The notes under the pieces: generated by a model
Databases searched by the model: none
Seen by the model: the letters and a program-made list of their open reading frames with translations, nothing else
What the model was told of the DNA's origin: nothing
Shown here: positions 1-64,000 of the stretch, in pieces
How positions within the stretch are numbered: the first letter of the stretch is position 1
How the letters are laid out: each line of letters begins with the position of its first letter
Made by a program: the position numbers and the translations under genes
From: Climacium dendroides
Lineage: Eukaryota > Streptophyta > Bryopsida > Hypnales > Climaciaceae
Length of the DNA: 64,000 nucleotides
Direction: 5' to 3'
Assembly (NCBI GenBank): GCA_950106755.1
Contig: OX467086.1
Location: 13,534,001-13,598,000, forward strand

Positions 1-180
1 CCACTGCTCTTTGTCCACTCTTGTTGGTCTCTTCTTCTGCGCATCTATGAGTTTGTTCACTTTAAATCGGTAATGAATCAAAGCCTTGGTGATAAGTGGA
101 CCCAACCACTGCTCACTAATTCGTAACGCCCCTCCACAAGGCTTCCAATCTGACAAAGCGCAAGAGATGTCAAGCACGAT
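1..180 (-). pseudogene. Edge fragment of an uncharacterised ORF, possibly CACTA TnpA-like
   Basis: On the minus strand this segment reads without a stop for about 60 codons and runs off the left edge. The translation has basic residues and tryptophans, with an ending of the style AQKKRPTRVDKEQW. That spacing is reminiscent of the region before the conserved Trp in plant En/Spm TnpA-like proteins, but I recognise no diagnostic motif. It lies in the same orientation as the open stretches at 397-695 and 1504-1848, so the three may be exons or remnants of one gene. The TnpA link is an inference from the nearby Tnp2 copy. Confidence 0.25.
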
Positions 181-396
181 TGCAATGTCCCCTCTCTGGG
201 CTATGCAAATAAACATCATATTCTCAGATACATTGACCTGACATTGACGACATAAATGTTGACCGATTTAGGAATATCAAAGTAAATTTGTACATACTAG
301 AGACTTATCAACATAGCAAGTATAGTGGTGTGCATCATCTTCTGTTAGAAAATATGGTTGACATCTGTGTGGTAGTGAACAAAGTGCATCTTTTAG

Positions 397-695
397 AAAG
401 TTCAAACGATGTAGTTATCATTACCATCGTACAGTCTTTCGAAGAAGCGTTTCCTATCAGTCCTTGGTTGCTACTCCCATCCCTTTGTCAGATCCATGTG
501 AGCAGCAAGGAGACGAACGTCCTCCCGCAAGCCTTTCATCTGCTTGCCATGGGGGTATCCATTTTTGTCAACCTCAATGGGCTTCTTAATGCTGCCAAGA
601 ACTTGATCAAACAAGCGCTTCACTAGCCCTCCGTCACTGTCTACCTCATCACTACGATTGGCTTCAACGTTGTCCGTCGCCTCTGGGGTCTCCAA
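397..695 (-). pseudogene. Possible CACTA second-protein (TnpA-like) fragment with an internal stop
   Basis: A minus-strand open frame begins at 695. It contains an acidic N-terminal stretch, then a segment around DKNGYPHGKQ followed by a tryptophan. The frame meets a TAG near 470 but stays coding-like for about 24 more codons (QPRTDRKRFFERLYDG) before the next stop. The arrangement of D/N-G-x-P-x-G followed by a Trp-containing block recalls transposase-associated proteins of plant CACTA elements. It lies upstream of, and opposite to, the Tnp2 gene at 5.9 kb. The family assignment is tentative; the interruption by one stop is directly visible. Confidence 0.3.
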
Positions 696-1503
696 GTCCT
701 GCCTGTGTATACATAAAGCTCTTGGAAATCACTTGTTAGACAAGGAGAGCAATAAGAAGTCCTTCACTATCTATTGTTATTGCAAGGCGGTTTCTTCAGA
801 CTCAATCACAACATCAGCTATTTCTCCTTCTATAAGAATCTATGACTTGCTTATTGCAACAGAAGAGAATGCACTAGCAGGACTTTTATATCCACGACTG
901 CGTCTTGTTTGCGAGCATGTTTCATGACATATCCTCAAAAACAAATGCAACATAATAAGAAATGTCCACACTACTCAAATCACCATTCAATTCACTTACT
1001 TCCTTTGCTTCAACAAACCTTAGAGTAGGTCAACGACCGTATGTCACGCCATGTTTTGCTTAGAGACTGTGACATATCAAACACTCAAACCACATTGCCA
1101 ACGCTCAACTCAACATCCATATTCTACATTTTTTCTTAATTTGTAGACAACCCATGTACTACGTTCATAAACATGTTACGCATGTTGCCATATGGAACGT
1201 TTCTGACATCACTGGGAACATGGACAATACTATAGATATCATCTACTTTCATGAAGCCCAACACCTATGTGCACCTCATACGGTATACATGGCGATTGCC
1301 ATGGTATAGGTGTGTCAGCATCACAGTGAGAATTGTAGTCGCTGAGACCACCTTATCTCTTTTGTTGTTCCTCTCGAAATCATCCAATACAATAGGACAC
1401 TAACTATTGCACTTGCATAGCTGAACATTGTTGAGTGATGTTTAAGAGAACGTCTTAACAAACAAGGCTAACATCACTCTATTATACAACAACTTCTTTC
1501 AAT
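696..1503. other. No recognisable gene
   Basis: No reading frame on either strand has convincing coding character here. The base composition resembles the flanking transposon-derived DNA, so it may be intron or decayed spacer between the minus-strand open stretches. Confidence 0.4.
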
Positions 1504-1848
1504 TTAAAAAACACTAGGAACATACCTGCCGTTTTCCTCCATGTCGCTATTATCCTCTCCAGGCGACACATTCCGCTCTTCCTCTGAACTGGCCTCTTCT
1601 TTGACAACTATTGTTTTCCGCTTCTTCATCATAGGTTGCGCTGAGGATGTTTTTTCCTTCCCCTTTCCTTGAGTAGGTGTTGGTGGATAGTTGTCTTGAA
1701 GTCGCTTGCTATGAATTTCGCCGAGCATCCACATTTTCCCTCCACTACGACCACGCTGACGAAGAGCACCTTGTTCGTTGTTGTCTTCCATCGCTACGTG
1801 CGAGCCTGTTGGCCCATGCTTCAAAGATGCAGCACGACGAGGTGCCAT
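1504..1848 (-). CDS. Hypothetical charged ORF (114 aa), probably transposon-associated
   Basis: The open frame starts MAPRRAASLK and encodes a hydrophilic protein with a basic N-terminus. A Lys-rich cluster follows (PMMKKRKTIVVKEE, nuclear-localisation-like), then a Glu/Ser-rich acidic tail (EASSEEERN...EDNSDMEEN). I recognise no domain. Charged, low-complexity N-terminal exons of this kind are common in the second protein of plant CACTA elements, and the orientation matches the other minus-strand fragments at 1-180 and 397-695. It could equally be a chance open frame. Confidence 0.3.
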   Translation of the reverse strand: MAPRRAASLKHGPTGSHVAMEDNNEQGALRQRGRSGGKMWMLGEIHSKRLQDNYPPTPTQGKGKEKTSSAQPMMKKRKTIVVKEEASSEEERNVSPGEDNSDMEENGRYVPSVF

Positions 1849-3839
1849 ACCGTCTCCTCCTCAACAGCAACAAACAATTTTGCTGCGGCTAATCTGCACA
1901 AACATTGCAAGCTCAATTCCATGCGTACATGTCAAACTCATTGAGGCCTTTGACATAGTTGCCCTCTTCTTGTAGGAAGCATAGACGCTGCAACGACCAC
2001 AACAACTACAGCATGTATAGAAGGGATTTGTCACCTACAACACCCATACCAGCATAGGGATAGATTGCAAATGGCTACAAGACAAAAATTAAAGACAAAT
2101 CCCCGAGTCTATCACATGCTCAAATACAAAGCAATTGACAACTACACGCAATGACGTTGAGCATGAATAAATTTCAAGCGACAAAGTCTCCGAATTTGGT
2201 CGAGATCAATGCGTGATGACCTTGAAGCCACTATCATATTCATCGACGACATGGGCAACACCACAACTAGGAGAAGGGGAACTCACCCTGCTTTGCAATT
2301 TGCCAAGTGCACAATTTCTGAAACCTAATTGTGTACTATGTGGAATAGATGAAGGTACTCACATAAAATCACTTCAAGCAATGCAGACAAAGTAGACACT
2401 GGCATCTGCAAAGACATGGTGGTCTTTATATTGTTCTACTGCAAGGAAGGAGTTCATGACCTCCTCCGTGGCTACGCCTTTCACTGTGAACCCTAACACT
2501 GTGACCACTTCATTTCGCCGAGCTATGGCGCAGCCTCTGAATTTAATGGACCTCTCTTCTAGGTGTCCGTGCGGGCGTTGCACAGAGTTTCTTAATTGCT
2601 AGAGTAGGGCATTTACAACAAACATAAAAATTGCGACGGCATTTGCGAAGTACAGGGTTCACGAACTTACCCTACTGGGTGGTTGGCTTCCAGCTGACTT
2701 CTATATAGTGGACGCCATCACAAGTGCATCACTTTGCGATTTGGAGACCTCTCTTGCAGTGGTTTGAGAAGACACCACAGCTAATGAGTCCATCAATTCT
2801 GCTGTAGGCGGCCAAGAAGCAACCTGCTGCACAAAGTTGTTGAAAACATGAACATCGGCGTCCGTGACCTACAAATCAAGAATTGACCTCCGCATGGCAT
2901 CATCTTCGGTGGCTTGAATTGTACGTCCTCTACATACAACTTCATTCATTTCTATGGCTAAGTGCTTGTTGTTTAGCCTAGTAGCTGCAAGTGCACAAGT
3001 AACCGTGGGATGGCACTGAATACCGTGCACTGTTGGTAGATATGAACGTCACGTTTCAAGTTACGTTTAGCCTCATGTTTGCAAATATGTTTCCTAGGAC
3101 GTTGTGCTCCAGTTGAATGGCGATGTCATGTCAGTGGTCATGCAACCATGAACATGATGTTGGCATTTGTTTGAGGCATTGTTTCAGGAATAAGTCGGTA
3201 ATGGAATCGCAGAATATATATGAGAATCCTCGTATGCGGATACTAACCTCTGTATGGTCTTAGCTGTCATCTTGCATGACAATGGCATGCCTCATTTTGT
3301 GGTTGTTCAATACATCACATCTTTTTGCAATGAAGCCGACATGCACAATTTGTGTGTTACATAGCTTCCCACATTCCATTGTGATGGAAAACAATGGCTA
3401 CACCTTTCCTGTTGCATACAGGTGCACATTAAGAAGATAACAACAACAATTGTCAATAAAAATTGCAGAATTACATATGCTAAGATGGAACAAGGATGGC
3501 AGAAGCTAAGCTCACCTTAAGTCAACTATCAGTATAATGTAAATGAATATGGGAGAGACTATGAGCTAACAACTTAATAAGTGACGTGTTCAGTCATTAG
3601 ATTTGAACTTCTCATTCATGTGGATTTGGTGGAGTCATTGTTGTAAGAATAAGACTTGTAAACTGGAACGTCTCTATACATGGGAGTTTTGTATAGGGAA
3701 GGAATTTTGCCTTCACGATAGAGATCACATGTACAATGCCACATATTGCTAAGATAGTAGCCACCAGAAGCCATCAAAAAACAACTATACAAGCAATTGT
3801 TGCCTATCATGAATAGGAAGTCATCCTAAGGCTGCAGGC
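1849..3839. other. About 2 kb without a supported gene
   Basis: Only short open frames occur. The longest of interest is minus-strand 2374-2583 (69 codons, no recognised motif). Base composition is moderately AT-rich and similar to the CACTA-derived DNA downstream, so this is most simply decayed transposon sequence. Confidence 0.4.
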
Positions 3840-4136
3840 ATGGATGCCGAATCTGTAGGTGAGTGTGCAATACCCGACGATCCATACCCTATGCAAGATT
3901 ACGACGAAGGTGAAGTTGCGTACTTAGAAGATTTGGTTTTGCAGTATATGGAACACACCTACTACAGGAAACGAGATCTAGTTGTTGGCAAGGATTTTCT
4001 GAGAAGTAGCATAGATGAAGTTTACAACGAAAACAGGTACAACATGTCCTGGTTCTATGATGGTTGCCATCCTTTTGACCAGTGGGAACTGGATTATGAC
4101 CTTTGGCTCTATGAACTAGTATGTTCATTCATGTAG
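3840..4136 (+). CDS. Hypothetical acidic ORF (98 aa)
   Basis: The open frame begins MDAESVGECAIPDD and is rich in Asp, Glu, Tyr and Trp (for example DYDEGEVAYLEDL and FDQWELDYDLWLYEL). It is strongly acidic and has no signal peptide or membrane segment. I do not recognise a family. It precedes the Tnp2 transposase by about 1.7 kb in the same orientation and may be an accessory ORF or an exon remnant of that element. It may also be a chance frame. Confidence 0.3.
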   Translation: MDAESVGECAIPDDPYPMQDYDEGEVAYLEDLVLQYMEHTYYRKRDLVVGKDFLRSSIDEVYNENRYNMSWFYDGCHPFDQWELDYDLWLYELVCSFM

Positions 4137-5873
4137 GAGGCTTTCAAATGTGTGACTTGCTAGCATGTGGCCATGGACTAGTTCATATGTAATGAACGTC
4201 AAGGACATGGATAGAATGTAAAGGTGAAACAAGGAAATGCATAGTCATGAAATGAATAGTAATGAGGGTGTTTCGTGAAGCCACTATCTAAAAAGGGAAG
4301 AAATTGTTCCTGGGACGTTGAAGTTCCCCACTTTCATGACATGTATATAGATACAAAGACTACACAATGTTCACGTGATGTTCCACTATGAGGAAGCATA
4401 TTTTGTTTTTCATTTGCAGCATACAGTTACTACAAGGTTGCATAACAGTGGACAATGGAGTGCCGTTTGAAATGCTAACGTTCCATTGCTTATTTCAGGG
4501 CATCAGTGCTTGCTAACTATACGCAAGAGGGGTGGGCGTTGCTGGAAGGAAGTTAAGGAAGCCATATTGAGTGTCCTTGGAGCATTAAGTGTTCACCAAC
4601 TATGTGCTTGAAGATTCTACACGTAAACAAGAACTGATGTGCACTGAGCCTGTCATAGCAGTGAAATAAAAAAGATTTTGAAGGTGAATGCAAATATGCT
4701 CAGTGTCAACGCGCATGCTTCAGTAGTAGGCGAAGGCCTCCATCGTAAGTGAACTCCACTTTCCTTGCATAGATTCCATTTCTCATTCCTAGGTGATGTT
4801 GTGACATTTTGGTGTGGCACTGTAGTTTGCAAACAGGGGACCGTTTTCATAGAAATACAAGGCATTCACTAGAAAGAAGAGGACAATTTCAGGGTGGCTC
4901 TAACCTTTCCTTTCAAGAGAAAATTCCAGAGGCTTGAGCACTAGTTGTGAAGTTAATTTAATGTGAAGTCCATTCGGATAGAGGATTTTAGCATTTTTGT
5001 TGAGAAAAACCACAAGGCTATAGGACTAGTTGATCATGTGCTGGAAGTCCTTTTGGACTTTATGAAAGCACGGTTGCTGAGAAACTTATGTGCCTTACAA
5101 GGCCTCACTGATTTCTATATTTATGCTTACTAGAATCTCACATAAGGCTTCTTGTTGGTTAAATGACAATGCAAGGTGATGTATGAAATGTTTGGTGTCA
5201 TTGCCAAATTGTCTTTGGCAAATTCTCTTTAGAGTTCTGATTCATTTTGAAGTTGACTTCAACAGAGATTGGTTTCTAGAAGCAAGTGCACACAATTATT
5301 GATCAAGACCTTCTCTAGAGTTCCAAGTTAGCCACAGCAATTAGGTCTAAGTCCAGTGGCCAAAGGTAGTTGACAAACTCTTCAATGAGACTACTTTGTT
5401 GTAGCTTATGGGGCAAGCACTTTAATACCACAACAATCTTTTATTATTATGTTTTGAAGCCACGCTTCTTTCACTTGACAAATGACGACATGTTTCTTGT
5501 TTAATGCCAACAATTCTGGTCATGTACACACATTGGAATAGAGAAATACATGCATGTAAGATGCTTTTTTGTTTGGATGCCACACCTCTGCTACTACATA
5601 GATAGACTTACTGTACGAACCTAGTCATAATGAGCACACCTTCTTGTCATGCATGTGCAGACTTTGAAGAGCACAATCATTGAATACATTGCTTACGTTT
5701 AGTGGCAACGTGCTCTTCTAGAGTGGTGGACACACACCTTGAGACAGATTCACGTCACACCTGCACGTACATGAACTTCTGCAATGTCCCGAATTGAACG
5801 GAAGCATAGCACCCGCGTGCGCATAGCAGCTGATGGCCGCACACTATGACACATTCCCGCAGGTGACCTCATT
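4137..5873. other. Spacer upstream of Tnp2, no supported gene
   Basis: No coding stretch is convincing. The segment probably holds the leader, 5' exon or intron sequence of the CACTA element. A candidate splice acceptor (TTTTGCAG) lies immediately before the Tnp2 open frame at about 5,879. Confidence 0.35.
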
Positions 5874-7563
5874 TTGCAGACAGAGTTGAGGATGGCAACA
5901 GAACAAAATTTGCGCTCCTCTCCTTGCCCTTGCAAGGACTGCCATGGTATTCTACAAAAAGGAATAGATGTGATACGAAAACACCACAGCACAGTTGGTC
6001 GAGATCCATTCCTCACAAAGTCTATGCTGGGAGGAGATCCCAATGAGGGATATCCACCTCGTGGAATTTGGGTTGAAGATGCCATTTATGATGACGACAT
6101 TTTAGATGACAACACGACAAATGTAGTTGACATTGAGCACGTGGAGGGCATCCCGGATGAACAAGGCACTGCTGAGGCTGCAACTAATCCTCCTCCTCTA
6201 GACGAATATCATGAGGTGCACAGACAAGTGATGGAGGCCCTGGACAGAGGGGACGCTCTTCACAGAGACAGTGTAGACATAGAACCGACACAAGAGAATG
6301 ACAACATAGAGAGCGACGGCATTGATGGCTTGGAGGAGTTGTATGAGCAAGCAACAACACTTGTATATGCTGACGCGAAGACTAGTGTTGTGTCCACAAT
6401 AGTTGTCATGTTGAACATGTATCATGTTTTTCGAGTGAGCAACAAATTCACTGATGAACTACTTCATTACTTATCAGAAGATTTGTTGCCTATTGGAAAC
6501 AAACTTCCCAATAGCCATTACGCAACACGGAAGACAATTCGGAGGTTGAGGTTAAACTACAACAACATACACACTTGCCCAGATGACTGTATTCTTTATG
6601 ATGTGGAGCATGCAACTCTAAACAACTACACCAAGTGTTCGAAGTCTCGATGGTTCGATGGGAGCACAAGCATTCCAGCAAAGGTCATTCGTCATTTTCC
6701 GCTCATACCAAGGTTGAAGCGAATGTGGCGTTCAAAGAAAATTGCCGACATGTTGACAAGATATACAAAGCATGTGAGCACTGACGGTGTTATGAGGTCT
6801 ATTGTGGACAGTCCAGCTTGGAAGCACATTGATACACATCCAGCATTTGGAAACTTTGGCTCTGAAAGGAGAAACTTGCGTCTTGCCTTGGCATTGGACG
6901 GGGTTAATCCTTTCAAGTTGAACAACACTAATTGGTCAACCTGGCCAATTTTGATTTTAATATACAACTTCGAGCCATGGTTTGTGACCAAGAAGTTCTT
7001 CATTTCATTGTGCCTACTCATTTCTGGCAAGCATTCACCAACTGCAAAGAACATAGGTGTTTACCTACGTCCACTATTAAATGAATGAGCTTTGGCGTGG
7101 TGTACCAACATTGGACTTCACACAAAATGAAGGTCAACGACGTTTTCAACTACGAGCGGTGCTGATGTGGACGATTTCTGATTTCCCAGCATATGGTCTT
7201 ATAGCGGGAGTGACATGCAAGGGGTACAAGGCCTGCGTATGTTGCGGTCTGGAGACAGACTCACGAATGGCGAAAACAGGTGATGTTTCCCTGAATAGGC
7301 AAAGCAAAGGGTTAAAAATTGTATATGGAGGAATGCGTCGTTTTTTGCCAAGGCACCATCCATACAGGCGGAATAAAAGGTTCAATGGCAAGATAGAGCA
7401 TCGTTGTCAACCATGTGTGATGACTAACCTTGATGTTATGAGATATGTTGCGTGGAGGCAATCCTATCTTGATCTAGGTAGCAAAGAAAACAGTAAGGAC
7501 GACCCAATGCATGTCACAGGCATTAAACAACTACCTGAGTTGTTCATCCTTCCATATTGGCTG

Positions 7564-7882
7564 GTAAGCATGACTTCATTAATTATGGACTATTTCATGA
7601 AATGCCAACAAATGTGAGAAGAGGCTTCTGCTAAAACTCATAACTAAATATAGCGAGGACGAACATGTGAATGTCAGTCCCAATGTTGGAGTTTTTCATA
7701 GCATAAAGCCTTCAACACTGTGGACACTAAGTTTGAACAGTCGATGTGTGATTTTCTCAATTGTGACAATGAATTTGTTGTGCATTCTTGTGTACTTCAT
7801 CATTGGGGCCGAAACAATGGTTGCTTGACTGTATTGGAAAAAGCAAGACTGTAAGCCCTTTCTTCGTTGCTTGTGGGTGCAG
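7564..7882 (+). other. Intron in Tnp2 copy 1
   Basis: A GTAAGC donor follows the codons for PYWL, and a GTGCAG acceptor precedes HLLAPHILDVMH. Removing it restores the family's usual LPYW...LDVMHxEKN spacing. This explains the apparent stop near 7,615, which is inside the intron. Confidence 0.75.
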
Positions 7883-8230
7883 CATCTTTTGGCTCCTCAC
7901 ATTCTAGATGTCATGCACTGCGAAAAAAATTTGTGTGAGAACATTGTGAAAACAATAATGGGCATGAACGATAGTGCCGGTAGTCGACAAGATGTTGAGG
8001 ATCAACAAATGCGAGAAGAAATTTGGTTGCAACCTTCACGTTGCGAGAGAAACGAATTCTACATGCCACCAGCACCATACGTTTTGAAACCAAACGAGAG
8101 GAGGGAGTTTGTCAACATCATATCAAATATCCGAACTCCAACAAACTACGTTGGCTCTATACACAAGCGATTGCAAGGCAGGAAACTGCAATACATGAAA
8201 ACCCATGATTACCATATGCTCATGCAACAG

Positions 8231-8609
8231 GTACTCAACTTAGTCCTTCAAACTTGTAGAGAAGATTCTAGCTATTGGAGTACAAGCAGCTAGGGTGCTT
8301 CTCTATTTTTTGTTGCTTGTTAAAACAAAGCATGCAAGAAGTAGGTGCTCTCATGAGTAGTTACTACAAACGTCAATCTGTATGATTTAGCAGTACCTTA
8401 TGATTGCCAAAAAATAGTGTGCGGTGTTACACATATCTTCAATAACTACCATTGCTAGTAATGCACAAGGGTCATGCTTTTTTTATGCAGTGGACTAATA
8501 GTTCTTTCAGACAACACTATTGAAAACAATAACAATAGAAACCTCCTAGATGCATGTGTTTTGAAAGAACATGTAACTAACACATTTTATCTTTAATTGT
8601 CCTCTACAG
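8231..8609 (+). other. Intron in Tnp2 copy 1, absent from copy 2
   Basis: The donor is CAG|GTACTC and the acceptor CTCTACAG|ATT. Splicing joins MLMQQ to ILPIAVRN in phase 0. The second CACTA copy (near 18,450) has the two flanking exon sequences directly fused, without this intron. Confidence 0.7.
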
Positions 8610-9128
8610 ATTCTACCGATTGCAGTACGGAATGTGTTGGACGAGAATGTTCGTTTGGCTATCATCCGGATTAGTAGAGTCTTCCAAAAGCTATGTGAAA
8701 AGGAGGTTTGCAAAGCAGATGAAGAGGAACTCATGAAAAATACTATGTTAGCAACTTGTCTGCTGGAGAAGGAATTCCCACCAACATTTCTGAACATCAT
8801 GTCACATCTACCTATACATCTAGTGCAACAATTATTTCTATGTGGACATGTGCACTGTCGTTGGATGTACCCTGTAGAACGATATATGAAAACTTTGAAA
8901 GACCATGTACGTACTATGGCTCATCCAGAAGGCTTCAGTACAGAGTACTTGAAGCAATACAAGGGAACAACACATTGTGTGTGGGACACAACAGAAGAAG
9001 AGCACATGCATGATGAGATTGTGAACGTTAATCGAAGGAAGAGGAAGAAGCTACCAGATGATGTTCGACACTATGCACATGCTTTTGTGTTGGACAATGT
9101 AGAGTCTTTACAACCATGGCGAGAGTAA

Positions 9129-9684
9129 GTGCTTTTTACCATTGTGATGTGAATTTCTGTTGAACAACATGTTCTTTCACAAGTGTTACGTCTATCCAGA
9201 AAGTGGTACCTCCATAACATACTGCACATCCCCAATGTAGAGGACAAAGCATTCATTTGAGGTCATGTCCTCTCCGATGCTTCTATAAGCTTCAACAGAA
9301 GCAACAATCACTCAAAGAATGTCACATTCTAAAGTTGTAGTGAATGGTATGTAGTGGACAATGTCCAGGATATTGTCATTTGTAAACAATATTGTAGGAT
9401 AGGAAATAAGACACTCTCATCTTAACAGCTCTTTTATGACATGATAGGAATTACATAGCAGCTAGGGAGCACGTTGGGTTCAGAGGGATGCATTCCATAT
9501 TGAAGCTCGCCGTATCCATGGAACTGCAACTATAAGGTATCCACCATAATTAAGTGATCTACCGCCTTTCTTGGAGTGGTTCACATCAGCTGTGAAGGAT
9601 GCCATACGCACAAGGGTGCACGTACAAGATAACATCCTTCAGTATGCATAACCACCGGAGAGGTATGCAACATCACATTGTCAC
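9129..9684 (+). other. Intron and linker between DUF4218 and DUF4216 parts, copy 1
   Basis: A GTAAGT donor-like site ends the DUF4218 frame at about 9,125. Coding-like sequence resumes near 9,450 with NYIAAREHVGFRGMHS and is interrupted by stops before the DUF4216 frame. Copy 2 has the corresponding NYVAHYLSIMHGT near 19,430, so the intron position is shared. Confidence 0.5.
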
Positions 9685-10068
9685 ATGAATGCATCTGGGA
9701 TGCATATGCGCGTCCGCAGTTCAGAAGATGCACTTGCTACTCAAGACTCAGGTGTGGTCGCGACCTTCACACGACAACTTCGTTGGGGCTTAATGAACAG
9801 AAGGCCAATAGAATGTAGCGATGATTACGTGGGTTACATTGAAGAAATCTTGGAATTGGATTACCAAAATCATTGCACTATTGTTCATGTTTGTGATTGG
9901 GTGAAGGCTACACGAGACATGCGTTATCCGACAATTGAACGAGATCGTTACGGCTTCAGCATCGCCAACTTCAACCACATGGATGGGAAGGTGCATGCTG
10001 ATTCCTTTGCGTTTCCACTGCACTGTCAACAAATATTCTCTTCGGATGACCCTCACAGATGTGGGTAG
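9685..10068 (+). pseudogene. DUF4216 domain of CACTA Tnp2 copy 1
   Basis: The frame carries the C-terminal DUF4216 signature of plant Tnp2 proteins: a TQDSGVVATF block, GYIEEILELDY, CDWVKATRD, DRYGFSIANF, and the terminal CQQIFSSDD that aligns with the family's QVFYxDD. Coding similarity continues past the stop in another frame (RRLFVRLMSEAD, near 10,070-10,130), which shows a second frameshift. It lies directly downstream of the DUF4218 part in the same orientation, as expected for a single multidomain transposase gene. The function of DUF4216 is not known. Confidence 0.8.
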
Positions 10069-10544
10069 AAGATTATTTGTAAGACTGATGTCAGAGGCAG
10101 ACGCAACGAAGGGAAATATGCCGAACTAAATCCCATTGTCACTCAAGTAGGGAATGATAGTGAATTCCAGGGACTGCAACCGCAGATGTTTTCAAAAGCT
10201 CTGAGAGAAGCAACAGCAGAAGGTGGCCACTACGTTGCTGCAGTCGAAGGTGCCACTCCTACGAACGTGGATGCTAATGAGCATTCATTATGAACATGTT
10301 GTTAGCTGTTGTATAATATGTTTTTCCAAGCAAATTGTACAAAGACTAACCACAAGACTAACCAGAACGGCAATTCATAAGTATATGACTGATTGGCCTC
10401 TTAGGATTTTGTGATGTTTATTCCATATGCAGGGTTTGCAATCTATAACTTCTACTTGAATGAAATGAGCTACCCACTTGTAATAAGAGGTTTTCCGGTA
10501 CATAGTGTAGAGCATCTGATAATACAATTGTGTTATTCTTCATA

Positions 10545-10860
10545 ATTGGGCAACTAACACCAAATGGAGTTTTAAATCTTTTGTACCAAAATTTCCACAA
10601 AACATGTGCCCCCATTGAGCGTACCTTAGAGTCCAAAATAATTCCCTGAATTTCAAGTACATGGTCTACATTTCTTTGCATAATATGTTTTTTTTAGCGT
10701 AGCATGCAGCTTAGACAATAGTAGATACTTCTTTGAAAGTTAATTTTTTAAGAATTCTAAAGTAGGTTTTGTAGGTTTACATGTACGTGGAAAGCTTTTA
10801 ATTTTTCCATTTACATTTAACCGTAAAGGATTATGATATTGTTTTCACCAAAGCAGCTCT
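10545..10860. mobile_element. Diverged left end of the TTAA-type MITE family
   Basis: The stretch aligns base by base, with divergence, to the left part of the complete element at 15,743-16,695: ATTGGGCAACT...CACCAAATGGAG, then ACATGTGCCC, then AAAGCTTTTAATTTTTCC. The terminal CCCCTAAAGGAC itself is not preserved. No matching right end is found nearby, so it is a truncated or old copy. Confidence 0.6.
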
Positions 10861-11752
10861 AATATTACCATGTGTAATACAAGGACTAAGTTTTAAGAAA
10901 AAACTTGGATACTAGTAACCATAAGATCTTGTATTAAACTTGTTTAAGAATATATATGTGATAATTTCTATCTAATATGTACATGAACATTTAAATTTAC
11001 AGCACCACTTTAATAGTTTATATTGCTAATTTGGTACTTCATAAATAATAAACAACAAGAAATTGCTTGCCACACAAAAATGCAAAAATTTCTTGAAAGG
11101 ATGCTACTATGAGCTAATAACATTTTCTTTTTAAATTAAAGGCTATGATTTCACCCCTAAATGTCAAAGACACCAAATTTTATTATTGATAGAACTTTAA
11201 AATTAAATAAAACCTAATCAAGTTGCTTTTTTAGTAGTTTTTATTTCTGAATTTCTTTAAAATTTTAAATTTGACATGAAAAATCCAATTTTGAAAATGA
11301 ATGATTTTCTGTTTTTATTCAAGATTTTGTACAAAGGTATCTATTGCAATCTTCACTTTTTGTAGTCTTCAAGGCTATATCCTATATTTAATTTTAATTA
11401 TTTTTTCATATTCATTTTTCATCTTATGTTTCTTTATCAATAAAGAGAATTTTCACAATATTGAATAATATGAAATACATCACAACTAAGTTCACTTCAC
11501 AAGATTTAAAGTGTCTTAGAACATAAAGATTTCAAAGTCTAACATATCCAAAGAAAGTTGAAAAGCATAAAACATTCAAATGAATGCATTCCAATACAAT
11601 GAACACATAGAATCAAAAAATATTTCAAAGTACATATACAAAGTAAAGTTAATACACTAATTAACACTATATACATACAAATCATACACAAGTGTTTTGG
11701 AAAGTGTAATGTGCAACTAAAAGAAATCCAAAATGTAGAAATGTACAACTTC
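10861..11752. other. AT-rich spacer, no gene
   Basis: This is a very AT-rich stretch with scattered short frames only. It lies 3' of the dioxygenase-like gene and may include its 3' untranslated region. Confidence 0.4.
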
Positions 11753-13147
11753 CTACTTAAAGGAACTTAACTTAGAGTGTACAATTTGTTGCACACCACG
11801 CACTCTACTGGCTAAAGGAATACATGTGGTAGCTACCATATGATGTAATTTTTTCAACCTCCGAACAAGTCTTTCATTCACTTGAACGGAAGTTCCAATC
11901 CTTGTAAACTCAGGACTTGTAATAGAAGGAATAGTGCAATGAAAATCAGTCTTTGATCGCTAGAGGATCTCAACAACTCCATCACAAGCACTAAAATCTA
12001 CAGACATTTTGTAACTTCCAAGTAGAAATTGACCTCCTTCACATTGAAAGCCAGATTTTAAGGAAGCTAATTTACCACAATCATTATGAACGGGAGCCCA
12101 CAAACCATATGTGTAGGAGTTGAAATCCTGGTCTGTATGGAAATGATTACAGAAATCAAATATCGTATATGTCAAATTACTGCAAAACGCTTGCTGGTCC
12201 TTGTGAGATTTATCAAACTCCAACTGTGCAAGAGTAGGTACATCCACTGCTGCTACTTCATCTTGAGTATTTTGGAAAAGGATTGGAGTCAAAGCGTTGA
12301 ATTTAGTATTGTAGAAGGAAGAGATCCATGACACGAACTTTTGATCAAGTTTCCACTTCTTGATACTTGAAGCATCTTTCTGCATCTTAGGGTTGGGAAC
12401 ATATCTTCCAAAACTAAGACCACCATCTGTACCTAAAATTACAAGAGAATGATAATCAGTATTGTGTAGAATTTCCAATATTATATGTGTATAGAATCTA
12501 TTACAGAAAGCAAAATAGTTAAAAAGCAATCATATTAGTTATTGTCCAAAGAAGTGAAGAAATTAGGCATACCTGGCCTCCAACCCAATGCATACATTTT
12601 TCCACCTCGTTTAGCACTATTTCCCTTAATTTCACTTGCACCACATTTGAGATGAAGAAGAGTTGTTGTCAACTTCTCAAAATCAGCAAATTGTTTTTTT
12701 GACATTTCAATAAATGGAGTGAAACAAACTACAAGTACTATATTCTTGGATTTCTTGTCTTGTACAACAACAAGATTCTGATGGAGACGTGTAAAGTCTT
12801 TTGGGATAGAAGTGTAAAAGGTTCCTTCCAAATTTTGATGACAGTGATTCCGTTGCATCACAAAAGCACCTACAAGAGAATTTTTATGGTTTGTCATTAT
12901 TTTCCAAGATGACATAAGGAAAAGAAAATGAAAAGTTGAAAAGATTCTAAGAAATAATCAAACATATATAATCAAAGTGCATGCTAACAAAAAAAAATAT
13001 TGTTTATTGAAACAAAATCTACTGTGGAAACATGTACCTTGAACACTTGTTTGTACCAGTTGAAATTCCCGAGTGAGTTTGGCTTTCTTGCAAGCTCTTG
13101 AAGATCGGATTTGTTCCATTTTATATTTTATACTTCCTTTACCTTTC
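11753..13147 (-). pseudogene. Tet-like (TET/JBP-type) 2OG-Fe(II) dioxygenase gene with one in-frame stop
   Basis: Three exons read in phase on the minus strand: 13147-13038, 12869-12573 and 12432-11753, with GT-AG borders (donors GTACATG and GTATGCC; acceptors TTGTAG and TTTTAG). Exon 2 encodes FYTSIPKDF, then LVVCFTPF and GGKMYALGWRPG. Exon 3 continues TDGGLSFGRYVPN, NHFHTDQDFN, YTYGLWAPV, CEGGQFLLGSYKMSVDF, CDGVVEIL, a TAG at 11960-11962, then FHCTIPS and FTRIGTSVQVNERL. The HTD, FH and FTR positions match the HxD...H...R iron and 2-oxoglutarate ligands. The order of conserved blocks resembles the Tet-like oxygenases described in fungi, where they accompany transposons; such enzymes oxidise 5-methylcytosine. 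Angiosperms lack TET enzymes, so the gene is unexpected. The TAG stands where relatives have Trp. The 5' end is not found; more exons probably lie upstream. The family call rests on recalled motif similarity. Confidence 0.55.
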
Positions 13148-15738
13148 CTGACAAAAGTAAACATTACACACATTACAAAGTGTAATAACAAAAGTGGAGC
13201 ACTGTATAGTTCAACTTCAAAAAGAAACTTACAAATCTAAGAAAAAAAATACATTTTAGTGTACAAAAGCACATATTACTTGTATTCTGTATCAAAATGT
13301 GCATTTAAAATGGAAAGTAAAGTATGAAAGTTGTAGAATCACTTCTTCTTAAAGAAGGACAATAGTAACACAAAATTAAAAAGAAACTAATGGCTTTAGG
13401 GTTTAGTGTTTTAAAGTCAGTATATTCTAAAGAATATAAGAAAAAAATATGCAAATATATTACTTTCATGGCAGAAACTGGGATTGTACAAGTCCAATGA
13501 ACAAGTTGGAAATGACATGCAGGCCAATTGTCTTCTTGTCAATAACTAACCCAATTCAAAAGAAAATACTTAGTTTCCACAACATGTAAGCTAATTGCTT
13601 TTTTGCTTTTAGAAAAAAAAACATAGGTAAGCAAATCACTTGGAAACTAAATTGTATATGGAAATGATAAAGAAAAAACCAACAATTCTTGGATTTGCAT
13701 ATAATTATTATAAAGTAAAAACAACAAATACATAAAGCACAAAAAGGAGTAAAACCAAAAAAATGAAGGATAATTCACAACAAAATAATTCAAAATTTCC
13801 ATTACAATAAATTATGATTCTTTCAATATCAAAATTCAACCTTAAACCCAAATACAAAAATGCAATCTTAATAAATTGTGAAAACACTAAAAGGGAAAAA
13901 TTGCAAGTGGTTTTCAAGCAATTTCAATAGTAGAGATTAAATTTTCAACACCAAACATCTCTATGGATTCAAATCTCACCCTAAAGCTCAATAAAGTGGA
14001 TGATTACAAGCTCATACTTAGAAGATTAGCTTGACTATAGTAACTCTCTCTTCAATATGGACAATTACAAAAACTTGTAATGTGCACTAGCAATTTTTGA
14101 GAAATTCGGGAGATTTCTTCTTTCGTTTTTAGCAGCTCCGGGCTCTACTTTCTATAAATTTTCTGTAAATTTTTCTCGTAGAAAGGAAGAGTTGAAATCT
14201 GGTTTGTAAATTATTTGCAGCATGTGCAGTTTGCAGGACCCTAATGTACATCAATGGATTTGACAAAGAGACGATCTTTTCTTTTGCTTTTTCGACACAA
14301 ATGAAGAATGAAGTTACCATAAGAAGCCATTTCGTTGCTTGCCCCAACCAATATTTGCTGACATCACTTGATTCCTCGAACCTATTGTCCTTAATCCCTA
14401 ATCTCGCTTCATGGAGCTTCAAGATGTTGAAAAAACTCCTGGATTTTAGAAAATGATGTATATTAAAAAAATTGAAATTTTGTACAATCCAATCATCCAG
14501 TTCGGTTAGTTTTGGCTTTCAATTCTTTTTTCTTGGAAATGTCAACAAATTTGAGAGAAGTTCATATTTTTTTAATTTCGTAGGTACAGAATTTCTATAT
14601 TAGCCTTAGATTATGAAAGAAATTTTTGCGAGAGAAACAAAGCATTATTCATCTTTTTATTGATGTTTCTATTCTAGAAGTTGCATTCTTTGCAAACAAA
14701 GCTCATCAATCATCCAACATTGTTACAATCTATAAATCCTATGGATAATATTTTCTACAATTATTTCCAAGAATACTAACAGTTGGTGCTTGCTATGCTA
14801 CACACTTATTATAAGAATTTTATAAGAATTTTTATGTATTAGATAAAATACAGAACAAAAATTTCAATAAATCTTCAAATAAAAGTTATGAAATTCTTTG
14901 TATGATTTTGAAAAAATTAAACATATATTGAAATGCATAGTACAAATTTATTGAATGATGAATGAAATATATGCAATGGTGGAAACTATTGAAGATACAC
15001 ATACATTATAATGCATGAGAAATTTGTCTCAATTGTTACAAACAATGGCAATCCAAATTGAAGAATTGAAAAAGAAGAACTTGTGAATCTCAAGAACTTA
15101 ATAAACATTTTAATTGTTGTAAAATCCAAAATCACTTCAATTGATTAAATTTTTTAAAATCATGTGGTAGTAGCAATAAAAAATTAAAATCATGAAAGCT
15201 GAAAACTCACAAAAGTACTAAATCATGGAAGTGTAAAGCCAAGAGAAGCAATGGAATTGCTACTTCTAATATATCACCCAGTGCATCTTCTTTAATATCA
15301 CCTTAATACTAACAACTACTTTATTTCTATAATATCATCCTTTGTACAAAGTGATATTATAGAGGTGTTGTGAATTGCTACTCTATTATAATTTCTATGA
15401 AAGCATGATTGACAATATTTTTACGAAATATTTCGAAAAATTATGTTAAAGAGTAATTGAAATCATTATCATGCATTCTATCAAATATATCAAAATTTTA
15501 CTAATATGAAATACAATGAATGTGTATTATAACAAGTATCCACTCCTACTATTAATGGTAGCATTTGTGATATTACAGGGGAAGTTATGATTTCTGTAAT
15601 ATGACTAGATAAAGTATTCTTCACTTCTAAATGCTTAAAACCAAAAAAATTCAAACTCAATTAAGTGCAAGAAAATTTCAAAGTGGGGAAATTCATTGAA
15701 AACCCCCATTGTTATAACCTTAACATGCCTTGAGGAGT
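13148..15738. other. AT-rich region upstream of the dioxygenase-like gene
   Basis: No gene is firmly supported. A minus-strand frame at 14129-14422 (97 codons, with WLGQATKWLLMVTSFFICVE) could be a 5' exon of the dioxygenase-like gene, but I see no motif or clear splice link. The rest is AT-rich with short direct duplications such as TTATAAGAATTT near 14,810. Confidence 0.35.
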
Positions 15739-15742
15739 TTAA

Positions 15743-16695
15743 CCCCTGAAGGACCGAACTGCATTTTTTGGCAATATAGAAATTTTGGGCAGCTCACCAC
15801 AAATGGAGTTTTTATTCTATTTTGCTGAAATTTTAACACAACATGTGTCCAAGGAGTATCTTTAAGGCCCAACAATTTTCATAACATTTGACTACATGGT
15901 TCAAAAGTTATTGTATAATATGTAACTTTCTATGGTTGGCAGGCAGCTTGGGCAGAAAAAAAAACTTCTTTACAAATTAATTTTTTTAGAAATTAAAATT
16001 TGAAATTGGTTTTTTAGATTTATATAAACTTGAAAAGCTTTTAATCGTCCCATGTAGATCAGTGAGTCAAAAAATATGAATTGTTTTAGTTTGTGGGAGT
16101 TTGTGGGTTGTCATTGAATCTGTACTCCAAAATAAACTTTGAAGTCCTTTATATTTAAATGAATTTTCAATATTTTTTGGAAAAAATAAAAACATTGGGT
16201 GTAGATTCTTTATTACGACATTACTACCATCGAGATTGACATTTTTCAATTCCATAAATAAATTGTTAACAAATTAGTATTTTGAATCATTTTCTACTCC
16301 TTTCTATGTACTATTTTTTTCTAGATGTTGTATAATTCCAAATGACTTGAAATTTTTCTAGTGTATAGCCAACTTGACTTGAAGAATGATTCCTTAGAGG
16401 AACAACCGTTTTGGACATTTTTTCATAAAATGTGACCTCTTGAAGTTGAGTTGCCCTGATTTTTATAGGACCAAAAAATGGAAATTTGTCACTTTAGATG
16501 CTAATATATTGCAATCTATGCAGTGGAAAATTTTGAAATTTTTTCCACATGTTCTAAAAAAATATAACTACAAGATCCTACGGTTACATATGTCCAAAAA
16601 TATATTTTCTTAAAAATTTGATACTTACACTAGAAATGGCAGATTGGTAGTTTTGGAGCAATTTTGATGAAAACACAGTTTAAAACATTTAGGGG
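15743..16695. mobile_element. Complete TTAA-type (piggyBac-like) MITE, 953 bp
   Basis: The left end reads TTAA|CCCCTGAAGGAC and the right end ACATTTAGGGG|TTGA, an imperfect terminal inverted repeat beginning CCCC. The flanking tetranucleotide is TTAA on the left and TTGA on the right (one change). There is no transposase frame inside. The left half recurs at 10.5, 36.6 and (inverted) 39.4 kb, and the right half at 22.7 and 61.1 kb and (inverted) at the right edge. TTAA targets with CCC-starting ends are characteristic of piggyBac transposons; the assignment is inferred from the ends only. Confidence 0.65.
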
Positions 16696-16699
16696 TTGA

Positions 16700-18124
16700 C
16701 AACTTAGTTTTTAATTGCATTTAGTAGACATTCATAATTACATGCAATTAACAACAAATGAATGCTTCTTACCATGTCCTAACGTTTGCACTTGTTTTCG
16801 AGCGTCTTCTTTTTATTATGTTGTAGTTATACAGGTTCTATGCTCTCACAAACACAACATCCGTACATGTTGTTCCTTTAGAAAAATTTCAGAGGACCTG
16901 CCCTAGCCTTCTATGTTTTCCATATTAGGGCAGCATTTTCTTTGGACCCACAAGCTATTTTCCGAAATTACCCAAAGTCAAAAAAAACCTAATTGCCACT
17001 GTGGTAGCGCAACATTCCTATAGATGTTACAAACTGCACGGACATGTTCTTAGACACATCTCCCGAAGCATTCACAGCATTGAAAACATGAGCTCGTTTT
17101 AACCGGCCTCTAAGCATGTTCTCCGGTACGTCCCCCGAAATTTGCCTTCAAGCAGCCAAAACTTAGACATGGCCTCCATGTTCCGTCAAACATCCTCGTC
17201 ATAGTATAACATCAAAAAAAAAACTCTTTCTTCTAGTGATATGAATATGAATAGTATTCGTCCCTTTTTTTTAAAAACATAATTATTTCAATCTTTGAAG
17301 AACCAAATTAACAGATGTGAAAGAAAAAATTAATTGCTTGCAGAAAAAGAGTACATAGCTTTGTTGAATAGTACTGACCGTACGTACATGCTTTTGTAGG
17401 CAAGTCATTACAGTGGGACGCTGTTATGGATTGCATTTTCCATAGGCACTTTGGTAAATGCTGATTCTTTAAGAATTTAAGTGTTCATGGTCAGTGAGTG
17501 GATGTTAGAGTCCTTTTTGCAATTAATCGTTGCTATGAAAACATTAATTTTGCATGACGGTGAAACACATTGGGATGGGAGAGTTGTCTAGCAAAGTCAA
17601 AGTGGTTAGTCTATTTGTAATGTTAGTAGTAGCTTCCTTAAAGTAAGCAATATAAGATATAGAACCAGAATGGTCGAAGGTACACTACGACTGAAGAACT
17701 GTGGGATTTTTTTTAGTGAACAGATTCTATAATAGAGATTAATGTGAATTTCATAGTACGATGTCAGAATGAGCATGGAGGATTTTGACGATGCGCATGT
17801 AATGCATAAATCACTAGTAACACAATTGAAAGTGGCAAAGAACTTCAGTTGGATCAAAAATGAGCTGAGTATTTTTGGTTCAGGAGCATGTGTCCAATGT
17901 CCAAAGCATTATTGTAAACTACTTGCATGAATTGCGATAAGATAATGTCAATGCATAGAATTATCATGTGAATAGAATCATGTGAACGGAAACGCATGTG
18001 TGGAGGTCATAGAGGGGCAACTGTAAAAGGAGATTGGAATTCGATCTTGTGTATAATACTGAACAGATGAGACCATTAGCAATTAAAGCATGTCTTGTGG
18101 ATTTTTGCAAGGTCTTCTTTGCAG
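16700..18124. other. Spacer before CACTA copy 2, no gene
   Basis: No coding frame is supported. The region 16,900-17,215 is locally less AT-rich and contains two similar short phrases (CATCTCCCGAAG and CGTCCCCCGAAA). The Tnp2 core that should precede copy 2 is missing, so copy 2 is 5'-truncated or its 5' part is unrecognisable. Confidence 0.35.
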
Positions 18125-18999
18125 ACACACGCTTGACGTCATGCATTGTGAGAAGGATATATGAGAGACTCTTTTGAAGTTTCTATTGGGGGAAAATGAC
18201 AAACAGTAGTGAGGCTAGATTTGGAAGAGCGTCATCTTTGAAATCATCTTTGGCTGAAAGAGACGTCTCTAGGGAGCAACAAATTCTTCATTCCAGATGT
18301 AGAGTATGTTCTCTCTCCCGCTAACAAGGCCACTTTCATACAGACTTTGAGGTCCCTAAAAACTCCGAGCCAGTACGTGTCAAATATTAGACAGAAAATA
18401 GATAAGGGGAAGCTAAGGGACGTAAATCACATGATTTTCATGTCATTATGCAATAGATTTTGCCTTTGTGCGTTAAAAACATAAAGAATCAAGAACTTGC
18501 ATCCGCTATCATTAGATTAAGTAGGATTTTTCAGAGAATTTGCGATAAGGTAATTAGCAAGGACTCGAAAAACCAATTGTTGGAAGATGTAGCTGAGACG
18601 ATGGTGTTATTGGAAAAGCAGCTACCACCAATAGCATTCAATATTATGTTGCATTTGCCGTACTACATAGTGCAAGAGGTTTTCATTTGCGGTCTAGTTC
18701 AAAAACGTTGGATGTATCTTTTTGAGTGATATTACAAGGAACTAAAAAGTTATGTGAGAAACTATGCCAAACCTGAAGGTAGTATGGCAGCAAGCTACGA
18801 GGTGGAAGAAGCTGCAGGATACGTCACAGAGTACATGCTCAATTACAGTGCCACATGCTCTAGGGTGTGGGACTCAGAGGAGGATTCCAAAATGATAGAC
18901 AAAATCTTGGAAGGCCGTGGTATCACGAGGGCACTGACAAACGAGCGCAGAGAGCTTTTTCACAATTTTGTTATAGACTCATCGGGATTCTATAAATAG
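18125..18999 (+). pseudogene. CACTA Tnp2 C-terminal part with DUF4218, decayed copy 2
   Basis: After a TTTGCAG acceptor the sequence resumes the Tnp2 C-terminus at LDVMHCEKD, exactly where copy 1 has an exon border. Frameshifts and stops follow, with recognisable pieces (VLSPANKATFIQTLRSLKTPSQYV). The DUF4218 frame begins at about 18,455 (ILPLCVKN) and contains IIRLSRIFQRICDK, MLHLPYYIVQEVFICG and KRWMYLFE. A TGA then replaces the Arg codon that is CGA in copy 1 (ERYM). The frame resumes with YYKELKSYVRNYAKPEGS and YMLNYSATCSRVWDSEED. The intron present in copy 1 before ILPI is absent here; the junction codon is TAG instead of CAG. The copy is clearly non-functional. Confidence 0.8.
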
Positions 19000-19426
19000 T
19001 ATCGTCAGTAAGTGAATCATGTTTCATTATGTCTTCTTGTTTTTTAGTGTGCATATACTAAAAAAATAGAAACACATGCAGGCATTGTATAAGTGAACTT
19101 CATAAGGAACAGTAAGACTTCATCAAGTTCAAAGGTGGTTAGCATAAGAAAAACATGACAATGTAGACAATCCAAAAAAAGTAGTTTGCTGAAGACAAAG
19201 CCAATTGCTTTTCTATGATTTTGATCAAAGTTAAGCATTTTAAATGATTAGTGCGCTTGCAATATGTAATGTTGAGGAAGAGAAGGGTCAGGCAAGGGAG
19301 ACCTTGATGAAGTTCGTGGAATGTGGAACTTGGAAGTTTGTTGTGCATAGAAGCATGTGGTTGCAGTAAGATGGATTGCACGTAATTGAATTCGTGTTTG
19401 CAGGGGATGCCAGAATCTCAGAAGTA

Positions 19427-20985
19427 GGAATTACGTAGCCCACTATCTTTCAATCATGCATGGCACAGAAATGCGCTTTGTAGAGCAATGTGGGCATTAT
19501 TTGTTAAGTTGATGTAGGATGGCCACCTTTTTTGAAAAAACGAATGTCATGTACAATACACTTACATGTAGATGTCATTGCAAATTCCAAGCACGTCTGA
19601 TTCAAGTTATGAACATGCATAGGTGAGGTTGTTTGTATATGCTTGGAAAGTTAGTCATTGATAGAGTAAGTCCGTTCTTTTAGGTGGCAGCTTTTGTCAC
19701 AGAAAATGTTGGGCACCTAATTGTCGTTTAATTCCAGGTTCGATTATTGTATGTTTCAAAGGTCAGTATGCAAAGGTGGATTCGAATGAAACGGACTAGT
19801 GCGGCATCAGTGAAGTCTGGAAGTACGAGTCCACTGGAAAATGTATCTGCTTATAATGAAGTAGAAGCTCATAAGAAGTATAAAATCTCCATGTTTAAGA
19901 AGGTTGTTTCACGTCCTGCAAACGATATTCGCAGCCAAAGGACCACAGAGACAAGCAGAGGAGGATCTGGCGTAGGCGACATCTGCAGAGATATGGCAAG
20001 AAGGGGACCCCCTATCCAAGTAATTTATGTAAGTTTTCTTCTTTTGCAAATTGGTTTGAAGAAGTCGTTGAGGCGGAATTACTGGCGGAGATGAGGTTCT
20101 TGACATAGTAATGGACATTTCAATTCCACCGAATGTAAAATGTAAAAAATTCAGGAGCATGTGGGCGTTTGGCTCCCATTTTCGAGTGGCAAGTTACGAA
20201 AAGAGGTTGGCAAGTCAAGACTCTGGTGTGGCGGCCACTTTCATTAGACCCTGGCGGGCGAGTACAAGGGACCGAAACCTCATAGAAGCAGACGTTGAGT
20301 ATATAGGGGAATTGGAGGAAATTGTAGAGTTGGATTACGCCGGACATGTGTTGTAGTCTTGGTGTGTCGGTGGGTTTGAGCAATCTACCATGGACCTAAC
20401 ACAACTGTGAAGAAGGACAAATGGGGTTACACGCTTGCAAATTTCCAATCATGTGAACGTTTTGGGAAGGAATCATTTGCGTTTCCTAAGCATTGCCAGC
20501 ATGTATTTTATAGTGATGCAATAGAAATGCTAGGTTAGAGAGTTGTTTTACGACCAGATGTTCGAGGTCGACGAGTTGATAATGTTAGTGAGGACACCAA
20601 CAATTCCTTCTTATTCTCGAGAGGGGATGACATTGATTATGAAGGTCTTTGGCCTCCTGCAAACATATCAGAGGACATGCCTGAACAATCGACAACACAC
20701 TATAAGAAAACTGTGTCTGTCGCGACATCGCAATTTGGACACCCGGACATCGCGCATGATGCGTTCTATATCTGGACTGATGTCCAATCACTTCGTGTTG
20801 TTGTGGACATGCCAAAAACATGGTACGTTGCATCAGATTTGCAGGCCCAGCATCGTGATGTCCAAAAAAACATCAATCAATGGGTAACTTCAGGAGTTGA
20901 CATGTGGCTGCCATCTAGGCGCAGGAAAGCCAGAGTGTCATTTTTTCGTCCATTGCCCGTCTATGATGTGGCATTTGACGTGTAA
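19427..20985 (+). pseudogene. DUF4216 and C-terminal region of CACTA copy 2
   Basis: Homology resumes with NYVAHYLSIMHGTEMRFVEQ near 19,430. A DUF4216 block follows at 20,160-20,356 (HFRVASYEKRLASQDSGV, YIGELEEIVELDYAGHV) and continues in shifted frames (KDKWGYTLANFQSC-like, then ESFAFPKHCQHVFYSDA near 20,480). A tail frame at 20,677-20,985 reads through SQFGHPDIAHDAFYIWTDVQ and ends in a basic segment (LPSRRRKARVSFF). Several frameshifts separate the blocks. The copy has the same orientation as copy 1, 10 kb away. Confidence 0.65.
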
Positions 20986-21430
20986 TTGACATGGCATGCC
21001 ACGTCGGTGCTCACGGAATTGGTTGTCATGGCATCCACGGATGCTGACGTGGCGTTTTTGGGGGCCACTTGCTTGGTCTGCCTAGCATTTTAGGATGTCT
21101 TCTGAGACATCGTTGTGGACGTCCAGGTGTCTTAAATGACATCAGGTGAAACAGTTGTATGCTGATTGAAATGTCCATCCGAGTATGTGGAGTTTGCACA
21201 TGTGTGCTTCTTAAAGCATACCCTGTCATAGGAGATGTCTGCTTGCACAAGCTAGCACAAGTACATGCTGGGGTAGTAGATGGCTTCTTGCATTGTAGGA
21301 TGTTAGCGGCGACGTCCACTTGTTTGAATTTGATCTTCGTAGAAGGAGATGCATTTATGAACACACTTATTTTTTGGGACATCTCCTGGAACGCATGTAT
21401 GCATTGTATTGGACGTTCTAATGTTGTCAA
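20955..21430. repeat. CACTA subterminal region rich in GACGT/GATGTC words
   Basis: Downstream of copy 2 the sequence becomes rich in short direct and inverted words such as GACGTGGCATGCCACGTC, GGATGTC and GACATC. Similar words recur at 25.2-25.87 kb. Dense short repeats of this kind near the ends are typical of CACTA elements, where they serve as TnpA-binding sites; the role is inferred. Confidence 0.5.
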
Positions 21431-21445
21431 TGTAGTAATATGTTG

Positions 21446-21590
21446 TACACAATATATAATATGTCATACAAAATACACCATACAAAATATATACAACATG
21501 CCATACAAAATACACCATACAAAATACAATATATATATACAACATGCTATACAAAATATATCATACAATATGTCATACACTATATTTATC
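21446..21590. repeat. AT-rich tandem repeat, unit about CATACAAAATACAC
   Basis: The words CATACAAAATACACC, ATATACAACATGC and ATACAAAATAT alternate about eight times with small variations. It is a short, imperfect minisatellite without coding potential. Confidence 0.75.
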
Positions 21591-22059
21591 AAGTATATTG
21601 AATGGCTCAAAAATCTACTTATTAACTAATGAAAAGACAAGCCTTTTATACTAGTGGGGTGTAGGAGGCATGAAAAACAATATGGGATATACAAAACTAA
21701 AATATGAGCAGCAACATAAATACAATGATGTCTGAAATGATGTTTTAAAAAACATTTACATGTATTAGTTATGTTTTTTTCGACGTCATTGTAAACATTC
21801 AAAAGAACATCTGTAGTATGAAATTAGACATTCACATCAATGTTGTTTTAAACATTTGCTTCAACAATTTCTAAATTATCTACAAATTTTATTTGTTATT
21901 TATGATGTCATGATGAACATTTGCATGTCATTTCCAACATATATGGGGATGTCTCCTTGAACATTTAATTGATAAAGTCACATCTATTAAATTTAGGTTG
22001 TTTGCAACATCAACTTCAATATAGTATGACACAACAATATATCCAACATGGAATTCCAA

Positions 22060-22704
22060 TTGTAGATTATATTTTTGTCTATCTAGAAAGCTCTGATTCA
22101 TTTCATTTGGATTTGTTATGAGAAAGTTATAGACATTTTTGTTTTTTAGGCAATTAGAGCATCTTCTTGAAAAAATCAAAAAAACAACTTGTTGGATGCA
22201 TTTCTGAATGCAATTTTTACAATTTTTCAAAATAAAAATTTCACGTCGTTTAGTTTACTTGCTAGAACAATCTCACCATTGGGATTAGTGCATTTTAATT
22301 CCATCTAAAATTTATTAATATTTAAGATTTTCCTTCTATCTCATATCTACTTCTACTTAACAATTTTCTTAAGAATGAAATTTAAGTCTTTTAATTTTTA
22401 ATTTATTTTCCTAAACTCTCAACTCAATTTTCTACTATAAATATTTAAATCTCAAAACTTTGTAGTGCAAAAATTTTACAAAGTCAAAAAATCTAGTCCC
22501 TCAATGCGCTAAAAAACTTGTTTTTTCCACTTTAAATCTATGCGGTCAAAAATTTTGAAATTTTTTCTACAATTTTTTCTACTTGTTAGGTGTAAGATCC
22601 TATAGTTAGATGTGGAAAAAAATTAAAATTTCTTTTACTCTTTGCTACAAAAATGGCAATTTTCAATGTTTTCTGGCAAAAAAAAGGCCTTGGTCCTTTA
22701 AGAG
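22060..22704. mobile_element. Right part of a TTAA-type MITE
   Basis: The segment ends in GGTCCTTTAAGAG|TTAA, matching the right ends of the family with an intact TTAA flank. It aligns over roughly 650 bp with 60,437-61,124 (shared words include TTGTAGTGCAAAAA, AAAACTTGTTT and AAATGGCA). Its left end is not clear. Confidence 0.6.
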
Positions 22705-22840
22705 TTAAGATGTCAAATATCTCAAAGTCCAAGAACACTAAAAAAATCACCCCACATTAGATATGAATGATTTGAAAATAATAAGTTAAGAAGGTGAAAT
22801 AGCAATAACAATTATTAAAATTTGATGCAAAATTTATGAT

Positions 22841-22890
22841 TTTAAACTAATAAAGTTTAGAATTTAAACTAATAAAGTTTAGAGTTTAAA
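22841..22890. repeat. 22-bp tandem duplication
   Basis: The unit TTTAAACTAATAAAGTTTAG plus two bases occurs twice in a row at 22841 and 22863, followed by a partial third (TTTAAAT). Confidence 0.8.
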
Positions 22891-23051
22891 TCTTAAGTTA
22901 AAAATAAATATTTTTATATATTATAATATTGATATGATTTTGTAAACCTTTTTTTATAACAAATCCATTCATCTAATTTATATAAAATTGTTATATAAAT
23001 TAAATCTATATAACTTATAACATTTTGAAAAAAATTCTGGACATTTTTTAA

Positions 23052-23279
23052 AACATCTGATGTCCACAACAATATCTTAGATTGCATCATTGTTTTTCAT
23101 AGCACCAATATGCTGTGACTGAAATTTAGCAATGCTTTCTACAACATCAAACCAAAATCTTTGCTTTTCCAGCGTCCGTCGACGTCACATCCCAATGTTT
23201 TCTCAGACGTATGATGTTATCTTGGACATACAACGTTTTTGGCCTGACATCAGAAAAAACACAGTTTTCTTATATGGTG
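23052..23279. mobile_element. CACTA right terminus, copy A
   Basis: About 228 bp are directly repeated at 25,654-25,869. The segment ends in ACAGTTTTCTTATATGGTG, a diverged CACTA-type terminus (CACCATATAAGAAAACTG on the other strand). Sequences beyond the end differ between the two copies, which marks this as the element border. Confidence 0.6.
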
Positions 23280-23556
23280 CAGTTGGTGAATGATAGGGAC
23301 TTTGATGGCCTACAACCACTGCAACAAGTCGTGGACCCGGTGCGCCAACCAGTAGACAATGGTGGAGAGTATGTTGCCGTAGTTAGCGATGACAGGAAAC
23401 ATAGGGTGTTCACATCAATGACATGTGTTTGCAGTGCCAGCATTTTGATGTCACGTAGGACGTCTGAGAAATACAAAGCCATCAGCATGTTCATGTCTTC
23501 CAAGTAGACCCGTTGCATCTTGAATGTGCATTTTGTGGCAGAGTTTGTCTTGCTTG

Positions 23557-24985
23557 GTGCTTGTAGTCAAATAAACTATAGAGGAAATGTGCACAATAGC
23601 TAATTTGGATAATTTTCCAAATTTTCTATAGTATTAGTGCATTTGTAGTGTTAAAACTTGGTTGTTACCAGTTAGCAAGACTTTACTATGGAATCTTATC
23701 AATGGATGTTAGTTGGTAGCGGATGAATGGGGTGCAAATCTATAGTAGCGGTTATTTACTTGTTAGGTGAACATGATGAAGAGGACAATTGTGAATTTCT
23801 AGAGGTAGTCTGAAGAGAGCCAAGTCTCCTGCGCGGTGTGGCCAGCAGTGTTAGAGTGAGCGATAGTTGTGGTGTGATGAGGAATTTAGTCTATAGTGCT
23901 GGTGTGTAATTTTGTGTAAGTGCTAGATCAATTGATTTTATGGAGAGAGACAGGGAAGAATGATAAACAATTGTAAATGTGTAAATGAAATATCATGTTG
24001 AAATATAATAGCGGAGTTGAATGGAGAATTGAAAGTCTGTGTGTGTTGTTTACAATTGAATTTGTTGTAGGTGATAGATCTTGTGTGGTTGAAATCTATT
24101 GTGTGAGATGGGAGATTGGATGTGCTGAAATCGTGTAGATTAATTGAAAGTGTGTGATTGTGTTGAGCATTGAGTCCATGGATTAATTTTGTGAAGAATT
24201 TCTATTGTTATAATAGAATGTGGATGTCTAAGTCTATTTGGGTTTTATTTGTCAACCATCTGATCAATAGTAGATGAACTGGATACATAGTGTATGTAAT
24301 GTTTTAGGAGTTTGAGACTATTGAGCATTGTTGGGTATGAACTGTGGAATTAATCTATAGGAATAGTGGGATTAAAAATTTATGGGGAGTGAGTCTGTGA
24401 ACTGGAATCATTAGAATTCAAGAATGAGTGATATAAAAGCAAACCGGGAGTTGTCTGAACTAAACCAAAAGAAATATAAATTTTGTAATTGATTGGATTA
24501 TTTTAAGCCTGAGTGTAAAATTAAGGAGGAAATTGCTATAGTTGGAAATGAAAACAAAGGTTCGATTGAAGAAAAGCTGGAGAAGACGTTGATAGGAAAG
24601 AATCAATAGTTGGTGAAAAGAGTATTTTGCAAATAAAGAATCAATTGGAGATGCTGGCCGCTTGAGTGGGAAGATCAATAGAAGACTGTACCAATGCGGT
24701 TGGTGAGGCTGACATGGGAGTGAGCAGACAAAGCTGAATCAATAGATTTACATGCAATTGATAAGTTTTCTGCCTTGATTATAAATATAATAAGCACGGC
24801 TTTATCCATTGTTTGAATTAGAGTGAAAAGTTCCCATTCCTTTAATTGTGCACAACCTCGGGTTAGAAAACAATCCATAGGAATTACCTATAGAGCACCC
24901 ATACCTCCCTGAGAATGAACTCTAACTATAGGAGTTTCACAATAGTTAAATCTATAGTAAATTCCAATCTACAGTGCTGCAAGTG
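23557..24985. mobile_element. Candidate nested TIR element with nine CTATAG hexamers
   Basis: The hexamer CTATAG occurs at 23576, 23626, 23740, 23891, 24355, 24536, 24888, 24926 and 24952, clustered towards both ends. The right end reads ACTATAGATTTAACTATTG on the minus strand, preceded by CACTGTAGATTGGAATTT. The left end has a similar GCTTGTAGTC...AAACTATAG. Subterminal hexamer clusters with CACTG-type tips suggest a small non-autonomous CACTA-like or related element. No coding sequence is seen. The borders are approximate. Confidence 0.4.
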
Positions 24986-25189
24986 ACATCATATGAATAG
25001 AGTGGAATTTTATCCTAATGAAGTTTGTTGAACGTGCACAAAATGTAAGACTTCAATAGCCCAAAAATGAACATAAACCAAGTAAACACATAAGTCATTT
25101 TGTACTACATAGGAAGGACATGTATCATGTGCAAATTCAATCTTGGCCATAAAGTCATGTCATGCATCTATAGTCATTTTGACATCAAA

Positions 25190-25869
25190 GAAGATGCCTA
25201 CAATTGCTTCTATAACACCCACACGTCCAATCAGACGTAATGAAACGCATAGTGGATAGCATGTGGTTTGAAGTTACATTCGTAGTAAGTACAAAATGTT
25301 GACGCTAGAAGTGACGTCAATGTGGACGTCAATACATCACTTGTGACGTCCACGGAGACATCCAAGATCGGAACATGGATAGGCCAAGTATGCTGATGTG
25401 GCATGCCACGTCATCACCCATGTCCATGTCACACAATTTCCACGTCATCATGCCACGTCACACAATTTCCACCTCATCACACCACGTCAGATGCCACATA
25501 AGCTTTTAGGAGTCACCACCTGCCCGTTGTCCTCTTTTCAACCTTGGACAGTCACTTTACCTCTGACCGCAACAAAATTCTAAATCAACTTTTGAGCTAA
25601 GTTTGACCAAAGATGGTGACGTGGCTGAACATGTTATTGTGGACATCCTTGGAAACATCTGGTGTCCACCTGGATGTCTTACATTGCATCATTGTTTTTC
25701 GTAGCATCAGTATGCTGTGACTAAAATCTAGCAATGCTATCAAAGACATCAGAGCAAAATCTTTACTTTTTCAGCCTGACATCCCAATGTCTTCTGCGAC
25801 GTATCGTGTTTTCGCGGACATACGTTGTTTTTGGCTGGATGTCCAGGCAGACGCAGTTTTTTTATAGTG
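25190..25869. mobile_element. CACTA right-end region with canonical terminus
   Basis: The region contains many GACGTC/GATGTC-type words and ends at 25869 with CGCAGTTTTTTTATAGTG, which on the other strand is CACTATAAAAAAACTGCG. This is the expected CACTA tip. The last 216 bp repeat 23,052-23,279. It may be the 3' end of the element carrying Tnp2 copy 2, enlarged by nested insertions, or the end of a third element. Confidence 0.65.
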
Positions 25870-28063
25870 ACAGCAAGGGAGGTCGAAAGAGAAGGCGGTT
25901 TCCACCAAGCAGTACACGAAAATGAATTTTTCGACAGAGCCTTGGGGGACTTGTCTAAGTCTGATTGAGGGATTGTCGTTGACAATTGTATTCTTTCGGA
26001 AGTCGGCATTAGTGGTGAGGAATACTAATAGTGATATGTGAAGTTTTTGTTCCTCGTTATTTTTGTATAAGAGAATTCCATGTGAAGAGCATTGGACAGG
26101 AATTTCTCACGGAAGTGTTTTTAGTGTCTATGTTTCAGTAGAAATGGTTTAGTCGTGGAAGTACTCATTTTCCTGGAAAGCAGGTAAGGAACGATTGAAA
26201 TGAAAGGGTATGCAACCTAAGAGCATTATAGACAACAGAAGGTTACATAGTCGTCAAACTTGAGTTGGTTTGTTTTTAAGTGAAATTTGTTTGAAGTGAT
26301 TGTCAAATAATTAGTGAGTCCTATTTTTAGAGGTTGTTTATTATAAATAGTGAGGTTGTTGCCTCAAAGTCTATTATGTAATTGAAACTACCCTATATAG
26401 CGCAATGAGGAATGTGGTTTTCGAAGACATGATTGTATTTTTGGTGCAATCTTTGTGGAAAATGTGAGTTCAGTTTGTGCTACTGAAGGTGTTGGATGTC
26501 ATAATTATAAATACGGTAGAAGGATTAAGTATTGCGAGCGATAGAATTGGATTCTTTTTTTCCTTTACGAGTTTTACAAAATTAGCCAAATGCCAAAAAA
26601 GTCATTTGTACTTCATATCATTCTTCATTTTGGACGACTGATGTGTAGGAACTTAGATGCAAACATAAATTGCTAGTCTGAAATTGGGATTGCCTTGAAC
26701 AGTCTGGAGACGATACTGTGGAGACAAGGTATGAGGATGTTTGCAGGACTCCGACAGTGGCGATGAGGTGCACATTGTCTACGGAAGTAGCTGAAGCAGT
26801 TCTGGACCAAGACAATTTGTTTGTCTTCTTAATGAGAGCCAAACTTGCATTCTTTTCTAGAGCTCACGACATCTGAAAGGTATTTGTTTTTCAGTATCAT
26901 GAATGATGTGCTTACATGCTTATAAAAATCTTGTGAATTACATCCTCTTGTAGAAGAGGATGTACCAATTTGTGAAAATGATGAAAGATTTGTAACATAC
27001 ATAAGAGTCTCTAGAATTTGTGCAAGAAATATACATTTGCATTAATACGAACACCTTTCGACAGCCTAATGTACAAGATTGTGTGGATAGTAACTCTAAA
27101 AATGTTAAAATTACCATAGTAACCATGTTGAGGTGAAAAGAGTAATTGATCCGAATAACAATTTTTTATGAGGCAAAATTGTAAATGTTGAAATAGTAGA
27201 TGTCTTTTTAAATGTTTTGTGTTTTTTCTTTGAGTCTTTGGCAAGCAAGGTATTGGAAAACAGTGAAGTCAAATGTGGTGATGTACGTCACACTCACTGA
27301 GAATGCCTTGTTGTGCTTAAGGCGACTGATATTGAATCGGAATGTGTTTTACATGCGAAGTTCGGTTATTTTAACATGAAGACAGACAGATAGGTGACTG
27401 AGGCAAAGCAAAGCAAGCAATTAGCATAAGTTTGTAGGTGAAGTGGCAGACATACGGGAGTGCACGCCAATGCAAACGAGGTATATAAACTAGTGATGAA
27501 AAGGAAGTACTGTGATTTACACAGACATTTAAGAAATCATGTGTAGGCTTATGCTGCATTTTCCATATAATTTGAAATCATATTTACGATTCGGTTGCAT
27601 TTTCAGTATAATTCATAATCATGTGAAAAGTTATGTATATTTTCATAATGTATGTGTAATTTCTAGAGACCTTGAATTTCTTTGTGCATCATAGTAGAAA
27701 CAATTGTGTCTGTTAATAAGGTTGCAGTTGTCATTGCAAAAAGACAGGCGTCTATTGTCCACAGTGATCATGTCCTCTGCTTTTTCGACGCACTAAAGCT
27801 ATTGAAGGTGCACGTCAATTTTTGCTTGTGCAACATCATGGTACCTGCAATTAGTGAAAAACGGAAGAGGATGAAGATTGATGATTTGCCGATGGTACAA
27901 GTGTGTTGTACTGTTCTGTTAGTTCTCCAAAAGCAAGTCATGTGTAACTATATAAGACCTCAAACAGAATGCAGGTCAGGGAGCTTACGCAATTAATGCG
28001 TAGAAATATATAGAATTTTTGTAAGAAAAGTTAGGTTGGAGTTCTAGTGCTTTGAAGCACATG
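25870..28063. other. No supported gene
   Basis: Only short frames are present. A plus-strand frame at 27682-27996 (104 codons) has no recognisable motif. No terminal repeats or primer-binding sites of retrotransposons are evident. Confidence 0.35.
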
Positions 28064-28203
28064 TATTGAAAGTTTGGAGGGTACATAAAGACATTATGTA
28101 TTGGAAGTTTGGAAGGTACATAAAGACATTATGTATTGGAAGTTTGGAGGGTACATAAAGACATTATGTATTGGAAGTTTGGAGGGTACATAAAGACATT
28201 CTA
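28064..28203. repeat. 35-bp tandem repeat, four copies
   Basis: The unit TATTGGAAGTTTGGAGGGTA followed by CATAAAGACATTATG is repeated exactly four times in a row (starts 28064, 28099, 28134, 28169). There are one or two changes, and the last copy ends in CATTCTA. Confidence 0.95.
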
Positions 28204-29896
28204 AATGCCACGTATATACAAACTCCCAATTATTATGTTATCATATATGACCATTGGATTTCTATCGGATTAGGTCGTTCAATGAATATAATCCTTTTTT
28301 ATTTGTGTTTAAATTTGCAATTTATAAATAATCAGTCATTGGATGAGTCAACTGTCTGCAGAAAAAAAAATGCAATAGAAAAACTAGTGAGTAATTACAA
28401 TCCAAAACCTCATACAATGACAATGAAATCAAGATTGAGGAAGGATTCTAGCAAAAAAAAGGAATCAACACAGTAACCAACAAACACTTGTACAAGTAAG
28501 TCTTGGAAAAGGATTTCATTTCAAAAAAATATTTTTGTGTTGGTGCCTACAAACTTCTCTTCATTTTGTCTTGATTTTGGAGTTACCTCCGGTAGTAGAA
28601 GTTTGTTCTATGATTTAGGCTTATCTGGGCCAAACTCATGTGTTTCTTGACCAAAATTGTACATGTGAGTGGTTAAGTCATTGAGTAATGCAACTTATAC
28701 AAATAATGTGCAAAAAATCTTTCATTGTATGTATTCAAGTTAATTACCTATTGCAAGGGATAATGTAAACATATCTATTACACCCTCTCAAAAATTTGTC
28801 ATTAGTTGAACAAGTAGTAAATATCCTCAATGGTTGCATTATATACTCTAGAAATTAGTCCTCAATCATACTCCATCTCAACCCTTTAAAACCACACTAC
28901 CATTTTGGATTGCAAAAATGACAATAAAAGAATATTTTGAAATTGGTGGTGAATTTGGTTTGAAGCCATGAAGAATGTTTTTGTACCTAAAAATTACACA
29001 TCCAATAGAATAAGTTCAACATGATTTGGATTAATAACCAAGGAATTAGGTATCTATGCATAATGCCAATAGAAAAATACATATACTATTGTGTTCAAAG
29101 ATATAGTATTTAAATTACAAGAATATTGTTTAGAACTCGCATGTGTGGACTTCACAATAGAAAGATAATTCCATCCCACATGATAATTTGGAAAGAATGC
29201 TAAATGACAACCTCCTATGTGTATAAAAGAATTAAGAATATATAGTGACTTCAATTTTGTATGCATGACTTTATAAAATATTTACCATACTTAATCATCA
29301 AAATAAATGTGTAGGCTTTTCATGACTTCTGTGTTGACTAGAAAGTATTCATGTATCGCAAACTTTGAAAGCCAATCTGATTCTCCAAATTCATCGTATT
29401 TTAGCTAGTATTCTTCAAAACAATATAGTATATGAATTCCAATTTTCCATGCTTTCACTACTTTGCAAGGACTCTTAGCTTTCTTGGCCAATGCTTTTGG
29501 TACGATATCCATTAAAAGCCCCTTCCAATCATCTTTCAACATCCATGCCTCTATACAAAAATGTGCTCAAATATGTCCAAGGTGGTCAATAATGTGTATG
29601 TATCTTGATAATGACAATAATAATCTTCCAATTGTAACAATGGGTCTTCCTCATATTTCCTTCAAAGGTGAAAAACAATGTTTTCTATCCATTTGTATGG
29701 TTGAATTTTCAATTATGATTCTCTTTTACACTTCACAAGCCAACCATTTTTATAACCTCAATTTTGTCAATTTCTATGAAACAACAATGATCTTTGAAGG
29801 CTTAAGTAGAACCTTCAAAAGCAAGAACCTTCCTATAGGGTTTTTTTATCAAAAAAACTACAATCTTCCATTGAGATGTTCCACCCCTTTTGAAAA
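28204..29896. other. No firm gene; decayed sequence 3' of the centrin gene
   Basis: Plus-strand frames at 28171-28476 and 29463-29900 are open but have AT-driven composition and no motif. The second ends just where the centrin 3' exon (minus strand) ends. The centrin 3' untranslated region must lie here. Confidence 0.35.
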
Positions 29897-32734
<2,838 letters not shown>

Positions 32735-33242
32735 TTATCAAAATAAATTCATGGCTCATTATACATACATATGATGCAAAGATTTTCCAATTGTATTAGA
32801 ACCATTTCCTTAATGTACTAGTCAACAATGAGACAAAGGTGTTTTCTTAAAAATATAAAAATTATAAATCGCATATTTCAAAGATTAACGAGTATCATCT
32901 TGGTACAAAAGTTGCCTTATTCCCTTTCTTTACGACAACATCATAAATTCAAGTATTCATCCAAAAAAATTCCACATTACAAGTCATTAAATTTTTAGAA
33001 AACGACAACAAACTAAACTTACATATTGAATGCAATTCACCTTAACATCCTTAATAAAAAAATTTAACAAAAAATAAAATAAAATTGCTATCAAAGAAAT
33101 TTAGAACTAAACCAAAGGTATTTTATGTGTTAATATAATGATTATCAAGAATATATATTGAAAAAAATATTTTTTATAAAAGCTAAGGAGATGTATCAAA
33201 CAAAGGTATGCGACTATGATACTACAGAATCACATCATTTTC

Positions 33243-35117
33243 CTAGTTGGCATAATAAAGAATGGAAGACCTACAAGAAATACTTACTTGTTCACGAGTG
33301 ATTGGCCTTAATTTTTGTCTATCTTTATTTGAAGATGTAGAACCTAGATCACTAGACCTTGCAAAACTTGATCCACTCAGCCGTATTGGAAATGGTTCAA
33401 TAGACCGCAATGTCAAAGGTTCACTAGACCTTATTGGAAATGGATCACTAGACCTACGATGATTCCAATAGTCTCTTTGAATAGAATTTGGAGGTTGCAT
33501 ACTACACCTTTGTGTAGAAGAACTTTGCTCTATAAGATTTGAAGGTTCTACTACCATTGGTTTAGAATTTTTAGTATCACAAATACATGTAACTTTGACA
33601 CAACATTGGTGCGTGAGGCAATTTGCATCACTACAAGGAACTTGTTGGTTTATTTGTTGAGCATGCAACATGAGCAAAGGCAATCTTGCATTCTCAACAC
33701 TTGACACTTCCAACGGGACTACTTGTGAGATGCCACTTGTTTTGTTAGTTGTGTCAATTGAGGTTGCATTAGAGATTAAATCTTTATTGCTAAAATTTGG
33801 TACTTCCAACAAAATTGCAGGTAAGATGCCACTTACTTTGTTATTAGCGCCAACAAGGGTCTCATGAGAGATAAAATCTTTTTTTCCTTTGGATGTTTGA
33901 AAAGTATCAAAACTAGGTGTAATTCCAATAGAGACATTGTTGACTCTATTATCATGATTGTTTTTGGGAGTTATTCTAGAACTTGAATTTTGTGAAGCTA
34001 GATGTTCTATTGGTATTTGATCACTAGAATTAAATAGGTGATATCTCCTCATCTTTTCTTCTTGAATATTATTGTCATCACTAGCAATCCGAGGACTAGA
34101 AGTACTAGAACGATTGGTAGAAATTTGCATTGCTATAATATCTATGTCATTACTAGGATTTAGGCCAGAAACACTTGAAATACAGGTTGCACTCAAACGA
34201 TTAATAGGGAATTCTTCTTTTGAAATGGTAGTATTAACATTTGAAACATCGGAATTAGAATCTAGACTTACATTGTATTTACGCAAATTGTCATTTGGAT
34301 TATTGCCATCATTGGATGTTTGATGATTAGTTTCACTTTGACAATATAAAGGCATGACCTCATGTGGAATACCATTGGAAATATTAGAGGTTTGAGAGCC
34401 ATTTTTACTTTGACAATGTTCAAGTATTCCCTCATTTAAGGTGCCACTACCTCCATTAGAAGGAAGAATAGTGGAATTACTAACACGAGTTGAAGGGTTT
34501 GTAGTGGCATTACCATCATTGGAGTTCCAAGGATTATTATTGTTTTGATAATGTATAGGCAAATCTTCATACGGGATGTTTCTTCCATCATTGGATTTCC
34601 AAGGGCTACCATTGCCTCCGTGATATATAGTCATGCCCTCATATGGAATGTTGTTGCTATCATTGGAAGTGCTATGTTTTTCTATTTTTACATTGTTACC
34701 ACTTGAAATACTAGTGCTAGAATTACTTAGATGATATTGTGGAACTCTGCCTTCTAAAATGTTGACACTACTACTAGAACCTCGTGAATTAATGCTCCTC
34801 CCCTGATATCTAGATAGCTCTTCTTTTGGAATGTCAAAACCAATCATAGGTGCCACATCATTATAGATAGATCTTTGAGGGCTCAAATTGTTGGCACCAT
34901 TGCTATTACTATGAATGGTGGATGCGTCAACATTATAGTCTCTACTATACATTGAAGTTCGAGAAGTAAAGTTGCTTAGAGGTTTTGCAAGTGAAACCTC
35001 GTCTTGGTCACTATTAGCACCAACACCAATATCCATTGTAGTTGGATATGGATTGTATATAGGTAAAGTAGTTAATGTCCATCTCTCATCTAGAGGAGGT
35101 TCAAATGGTTGCTCTGA
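33243..35117 (-). CDS. Asn/Ser-rich protein of unknown family, large open exon
   Basis: A 597-codon open frame starts MDIGVGANSDQDE at 35036. The frame is open up to an acceptor-like ATTTAG at 35118 (first codons SEQPFEPPLDERW), so the exon may begin there. The protein is low-complexity and rich in Asn and Ser. About four imperfect units of some 25 residues carry NNIPYEGMTIYHG- and NDGRNIPYEDLPIHY-type wording. A Cys cluster (CSDANCLTHQCCVKVTCIC) follows, then short RSSEPFPIR-type repeats. A strong donor (CAA|GTAAGT at 33,287) lies 15 codons before the stop. In phase, it could join the centrin exon at 32704, which would make an N-terminally extended centrin. A clean upstream open stretch at about 35251-35404 (CATYKNCKQFHDPNFN) could be another exon. 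No known domain is recognised and no signal peptide is seen. Confidence 0.6.
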   Translation of the reverse strand, partial: SEQPFEPPLDERWTLTTLPIYNPYPTTMDIGVGANSDQDEVSLAKPLSNFTSRTSMYSRDYNVDASTIHSNSNGANNLSPQRSIYNDVAPMIGFDIPKEELSRYQGRSINSRGSSSSVNILEGRVPQYHLSNSSTSISSGNNVKIEKHSTSNDSNNIPYEGMTIYHGGNGSPWKSNDGRNIPYEDLPIHYQNNNNPWNSNDGNATTNPSTRVSNSTILPSNGGSGTLNEGILEHCQSKNGSQTSNISNGIPHEVMPLYCQSETNHQTSNDGNNPNDNLRKYNVSLDSNSDVSNVNTTISKEEFPINRLSATCISSVSGLNPSNDIDIIAMQISTNRSSTSSPRIASDDNNIQEEKMRRYHLFNSSDQIPIEHLASQNSSSRITPKNNHDNRVNNVSIGITPSFDTFQTSKGKKDFISHETLVGANNKVSGILPAILLEVPNFSNKDLISNATSIDTTNKTSGISQVVPLEVSSVENARLPLLMLHAQQINQQVPCSDANCLTHQCCVKVTCICDTKNSKPMVVEPSNLIEQSSSTQRCSMQPPNSIQRDYWNHRRSSDPFPIRSSEPLTLRSIEPFPIRLSGSSFARSSDLGSTSSNKDRQKLRPITREQVSISCRSSILYYAN

Positions 35118-36606
35118 CTAAATAACATTTATCCCAAAGGTCACATGATTGTAAATCCATAGCAAAATGGCATTATCAAATTTAAAAATAATTAAATAAT
35201 AAAAAATAAAAATATCACTTGTAAAAAATTTCATCTTTATTGCCACATACATTGAAATTTGGATCATGAAATTGTTTACAGTTTTTATAAGTGGCACAAA
35301 ACTTGTTGATAAGAATGTCACTATCATTACCATCACCAATGCTATTTGTGGTTGGACACACATCATACAAAGCTATGGTAGATGAAGGCCTTTCTCGTTT
35401 AGAGCAAGCTCATGCAACAATTTTTGATTATATAAAAAAATAGTCTCAAATGCAAGATGGGTTGCAAATTCATAACACACCACCAAAATAAAAGATTTAT
35501 ATAACAAAAACAAAAAACGATATTATCACTAGTTTCCAAAATACCTCAAAACAATCATAAAAACCCTATTTTCCAATATGTCACACATGAAATCACATGA
35601 TTTACGTACCATGGTTGTAGCAATGTTGGATGGAAAGTTTTTTTAATCTTCCGAGAATCGAAACTATGATGAATGTTTCAATTTCATATATCCAATTAAT
35701 CACTTGGCATAACAAAGTACCAAATGTGGTCTATTCAACGAGAAAGAAAATAACAAGCAATGAAGAATGCATTAAGGTAAAGGTTACACAAAAACAGAAG
35801 AGGCATTCGGTAGAAACAGTCACACCCTCTTATCCTTATTCTCATAGTATTGTAAGTTTATAACTGACTACCTTTTGCTTAGTAGGATTATTATAGGTCA
35901 AAATGTCACAATTGTTGCCAAATTGTTTCTTATCAAGATATTGTAGTAGTTATGAATCAATTTGTTTATTCTCTATATTTTTATTTTTTAATATCTATTA
36001 TTAATTTTATTTTTTCAAGTTATGAAACCATAGATGAGATACATAGACTAACAAATGATCTTCAACAACTAAAAACGATTATAGATTATTTCTTACCAAT
36101 ATGGGTTGTCATGGTAGATTTACATATGCAAATGCATTAGCAAATTTGACAAATTTTTAAGAAATTATCAAAATAAAAAAAGCATTTCAAAGATGGATGA
36201 ATTGTATATAATTTTTCAAGTCCAAATTGTTAAATTTGTTGAATTGTTGTATATTTTTGCTTATATATAATTAATAAATTGCTTACTATTTACCTCAAAT
36301 TCATCAATTTGATAAATTTGTCAAAAAGAAAGGTTGCTTGTGTAAAACTAAAACACACTTTGGGTGAATGAGAAGATATTTGGACAAAACATCATCTTGA
36401 AGCACTATATTTATCATTCAAAATAATCAAGTTTAAATACTAGTTAGATTTAAGTAAACATGCTCAAAATTCAAGACAAGTTTCAAATGTCAAATATAAC
36501 AAAGGTTTTATCTTGAAATAGTGTAGAAGACCAAAAAAACATCCACCTAATGACATTTTAGAGAAAGACAATGTAAAAACAAATAATGAATGTATGGGTT
36601 AGCCCA
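35118..36606. other. Upstream region of the Asn/Ser-rich gene
   Basis: A possible 5' exon (minus, about 35251-35404) ends at a GTATGT donor in phase 0 with the acceptor at 35118. Beyond that the sequence is AT-rich with short frames only; no gene is supported. Confidence 0.35.
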
Positions 36607-37014
36607 TTAACCCCTAAAGATAAAAACTGCGTTTTCTGGCAACATAGTGATTTTGGGCAGCTCACTACAAATGGAATTTTTACTATTTTTTACTGAAATT
36701 TTCACACAACATTTTTCCAAGAAGTAGCTTCAAGGCCCAACAATTTTCATAACTTTTGACAAAATTATTAAAAAGTTATTGCATGATATGTCATTTTCAT
36801 TGCTTGGTAGGTAGTCTAGGCAACTCAAAAAACTTCTTTAAGAATCATGTAGTCTAATTTTTTAACTTTTTATAGAACTTTTTCAATTTTTTGTGGCATT
36901 TCCTATATTATTTATATATATTTTGAGTATTTAGTGTTAAAGTAGTCCATAGTACACTAAAAGTTCCAAAAAGTCAAAAGATACTTTGGTAGATAGTCAA
37001 AATAGTAGTTAAAA

Positions 37015-37140
37015 AGGGAAAAAGTACAAAGATGAAGGAAAAGCAAAAAGATAAAGGAAAAGTTCTAGAAAGAAAAAGATAAAAAAATTAAAGAAAAAGG
37101 AGAAAGATAAGGAAAAAGACAGAGAAAAGGAAAAAACAAG
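37015..37140. repeat. Polypurine tract
   Basis: Over 120 bases consist almost wholly of A and G in runs such as AAAGATAAAGGAAAAG. A pyrimidine-rich stretch with CTCTCTC follows at 37,235-37,265. Confidence 0.8.
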
Positions 37141-38978
37141 GAATCTAGGGTTTCCGGAGGTGCACAGAGAAGTCACGCCGATTGCGAGCGTTACACCCGT
37201 TCTGATCACCCCCGGGAATTCACAATTAAATTCCTTTCCTTCTCTTACTCTCGCTCTCTCTCCATACTGTTCATATTTTTCGTCTCAATAGTGCGTTACC
37301 TGTGCGTTTTCCTTGCGCGTGTAATTTTAGTACTTGCAATATATATATTAGATTTGTGTCACTGTGCAATCGTGTAAAAATTTGTGTCTCAATGCTGAAT
37401 CTGGTTTTGAGGTTTGAGTGTCTTCTGAATTTGGTTTGAGAAATTTGTTTCTGGATCGTGTTTTCTTTTCTCTTTCAAATTGGAGAAGCGGAAAGGGAGG
37501 CTGGGATCAATCGGTGCACTGGTAGATTTGTTTGGAGTTTGAAGGGACTGATTGTGAAGTTCGGATCGATTGCTTGTCCGTGTTAATTTGGTTGTGGGTG
37601 AGTTGCGGCGGTCAGATTTGGAGACGACGGCACCCCAATAGCGATCAGAAGGATTGGTTGAGATCACGGTGAGTTGGACTTCACCGAATTGGTGTTACAA
37701 GCTAATCAAAAATTGGAGTCATAGGAGGTGATTGACGTGGTTCTGGTCGCATAACTGGACTGTGATCGTTTGATTAGTGCTGATACTCAATTGATCCAGA
37801 ATGTCAAGGAACAAAAAATCAATTGTAAGATTCTCCATGAAATTCGTTGGATTTTGGAGCTGCAATTGAGTTAGGGATTCGGATTTACGGTGAAGACCAA
37901 CAATCGATTATTGAAGCAAAATTAAAAATTTTGGTAATCACAAGATCAACCAGGCTGAGAGAATTTGGTGAGGTTTCGTGAGAATTCGGGAGACATTGAA
38001 TTCCAATTCTCATTAGTGACTGATTGATCCGAGTAATCGGGCATTTACAGTGAAAATTTGTGAATCATGATGTTCTGACTAATTGATTGCCAAATTGATA
38101 GCGAGAGAATTTGTCGAGGCGCAGACGGACACGGCCGAAGCAGGTTCCAACGCGACGTAGCTCGCAGACAAGCGCCTGCGGCGGATTCACCTGTCCGCCT
38201 CGACTTGCCGATACCCCTTCTCTGATTGATAACCAGCCCGGGTTTGCCGATTGATACCCATGAGGAAACCAGTGAGGGTATCAACCGGGTAAGAGTCTTG
38301 GAGGGTATCAATCAGGGTATTGACCGGGTACCGCGGTCTTGGGTGTTTTAACCTAATCGTTCAATTAAAACAAATTTAAAATAAGGTCCAAATTTTTCGA
38401 ACGGCCCTTTGGGCCGTACCACTAGTTTGGATAGAGATTTTAAAATAGGTTTAAGAAGCCAATTTCAAAATTGCATATGCATGTTTTAAGTGAAAATTTT
38501 GTATGGACTGTAGGTAGAGCATACTAATTGAAGTGTTCTGGCTCTATTGTCCTTGGTTGCTGCATGTGATTGCAAATTTTTGTAAGTATATCCTAAACTC
38601 TTAAACTCTAAATCTTTTGAAATATTAAATATGTATATTTGTACTAGTTTCAAAATACTATAGTGGGCTGTACTGAAGTCAAGTCCTGCATTGCATCCAT
38701 ACACAAGTCAGTCCACCCTGAACTATTGTCAAGAACTATTGTCACAAGCCCTAGAACACTAGATAGGATAGAGACGTGCATGCTGAGTCTTTTATCTTAT
38801 AATGAACTGTTGAGTGTTTCTTGGGGTAGTTAGTGGGAATAAGAATGAATTTTTATCCTATCTTCAAAATTTAAGTACATAGTGACATTTGAACACGCTA
38901 CACTAACCTTACATAGATCATTCCCTGGTGTTCGAACTTGGTAGCGTTTGGAATAGGGATTCCAAAAACCTAACTACA

Positions 38979-39208
38979 AATCACTTTTAAAAAAAATAAA
39001 AATTTGAAATTGGTTCTTTAGATTTATATATAAGTGGGAAGCTTTGAATCATGGGTAGGTATGGAGTCTTTGAAAACCATAACTACCTGCAAACTAAAAC
39101 TCTTCATAACTTTCATCTCATTAATCAAAATGGAAGGATTTAAAGCTTCCTACTTATATATAAATCTAAAGAACCAATTTCAAATTTTTATTTTTTTTAA
39201 AAGTGATT
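38979..39208. repeat. 230-bp foldback with near-perfect arms
   Basis: The left arm (AATCACTTTTAAAAAAAATA onward to GGGAAGCTTT) and the right arm (AAAGCTTCCTAC onward to AAAAGTGATT) are complementary over about 75 bases with very few changes, around a loop of about 80 bases. Both arms are copies of the internal left-end sequence of the TTAA element family. Confidence 0.85.
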
Positions 39209-39439
39209 TTCCAAAAAGTTTTTTGAGTGCTTGGATTGTTCACCAAGCAATGAAAATGACATATTAACTTTTTATCTATGTAGTCAAAAGTTTTGAAAAT
39301 TGTTGGGCCTTGAAGCTACTACTTGGAAAAATGTTGTGTAAAAATTCCAACAAAAAATAGTAAAAATTTTGTTCACAGTGAATTGCCCCAAATCACTATG
39401 TTGCCAAAAAATGCAGTTTTTACATTTAGGGATTAAAGA

Positions 39440-41845
39440 TTGGTCGACCACTTTTGGATCAAAATTGACACTTTTTCATTGATAGTTAGAATTTTAGAAT
39501 GAAATTTGGATATAGATGAAAGAGGTCGGGTGTGGGGAATTGGGAACCAAGTACAGTGGGACAAGAATTAAGACAATTTGTGCTAACATGAAGTTTTAAA
39601 GTTGAAAAAACAAACAAAATACAAGCTCAAAATACAAAAATCAATACAAAAATCAATGCAAAATTTGTCATGCATTTATTGTAGAGCCCCAAACATTCAC
39701 ACCAATTCCATTGATACAATCATCTCCAGAATGCACTACGGTTGGGTATTTTTTTCCATAATTAGTCTAAGACTAGAAAATGTCTTGTCCCCCATCAACC
39801 CTTGTCCTCAATGGGAAAATCAACCACTTTTTGTGTCACATGTGCACTACTTGAGAAACTTTGAAATTAAAAAAAATTGTAACCAAGTATTTGAAAAGGG
39901 ATTTTGGTGTCAAAATTAATTTCAATTGGTTTTAGAATCTTATGTTATGTTCTCATATCCATAAAATTGTAATAAATTTCACACAATTACATTGGACTCT
40001 ATAAAAATGATCCATATTCTAGTATTGATATGCACCACAAATTTCACAAAAAATAAGGTTTTGTGATGGAATTTTGAGTTGTCATATTTTTATATATTTA
40101 AATATAAAAATTAAAATAACTAAAAAAAATTTAGACATTTTTTGTATTTCTAGGTTTTAAATGAAATTGTTGTATATTTATGGTTTATTTTAAACTATAA
40201 ATGTCTAAATTTTTAGAGTTCTGAAATTCAAAATCTTTAAATTAAATCAATATTGACAAACTAGAATTTGAATGCAAGATTGATAGATATATAGTTGATA
40301 TGGATTAACATTTCATTTTCATTGTATTAATGTCATACATTTTTAAAATTGAATTTAAAATTTATATTTCTGACAATATGCACAATGTGCATTATTTTGT
40401 GTGAAATTTGGTCTGAAGAAGTACTAAGGTGTATATACCTATAACCAACAATGCATCTAAAACCAACATTTTGTATTCTTATTGTACATTTGATGTGCTT
40501 AAATATAGGATTTAGATACATAGTGCCACTTTTCTTAGTTCATTGGTTTTGGATGTACTTACCTTAAAACCATACCACACATTTATCCCTAATCATCTAA
40601 AAATTTGATCATATTTGGCTAGTTCCCTACCTATGGGGCTGGGGTGAACCGACCTCCTTGCTTGTCGTCCTGATGTCTTGAAATTTTTTTCTTAGGAATA
40701 CATATTAAAAAAAGATCCCCTATTTTGTGCTTGATTAATCTACTTTCTACACTACTTTCGAGTGAATTTGGGGCCTTTGGTTGCAAATATGATTTCCAAA
40801 TTTCCAAATTTTATCATGCATGGCAAATTCAAATTAAAAGGTCCTGTGTTTTTTACCAAGGTAAAACCTGGGCCTCCGTGATAGGTCGGGGTAAACCGAC
40901 CCCTTTGTCCCTCCTGGTAAACATGTTACCCCGGTCCTCGCCTAAACCCCGGGAAACCCCGGGAAACCGGGTATCAACCGGGTATCAACCGGGTCCAAGC
41001 GTGTCAGGTTTCCTCCAACTGCAATAGTCGAAGCCTCCTCTCTGCACTACCAGAATGAAATGTCCAGTTCTTTTCATGTGTTTGATCACCCTTCTTCGTA
41101 TGACCAAGTTTCATCATGAACATTGCCCGCAAAGGGATTGAGCATGTGATTGGGAATCAGCTCTATGGAGAATATTTCGGTGTTGAATTCGGCTTGGTTG
41201 CATTGTGGATCATCTGCTTCACTCCAGAGGTACGGTATGCTTCTCTGAAATCTTTCGGTAAAAAATTGTAGCAGATGATCACACATTACAGAGCTGTGAG
41301 AGGCAGCTTATTTCATTGAATGACTGTGTAGTTGTGTAGTTGCAATGTAGATTGATGTAACTTATTTCATGTTACTTAGAGACTATGACTCGGTTTTTGA
41401 GTGGCAACAGACACTGTTAAGAAGAACCTCACTCTCAAACTTTCTCACTTCACTGTAGATGTGATTTGTGTTGATGTAATAGGCCTCCTTTAATTGACTA
41501 CTGAGTCAATAAAGAACCATCACCCAATTGCAATATCTACTATATGACACTCTAAAATCTTGCTGAATGCGTATGTATAGAGAACGATCTTGAGAATGAA
41601 CCCCACATCTCCACCTCAAGTTCTGGTTTCCTCACTTGTCAATTTTTAGGTCATCTATCACTGAAACGTTGAATCCTAATATATGCTTATGCTATTCAAA
41701 CAAGAAGCTAAGCTACGAGTGGCTCTCTCCTCGTAGCACTAGAAATGTGGAGCGAGGAAACCAAAACGGTGATGAACATTGTCTCTCTTCTCATTTTTTT
41801 TATTCTATAAGTAGCTCAATTTTTGAGTAAGATAGCTCCTCAAAC
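39440..41845. other. Repeat-derived spacer with a GC-rich GGGTATCAACC patch
   Basis: No gene is supported. At 40,860-41,040 a GC-rich patch contains GGGAAACCCCGGGAAACC and tandem GGGTATCAACC words, similar to wording at 38,190-38,335. GGGGTGAACCGACC (40,640) and GGGGTAAACCGACC (40,890) also recur. Confidence 0.4.
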
Positions 41846-41855
41846 TTTCTCACAA

Positions 41856-43945
41856 TAGCTTCTGTCGCTGCAAAGCTTCCTCCCTTAGATCCAGAACCAA
41901 ATAATCAGTCTTTGGTGCCAGCACTTGAAGTGTCACAATTCGGCTGGGTTACCTTGTTGGATGCAAAAACTGGCAGATGACTCAGGAGAGTGCAACTGTT
42001 GCATTTCTGAGAACTTCTGAGCTCATATTGAGGTGCAAATTATTTATGATGTTTGCAGCTCTGAGTCAGGAGATAGCCGCACATGTCCAATATGCTTTGC
42101 GCTTATGAAGCCTCCTCATTTGGCACCTATTATCCTTGCACCATGTGGTCATACGTTTTGTGCCAAGGTTAGTCTTCACCTCTCACCCCCCAAAACATTT
42201 ACCCTAAAGTGTTGGTTGGTCACCACGTTTCATCAGAATTTCAGTGTTTCGATGCAAAGCTATATACGGTCATGGAACAATTACGTTAAGTTGTGTTTTG
42301 AATCAGTGCATTGCCGTCCACACGGCAGTTCAAAGGAAGAAAGCTCGTCTGGAAGGAGGGTCCATTTGGGCTCCGCCATGCCCACACTGCAAGGAAAGGG
42401 TTGTGGCTCAAAGCGTGAACATCACATTACAGAACATCATAATGGAGAGGCTAGCAATTGAAGAAAATTTGCGACAGGTTGAGATGGAGAGCAGGTACCC
42501 AAAGATTCCTTTGCGAGGTCACTTGTTATATGCGGAGCTTTTGACTCCAAGGAAAGGAGACTTGGTAAGGTGTGTCTCATTTTCACCTAAATTGGATTTG
42601 TTATGTTGCTGATTTTCGCAAAGAAGGTTGACCTAAAAATGCTTACCTAGCATTGTTGTTGTGTCTGACACTTTTCTCCATTTTCACATCATATTGGATG
42701 TTCAACGTCGACTGTTTTATTAGACAAGTGTCTACTTCTGAGTGAAATCAGCTATGCATGAATCCTATATCAAACTGCCTTGATTTTTGTTGGGGCCTTT
42801 TGGCAATTGAAAAAAGAATTCCAATGTATCATGGCATGTATTTGATGAACACATTATGAATTAACTATGATTATAAGTATATTGCTTCCATAGCAATGAC
42901 TGCTTCACAATTTGTTCTCATCTTATGTACTTTAGGTCATTGTGTAGATTCTCTTTCAAAATGAAAATTTTAAAGCTAAGTTTTAGCAGTATCCCTTTTC
43001 TATCCTGTCAACACTGCAATGATCCAGATTAATAGTTTCAATTTCAAACATGTAGCAACGTTACAAGAATCTATGTCCCTACAAAAGGTTTTGTCCGAGC
43101 TGTAGCACTTTTGCTTCCTTTTCATATACTAATAACATATTCTAACTTCTTCACATTCACTGAAGATGTAGCTTTTTTCAATGCAAGGCCTCCTCTTCAG
43201 TCTAGGACAAATGAACTGTTGATCGTTTTCCTCTGGCGCATTTTCCTCTTGCAGACATGCCCTTCAAGGGACAACATCGAGGACAAGGTAGTACGGGTGC
43301 ATGGGAGAGCATCACCCAGGCCATTATGTCGTCAATCCTTGCAAAATGCGTTGCAGGAGACGAGGGATAGACAAGATGTAAGGGTGAATGATGATGACCT
43401 GCTTCTTTTGTGACAAGTAAACAAAGACAGTATCGATCTCTACAAAATTACATAGAGTTCAAATTCACACGATTTTATGGGCTAAGCATCATATAGGAAG
43501 AAGAATATCTAAATGCGTACTGCTTCCAGTATTTACAGATTTGGATTTGTTAAATTTTTTTGACAGAGATTGGAAACCGACTTAGCAGCAGCAGAAGCAA
43601 AACTCAACCTCTTGGATACCAGAGAAAAAGAGTTGAGGCAGATACTACAGAAGGTAAGGACTACTAAATAGCCGCACTCGTGAAGAGGATTCAAGCAATA
43701 TTCTGCATTAACCTGTTATAAATCTACACAATTGTCATTGCACTGGATTCATAAAATTTGGTACTGAAAGTGTACAAATAAGGCGGATCCAACAGGTGAG
43801 TTTGGAGCATCGCATGGTGCAATCTGAAATGGAAGACACCAAAAACAAGAAGAGCATGCTGCATCAGGCACACGCAGAAACTTTGAAAAAATCAAAGCTA
43901 ATCAAAGCATCAATGGTGGCTATGGCGTTAGAGAAGGATGAATAA
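41856..43945 (+). CDS. RING-finger/coiled-coil protein (probable E3 ubiquitin ligase)
   Basis: Two exons encode a complete RING-HC domain: 42059-42167 (GDSRTCPICFALMKPP, then APCGHTFCAK) and 42307-42564 (CIAVHTAVQRKKARLE, then PPCPHCKERVVAQSVN). They join in phase 0 through GTTAGT/AATCAG. The eight ligands read C-x2-C, C-x-H, C-x2-C, C-x2-C, with a long first loop. After the RING come LQNIIMERLAIEEN and a GTAAGG donor. Coiled-coil exons follow at 43357-43377 (ETRDRQD), 43567-43653 (RLETDLAAAEAKLNLLDT onward) and 43796-43945 (VSLEHRMVQSEMEDTKNK onward), ending EKDE-stop, all in phase 0. Short linking exons around 43,055-43,215 are uncertain. An upstream exon near 41,856-41,975 (LPPLDPEPNNQSL, QFGWVTLLDAKTG) is likely but its donor is unresolved. 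The RING predicts ubiquitin transfer; the target is unknown. I recognise no named family. Confidence 0.7.
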
Positions 43946-44431
43946 CGGTACTTAGTGAATTATAACTCAACATTGCGTGCCTCTTGTCCACTGTAGTTCA
44001 TAACATGTTTCACCGTGTAACACCGGGCTGGTCACTGTGGAAATTATTCTTTCTGATATCGTGTGCTGGAAAAACATTCAATGCAGGTTAAACTACTGAG
44101 CAAGACCTCTTTCACACAAAATTCCAACGATAAACATCTGCAATTCCTTCTTAGATATAGTAGAAGGATTCTTTGTCATCCATTAGACACTTAATGTCTA
44201 CATTCTACAATATTATAGGATTAATCCTAAAAGAACATGGTCCACCACGACCAAGGTAGTCAACAAAATGCTTCAATTATTGAACCAATAGGAGCATTCT
44301 TTGTGTCTACATACTAGAGAACCTAGATAGTCCAAATTCCAGAAAATGTGAAAAATCATGTGTTCTATAGTGCAATTTACATATAAGAATTATTCGATGA
44401 TGGCTTTCAAACAAAAGTTGTAAATGATATC

Positions 44432-44560
44432 CAGGGCTTTTTTTTGGACCAATGTCCCCCCATGTTGGCAGCACTACAGAGGCCAGTTTTTGGAGGGATG
44501 AAGCCAGAGAGGTCAGATTTTTGACAATCTGACAAAATTTCGCCCAAAAAAAAAGCCCTG
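44432..44560. mobile_element. 129-bp hAT-type MITE
   Basis: Terminal inverted repeats CAGGGCTTTTTTTTGG and CCAAAAAAAAAGCCCTG bound the element. A perfect 8-bp target duplication ATGATATC flanks it at 44424-44431 and 44561-44568. The CAGGG tip and 8-bp duplication are hallmarks of hAT transposons. The interior has a GGTCAGATTTTTGACAATCTGAC hairpin-like stretch and no coding sequence. Confidence 0.93.
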
Positions 44561-44660
44561 ATGATATCCATATATCATATCCATGCAATCAAATCTACCA
44601 TTACACCCACCATCTAGCTTGTTTATAGAATCCCTTATTGGATGGCAATTGAACAATAGA

Positions 44661-44818
44661 GCAATTGCAGTAAAATTCTTGTCTTAAATGTATGCATTTT
44701 AATCACAATAACTTTAGGCCCATTTGGATTCTATCATACAGCAATTGCAGTAAAATTCTTGCCTTAACTGTATGCATTCTAATCACGATAACTTTAGACC
44801 CATTTGGATTCTATCTAC
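44661..44818. repeat. 80-bp tandem duplication
   Basis: The unit beginning GCAATTGCAGTAAAATTCTT is repeated once at a distance of exactly 80 bases (44661 and 44741), with about seven changes between the copies. Confidence 0.9.
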
Positions 44819-44819
44819 A

Positions 44820-45814
44820 CAAGTTACTGTGTAAGAATTCAAATTCATATATGCAGATGAACTGCAAACCATTACAAAGTTTCATGTTCACTTGTGTACA
44901 TTCTTATAACAATTGTGGTGTCAAATTTGTAGAGAATTGGAATTGGATTCTCCCACCTTATTATTACTTCCAGGAGACACATGTTTCTTTCCAGTTAAGA
45001 ATCTAGAAACCCTGAACTTCATTGTTGTCGAACTCTTATTATATTATCAGTAAAATGATAAGACCCGGTATACACTTTGAATTCCAAAACTCCAAATTAC
45101 ACTAACAAAAAGGGGTTGTCCATTCAACACTTTTCTTCCTTACACTTTTTGGTGTCAAAATGTGTTTTTGAACTCAATTGACAAAAAGAGAGTCAACAGG
45201 CACCACCCAATTTTGGTAGTAGAAGTTCAGCCTTTTCGTAACTTCAGAAAATACATTGAGAGATTCTTGGCTACGCATTGATCAACAAGCAAGCAAACAA
45301 GGGTCTGACTTTCAATACTTCCTGCTACTAATCATAAGATGCCAAACATCAACAGAAGTCAAAAGAATGTCAAAACCATTTTTCTACAGTACTCATCTCA
45401 CGTGATTCTCTAATTTGTTAATCACACTTAACATGGATGGTAACCTGGAGTAAAATTCATGCATTAGTTACAAACATTCTGAGGCTGTGACATGAAAGTG
45501 GGGAGCACAATACTTTGGAATTTTAAAAAAACTAAACTTGAGCAGTCATGGATTTGTACTCACTCTACTATCAATAGCGTCATAAATACCAAAAGTGTTT
45601 TTGAATTCACACACAATCCAGCATCAGTCTGCTTAAGCTGAATTTGTTGAAAAAAAACAGCTGGTCAAGTTTTTCAACACATACCAGCCTCGAACGTTGA
45701 TACTACTCTCATATTCCACGAGGGTGAGAGCAGAAAAAAAGGGGAGCTCACTTTCCAGAAATGTCTTGACAGGAAAGGAAAGGAAAGATGGTCTCATCAG
45801 AAACATGAGGTTGG
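44820..45814. other. Spacer between convergent RING and HD-ZIP III genes
   Basis: No gene is seen. It should hold the 3' untranslated regions of the RING gene (plus) and the HD-ZIP III gene (minus), which converge here. Confidence 0.5.
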
Positions 45815-48800
45815 TTAAGTCACAAAGGACCAGCCGATGAAAAGGAAAGCTATGCATTCCACGGTCTCAGTGTCGTCCACCACTTTCCAAGCCAGGGCCT
45901 GCTCATATGCTACGGTCCGGCCAGTGCTGGACATACGCACTCCTGCTGGAAGGGAGCAGTATCCCTGGTCCACAAGCACAAAAGAAATCAATACATCAAC
46001 ACCAATTACAAGGATGCAAGACTAGTTTGTTTTGTAATAAGTTAACACAAAAGAGAAATTATAGTCCTTCGAGAATTTGCAAGGTCTACCATGTGGAATC
46101 CAGAGTTGGAAAAGTTGGAAGTAAGGAAATGCCACCTAATATTGACTGAATGAGCAGTTGAGCATGGTTTCTTTTAGTAAACTATTTAAGTTTTGGTTGA
46201 ATCTTGTAGGAAGTCAAAATTGAACGCTAGATTTCACTCAGCATGCATTTTTGGACACCATTTAAATAAACTATGATTTTCCAAAGTTCTGAATATAGGT
46301 GTACCCCAATATCGACTATTGGATCTCATGAATAGAGGATTAGGTGAGAATCTACAGGGGTTGGTTTTAAAAACAGGTCACAATTAGGTGGAATTACCTA
46401 AAGAGTCTCTATATGGTGTGTTGGTGGATTTGTAATGAGGGAGAAGCACTTTAGAATTTAATGATTCTTGAACCATTTATTCGTCAAAGGTTTTAGAATC
46501 GACCTAGAGTAAGTTTGTGAGAGAAGTTTCAAATCGTTAAAACACAATTTTGAAGTTTGCTAAGCCATTGAAATCTTGGGGTGTGCCGTCGATGACATGC
46601 TTACTATACTGTAATTAAAGATTACGGTGCAAGTCACAAGTAGTAAGGGTGAAACGCCCACCTGTTGCAAAATTTGATTAAACGTGGCATATGATAACTT
46701 GCGATCATTTTCATTGAGAGTCTTCTCCCAATCCAACTCTTGCAAGGAGCTTGACGTAGTTTCAAACATCTCAAGGCCTGATCGATTGGCAAATACAAAC
46801 TCCGGCATTCCCTGACCAAGAAGCACAATTTTTTCATCAATAACAGTAAATATGAGGCAAAGTGGTCTCGTTCTTTTGATAAGTCTTAGAATTGTTAATA
46901 TCTACAATGAGCTGAAGCTCCGAAAAAAATGAGCATCAGGATTTCTGGTACCTTCCAAGCGCAGCATACAATGGCATCTGTATGATGCCAGAATGCCTTG
47001 AACAGAGCATCATCATTCCCATTTTCGGGCCTCATCAGATCCATACCCAAGTGAAACCTGCTCACCACATTCCATAAAAACAGCAAAAGTCTTTTGTCAA
47101 CAACTAGATGACAAGTTTTGCCAATTTCTTTGCAAGGAGATCAGATGGACCTGTCAAAACTCTTAACGACCTCGTATATAGTCTACTCACTGTTCCAGGT
47201 GCTATTCTAATTCAGATTCTATGGAACGCAGTACGGATCCAAGTGGTGAAGGCAGGAAATTGTTAAAAGAAAAGGGCTGCAGAATACACTCAATTGGACT
47301 AACTGGCGAGTGCTGTAAGCACCACTTGGCTTAACGACTATGAAAACATCTCCTTGAATGGAAACGGGGTCATCTACAGTCACTTCCAGCCAGTCTACAA
47401 CCTCCCACTTTGATATTGCATAAGAAATAGACTCACAGATTAAAATTTGATGCCCAGAGGATCAAAAATCTCTCCGCAGCTCTATATAGATCTCCCAAAA
47501 AAACACTCATACACATGACATGTCAGTGATTGGGAAAAATACCTGTAGCTCCTCAGAACATGACGTGCCAAGGAAAGTGCGTCTGGATTACTCGGCACTT
47601 GACGGAGTGGAGCAGGTCCTCGGGAGGGCGCCAAAGCCATGGCGACCCGTTGAACTGAGGCCACTACAGTGCGCACATACTGACGAGCCATAGCCGCACA
47701 AGTTTCACGAGTATGCACCTCGTATGCAAATTGGAAGGCAATTGTAAGAACAGACCGCATCTGACCAGCACTGTTGTTCGACTTTGAGTCACCATTCAAG
47801 CGCAGATCGTTGCCTCCCTCGAGAGTTGAAGCTAAATCAAGTGTGCGGTCAAGACCAAACCCATCCTGCACATACAAACGTTACTATATTAAGGATGTAT
47901 GGTTTTTAAATGATTAGTTTGATTGTACATACTGTGGACGGTACATTTAAAATGCGGAAAAGAATTCATATCATAAGATTGAGTGGAGAACATTGCATGT
48001 GTTGATTCAAAAAAATATGACGCCAAAACATGGTCTTCCTCGTCCTTACAAGGCTTAAGAGAAGAGAACGTACCGCAACACTTGTGTCAATAGGGCTAAC
48101 ACAAAATCCTGATGGAAGAAGGGGAATATCTTCAGCCAGTGCAACGTCCACTGGAGCAAAGACCAATTGTGCACAAGCCCCAACTGCACTCTGGTCGATC
48201 CCGCTGCAAAGCTGATTATCAAACAACCACACGATATGTCAGTTTATATGTTTTATAAACGGTTTCAATGTTGCACATTTATTAGTCACCAAAAGTGAAT
48301 TGGTCAAAAGTGCAGAAAGCCATGTAACGAATTTGCTGAGTACAACGAAAACACACCTGCAGAAGGAAAGTGTCTCGTGAAAGAACCATATGCTGCACTG
48401 AGCTATGACCCTCCAGCTTCACAACTTCCAGCATCTGAATACCACCGATTCTTAGAAGCTAATCCAATTAAAAGAAATTAAGAAGGTCACAATTTCCCAG
48501 TAAAACCGGAACCGTTCGAATAAAAAATCAAGTTCGAAATTGTGATGTCAACACCTACAAGAGTTTCAGGAGTGAATACCTCTCCATGTTCCGCAGAATG
48601 GGCCAATGGCAGGGGCAACTGGACATGAGACACGCCAACACCTCGAGGAGCATAGCCATTGCCATTACTTCGAAAGGATGTCGCCACATTAGCATCCATA
48701 TCGTAGTCGGCCCATTCTGAACGATGCTCTCTTAAGAATCTGATCAACAGAGACGGAGGGACATTCTGCAAGATACAGCAAACTGGTTACTGACACTAAA

Positions 48801-51800
48801 AACTTTCGTAAATGTGAGCCAATGTAATTCTGCAAAACGAACAGAAATTGAAACGTACAAGCCATGACTCACAACAAACTCCCTGTTGAAACCACATTCC
48901 CATGCGGTATTTTTGGTGATATCATTCACAAAACGGATGTGGTTCAACAAGGGGTTTGCACTAGTGCTTTTCGTATCTAATCGCTGATACCCTCACTCAA
49001 CAGTAAAGCCTTGACAATAAAGTAATTATCAATACTTCGCATCAAGTCAAGAAAAGACTTAATCTGGTGTACAAATCTGGATTACGTACTTCACCAATTA
49101 CTTTCTTTGTAATCAATGAGGAACTTGTATTCACTAGGATAACTGCAACTAATCGCAATTGCAACTAATCGCAACCATTGAAACTGATCCCTACATATCC
49201 TTGCCTAAGTGTGCAGCCTCTATTCATGAGAATCTAGGGTCAATTTTAGGTGCGCACCTATTTTCAGCAAATTTGAAAATTCATTGTTGATTCATACGGT
49301 GTCCAAAAAATGTACGTTAAAAGAATCTAAAATCCCCTTGACTCCCCAAAAGACCAAACAAAAAACTTTGATAGTTGAATCATAGGAGCCGTGCTCAAGT
49401 ACTCATCCGGATGATTTTTTAGGTGCAGTTATCTTAGCAAATGCCTCAACGTACAAATACAAAGACAAGAGACAACAAAGCGTTGTGTCAGAGGGCTGTA
49501 CTTGTAATAACATGGAGGCTTTAGCACAGAGAATGCCTCCACCCAAAGAATACAGCAACTTATCCGATCCAATCTGTCCCTCCAGAGATTTAGAGGTTGC
49601 GTTCAGCATCACAGTCACATCGTCTAGGCCATCGCTAACTGTAGATTCCCAGCCATCATCTCCAAATCCATTGACCGCATTGTTAAAGCCCCTGCATAAT
49701 AAGAAACAACCAATACTCAGTTCAAATATTATCCAACAGTAATTTTCGACCACAGCAGTGTCATTCTGCTCAGCAGTCTTAAAGAATTCAAATACGAAGT
49801 CTCATCAGCTCACTTGGACAGACGCTGGCTCAGTGTGCGAAGGACTGCTGGATGTTGGCCATTCCGAGGAACTCCCTCGCCACTTTCCTCTGCTGCAAGC
49901 CGCCTCAAATGCCGCAATGCCTATTTTAACAGTGCCCACAGGTATTAAGGTAACTAAACATAGAATCATCCAAACAAGTATTTGAGTATGTTTCTTCCTA
50001 CAAGACTGTCTAAGTTTTTGTTAGATTACTTGGGAGTCAAAAAGAGATTCTAGATTCTTTTAGCATGCATGTTTGGACACCAGATGAATAAACTATGAAA
50101 GTGTACCCAAAATCGATCCTCGGCTCTCATTTTAGGCTGAAGGGTTCGGTTTCAGAAACGAGTCGCAATTAGGTGCACTTAACTGAGACCACTACTGAGA
50201 AATAGAAAAACTGTTCAGATATGATGTACAGTACAATGGACCCCTAATGGACTAAGAGACCCAAACTGGACCTCATGATTTTTAACAAACATTTAAGTAG
50301 GACATGCGACCTTTCTTTTGTTCAATTTTCGTTCTCATTGGAGCTACACATGCAAAATGTAGCTGTCTGTATTATACTTTTCACAATATGATCAATCAAA
50401 TTGAGCATTTTTAAACTATGAAATCTCATTCCTTTAGGGGTTACTAGATGAGGGAAACAGTACGAGGAAGTTGTGTGCACCATACCGCAATAGTGGACTT
50501 TTGCGCCAGAACAGCTGGCGATTCATACAAAGGGCGTAGTACGTCCGGAACACTCCAAGGCTGCAAATGTGGCCACATCACATCTTTTTCAGTACACACT
50601 GTTGCGAGATCGAAACTACCCGGCCATTGATACAATCAGGAAAACAACCGAAATGTCGTACTAAAATGTTCGGGTTAGCACAGCTTAAATTCAAATCTCA
50701 TTATAATATGAAAAACTTCGGACCCCAGGTGGTAAGATTCAAGAGGTTTGAGTGTGTACCTCGTTGTCATAATGATCAACAACGTGAATTATACAACCCC
50801 CACCATCGCATGGTCGGATTAGATAACCACTTGGGAACATCTCTCCTCTCACAAAGGATTGAACGGGTGGCATAGTGGCTCCACTTTGCCCACCAGTTAG
50901 TGAACGCTCGCAAATCTGCACAGCATCATAAAATTGCATTAATGCTGACAAAAATCTGGTACCAACCGGATTGTCACAGTTTCATGCCATAAGAACAGTA
51001 CAAGAATGCTAAATTCAACCAGTTCATGAAACATTATTAACAAGTGATGCAGAAGAGGCTCACCACCAGGTTTCCATCCTCCAAAATCGTAGTGTATCTT
51101 AAAGTACAGTAATCCCGTGCAGAAGCTAACGTTGTCGGTGCGTACATCTGAGATGAAATCAAGTATTGATCGTACCTGATCTGATCAGGAGCAGAGGCAT
51201 ACAAGCACTTCCAATCTACACAAAATCTTAACAATCTTCACAAAGTACACTCTCCCCTCTCTAATGACACTGCCACAGGGTACAAATGGGCTCCTAAATG
51301 CACTGACATCTGCTCACACCTTGATATGAGGAAGGAGTTCAACCACAATATGACAGATTCTCAGGACAAAAATGGAGGATTGAGACTGGAGACGAGGATA
51401 GAAGGGTTAATTTGACCACTTGATCTTAGTGTGGTATTTCGTCTCTCAAAGGGTAAGACATTCCCCCTTGGAGTGAACATACCTTGTAAATCTATTTTCA
51501 TAATTCCTGGAAAACTGTAATGAGGATTACTACAACCACATTGTAACATAATTGTAGTGAGACTCAGTACTTTCCTCCTGCCCACTACAATAAAGTGCAT
51601 AAATCCAAAGAGGAGATATTCACCTGGGTGTACAACAACTCTATGGTCCCTCCATTTCCTGTAGGCAGAGCCCCCAAAACCTCCATGCGTCGACAGTCTT
51701 GTAGCCAAGCTGGACGATCTTTGATCACTTCTGTAACCTTGCTAGCATCAAGGGCCACAAGGCCGCAAGCTCGAGCAGCTATTCCGACGCAACCGTGGGA

Positions 51801-53511
51801 TATAGCAATGATGCCAATAGCATCCGGACCAGGCTGCACACATTAGCGTCTGCTTCATTAATTTCAACTACAAAAACTATAATGCTCATATTCCACGTTC
51901 AAACTAAGAGCGCAACTCAAACCAAAGAATGTATGATCAGCATCTAGACATACCTTCATACCAGGTAACTGAATCCAATCCACCGCCGTTCCTGTGGCCT
52001 TAGCCAGGAACTCCGTTAGCGTCTCCTCCGCAATAGCTAACAACCTGTAGATGATTTTCAAATTCAAATCATGCCACTATGCGTCAGTCTGTGACGCCGA
52101 AACCTCAACACTCAGATAGATCTACACACTGCATATTGGTTTGTTCAATAACATAGAGGATACTAAAACCGTTAGGGTCCTGATCCCGTCTCCTATTGAA
52201 TCACCCCTGTTACCAGTAGCGATTATCTGTTCTGATACACTTGGTTGGACTTCAATTAGCAAGTTGGGAGTAAGCATGACTGGGTGCTCACACAGAGTCA
52301 ACTTGCTAGCATCGAATAAATGCCTATGACCACTAATCATTGAAAGGAAATGGGGTTGCCAACTGCCACTTATAGTGGTCTCAACCTCCTACATTCAAAT
52401 TGCATGAACAGTTCATACACAGTGCTGAAATTTTGATCTAAACTGCTTGTGACTCTTGCACCCAAAGATCTCTCCACAGCGCCACACTGATCCCCAAAAA
52501 TCATTCCTACAGATGCTAAAATGCTTAAAGTGAAGCAAATGGTGCCATCCACCATAAACAGATCATAGATTCAGTAAAAAAGAAGTTTATAAAAAAAGTA
52601 TCACAATAGTGTATTTATGAACTTACCCTGCAGGACTAGTATCGCGGGGGGAATGCTGCGGAGTGCGACGATGGGGTAGACCACCAGTAACAGCAGAATC
52701 ACAGCTCGTATCTGTGGAGGCCACACCAGCCTGCCCGTGTAATTTGACACAGATACCACCTTGAGTGGAGCTTTCATCTCCACCATTGACTGCCCCTTCC
52801 TTCTTCAGAAGATTCTGCAAACAACATTCGCATTAACCAGCATTAACATTTGAAACGAAGTACTGTAACCTTCTCGTATTTTCACCCGTTTTCAACTGCT
52901 GTAAATAAGGTTTGATAGCACAAAACTCGCCTGAGATGACAGACGATGTCTTCCATCAGGGAAAGGCTGGTTGGGTAACTGCTGCCGAAGGGCATGATTC
53001 TCAAGAGTCAGCTGCGAGGTGTGCTTGGCTAAACGCTCGTTTTCCTCCATTAGAAGCTTGTTCAGAGCTGTCAGCTTTGCATTGACGCTGACAAGCCTTG
53101 TGGCTTCCTTGCGCTGCTTCTCCCGGCATCTGATAAACAACAAACAGGAAATTCTCAATCACAAAAACAATGCTTGAGCATTAGCATCACAGCATCCTCA
53201 CAAGTCGCCGTTCCAATCAAGCCCAGGACAGTACTCCCTCTTCAAAACACAAGATGTATCCAGTGGAACCAGTACAAAGCTATCTATAGACAAGCTCCAA
53301 AAACAGTCACTCTGATAAGTTCTACCGAACCATACCTCCGATTCTGAAACCAGACTTTGATCTGCTTGGGCTCGATGTTCTGCAAGATGGGGCTCTCTTT
53401 GATGAGCTGGTGACGCCGGATGGAGCTGGGCTTGGGGCACTCATGGTACACCCGCTCCAAAGCTTCCACTTGTTCATTAGTGTAACGAACGTACTTCCCT
53501 GACGCATCCAT
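45815..53511 (-). CDS. C3HDZ: Class III HD-ZIP transcription factor (875 aa, 17 coding exons)
   Basis: This nuclear transcription factor belongs to the PHB/REV/CNA/ATHB8/ATHB15 family, which sets polarity, meristem and vascular fate. Exons (minus): 53511-53336, 53129-52931, 52814-52627, 52044-51954, 51833-51624, 51147-51064, 50915-50760, 50560-50486, 49920-49814, 49691-49502, 48765-48559, 48434-48357, 48211-48074, 47865-47543, 47057-46952, 46811-46662 and 45964-45815. Every phase agrees and the sum is 876 codons. The homeodomain (KYVRYTNEQVEALERVY to KQIKVWFQNRR) spans residues 6-60, followed by a leucine zipper (about 61-115). The START lipid-binding domain runs from LLAIAEETL (about 189) to 390. 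The C-terminal MEKHLA domain runs from about 735 to WSFVT. A miR165/166 site spans the exon 4-5 junction. The start MDASGK is chosen by family alignment; an upstream ATG at 53541 lies before an acceptor at 53532. Intron 2 appears to use a GC donor. Sequence is divergent from seed-plant members; orthology within the family is unresolved. Confidence 0.96.
46185..46400 (+). mobile_element. Intronic dispersed repeat, copy 1
   Basis: This segment in the last intron shares AGCATGCATTTTTGGACACC, AATAAACTATGA and CAATTAGGTGGA-type words with 50,005-50,190 and, inverted, with 49,215-49,385. It has no coding content and is probably a MITE. Confidence 0.6.
49215..49385 (-). mobile_element. Intronic dispersed repeat, copy 2 (inverted)
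   Basis: Read on the minus strand it matches the other two copies (GGGGAGTCAA, TAGATTCTTTTAACGTAC, TTTTTGGACACC and AATTGACCCTAGATTC). It lies in intron 10 of the HD-ZIP III gene. Confidence 0.55.
50005..50190 (+). mobile_element. Intronic dispersed repeat, copy 3
   Basis: It lies in intron 8 of the HD-ZIP III gene and matches copy 1 in the same orientation (GGGAGTCAAAAAGAG, AGCATGCATGTTTGGACACC, CGCAATTAGGTGCA). Confidence 0.6.
51824..51964 (-). promoter_or_regulatory. miR165/166 target site, split by an intron
   Basis: In the spliced message the bases CTGGTATGAAG (51964-51954) and CCTGGTCCGG (51833-51824) form the site, encoding PGMKPGP in the START domain. Compared with the canonical HD-ZIP III site, one base differs (T for G in the fifth position), at a position already unpaired with miR166. 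The central cleavage region is intact. The site exists only after splicing of the 120-base intron. Confidence 0.9.
52815..52930 (-). other. Candidate GC-AG intron (intron 2 of the HD-ZIP III gene)
   Basis: Exon 2 ends CAG|GCGAGT and the next exon starts after TTTGCAG. No GT lies at a phase-compatible, family-compatible place except a poor TTT|GTGCTA nine bases later. The GC donor keeps the frame (RHRLSSQ then NLLKKEG). Confidence 0.65.
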
Positions 53512-56200
53512 CGCTTGCTCCTTCCACGATTCTAAGTACAACCAAAATCAAGATTACTACCTTAGTTCAAAATCTTCACCCTCACGAAAGGAAGCTCAAA
53601 AGCTTGTGTCCAGGGCCTCTTCTCAAGCCTCCTCCTCACCAGTTGCAAGAAGTGCAAGACAGACCTACGCGGAAGTTGAGCTTGACAACTTAACCACCTA
53701 GTGATCAAGTACCTATTCAAGTACCAAAGACAAAAGCTCGTTTCAGTTCGTTTCAGTTCAACCACTGACAACAATGACTGGCCATCCTACAGCCTTCAAA
53801 GGCAGACACGTATCTTGGAAGGGGAGAATAGGCGGAAGACAGGATCGAAAACTATCAGATCTGAGTATCAGACTCAAACCCCGTGTGATTTGAATTCCTA
53901 CCAAAACGGTGAGTACTCCCTAACGAATTCTCACCCTATCCCAGACAGGGCTACGAACTCTAGAGCCTGTCTCCATAGCTACAATCCATCAAACCTACCT
54001 GTCATGTGACGTTGCTCTGGAGTGTGCAGCAATGGGGTTGTAATCGAAGTAGCAAAACCATCTGCAGCTGATCCAATCCTAGTAACACCCACCCACCCCC
54101 TCACATCCCCTTCTGCAATTCACAAATTCTCCTTTGCAATTCCCAGATTCAACCCCTCCTCTCTATTCTTCAACCCTGGCGAACTCCAAAGATCACACAA
54201 CCCTTACCAACTCCCCCTCTTTCAAACTGGTCTCTGTCTCACCCCTCTCATGCCTTGACCCTCCCGTCTCTCTCTCTCTCTTCCAAGGTGGAGCCCCTTC
54301 CCGTTGAATCTTGCACCTCTCAAATCACCACCCCACCCCCACAAGGCTGTTGGACACCTCTTTCCAAACCCCAAAAGCCAAGAATCAATCTTCCGAAAGC
54401 CAACCCCACTCTCTCCAACTCTTTCAAAGCGCTACACCCCTGCTCTCACTCGACCCACGACCCACGCTCAAAGCTCTCTGTTGTTCTCTAAGAACTTCAA
54501 AAACTCCAATCTACGAACTAAGTTATGCTTGGTGGAGGAGCACGAGAGAGCTGATGAGAGCTGGTGTCGGCACTGGAGCAATGCTAAGGTACAACCCCCA
54601 CGACGCTCGCCTGACGCAACAACAGGGGCATCAGCAATGGACCCACCATTATAAAAAAAAAGAATAAAAAAGAATAAAACACCATGAGCACACAAACAAA
54701 AGTCTCGCGAACAAACCAAAACCCAAAACCAAAACCTTAAGAAAAGATCATCAAAACAACACAAACCCTCCCCACTCAAACACCATATCCTCTTGATCCA
54801 CTATTCCTATTATTCCGCTCCTTCTCCGACACTCACTTGGATTCTAATCATGACCCTCCGCTTTTGGGCTCTCTCCACTCCAAAACCACCATATCTAATA
54901 ACCCTCACTCATCACTCACCCCGACCAAAAACATATCACAGAATCATAATAATAACCACAGAAAAACATCAAAGAAAACACTTCACCACTCTACTCTATT
55001 TTCTCCTCTCTCTCTCTCTTCTCTCTGTTCTCTTTCTTACCATGCCCCACCAGACCTCTACCTTCCAACAGTACCACCCTTCGCCTTCCCCATCGCCATC
55101 CCCACAACAGCAATGGACAGCAGTCACAGCACGTCAGAGGAAAAAAGTGAGAAAAAGGAGAGTGAACTCGATCTTTGCCTGGTGCCAGTGGTTTGTAATG
55201 AACTTGATTTGCACCCTCCCCAAACCCACCAACTGAACTGAACTGAACGCCGCGCTCTCCCTCTCTCTCTCTCTCTCGACGACGACAACCTTCTTCAAGT
55301 GGTAGCTAGCTAGCTAAAGCTTAATCCATCCATTACGTTCGTCTTTTTTCTGTTTTTTTCTTTCCTAAAGTAGATAGCCATCTCCCCCATGAGTGCAAAC
55401 CACATTCCTTGATGAGCGAAGCGACGGAGCCTCCAATCCCACTACTACTACTAAGTCAACTCCAGGTGCCGAAATGAGCGCTTCTCTCCCACTCCATGAC
55501 GACAATGATGAGCCAGTTCAAGCCTAAGTTATTATGGGGCCGGCCTTTTGGGTGGGAGGGAGGGAGGGAGGGGAGGGGGTGCTCCACTGCTCCTCACTTC
55601 TGGCTACCGATTCTCAAGGTTTCCTCCGGAGCTGGAAGGTGGCAGATGAGCCTACACAACGAAGCTTGTAGGCCTATATACGGTACTGTAGAGTGGGGTT
55701 CTACGAGTACTGCTGGAGGGAGTACAGCACCGGTAACTGAACTGAACTGAACGGGTCCGCTTGTGTGTGGAGCGTCCGTCGCATTGCTAGGAGATTTCTA
55801 CTGTAGCTACAGTAGGAGGGAGGTTGAGGGATTCTCTCCGTCTCGTCTCGTCTGCGTGTTGAGTGTGGGGAGGGCACAGAACCCGAGGTGGCGGCGGCAG
55901 GCCCTCCCTGCAGGCCCCCCAGCCAGCTCTTTGTAAGTAAGATCAGCTTATAGAGCTACAGTGGTTGTAACTGAAGCGAAGCTGGGCTGGAGTTGCTGGG
56001 GCCTGGAGGGGGAGGATCCCGTCGTAATAAGTTACCCACTGCAAATGATGTAATGATGATGGCAAAGGGCTCTCACGCCTGCAAACCCAACCTTGGGCGA
56101 CAGGAAAGGGGACGGGAGGGGAACTGCCCCAGCCCTGTTTTTTCTTATTTGCACCTTGGGGACAAATTGCACCATTTCAATTTTAATTTCTACTTTTGAT
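53512..56200 (-). promoter_or_regulatory. Leader and promoter region of the HD-ZIP III gene
   Basis: Twenty bases before the ATG an acceptor (TGTACTTAG) indicates an intron in the 5' untranslated region. The region to about 55,300 is strongly pyrimidine-rich on the plus strand (purine-rich in the transcript sense). CT repeats occur at 54,265-54,280, 55,005-55,025 and 55,255-55,278. GAGA-type tracts are common in plant leaders and promoters. The transcription start cannot be placed. Several open frames here follow from the biased composition and are not supported as genes. Confidence 0.5.
55253..55278. repeat. CT microsatellite
   Basis: A CTCTCT... run followed by CGACGACGAC lies in the presumed leader or promoter of the HD-ZIP III gene. 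Confidence 0.85.
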
Positions 56201-58326
56201 TTTTTCCAGAAAAAAGTAATATTTTATTGTCAAAAAATCTCCTATTTCTATTAAAAATGTGGATGAAGTTGCCAAATTTGGATGAAAAAGTGTGAATATA
56301 TTTGGAAAGTGTTTTGGGGTCCAAAAGATAGATGGATATAGAAATACAATGCTTTACCCCATTTTAAGTGATTGCCATCTTGGCACTTTCTCAAAAATAA
56401 AATAAAAATAAAAAAATAAAGGGGGGGACTCGTCTTAAAGTGAAAACATTTTTATTTGCCACACATGATAAAATTTGCTAATTTTGAATTCATATTTGCA
56501 ATCAGAGGACCAAAATTAGCTAGGAGAGGTGTAAGGTAGGACCACCCATTCCCAACTAGAGACCCATACCCAACCTATTAGGATGTAGTTATTTTCAACC
56601 CAAGTTGGAACAAATTTCCAATTGAAACATGTAATGTGGGATTTTTTTTCTCCTTTTCAAGATTGGGACTCATAAGGGCAGAAAACACCAAAAATATTAT
56701 TTGCTATATATGATAAAAAATTGAAAATTATGAATTCAAATTTGCAACCAGAGGCTCCTAATTCACTGGAGGATGTGAAGAAACACAAAATTTAACCGGC
56801 ACAAAATAGGGGGCAATTTTTACACTTAGCCTTCCATGGGGCAACACATGCGTCAATATGGGGGACTGGGGTAACTGAACTGAACTAGAAATTTGATGAT
56901 AATAAATGGGGTGGGGGTGGGGGACAGTCTGGGGAGTTCAAAGGTTTTATTTATGAGGCTGTGGGGGAGTTACTGCGAGGAATGGGGGAGTAAATTTTTG
57001 GGTTGGGGGAACTTGAGAGCATCGTCCCCATGGGGTCAGTAACTTATATGGGTCCGGCACGGTGGTTACTGTGCCGGGAAGTGATGTCACCCCCACCATG
57101 GACTAACTAGGGGACGGTGAAATCTAGGCTGGCCCACTCAAAAAAATGCGTTGGTCCGCCATCTTTCCGTGTCATTTTTTGCGTTACTAAACTACGATTT
57201 TAGAATATCCTGAAGGAGCAATTGTCAACTTTTTGTCGACATGGCCCACCAACATGACATGCGCATAAACAATAGTAGTTGCAAATAGAAGATTTCAAGT
57301 CCGTGCAAAAAAAAATTCAATATATTAATGTAACTATATTGACTTGCTTATTCTATTGATTTTATATGTATTTATTTTAATCCCAAAATAAATTAAGGTG
57401 AACTAGTCTAATACTACCCCCATTTCAACTCCACCCTTATGTACCTTTCATAATGAAAATGTACACTATATGTGCATGATGGAAAAATTATAATTTGGGT
57501 GGTAATATGCTAGTTCACCTGGAGCATTTGATTCAGGTAGTTTTTAATATGAAACTATCTGAGAGCATATATAACACAATGTAACCAAAGTGGCTCTACA
57601 ATGAAGTTGTGGCGGGCTCAATGTATTCTCCCTTATCTCTCCTGGATCCCACATGATTTAAATCTAAAAAATAGCATCGTCATTTGTTTTCATGGGCCAT
57701 ATTCTAGACATCTAGTTCCATTACAAGTCTTTTGTATATGAAATGGATCTTTCAAGTGGTCTTCTTTCAACTTTTTTCTTTAACAATGTTTATTTTATGC
57801 TTAAAAGTTATAACTCAAGTTGAAAAGTATAACCAAAACTATAGTTGGTCAAATTCCTACTTTAAAATTGAAACCATACTTCAAGCTCTATATGACTAGT
57901 TTAATCAATTTACATAGTACTATTAACTAATATACTTCCCAACTAAGAAATCCTTCAAAGACACCAATATTTAAACAAAGTTATGATAGTCTCATGGTAG
58001 AACCCTTGATAATAGTTTTAATATTGCATCAATAAGCCTATTACCTTCATAACCTTTCTTTTCCCCCTCCCATTTTTGGCACTTGGAAAGGCTTTGACTC
58101 AACAACCCGTTAGCTTTGTAGAAAAACTTCTATTAACTATAACCTTATGGCAACAACTCCGTGATTCACAACTTTGTGCACTCCTATTTTGTAGCTACAA
58201 CTACAGTTGGAAATTGAAGAAATCTAACTAGTTTGAAGTTGTCAATGGTCGTCCCCTTATATGCTACAAACACTACAATTGTCAAAATAACCCCAACACG
58301 CCTCATTATTTACCAATGCAAGCCCA
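56201..58326. other. No gene; dispersed repeats
   Basis: The words AATTCATATTTGCAATCAGAGG (split in pieces, near 56,485), AATTCAAATTTGCAACCAGAGG (near 56,730) and AATTCATATTTGCAATTAGAGG (near 59,980) mark three copies of a dispersed repeat. A CTGAACTGAACT cluster lies at 56,875. No coding frame is supported. Confidence 0.5.
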
Positions 58327-58327
58327 A

Positions 58328-58607
58328 ATCATCACAAAGTTTAAACCCTATGGTTTGTCAACAGTTATCATGTGGTTATTGTTATTTTTTGGATTTGCAT
58401 GTTAATTACAATTTATCGCATCATTACAATCCATTGTTTCGCATTGTTATCGCATCGTTACAATGCATGACTTGCAAGTGCATCATAATGATGCGAAGTA
58501 ATGCATCGTAATGATGCGATAAATTGTAATTAACGTGCAAACCCATGAAACAACTATAACCATATGATAATTGTTGACAAACCATAGGGTTTAAACTTTG
58601 TGATGAT
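58328..58607. repeat. 280-bp foldback (long inverted repeat)
   Basis: The left arm (CATCACAAAGTTTAAACCCT through TTAATTACAATTTATCGC) is complementary to the right arm (GCGATAAATTGTAATTAA through AGGGTTTAAACTTTGTGATG), over about 110-130 bases with roughly 10 per cent changes. The tip has further small GATGCATT-type palindromes. Transcribed, it would form a long hairpin. Confidence 0.9.
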
Positions 58608-60436
58608 GTTGAATGTGTTTGTTGACAAACAAGGGTGCTCTATTGTCCCCATTTAAGATAGTATACAACTATGCATCACCTAAAACCTAAAATGAATTTA
58701 TTTAACAACCATTGACTGTATATCGAGAAGCTCCTATTGTTTAACAACATGAAGACAAATTCCAACAAAAGTCAGTTGAAATCTAGAAACCACATTTCAA
58801 TATAATACCACAAATTAGATTAGAAGTCAAAGTTGAATTGGTACATTTTATTTGTAAAAAATCATACACTAATTTCAATGTTTATGTGCATTTTGAACAA
58901 TATGCAATAAGAATCTTGGGATCTTTTGGGGCACACTTTTGAAAACATGTTTGGTTTTGGGTGATCGTACTTTTCTGCTTGGTGATAACTTAACTTAAGG
59001 TATGTTTCCACTTGGCCTTATGGTAACAATGTTAAGGCATTAAAGGAATTGCAAATTGTAGCACATTCCCACCTGAATGCTTAGCTATCCACCAAACCTA
59101 CATAGTAGTCGAGGTGACATAGACTCAACAATGCTACTACGGCTATTAATCACTTCAGCTTTGTTGGCCCATGGTATAAAAATGGATAATTTCCATGAAC
59201 ACCAATCCATCATTTAAGGCTTAAGAAACAATCACAACAATTCTGAACCTGAACTCCGATAAAAAAATATATTTTCTTTTTATACGGACATTTTATCTCT
59301 TAACACATGGAGTTTACAAACGCTAGGTGGGGATGGGCCTTCACCCCTATTCAATGTTATTATTCTCCTTTTTTTTCTTCTCTTTTTTTTACATTTACAC
59401 AAATAAAGGGAAGATATCGTTGTTCTCCTTGACGGTGTGAATGGGGTTGCTACTTTGGGTTGTCCGGCGGTGGCTTCTTCTGCTCAGAGCACTGAGTCAC
59501 TGACCTCCTGCAGGGGCTGTAGGGAGGTCGGTACTGCCTAGTAGGTAGATGGCATCATGATGGCATCATGACCTAAAGGGGGGCTCTGGCGGGGTGCAGG
59601 CAGGCTGACTCTCGCAGCTAGTAGTTAGTAGGTTGTTGGGATGGTACCTTGCTTGGGTTACTGTACTATATTTCTTGAATTTTACCAGCTATTTTTCTGT
59701 AATTTCCATATGGAACCGTTTTTTCAACTATTGAGTCTGGTTATTTTCTCTATTTCTTACTCTAACTAGAAAATATGTAAATTTTTCCTATGTTCTCAAA
59801 CTGCAACTAACTTAGTTTTCCCCCGATTCCACCCAACAAACTTAAAACAAGTTGCCGTCCTTTTTTTAACATTGTACTGCACTTATGGAAGAGGGGCCAT
59901 GGTGAATTGATCCCCTCATTGTTCCATAGCTTATCCTTGGGGAAAACACTAAATTTTTTTTTTGTAGTGAATGATAAAATTTGGAAATTTAGAATTCATA
60001 TTTGCAATTAGAGGCCACAAATTAGATAGCGGTGGCAAAAAAAAATGTCACACGAGATAGGGGCAATTTCTTACAATTATCCTTGCTTGGGACAATGAGG
60101 GGTTCAATCCTCCATGGCCTATGGGAGAGGAGGGCTTGTAAGTTTGGAGAACTTATGCTAAGGTAGAAGCATTTAGAATTGACATGCACTTTAAACCCTA
60201 AAGCCAACCAAAGTCCCTATAGGAAACAATTGAAATGGATTTTGGACAAATCCATGTAGGTTCAATTTTGGTCATAATTTTTTGAATTTTTTTCTTAAGA
60301 TAGAAAAATACATTAGCTTTCTTGGAATATTATATTTATTTCATTTGGTGCTTAAGAGGAAAAGTTATGCCATCCTAAGTACAACTTTTACTTCACCAGG
60401 CAATACAAAAATCCACAAAGTTTGATTTTTTTTTTA
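58608..60436. other. No supported gene
   Basis: This is AT-rich sequence with short frames only. It contains the third copy of the dispersed repeat (59,955-60,110) and a locally GC-richer patch at 59,440-59,640 without a gene-like frame. Confidence 0.4.
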
Positions 60437-61124
60437 TAGATCATATTTTTGTCTACATGGAAATCTTTGATTCATTCATTTGGATTAGTGACATGAAAGT
60501 TATGGAACATCTTGTTTTGGGAGCAATCATAATATCTTATAAATAAATTAACAGATTATATTTGTATTTTAACTCAATTAATTAATTTTTTTAAAAGGTC
60601 TATATGGTGTATTTTGTGCCCTAAAACAATAACACCATAAATTGATTGGGGTTATGCATATTAGGAATGTATTCAATTTCATCTTAGAGATATTAATAAT
60701 TTAGTCTATCTTTCTATCTTGTACCTACTTTTGTTTAATAGATTTTTTAAGAATGAACATTAAGGGTTTTTTATTTTAATTTTTTTCTAGTACTCTCAAC
60801 TTAATTCTTCATGGTAAATGTTTTCTTAATTCAAACTTTGTAGTGCAAAAAATATAAGTTAAGAAGGTTCAAAGTCAAATACTCTAGTCATGCAAGGTGC
60901 AAAAAAACTTGTTTGCTTCACTTTAAATGCAAATATCTTGCAATCTATGCAACCAAAGTTTCTAAATTTTTTTTGGCACATTCTTACACTAGTCTAGTGT
61001 AAGGTCCCATGTGTAGATATGCAAATAAAATAAAAATCAGTTTTCACGTTTTTATGCACTTTGCAATAGAAATGACAGTTTTTGAGTGTTTTTTGACAAA
61101 AAAAAGGTTGTAGTCCTTCAAGAG
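60437..61124. mobile_element. Right part of a TTAA-type MITE
   Basis: It aligns with 22,060-22,704 over its whole length and ends in GTAGTCCTTCAAGAG, followed by TAAA in place of TTAA. Its left end is not recognised. Confidence 0.55.
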
Positions 61125-63160
61125 TAAAGCAATTTTGGATACTTTGAGGCGGGATCAACACATTAGTTCATTTTCAATATGTTTAAATTTTTGGACTTGC
61201 TACATTATTTGTTGGCTTAATGTAACTTAGTCACCTAGACAAATTGAATCTATGATTATTTTTTTCAAACTCCAAAGTTCCTCTCTTTGTATGCTCCTAA
61301 TTTGAAACTATATATAATTGAATTTTTCTATTTATTTTTTCATAGATTCTATTTATTACATATATTGTATAAGTTATAAAAATTTCAAATTTTTTTGTGA
61401 AAACTTGAAAATAAAGTTAACCTTGAAAGGATGTTTGAGGTTCAAAAGTGGCTAGCATATGACTTTCAAAATTAGTGTAGAAATAAGAAATGCAATTGTT
61501 GATTCCAAATTGGATCATTTTTGGAAATGTACTTTAGTGATGTATAGGTCTCGTCCTTTCAAGGTTAATCTTTAATCAATGTAACCCTCTCACCAAGGTA
61601 GTTAGCCCAAACATCAAGAAAATTTGGCCCTTGTAGAGGATAGTTTGACTTTTGGCAAACTACCCTCTACAAAGGAAAAAAGGTATTTTATTTTTATTAT
61701 ATTTTTAGTCCCCAATCTTGTGTGGCGCACTATATGATCACGAGGGCAAAAAAAATTATTAATTTTCATTTTTTGATTTTTTTTTTATAATTGTACATTC
61801 TCATGCTAAACAACCTTGCATATTTCCATATTTCCTCTAATGATTATTGGATTCATGGATGACTATATTTCTAAAGCACCTTGAAAGTCATTCAAAGGAT
61901 ACATCTAGTTCTTGGAGTCCTTATTGGAAACTATAGAAACAAAGAATGCACCTATTCACCTTAGAATTTGATTATTTTGGATTGACTACCTCAGTGTTAA
62001 GGCCTTTCCTTTCCACTATTAAAAAGACTTTTTGTGATAAGATTTATTTATTGAAAAACTCCCTCTCACAAGGTACCTATTCTCAAAAAATTCCCAGGTA
62101 GAAGAACATTTCACAATGCATCCGAATTTTGAATGGAAATTTGAACCCCTCCCCATAGAAAGTCTTCACATTGGACGAAGACTATTCATGGAAACAATCC
62201 CCCAATTCTATGAAAAAAGAGGAGGAAGATTTGCATGTTCTTCCTTGTACTAGCCCTCTCATACTAGTGGAAGACTCACAATATTACAATAAAGTAATCC
62301 ACTTTGCATTGACAAAAGCTACATGTGACGACATTTGAATAGGAGGCTTTACCCAAAAAGCAAGCCAATATTTTAAGCCCCATAAAGTCTATTGTAGATA
62401 AGTTCCTTGTTGCATCTTTTTTCTTTTTCTTTTTAATTCTTCTTTCTTCTCTCTTTTATAACTATTTTTCTTTCCACTCTCTTTTATTGCTATTTTTTTC
62501 TTTTCTCTCTCTTTTCAAAAACAGACTCCTCTTGTCGCTGTATTGGCACGCACAAAAAAATGGACCATTTGTCAGTAGTTTTGTTTTCTACAATATGCAA
62601 ATACTGTACGAGATTTGAAAAGCATGTACCTATTTTTTGCTTTTGTACCATATATCGGAAGGAAAAAAAAGATTAAAAAAAGGAAGATAAAAAAGGCACA
62701 CAAGCAAAGGAGCACACTACAGTACCCGGTAAGGGGCTACCAATAGAAAACCCAATATTTGTATGGAAACGAGCCCTTTTAAATTTGCGATATGGGTACT
62801 CGACTTCCAAATGGCACATGGGCACATGGACATAGGGGCCCCCAAAGGCTTGTCCGTTTTGTCTCGGCCCGCGTGGCTGGAGGCGAAGGAAATGATCAGA
62901 TTTGGAATTTCGATCGCGGGTGGGATCGTGGGCCTTTCGCCCCCATCCGGCCAACCAGGAATATTTGCGGAAGTTCTTATCTGACTTGCACTTTCGACAA
63001 CTACCAACAAGGCTAGAGTTGGACGACTTTAATTCCGACTTTTAAAATACGAGAGCATATTGGATGGAAAACAGTTGGTTTGTGGGGAGGAATCCACTTT
63101 GGGGATCCAAAATGCGATCAAAAGTTTCACAATATACCCGGAGGGACATTTTATTCCCGC
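61125..63160. other. No supported gene
   Basis: Overlapping open frames on both strands at 62,673-63,016 reflect a locally GC-richer stretch. I see no domain, start context or splice structure that would support a gene. Confidence 0.35.
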
Positions 63161-63290
63161 GACGACTCTTCTCTTTTCTCCTTTTTTAAAAAACAAATGA
63201 ACAATTTCCATCGAGGTGACGACTCTTTTCTTTTTCTCTTCTTTTTAAAAAACAAATGGACAATTTCCATTGAAGCGACGGATCTTTGTA
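63161..63290. repeat. Tandem repeat, period 57-59 bp
   Basis: The unit GACGACTCTTCTCTTTTCTC, followed by a T-rich part and AACAATTTCCAT, occurs at 63161 and 63218. A third start lies at 63277 (GACGGATCTT). A related TGGACAATTTCCATTGA recurs at 63,543. Confidence 0.8.
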
Positions 63291-63943
63291 ACGTCCTCTT
63301 TTGACGCTCCTCGAGGAGGTGGTGACATGGGAAATGGGCCGAGATGAGATAAATGTGGATAACTTACAGAGGTTCAAATTGGGTACGTAACACCATTTTG
63401 TTTGTGTCACTTTTGAGAGCTGGCCCCCATGTGGAACTTTAAATATTGTAGTCTTTTAATTAATTCTGAGGCTGCAAACATCGCAGGACTAGCGCACCTT
63501 ATGTTTGTTACTTTTAGATTTTTTTTCTCTTCTTGGAACACATGGACAATTTCCATTGATAGGGGAAAAAGTAAAAAGAACCAAAGGAGCAAGTCCTCAG
63601 CAAAAATATTTAGGATATTTCAAAATCTAAAAAACCACCAACTAATACATGCAACACAAAGGAAGCTTGAGATAAGATATCAAACTAGAGAGTAAGTTAG
63701 AAGCCATGCACCCAAACAAACCAACAAAATGTCATAGAACATGGTCACCATAGCAAAGTCAACATCTTGGAGGCCTTGGAAGTAGTTGCCACCTTAGTTG
63801 AAAGCACCTGTCTTAAGATGAGCCGGTTTCTAGCTTGTCATAAGGTAGGTTCTCTTGTTAAAAAAGTTCATTCCTTTTAGATTTAACAATGACCTCCTAT
63901 TGAAACTCATGATAGAAGTTGCACCTCAAGTTGCAATTATTAC

Positions 63944-64000
63944 CCCCTAAAGGACAAAGGTCTTTTTTTCACCAAAAAACACTTAAAACTGCCATTTTTA
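63944..64000. mobile_element. TTAA-type MITE end running off the window
   Basis: CCCCTAAAGGACAAAGG follows TTAC and continues with AAAACTGCCATTTTTA. This is the reverse complement of the family right end (as at 22.7 and 61.1 kb). The rest of the element lies beyond the edge. Confidence 0.6.

Follow-up and report, generated by a model that had tools for sequence, protein, structure and literature searches.

Described TET systems and the present locus

Among the described systems that lie nearest to the gene reported here are the TET/JBP genes of fungal transposons. According to PMC12730594, genes of the PU type lie in EnSpm, hAT, Harbinger, IS3EU, Helitron, and other elements, and the PE type has HxE as its hallmark; the same text states that fungal transposon-encoded TETs have not been experimentally validated, with the exception of CcTet (CcTET) of Coprinopsis cinerea, which is closely related to the AG type. 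Two residues of CcTet, a Gly at H+5 and an Asp at H+11, are tied to 6mA/5mC recognition (PMC12730594). In the green lineage, CMD1 of Chlamydomonas is a TET homolog with an HxD...H site formed by H345, D347, and H397 (PMC7854593). The reviews consulted call plant TETs unidentified or uncharacterized, and one gives a section to whether plants have TETs (PMC6949463).

Here we describe a TET-like gene on the minus strand of a 64,000-nucleotide stretch of Climacium dendroides DNA (hereafter the window). Our preferred reading, held with moderate confidence, is that it represents a copy, inactivated not long ago, of a spliced plant nuclear gene belonging to Pfam family PF20515, and that the intact enzyme would most likely oxidize a methyl group on a DNA base. 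The gene is like other members of PF20515 in its full-domain match and in the positions of the HxD motif, the distal His, and the Arg; it differs from them in its premature stop, plant host, and two coding introns. As judged against the published description of the fungal PU type, which we infer to be covered by PF20515, it is similar in being an HxD TET-like oxygenase with CACTA/EnSpm pieces nearby, but differs in its plant host and in having no transposon ends beyond chance. Its iron motif is HTD, and so HxD rather than the HxE of the PE type. In place of the Gly and Asp of CcTet and the AG type, an ungapped count from the HxD His gives Phe at H+5 and Gly at H+11, although a gapped alignment could differ. 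The gene shares with CMD1 an HxD...H site in a green-lineage host; however, a sequence search of solved structures with the window protein gave no match to CMD1 or to any other entry (0 at E up to 10).

Gene structure and family assignment

The first-pass annotation had proposed a three-exon, minus-strand gene, and such a gene is indeed present. Its exons lie within 11753–13147 and give a spliced frame of 352 codons. Exon 1 (13038–13119, minus strand) begins with an ATG at 13119, encodes a basic N-terminus, and is followed by a donor GT at 13037–13036; exon 2 (12573–12869, minus strand) carries GGKMYALGWRP and the N-terminal portion of the PF20515 domain; and exon 3 (11753–12432, minus strand) contains the catalytic portion, comprising HxD, an in-frame stop, the distal His, the Arg, and the natural C-terminus with its stop. 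Both introns on this strand are of the GT–AG type (intron 1, 12870–13037, 168 nt, 25% G+C; intron 2, 12433–12572, 140 nt, 26% G+C), whereas the exons have 36–42% G+C. A 5′UTR acceptor is possible near 13147, upstream of exon 1.

The spliced frame is not a product of chance. In its coding frame, exon 3 contains two stops, of which one is premature and the other terminal, whereas its remaining two frames contain 11 and 23; none of 20,000 base shuffles yielded a frame with two or fewer; exon 2 has 0 stops, and a stop-free frame appeared in 34 of 20,000 shuffles. BLASTP aligned the spliced product with P0001, the longest of the relatives that retain the catalytic residues, over residues 17–349 of 352 (45% identity, 8 gap positions), crossing both splice junctions. 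The exon 1 junction is less well supported, because only about 11 residues of this alignment fall in exon 1.

With the internal stop read as X, the spliced translation scored 163.1 bits (cut-off 27; E 1.2e-47) against PF20515 (2OG-FeII_Oxy_6, "Tet-like 2OG-Fe(II) oxygenase superfamily") and covered model positions 2–211 of 211, confirming the Tet-like identity given in the first-pass annotation; the piece of exon 3 before the stop scored 116.7 bits by itself. The profile check that the annotation had proposed against PF12851 (Tet_JBP) gave no match, and no Pfam family other than PF20515 was detected at E up to 1, the CXXC finger included, which distinguishes the window protein from metazoan TET1–3. 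All of the motifs quoted in the annotation (GGKMYALGWRP, FHTDQD, CDGVVEIL, DFHCTIPS, and FTRIGTSVQVN) do occur in one spliced frame, but that frame is interrupted at codon 284.

Relatives and conservation of catalytic residues

A first protein search identified 8 relatives among 1066 candidates, and a profile search identified 15 among 6097, the first 8 included, from genome and metagenome sources. These 15 and three pieces of the window formed an alignment of 18 rows, 14 of which contained PF20515 at E up to 0.001. With the window included, and with rows that have no residue at a given site left out of its count, 10 of 11 rows retain the His of HxD, 9 of 11 its Asp, 9 of 11 the distal His, and 8 of 9 the Arg; in the window gene, these residues sit at the PF20515 family positions. 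All four are kept in 5/15 relatives, namely P0001, which spans 95% of the query and is thus almost complete, and P0002, P0003, P0006, and P0007, which cover 56–65%.

P0002 clusters with P0009 and P0010 at 62–79% identity and is the only one of the three to keep the catalytic residues: P0009 has Asp replaced by Asn and His by Tyr at catalytic positions, and the first catalytic His of P0010 is replaced by Asp. The other exceptions at catalytic positions are P0013, P0011, and P0005, whose rows appear to be misaligned or cut short at these sites. There is an apparent frameshift close to the end of P0004, and a number of other relatives are short. The picture suggested by the PF20515 relatives is that of a family with both intact and decaying copies; in plants the family is probably lineage-restricted and would be akin to the TET genes on fungal DNA transposons. 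Searches addressing a viral or bacterial origin found no relatives in viral contigs or in one scan of genome contigs, and none in phages with P0001; among the families listed, none gave a viral fold match for the TET-like protein with E at or below 0.001.

Predicted activity and substrate

An intact family protein would probably be a stand-alone enzyme of ~350–385 residues, in which His-x-Asp and the distal His coordinate Fe(II) and the conserved Arg helps to bind 2-oxoglutarate. The bound Fe(II) and 2-oxoglutarate would activate oxygen, and a methyl group carried by a DNA base would most likely be oxidized. By analogy with CcTet, NgTET, and TET2, the family may act as a 5mC oxidase, 5-methylcytosine being the likeliest substrate, with thymine, 6mA, or RNA as possible others.

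A TET-like family 2OG oxygenase directed at one of these other targets, that is, thymine (JBP-like), 6mA (CcTet-like), or RNA (FTO-like), is a possibility of real weight, though we would not expect it. CcTet oxidizes 6mA too and CMD1 makes 5gmC (PMC12730594), and the NgTet enzyme acts on thymine (PMC12344493). FTO is the first structural neighbor of the predicted fold, but by the narrowest of margins: the scores of FTO, NgTET1, CcTet, and TET2 span no more than 1 Z unit. Furthermore, the Gly and Asp positions linked to 6mA in CcTet are those occupied here, if the count is left ungapped, by Phe and Gly.

Transposon remains around the gene

A decayed CACTA/EnSpm transposase (5850–10293, plus strand), with Transposase_21, DUF4218, and sub-threshold DUF4216, lies tail to tail with the TET-like gene. 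A second decayed CACTA transposase (18090–20601, plus strand) lies on the other side of the gene in the same orientation as the first, and the two share 29–49% amino acid identity over matched coding-strand pieces. This arrangement, together with the residence of fungal PU-type TET genes in EnSpm and other elements, is consistent with the gene having been carried by a plant DNA transposon, CACTA or otherwise, for which it would erase methylation, and with the present copy being a dead insertion. We regard this as a tentative reading, which we would not yet adopt over the preferred one of an inactivated plant nuclear gene. The occurrence of relatives that are truncated, apparently frameshifted, or altered at the active site (e.g., P0004, P0009, and P0010) points in the same direction, as do predicted proteins of some relatives that run uninterrupted across the position of intron 2, and the presence in P0013, adjoining the C-terminal part of its TET-like domain, of a BED zinc finger that scores below threshold (15.9 bits against 20.6); BED fingers are common in hAT transposases. 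However, the window gene retains two coding introns, no larger fusion protein with a TET-like domain was found among 4505 candidates, and the CACTA transposase pieces are spread over several frames, partly perhaps because of introns, whereas the TET-like gene has one lesion.

Transposon termini also argue against cargo status, as no terminal inverted repeat with a target-site duplication was found beyond chance. A scan of 8500–11750 against 13125–20000 (12-bp inverted ends, one mismatch allowed, 4–9 bp target duplication) gave three candidates; the best, 11436–14664 with an imperfect 8-bp duplication, was matched in 5 of 60 shuffles and was set aside as being at chance level. CACTA-type end pairs (at least 13 of 20 bases) around the first transposase and the gene together numbered 21, on the high side of shuffled sequence (mean 11, range 1–24, with 4 of 100 shuffles reaching 21), and a 3-bp target duplication accompanied 0 of these 21. 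Around the gene alone there were 8 such pairs, one with a target duplication (10021–23898, 13/20 bases); it was rejected, as a like pair arose in 12 of 100 shuffles and it starts inside the remains of the first transposase itself. We read these end pairs as chance, and a degenerate CACTA end is possible. The description of the gene as transposon-borne in the first-pass annotation thus finds some backing in the decayed CACTA elements on both sides, none in termini beyond chance, and stays unproven.

PF20515 is a family already known and named; what may be new is its occurrence in a plant. The open literature searched yielded no description of a plant TET gene, and plant members of the family may already be listed elsewhere. 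A PF20515 gene family in plants would be a concrete candidate for the open question of plant TETs and may extend to plants the linkage of TET genes and transposons seen in fungi. A bolder proposal, somewhat unlikely in our estimation, is that some plants, perhaps non-flowering ones, carry working PF20515 TET-like DNA oxidases, captured from or spread by transposons, as a possible source of the disputed 5hmC/5caC of plants; the window would then hold a freshly dead member.

Premature stop and probable loss of function

The premature TAG (codon 284; 11960–11962, minus strand) directly follows CDGVVEIL. The putative iron-binding HxD motif (His codon 225 and Asp codon 227; 12131–12139, minus strand) lies 5′ of it, and the putative distal iron-binding His (codon 291; 11939–11941, minus strand) and the candidate 2-oxoglutarate-binding Arg (codon 304; 11900–11902, minus strand) lie 3′, such that the catalytic residues do not share one uninterrupted frame. 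Because the stop precedes the distal His and the Arg, the assembled copy cannot make a complete enzyme; a protein ending at codon 284 would retain HxD but would be without one iron ligand, the second His, and without the candidate Arg. We know of no read-through context in which TAG precedes CGA. As the frame beyond the stop reaches a C-terminus that can be aligned with those of P0002 and P0003, the stop at codon 284 represents a lesion and not the natural end of the gene.

No further break in the frame, frameshifts included, was seen in the BLASTP alignment with P0001 (residues 17–349). With no frameshift, and with the post-stop frame intact to the family C-terminus, the loss looks recent. 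In an estimate of its age, in which ~3.8% of point changes create a stop and 0.1 indels per substitution were assumed, the probability of at most one stop and no indel fell from ~0.32 at 1% neutral divergence through 0.10 at 2% to 0.002 at 5%. On these values, the gene was probably constrained until recently, or is newly arrived, or the stop is erroneous. A further reading is that the plant has a working gene at the locus, the stop being either an error of sequencing or consensus or an allele that segregates. The intact remainder of the frame speaks for this; we consider it improbable, and the active-site-altered relatives P0009 and P0010 make a real loss plausible. Since the window copy is broken, the value of the finding lies in the intact relatives and in the lineage that still has them.

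Genomic surroundings

One family of dispersed repeats is present on both sides of the TET-like gene, with a copy on its 3′ side (10546–10845, plus strand; 67% to a copy at 15785–16087) and one on its 5′ side (15738–16109, plus strand), and with further copies at 36607–36845 and 39074–39437 (minus strand). Direct repeats at 10546 and 15785 were considered as LTRs flanking the gene; this was set aside in favor of a dispersed repeat, because the repeat recurs elsewhere in the window in both orientations. Pairwise matches join 10546–10845, 15738–16611, 22060–22709, 36607–36845, 39074–39437 (minus strand), and 60434–61129; the unit is up to ~0.7 kb and possibly LTR- or MITE-like.

That a rust-type TET gene entered the plant assembly through contamination by a fungus or through a chimeric contig is very hard to credit: PU-type TET genes do occur in Pucciniomycetes, the rusts (PMC12730594), and rusts inhabit plants, but the sharing of one repeat family by both sides of the gene and the 36.6–39.4 kb region, and of related CACTA pieces by both sides, argues against it, and the 31% G+C around the gene, though below the ~40% of the CACTA stretches, equals that at 22–24, 28–30, and 32–34 kb. 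The TET-like gene sits in plant surroundings.

The CpG observed/expected ratio is 0.33 in the TET-like gene (11753–13119), 0.52 in the window, and 0.59–0.67 in the CACTA pieces; it is also low (0.40) in the AT-rich flank at 13200–17500. The low value in the gene possibly stems from long-term methylation.

Further along the window, a class III HD-ZIP-like gene (46560–53547, minus strand) is split over several open frames, which carry a homeodomain, a basic zipper, and MEKHLA. The homeodomain (E 1.9e-14) is adjoined by the basic zipper, and MEKHLA (E 5e-8) follows on that strand after 6.4 kb; we take the combination of homeodomain and MEKHLA to be that of class III HD-ZIP genes. This combination marks the host as a streptophyte and most likely a land plant, and the zipper may be of a non-seed-plant kind. 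No miR166 site was found in the window within 3 mismatches; such sites often span an exon junction. Frames with a RING finger (42021–42458, plus strand; E 2.7e-6) and a sub-threshold EF-hand, centrin-like by eye (32366–32734, minus strand; E 3.1e-4), are each likely part of another plant gene. A 624-aa open frame at 33246–35117 (minus strand) is rich in Ser and Asn and matches no Pfam family at E up to 0.01, and a 35-bp tandem repeat of about four copies occupies 28061–28235.
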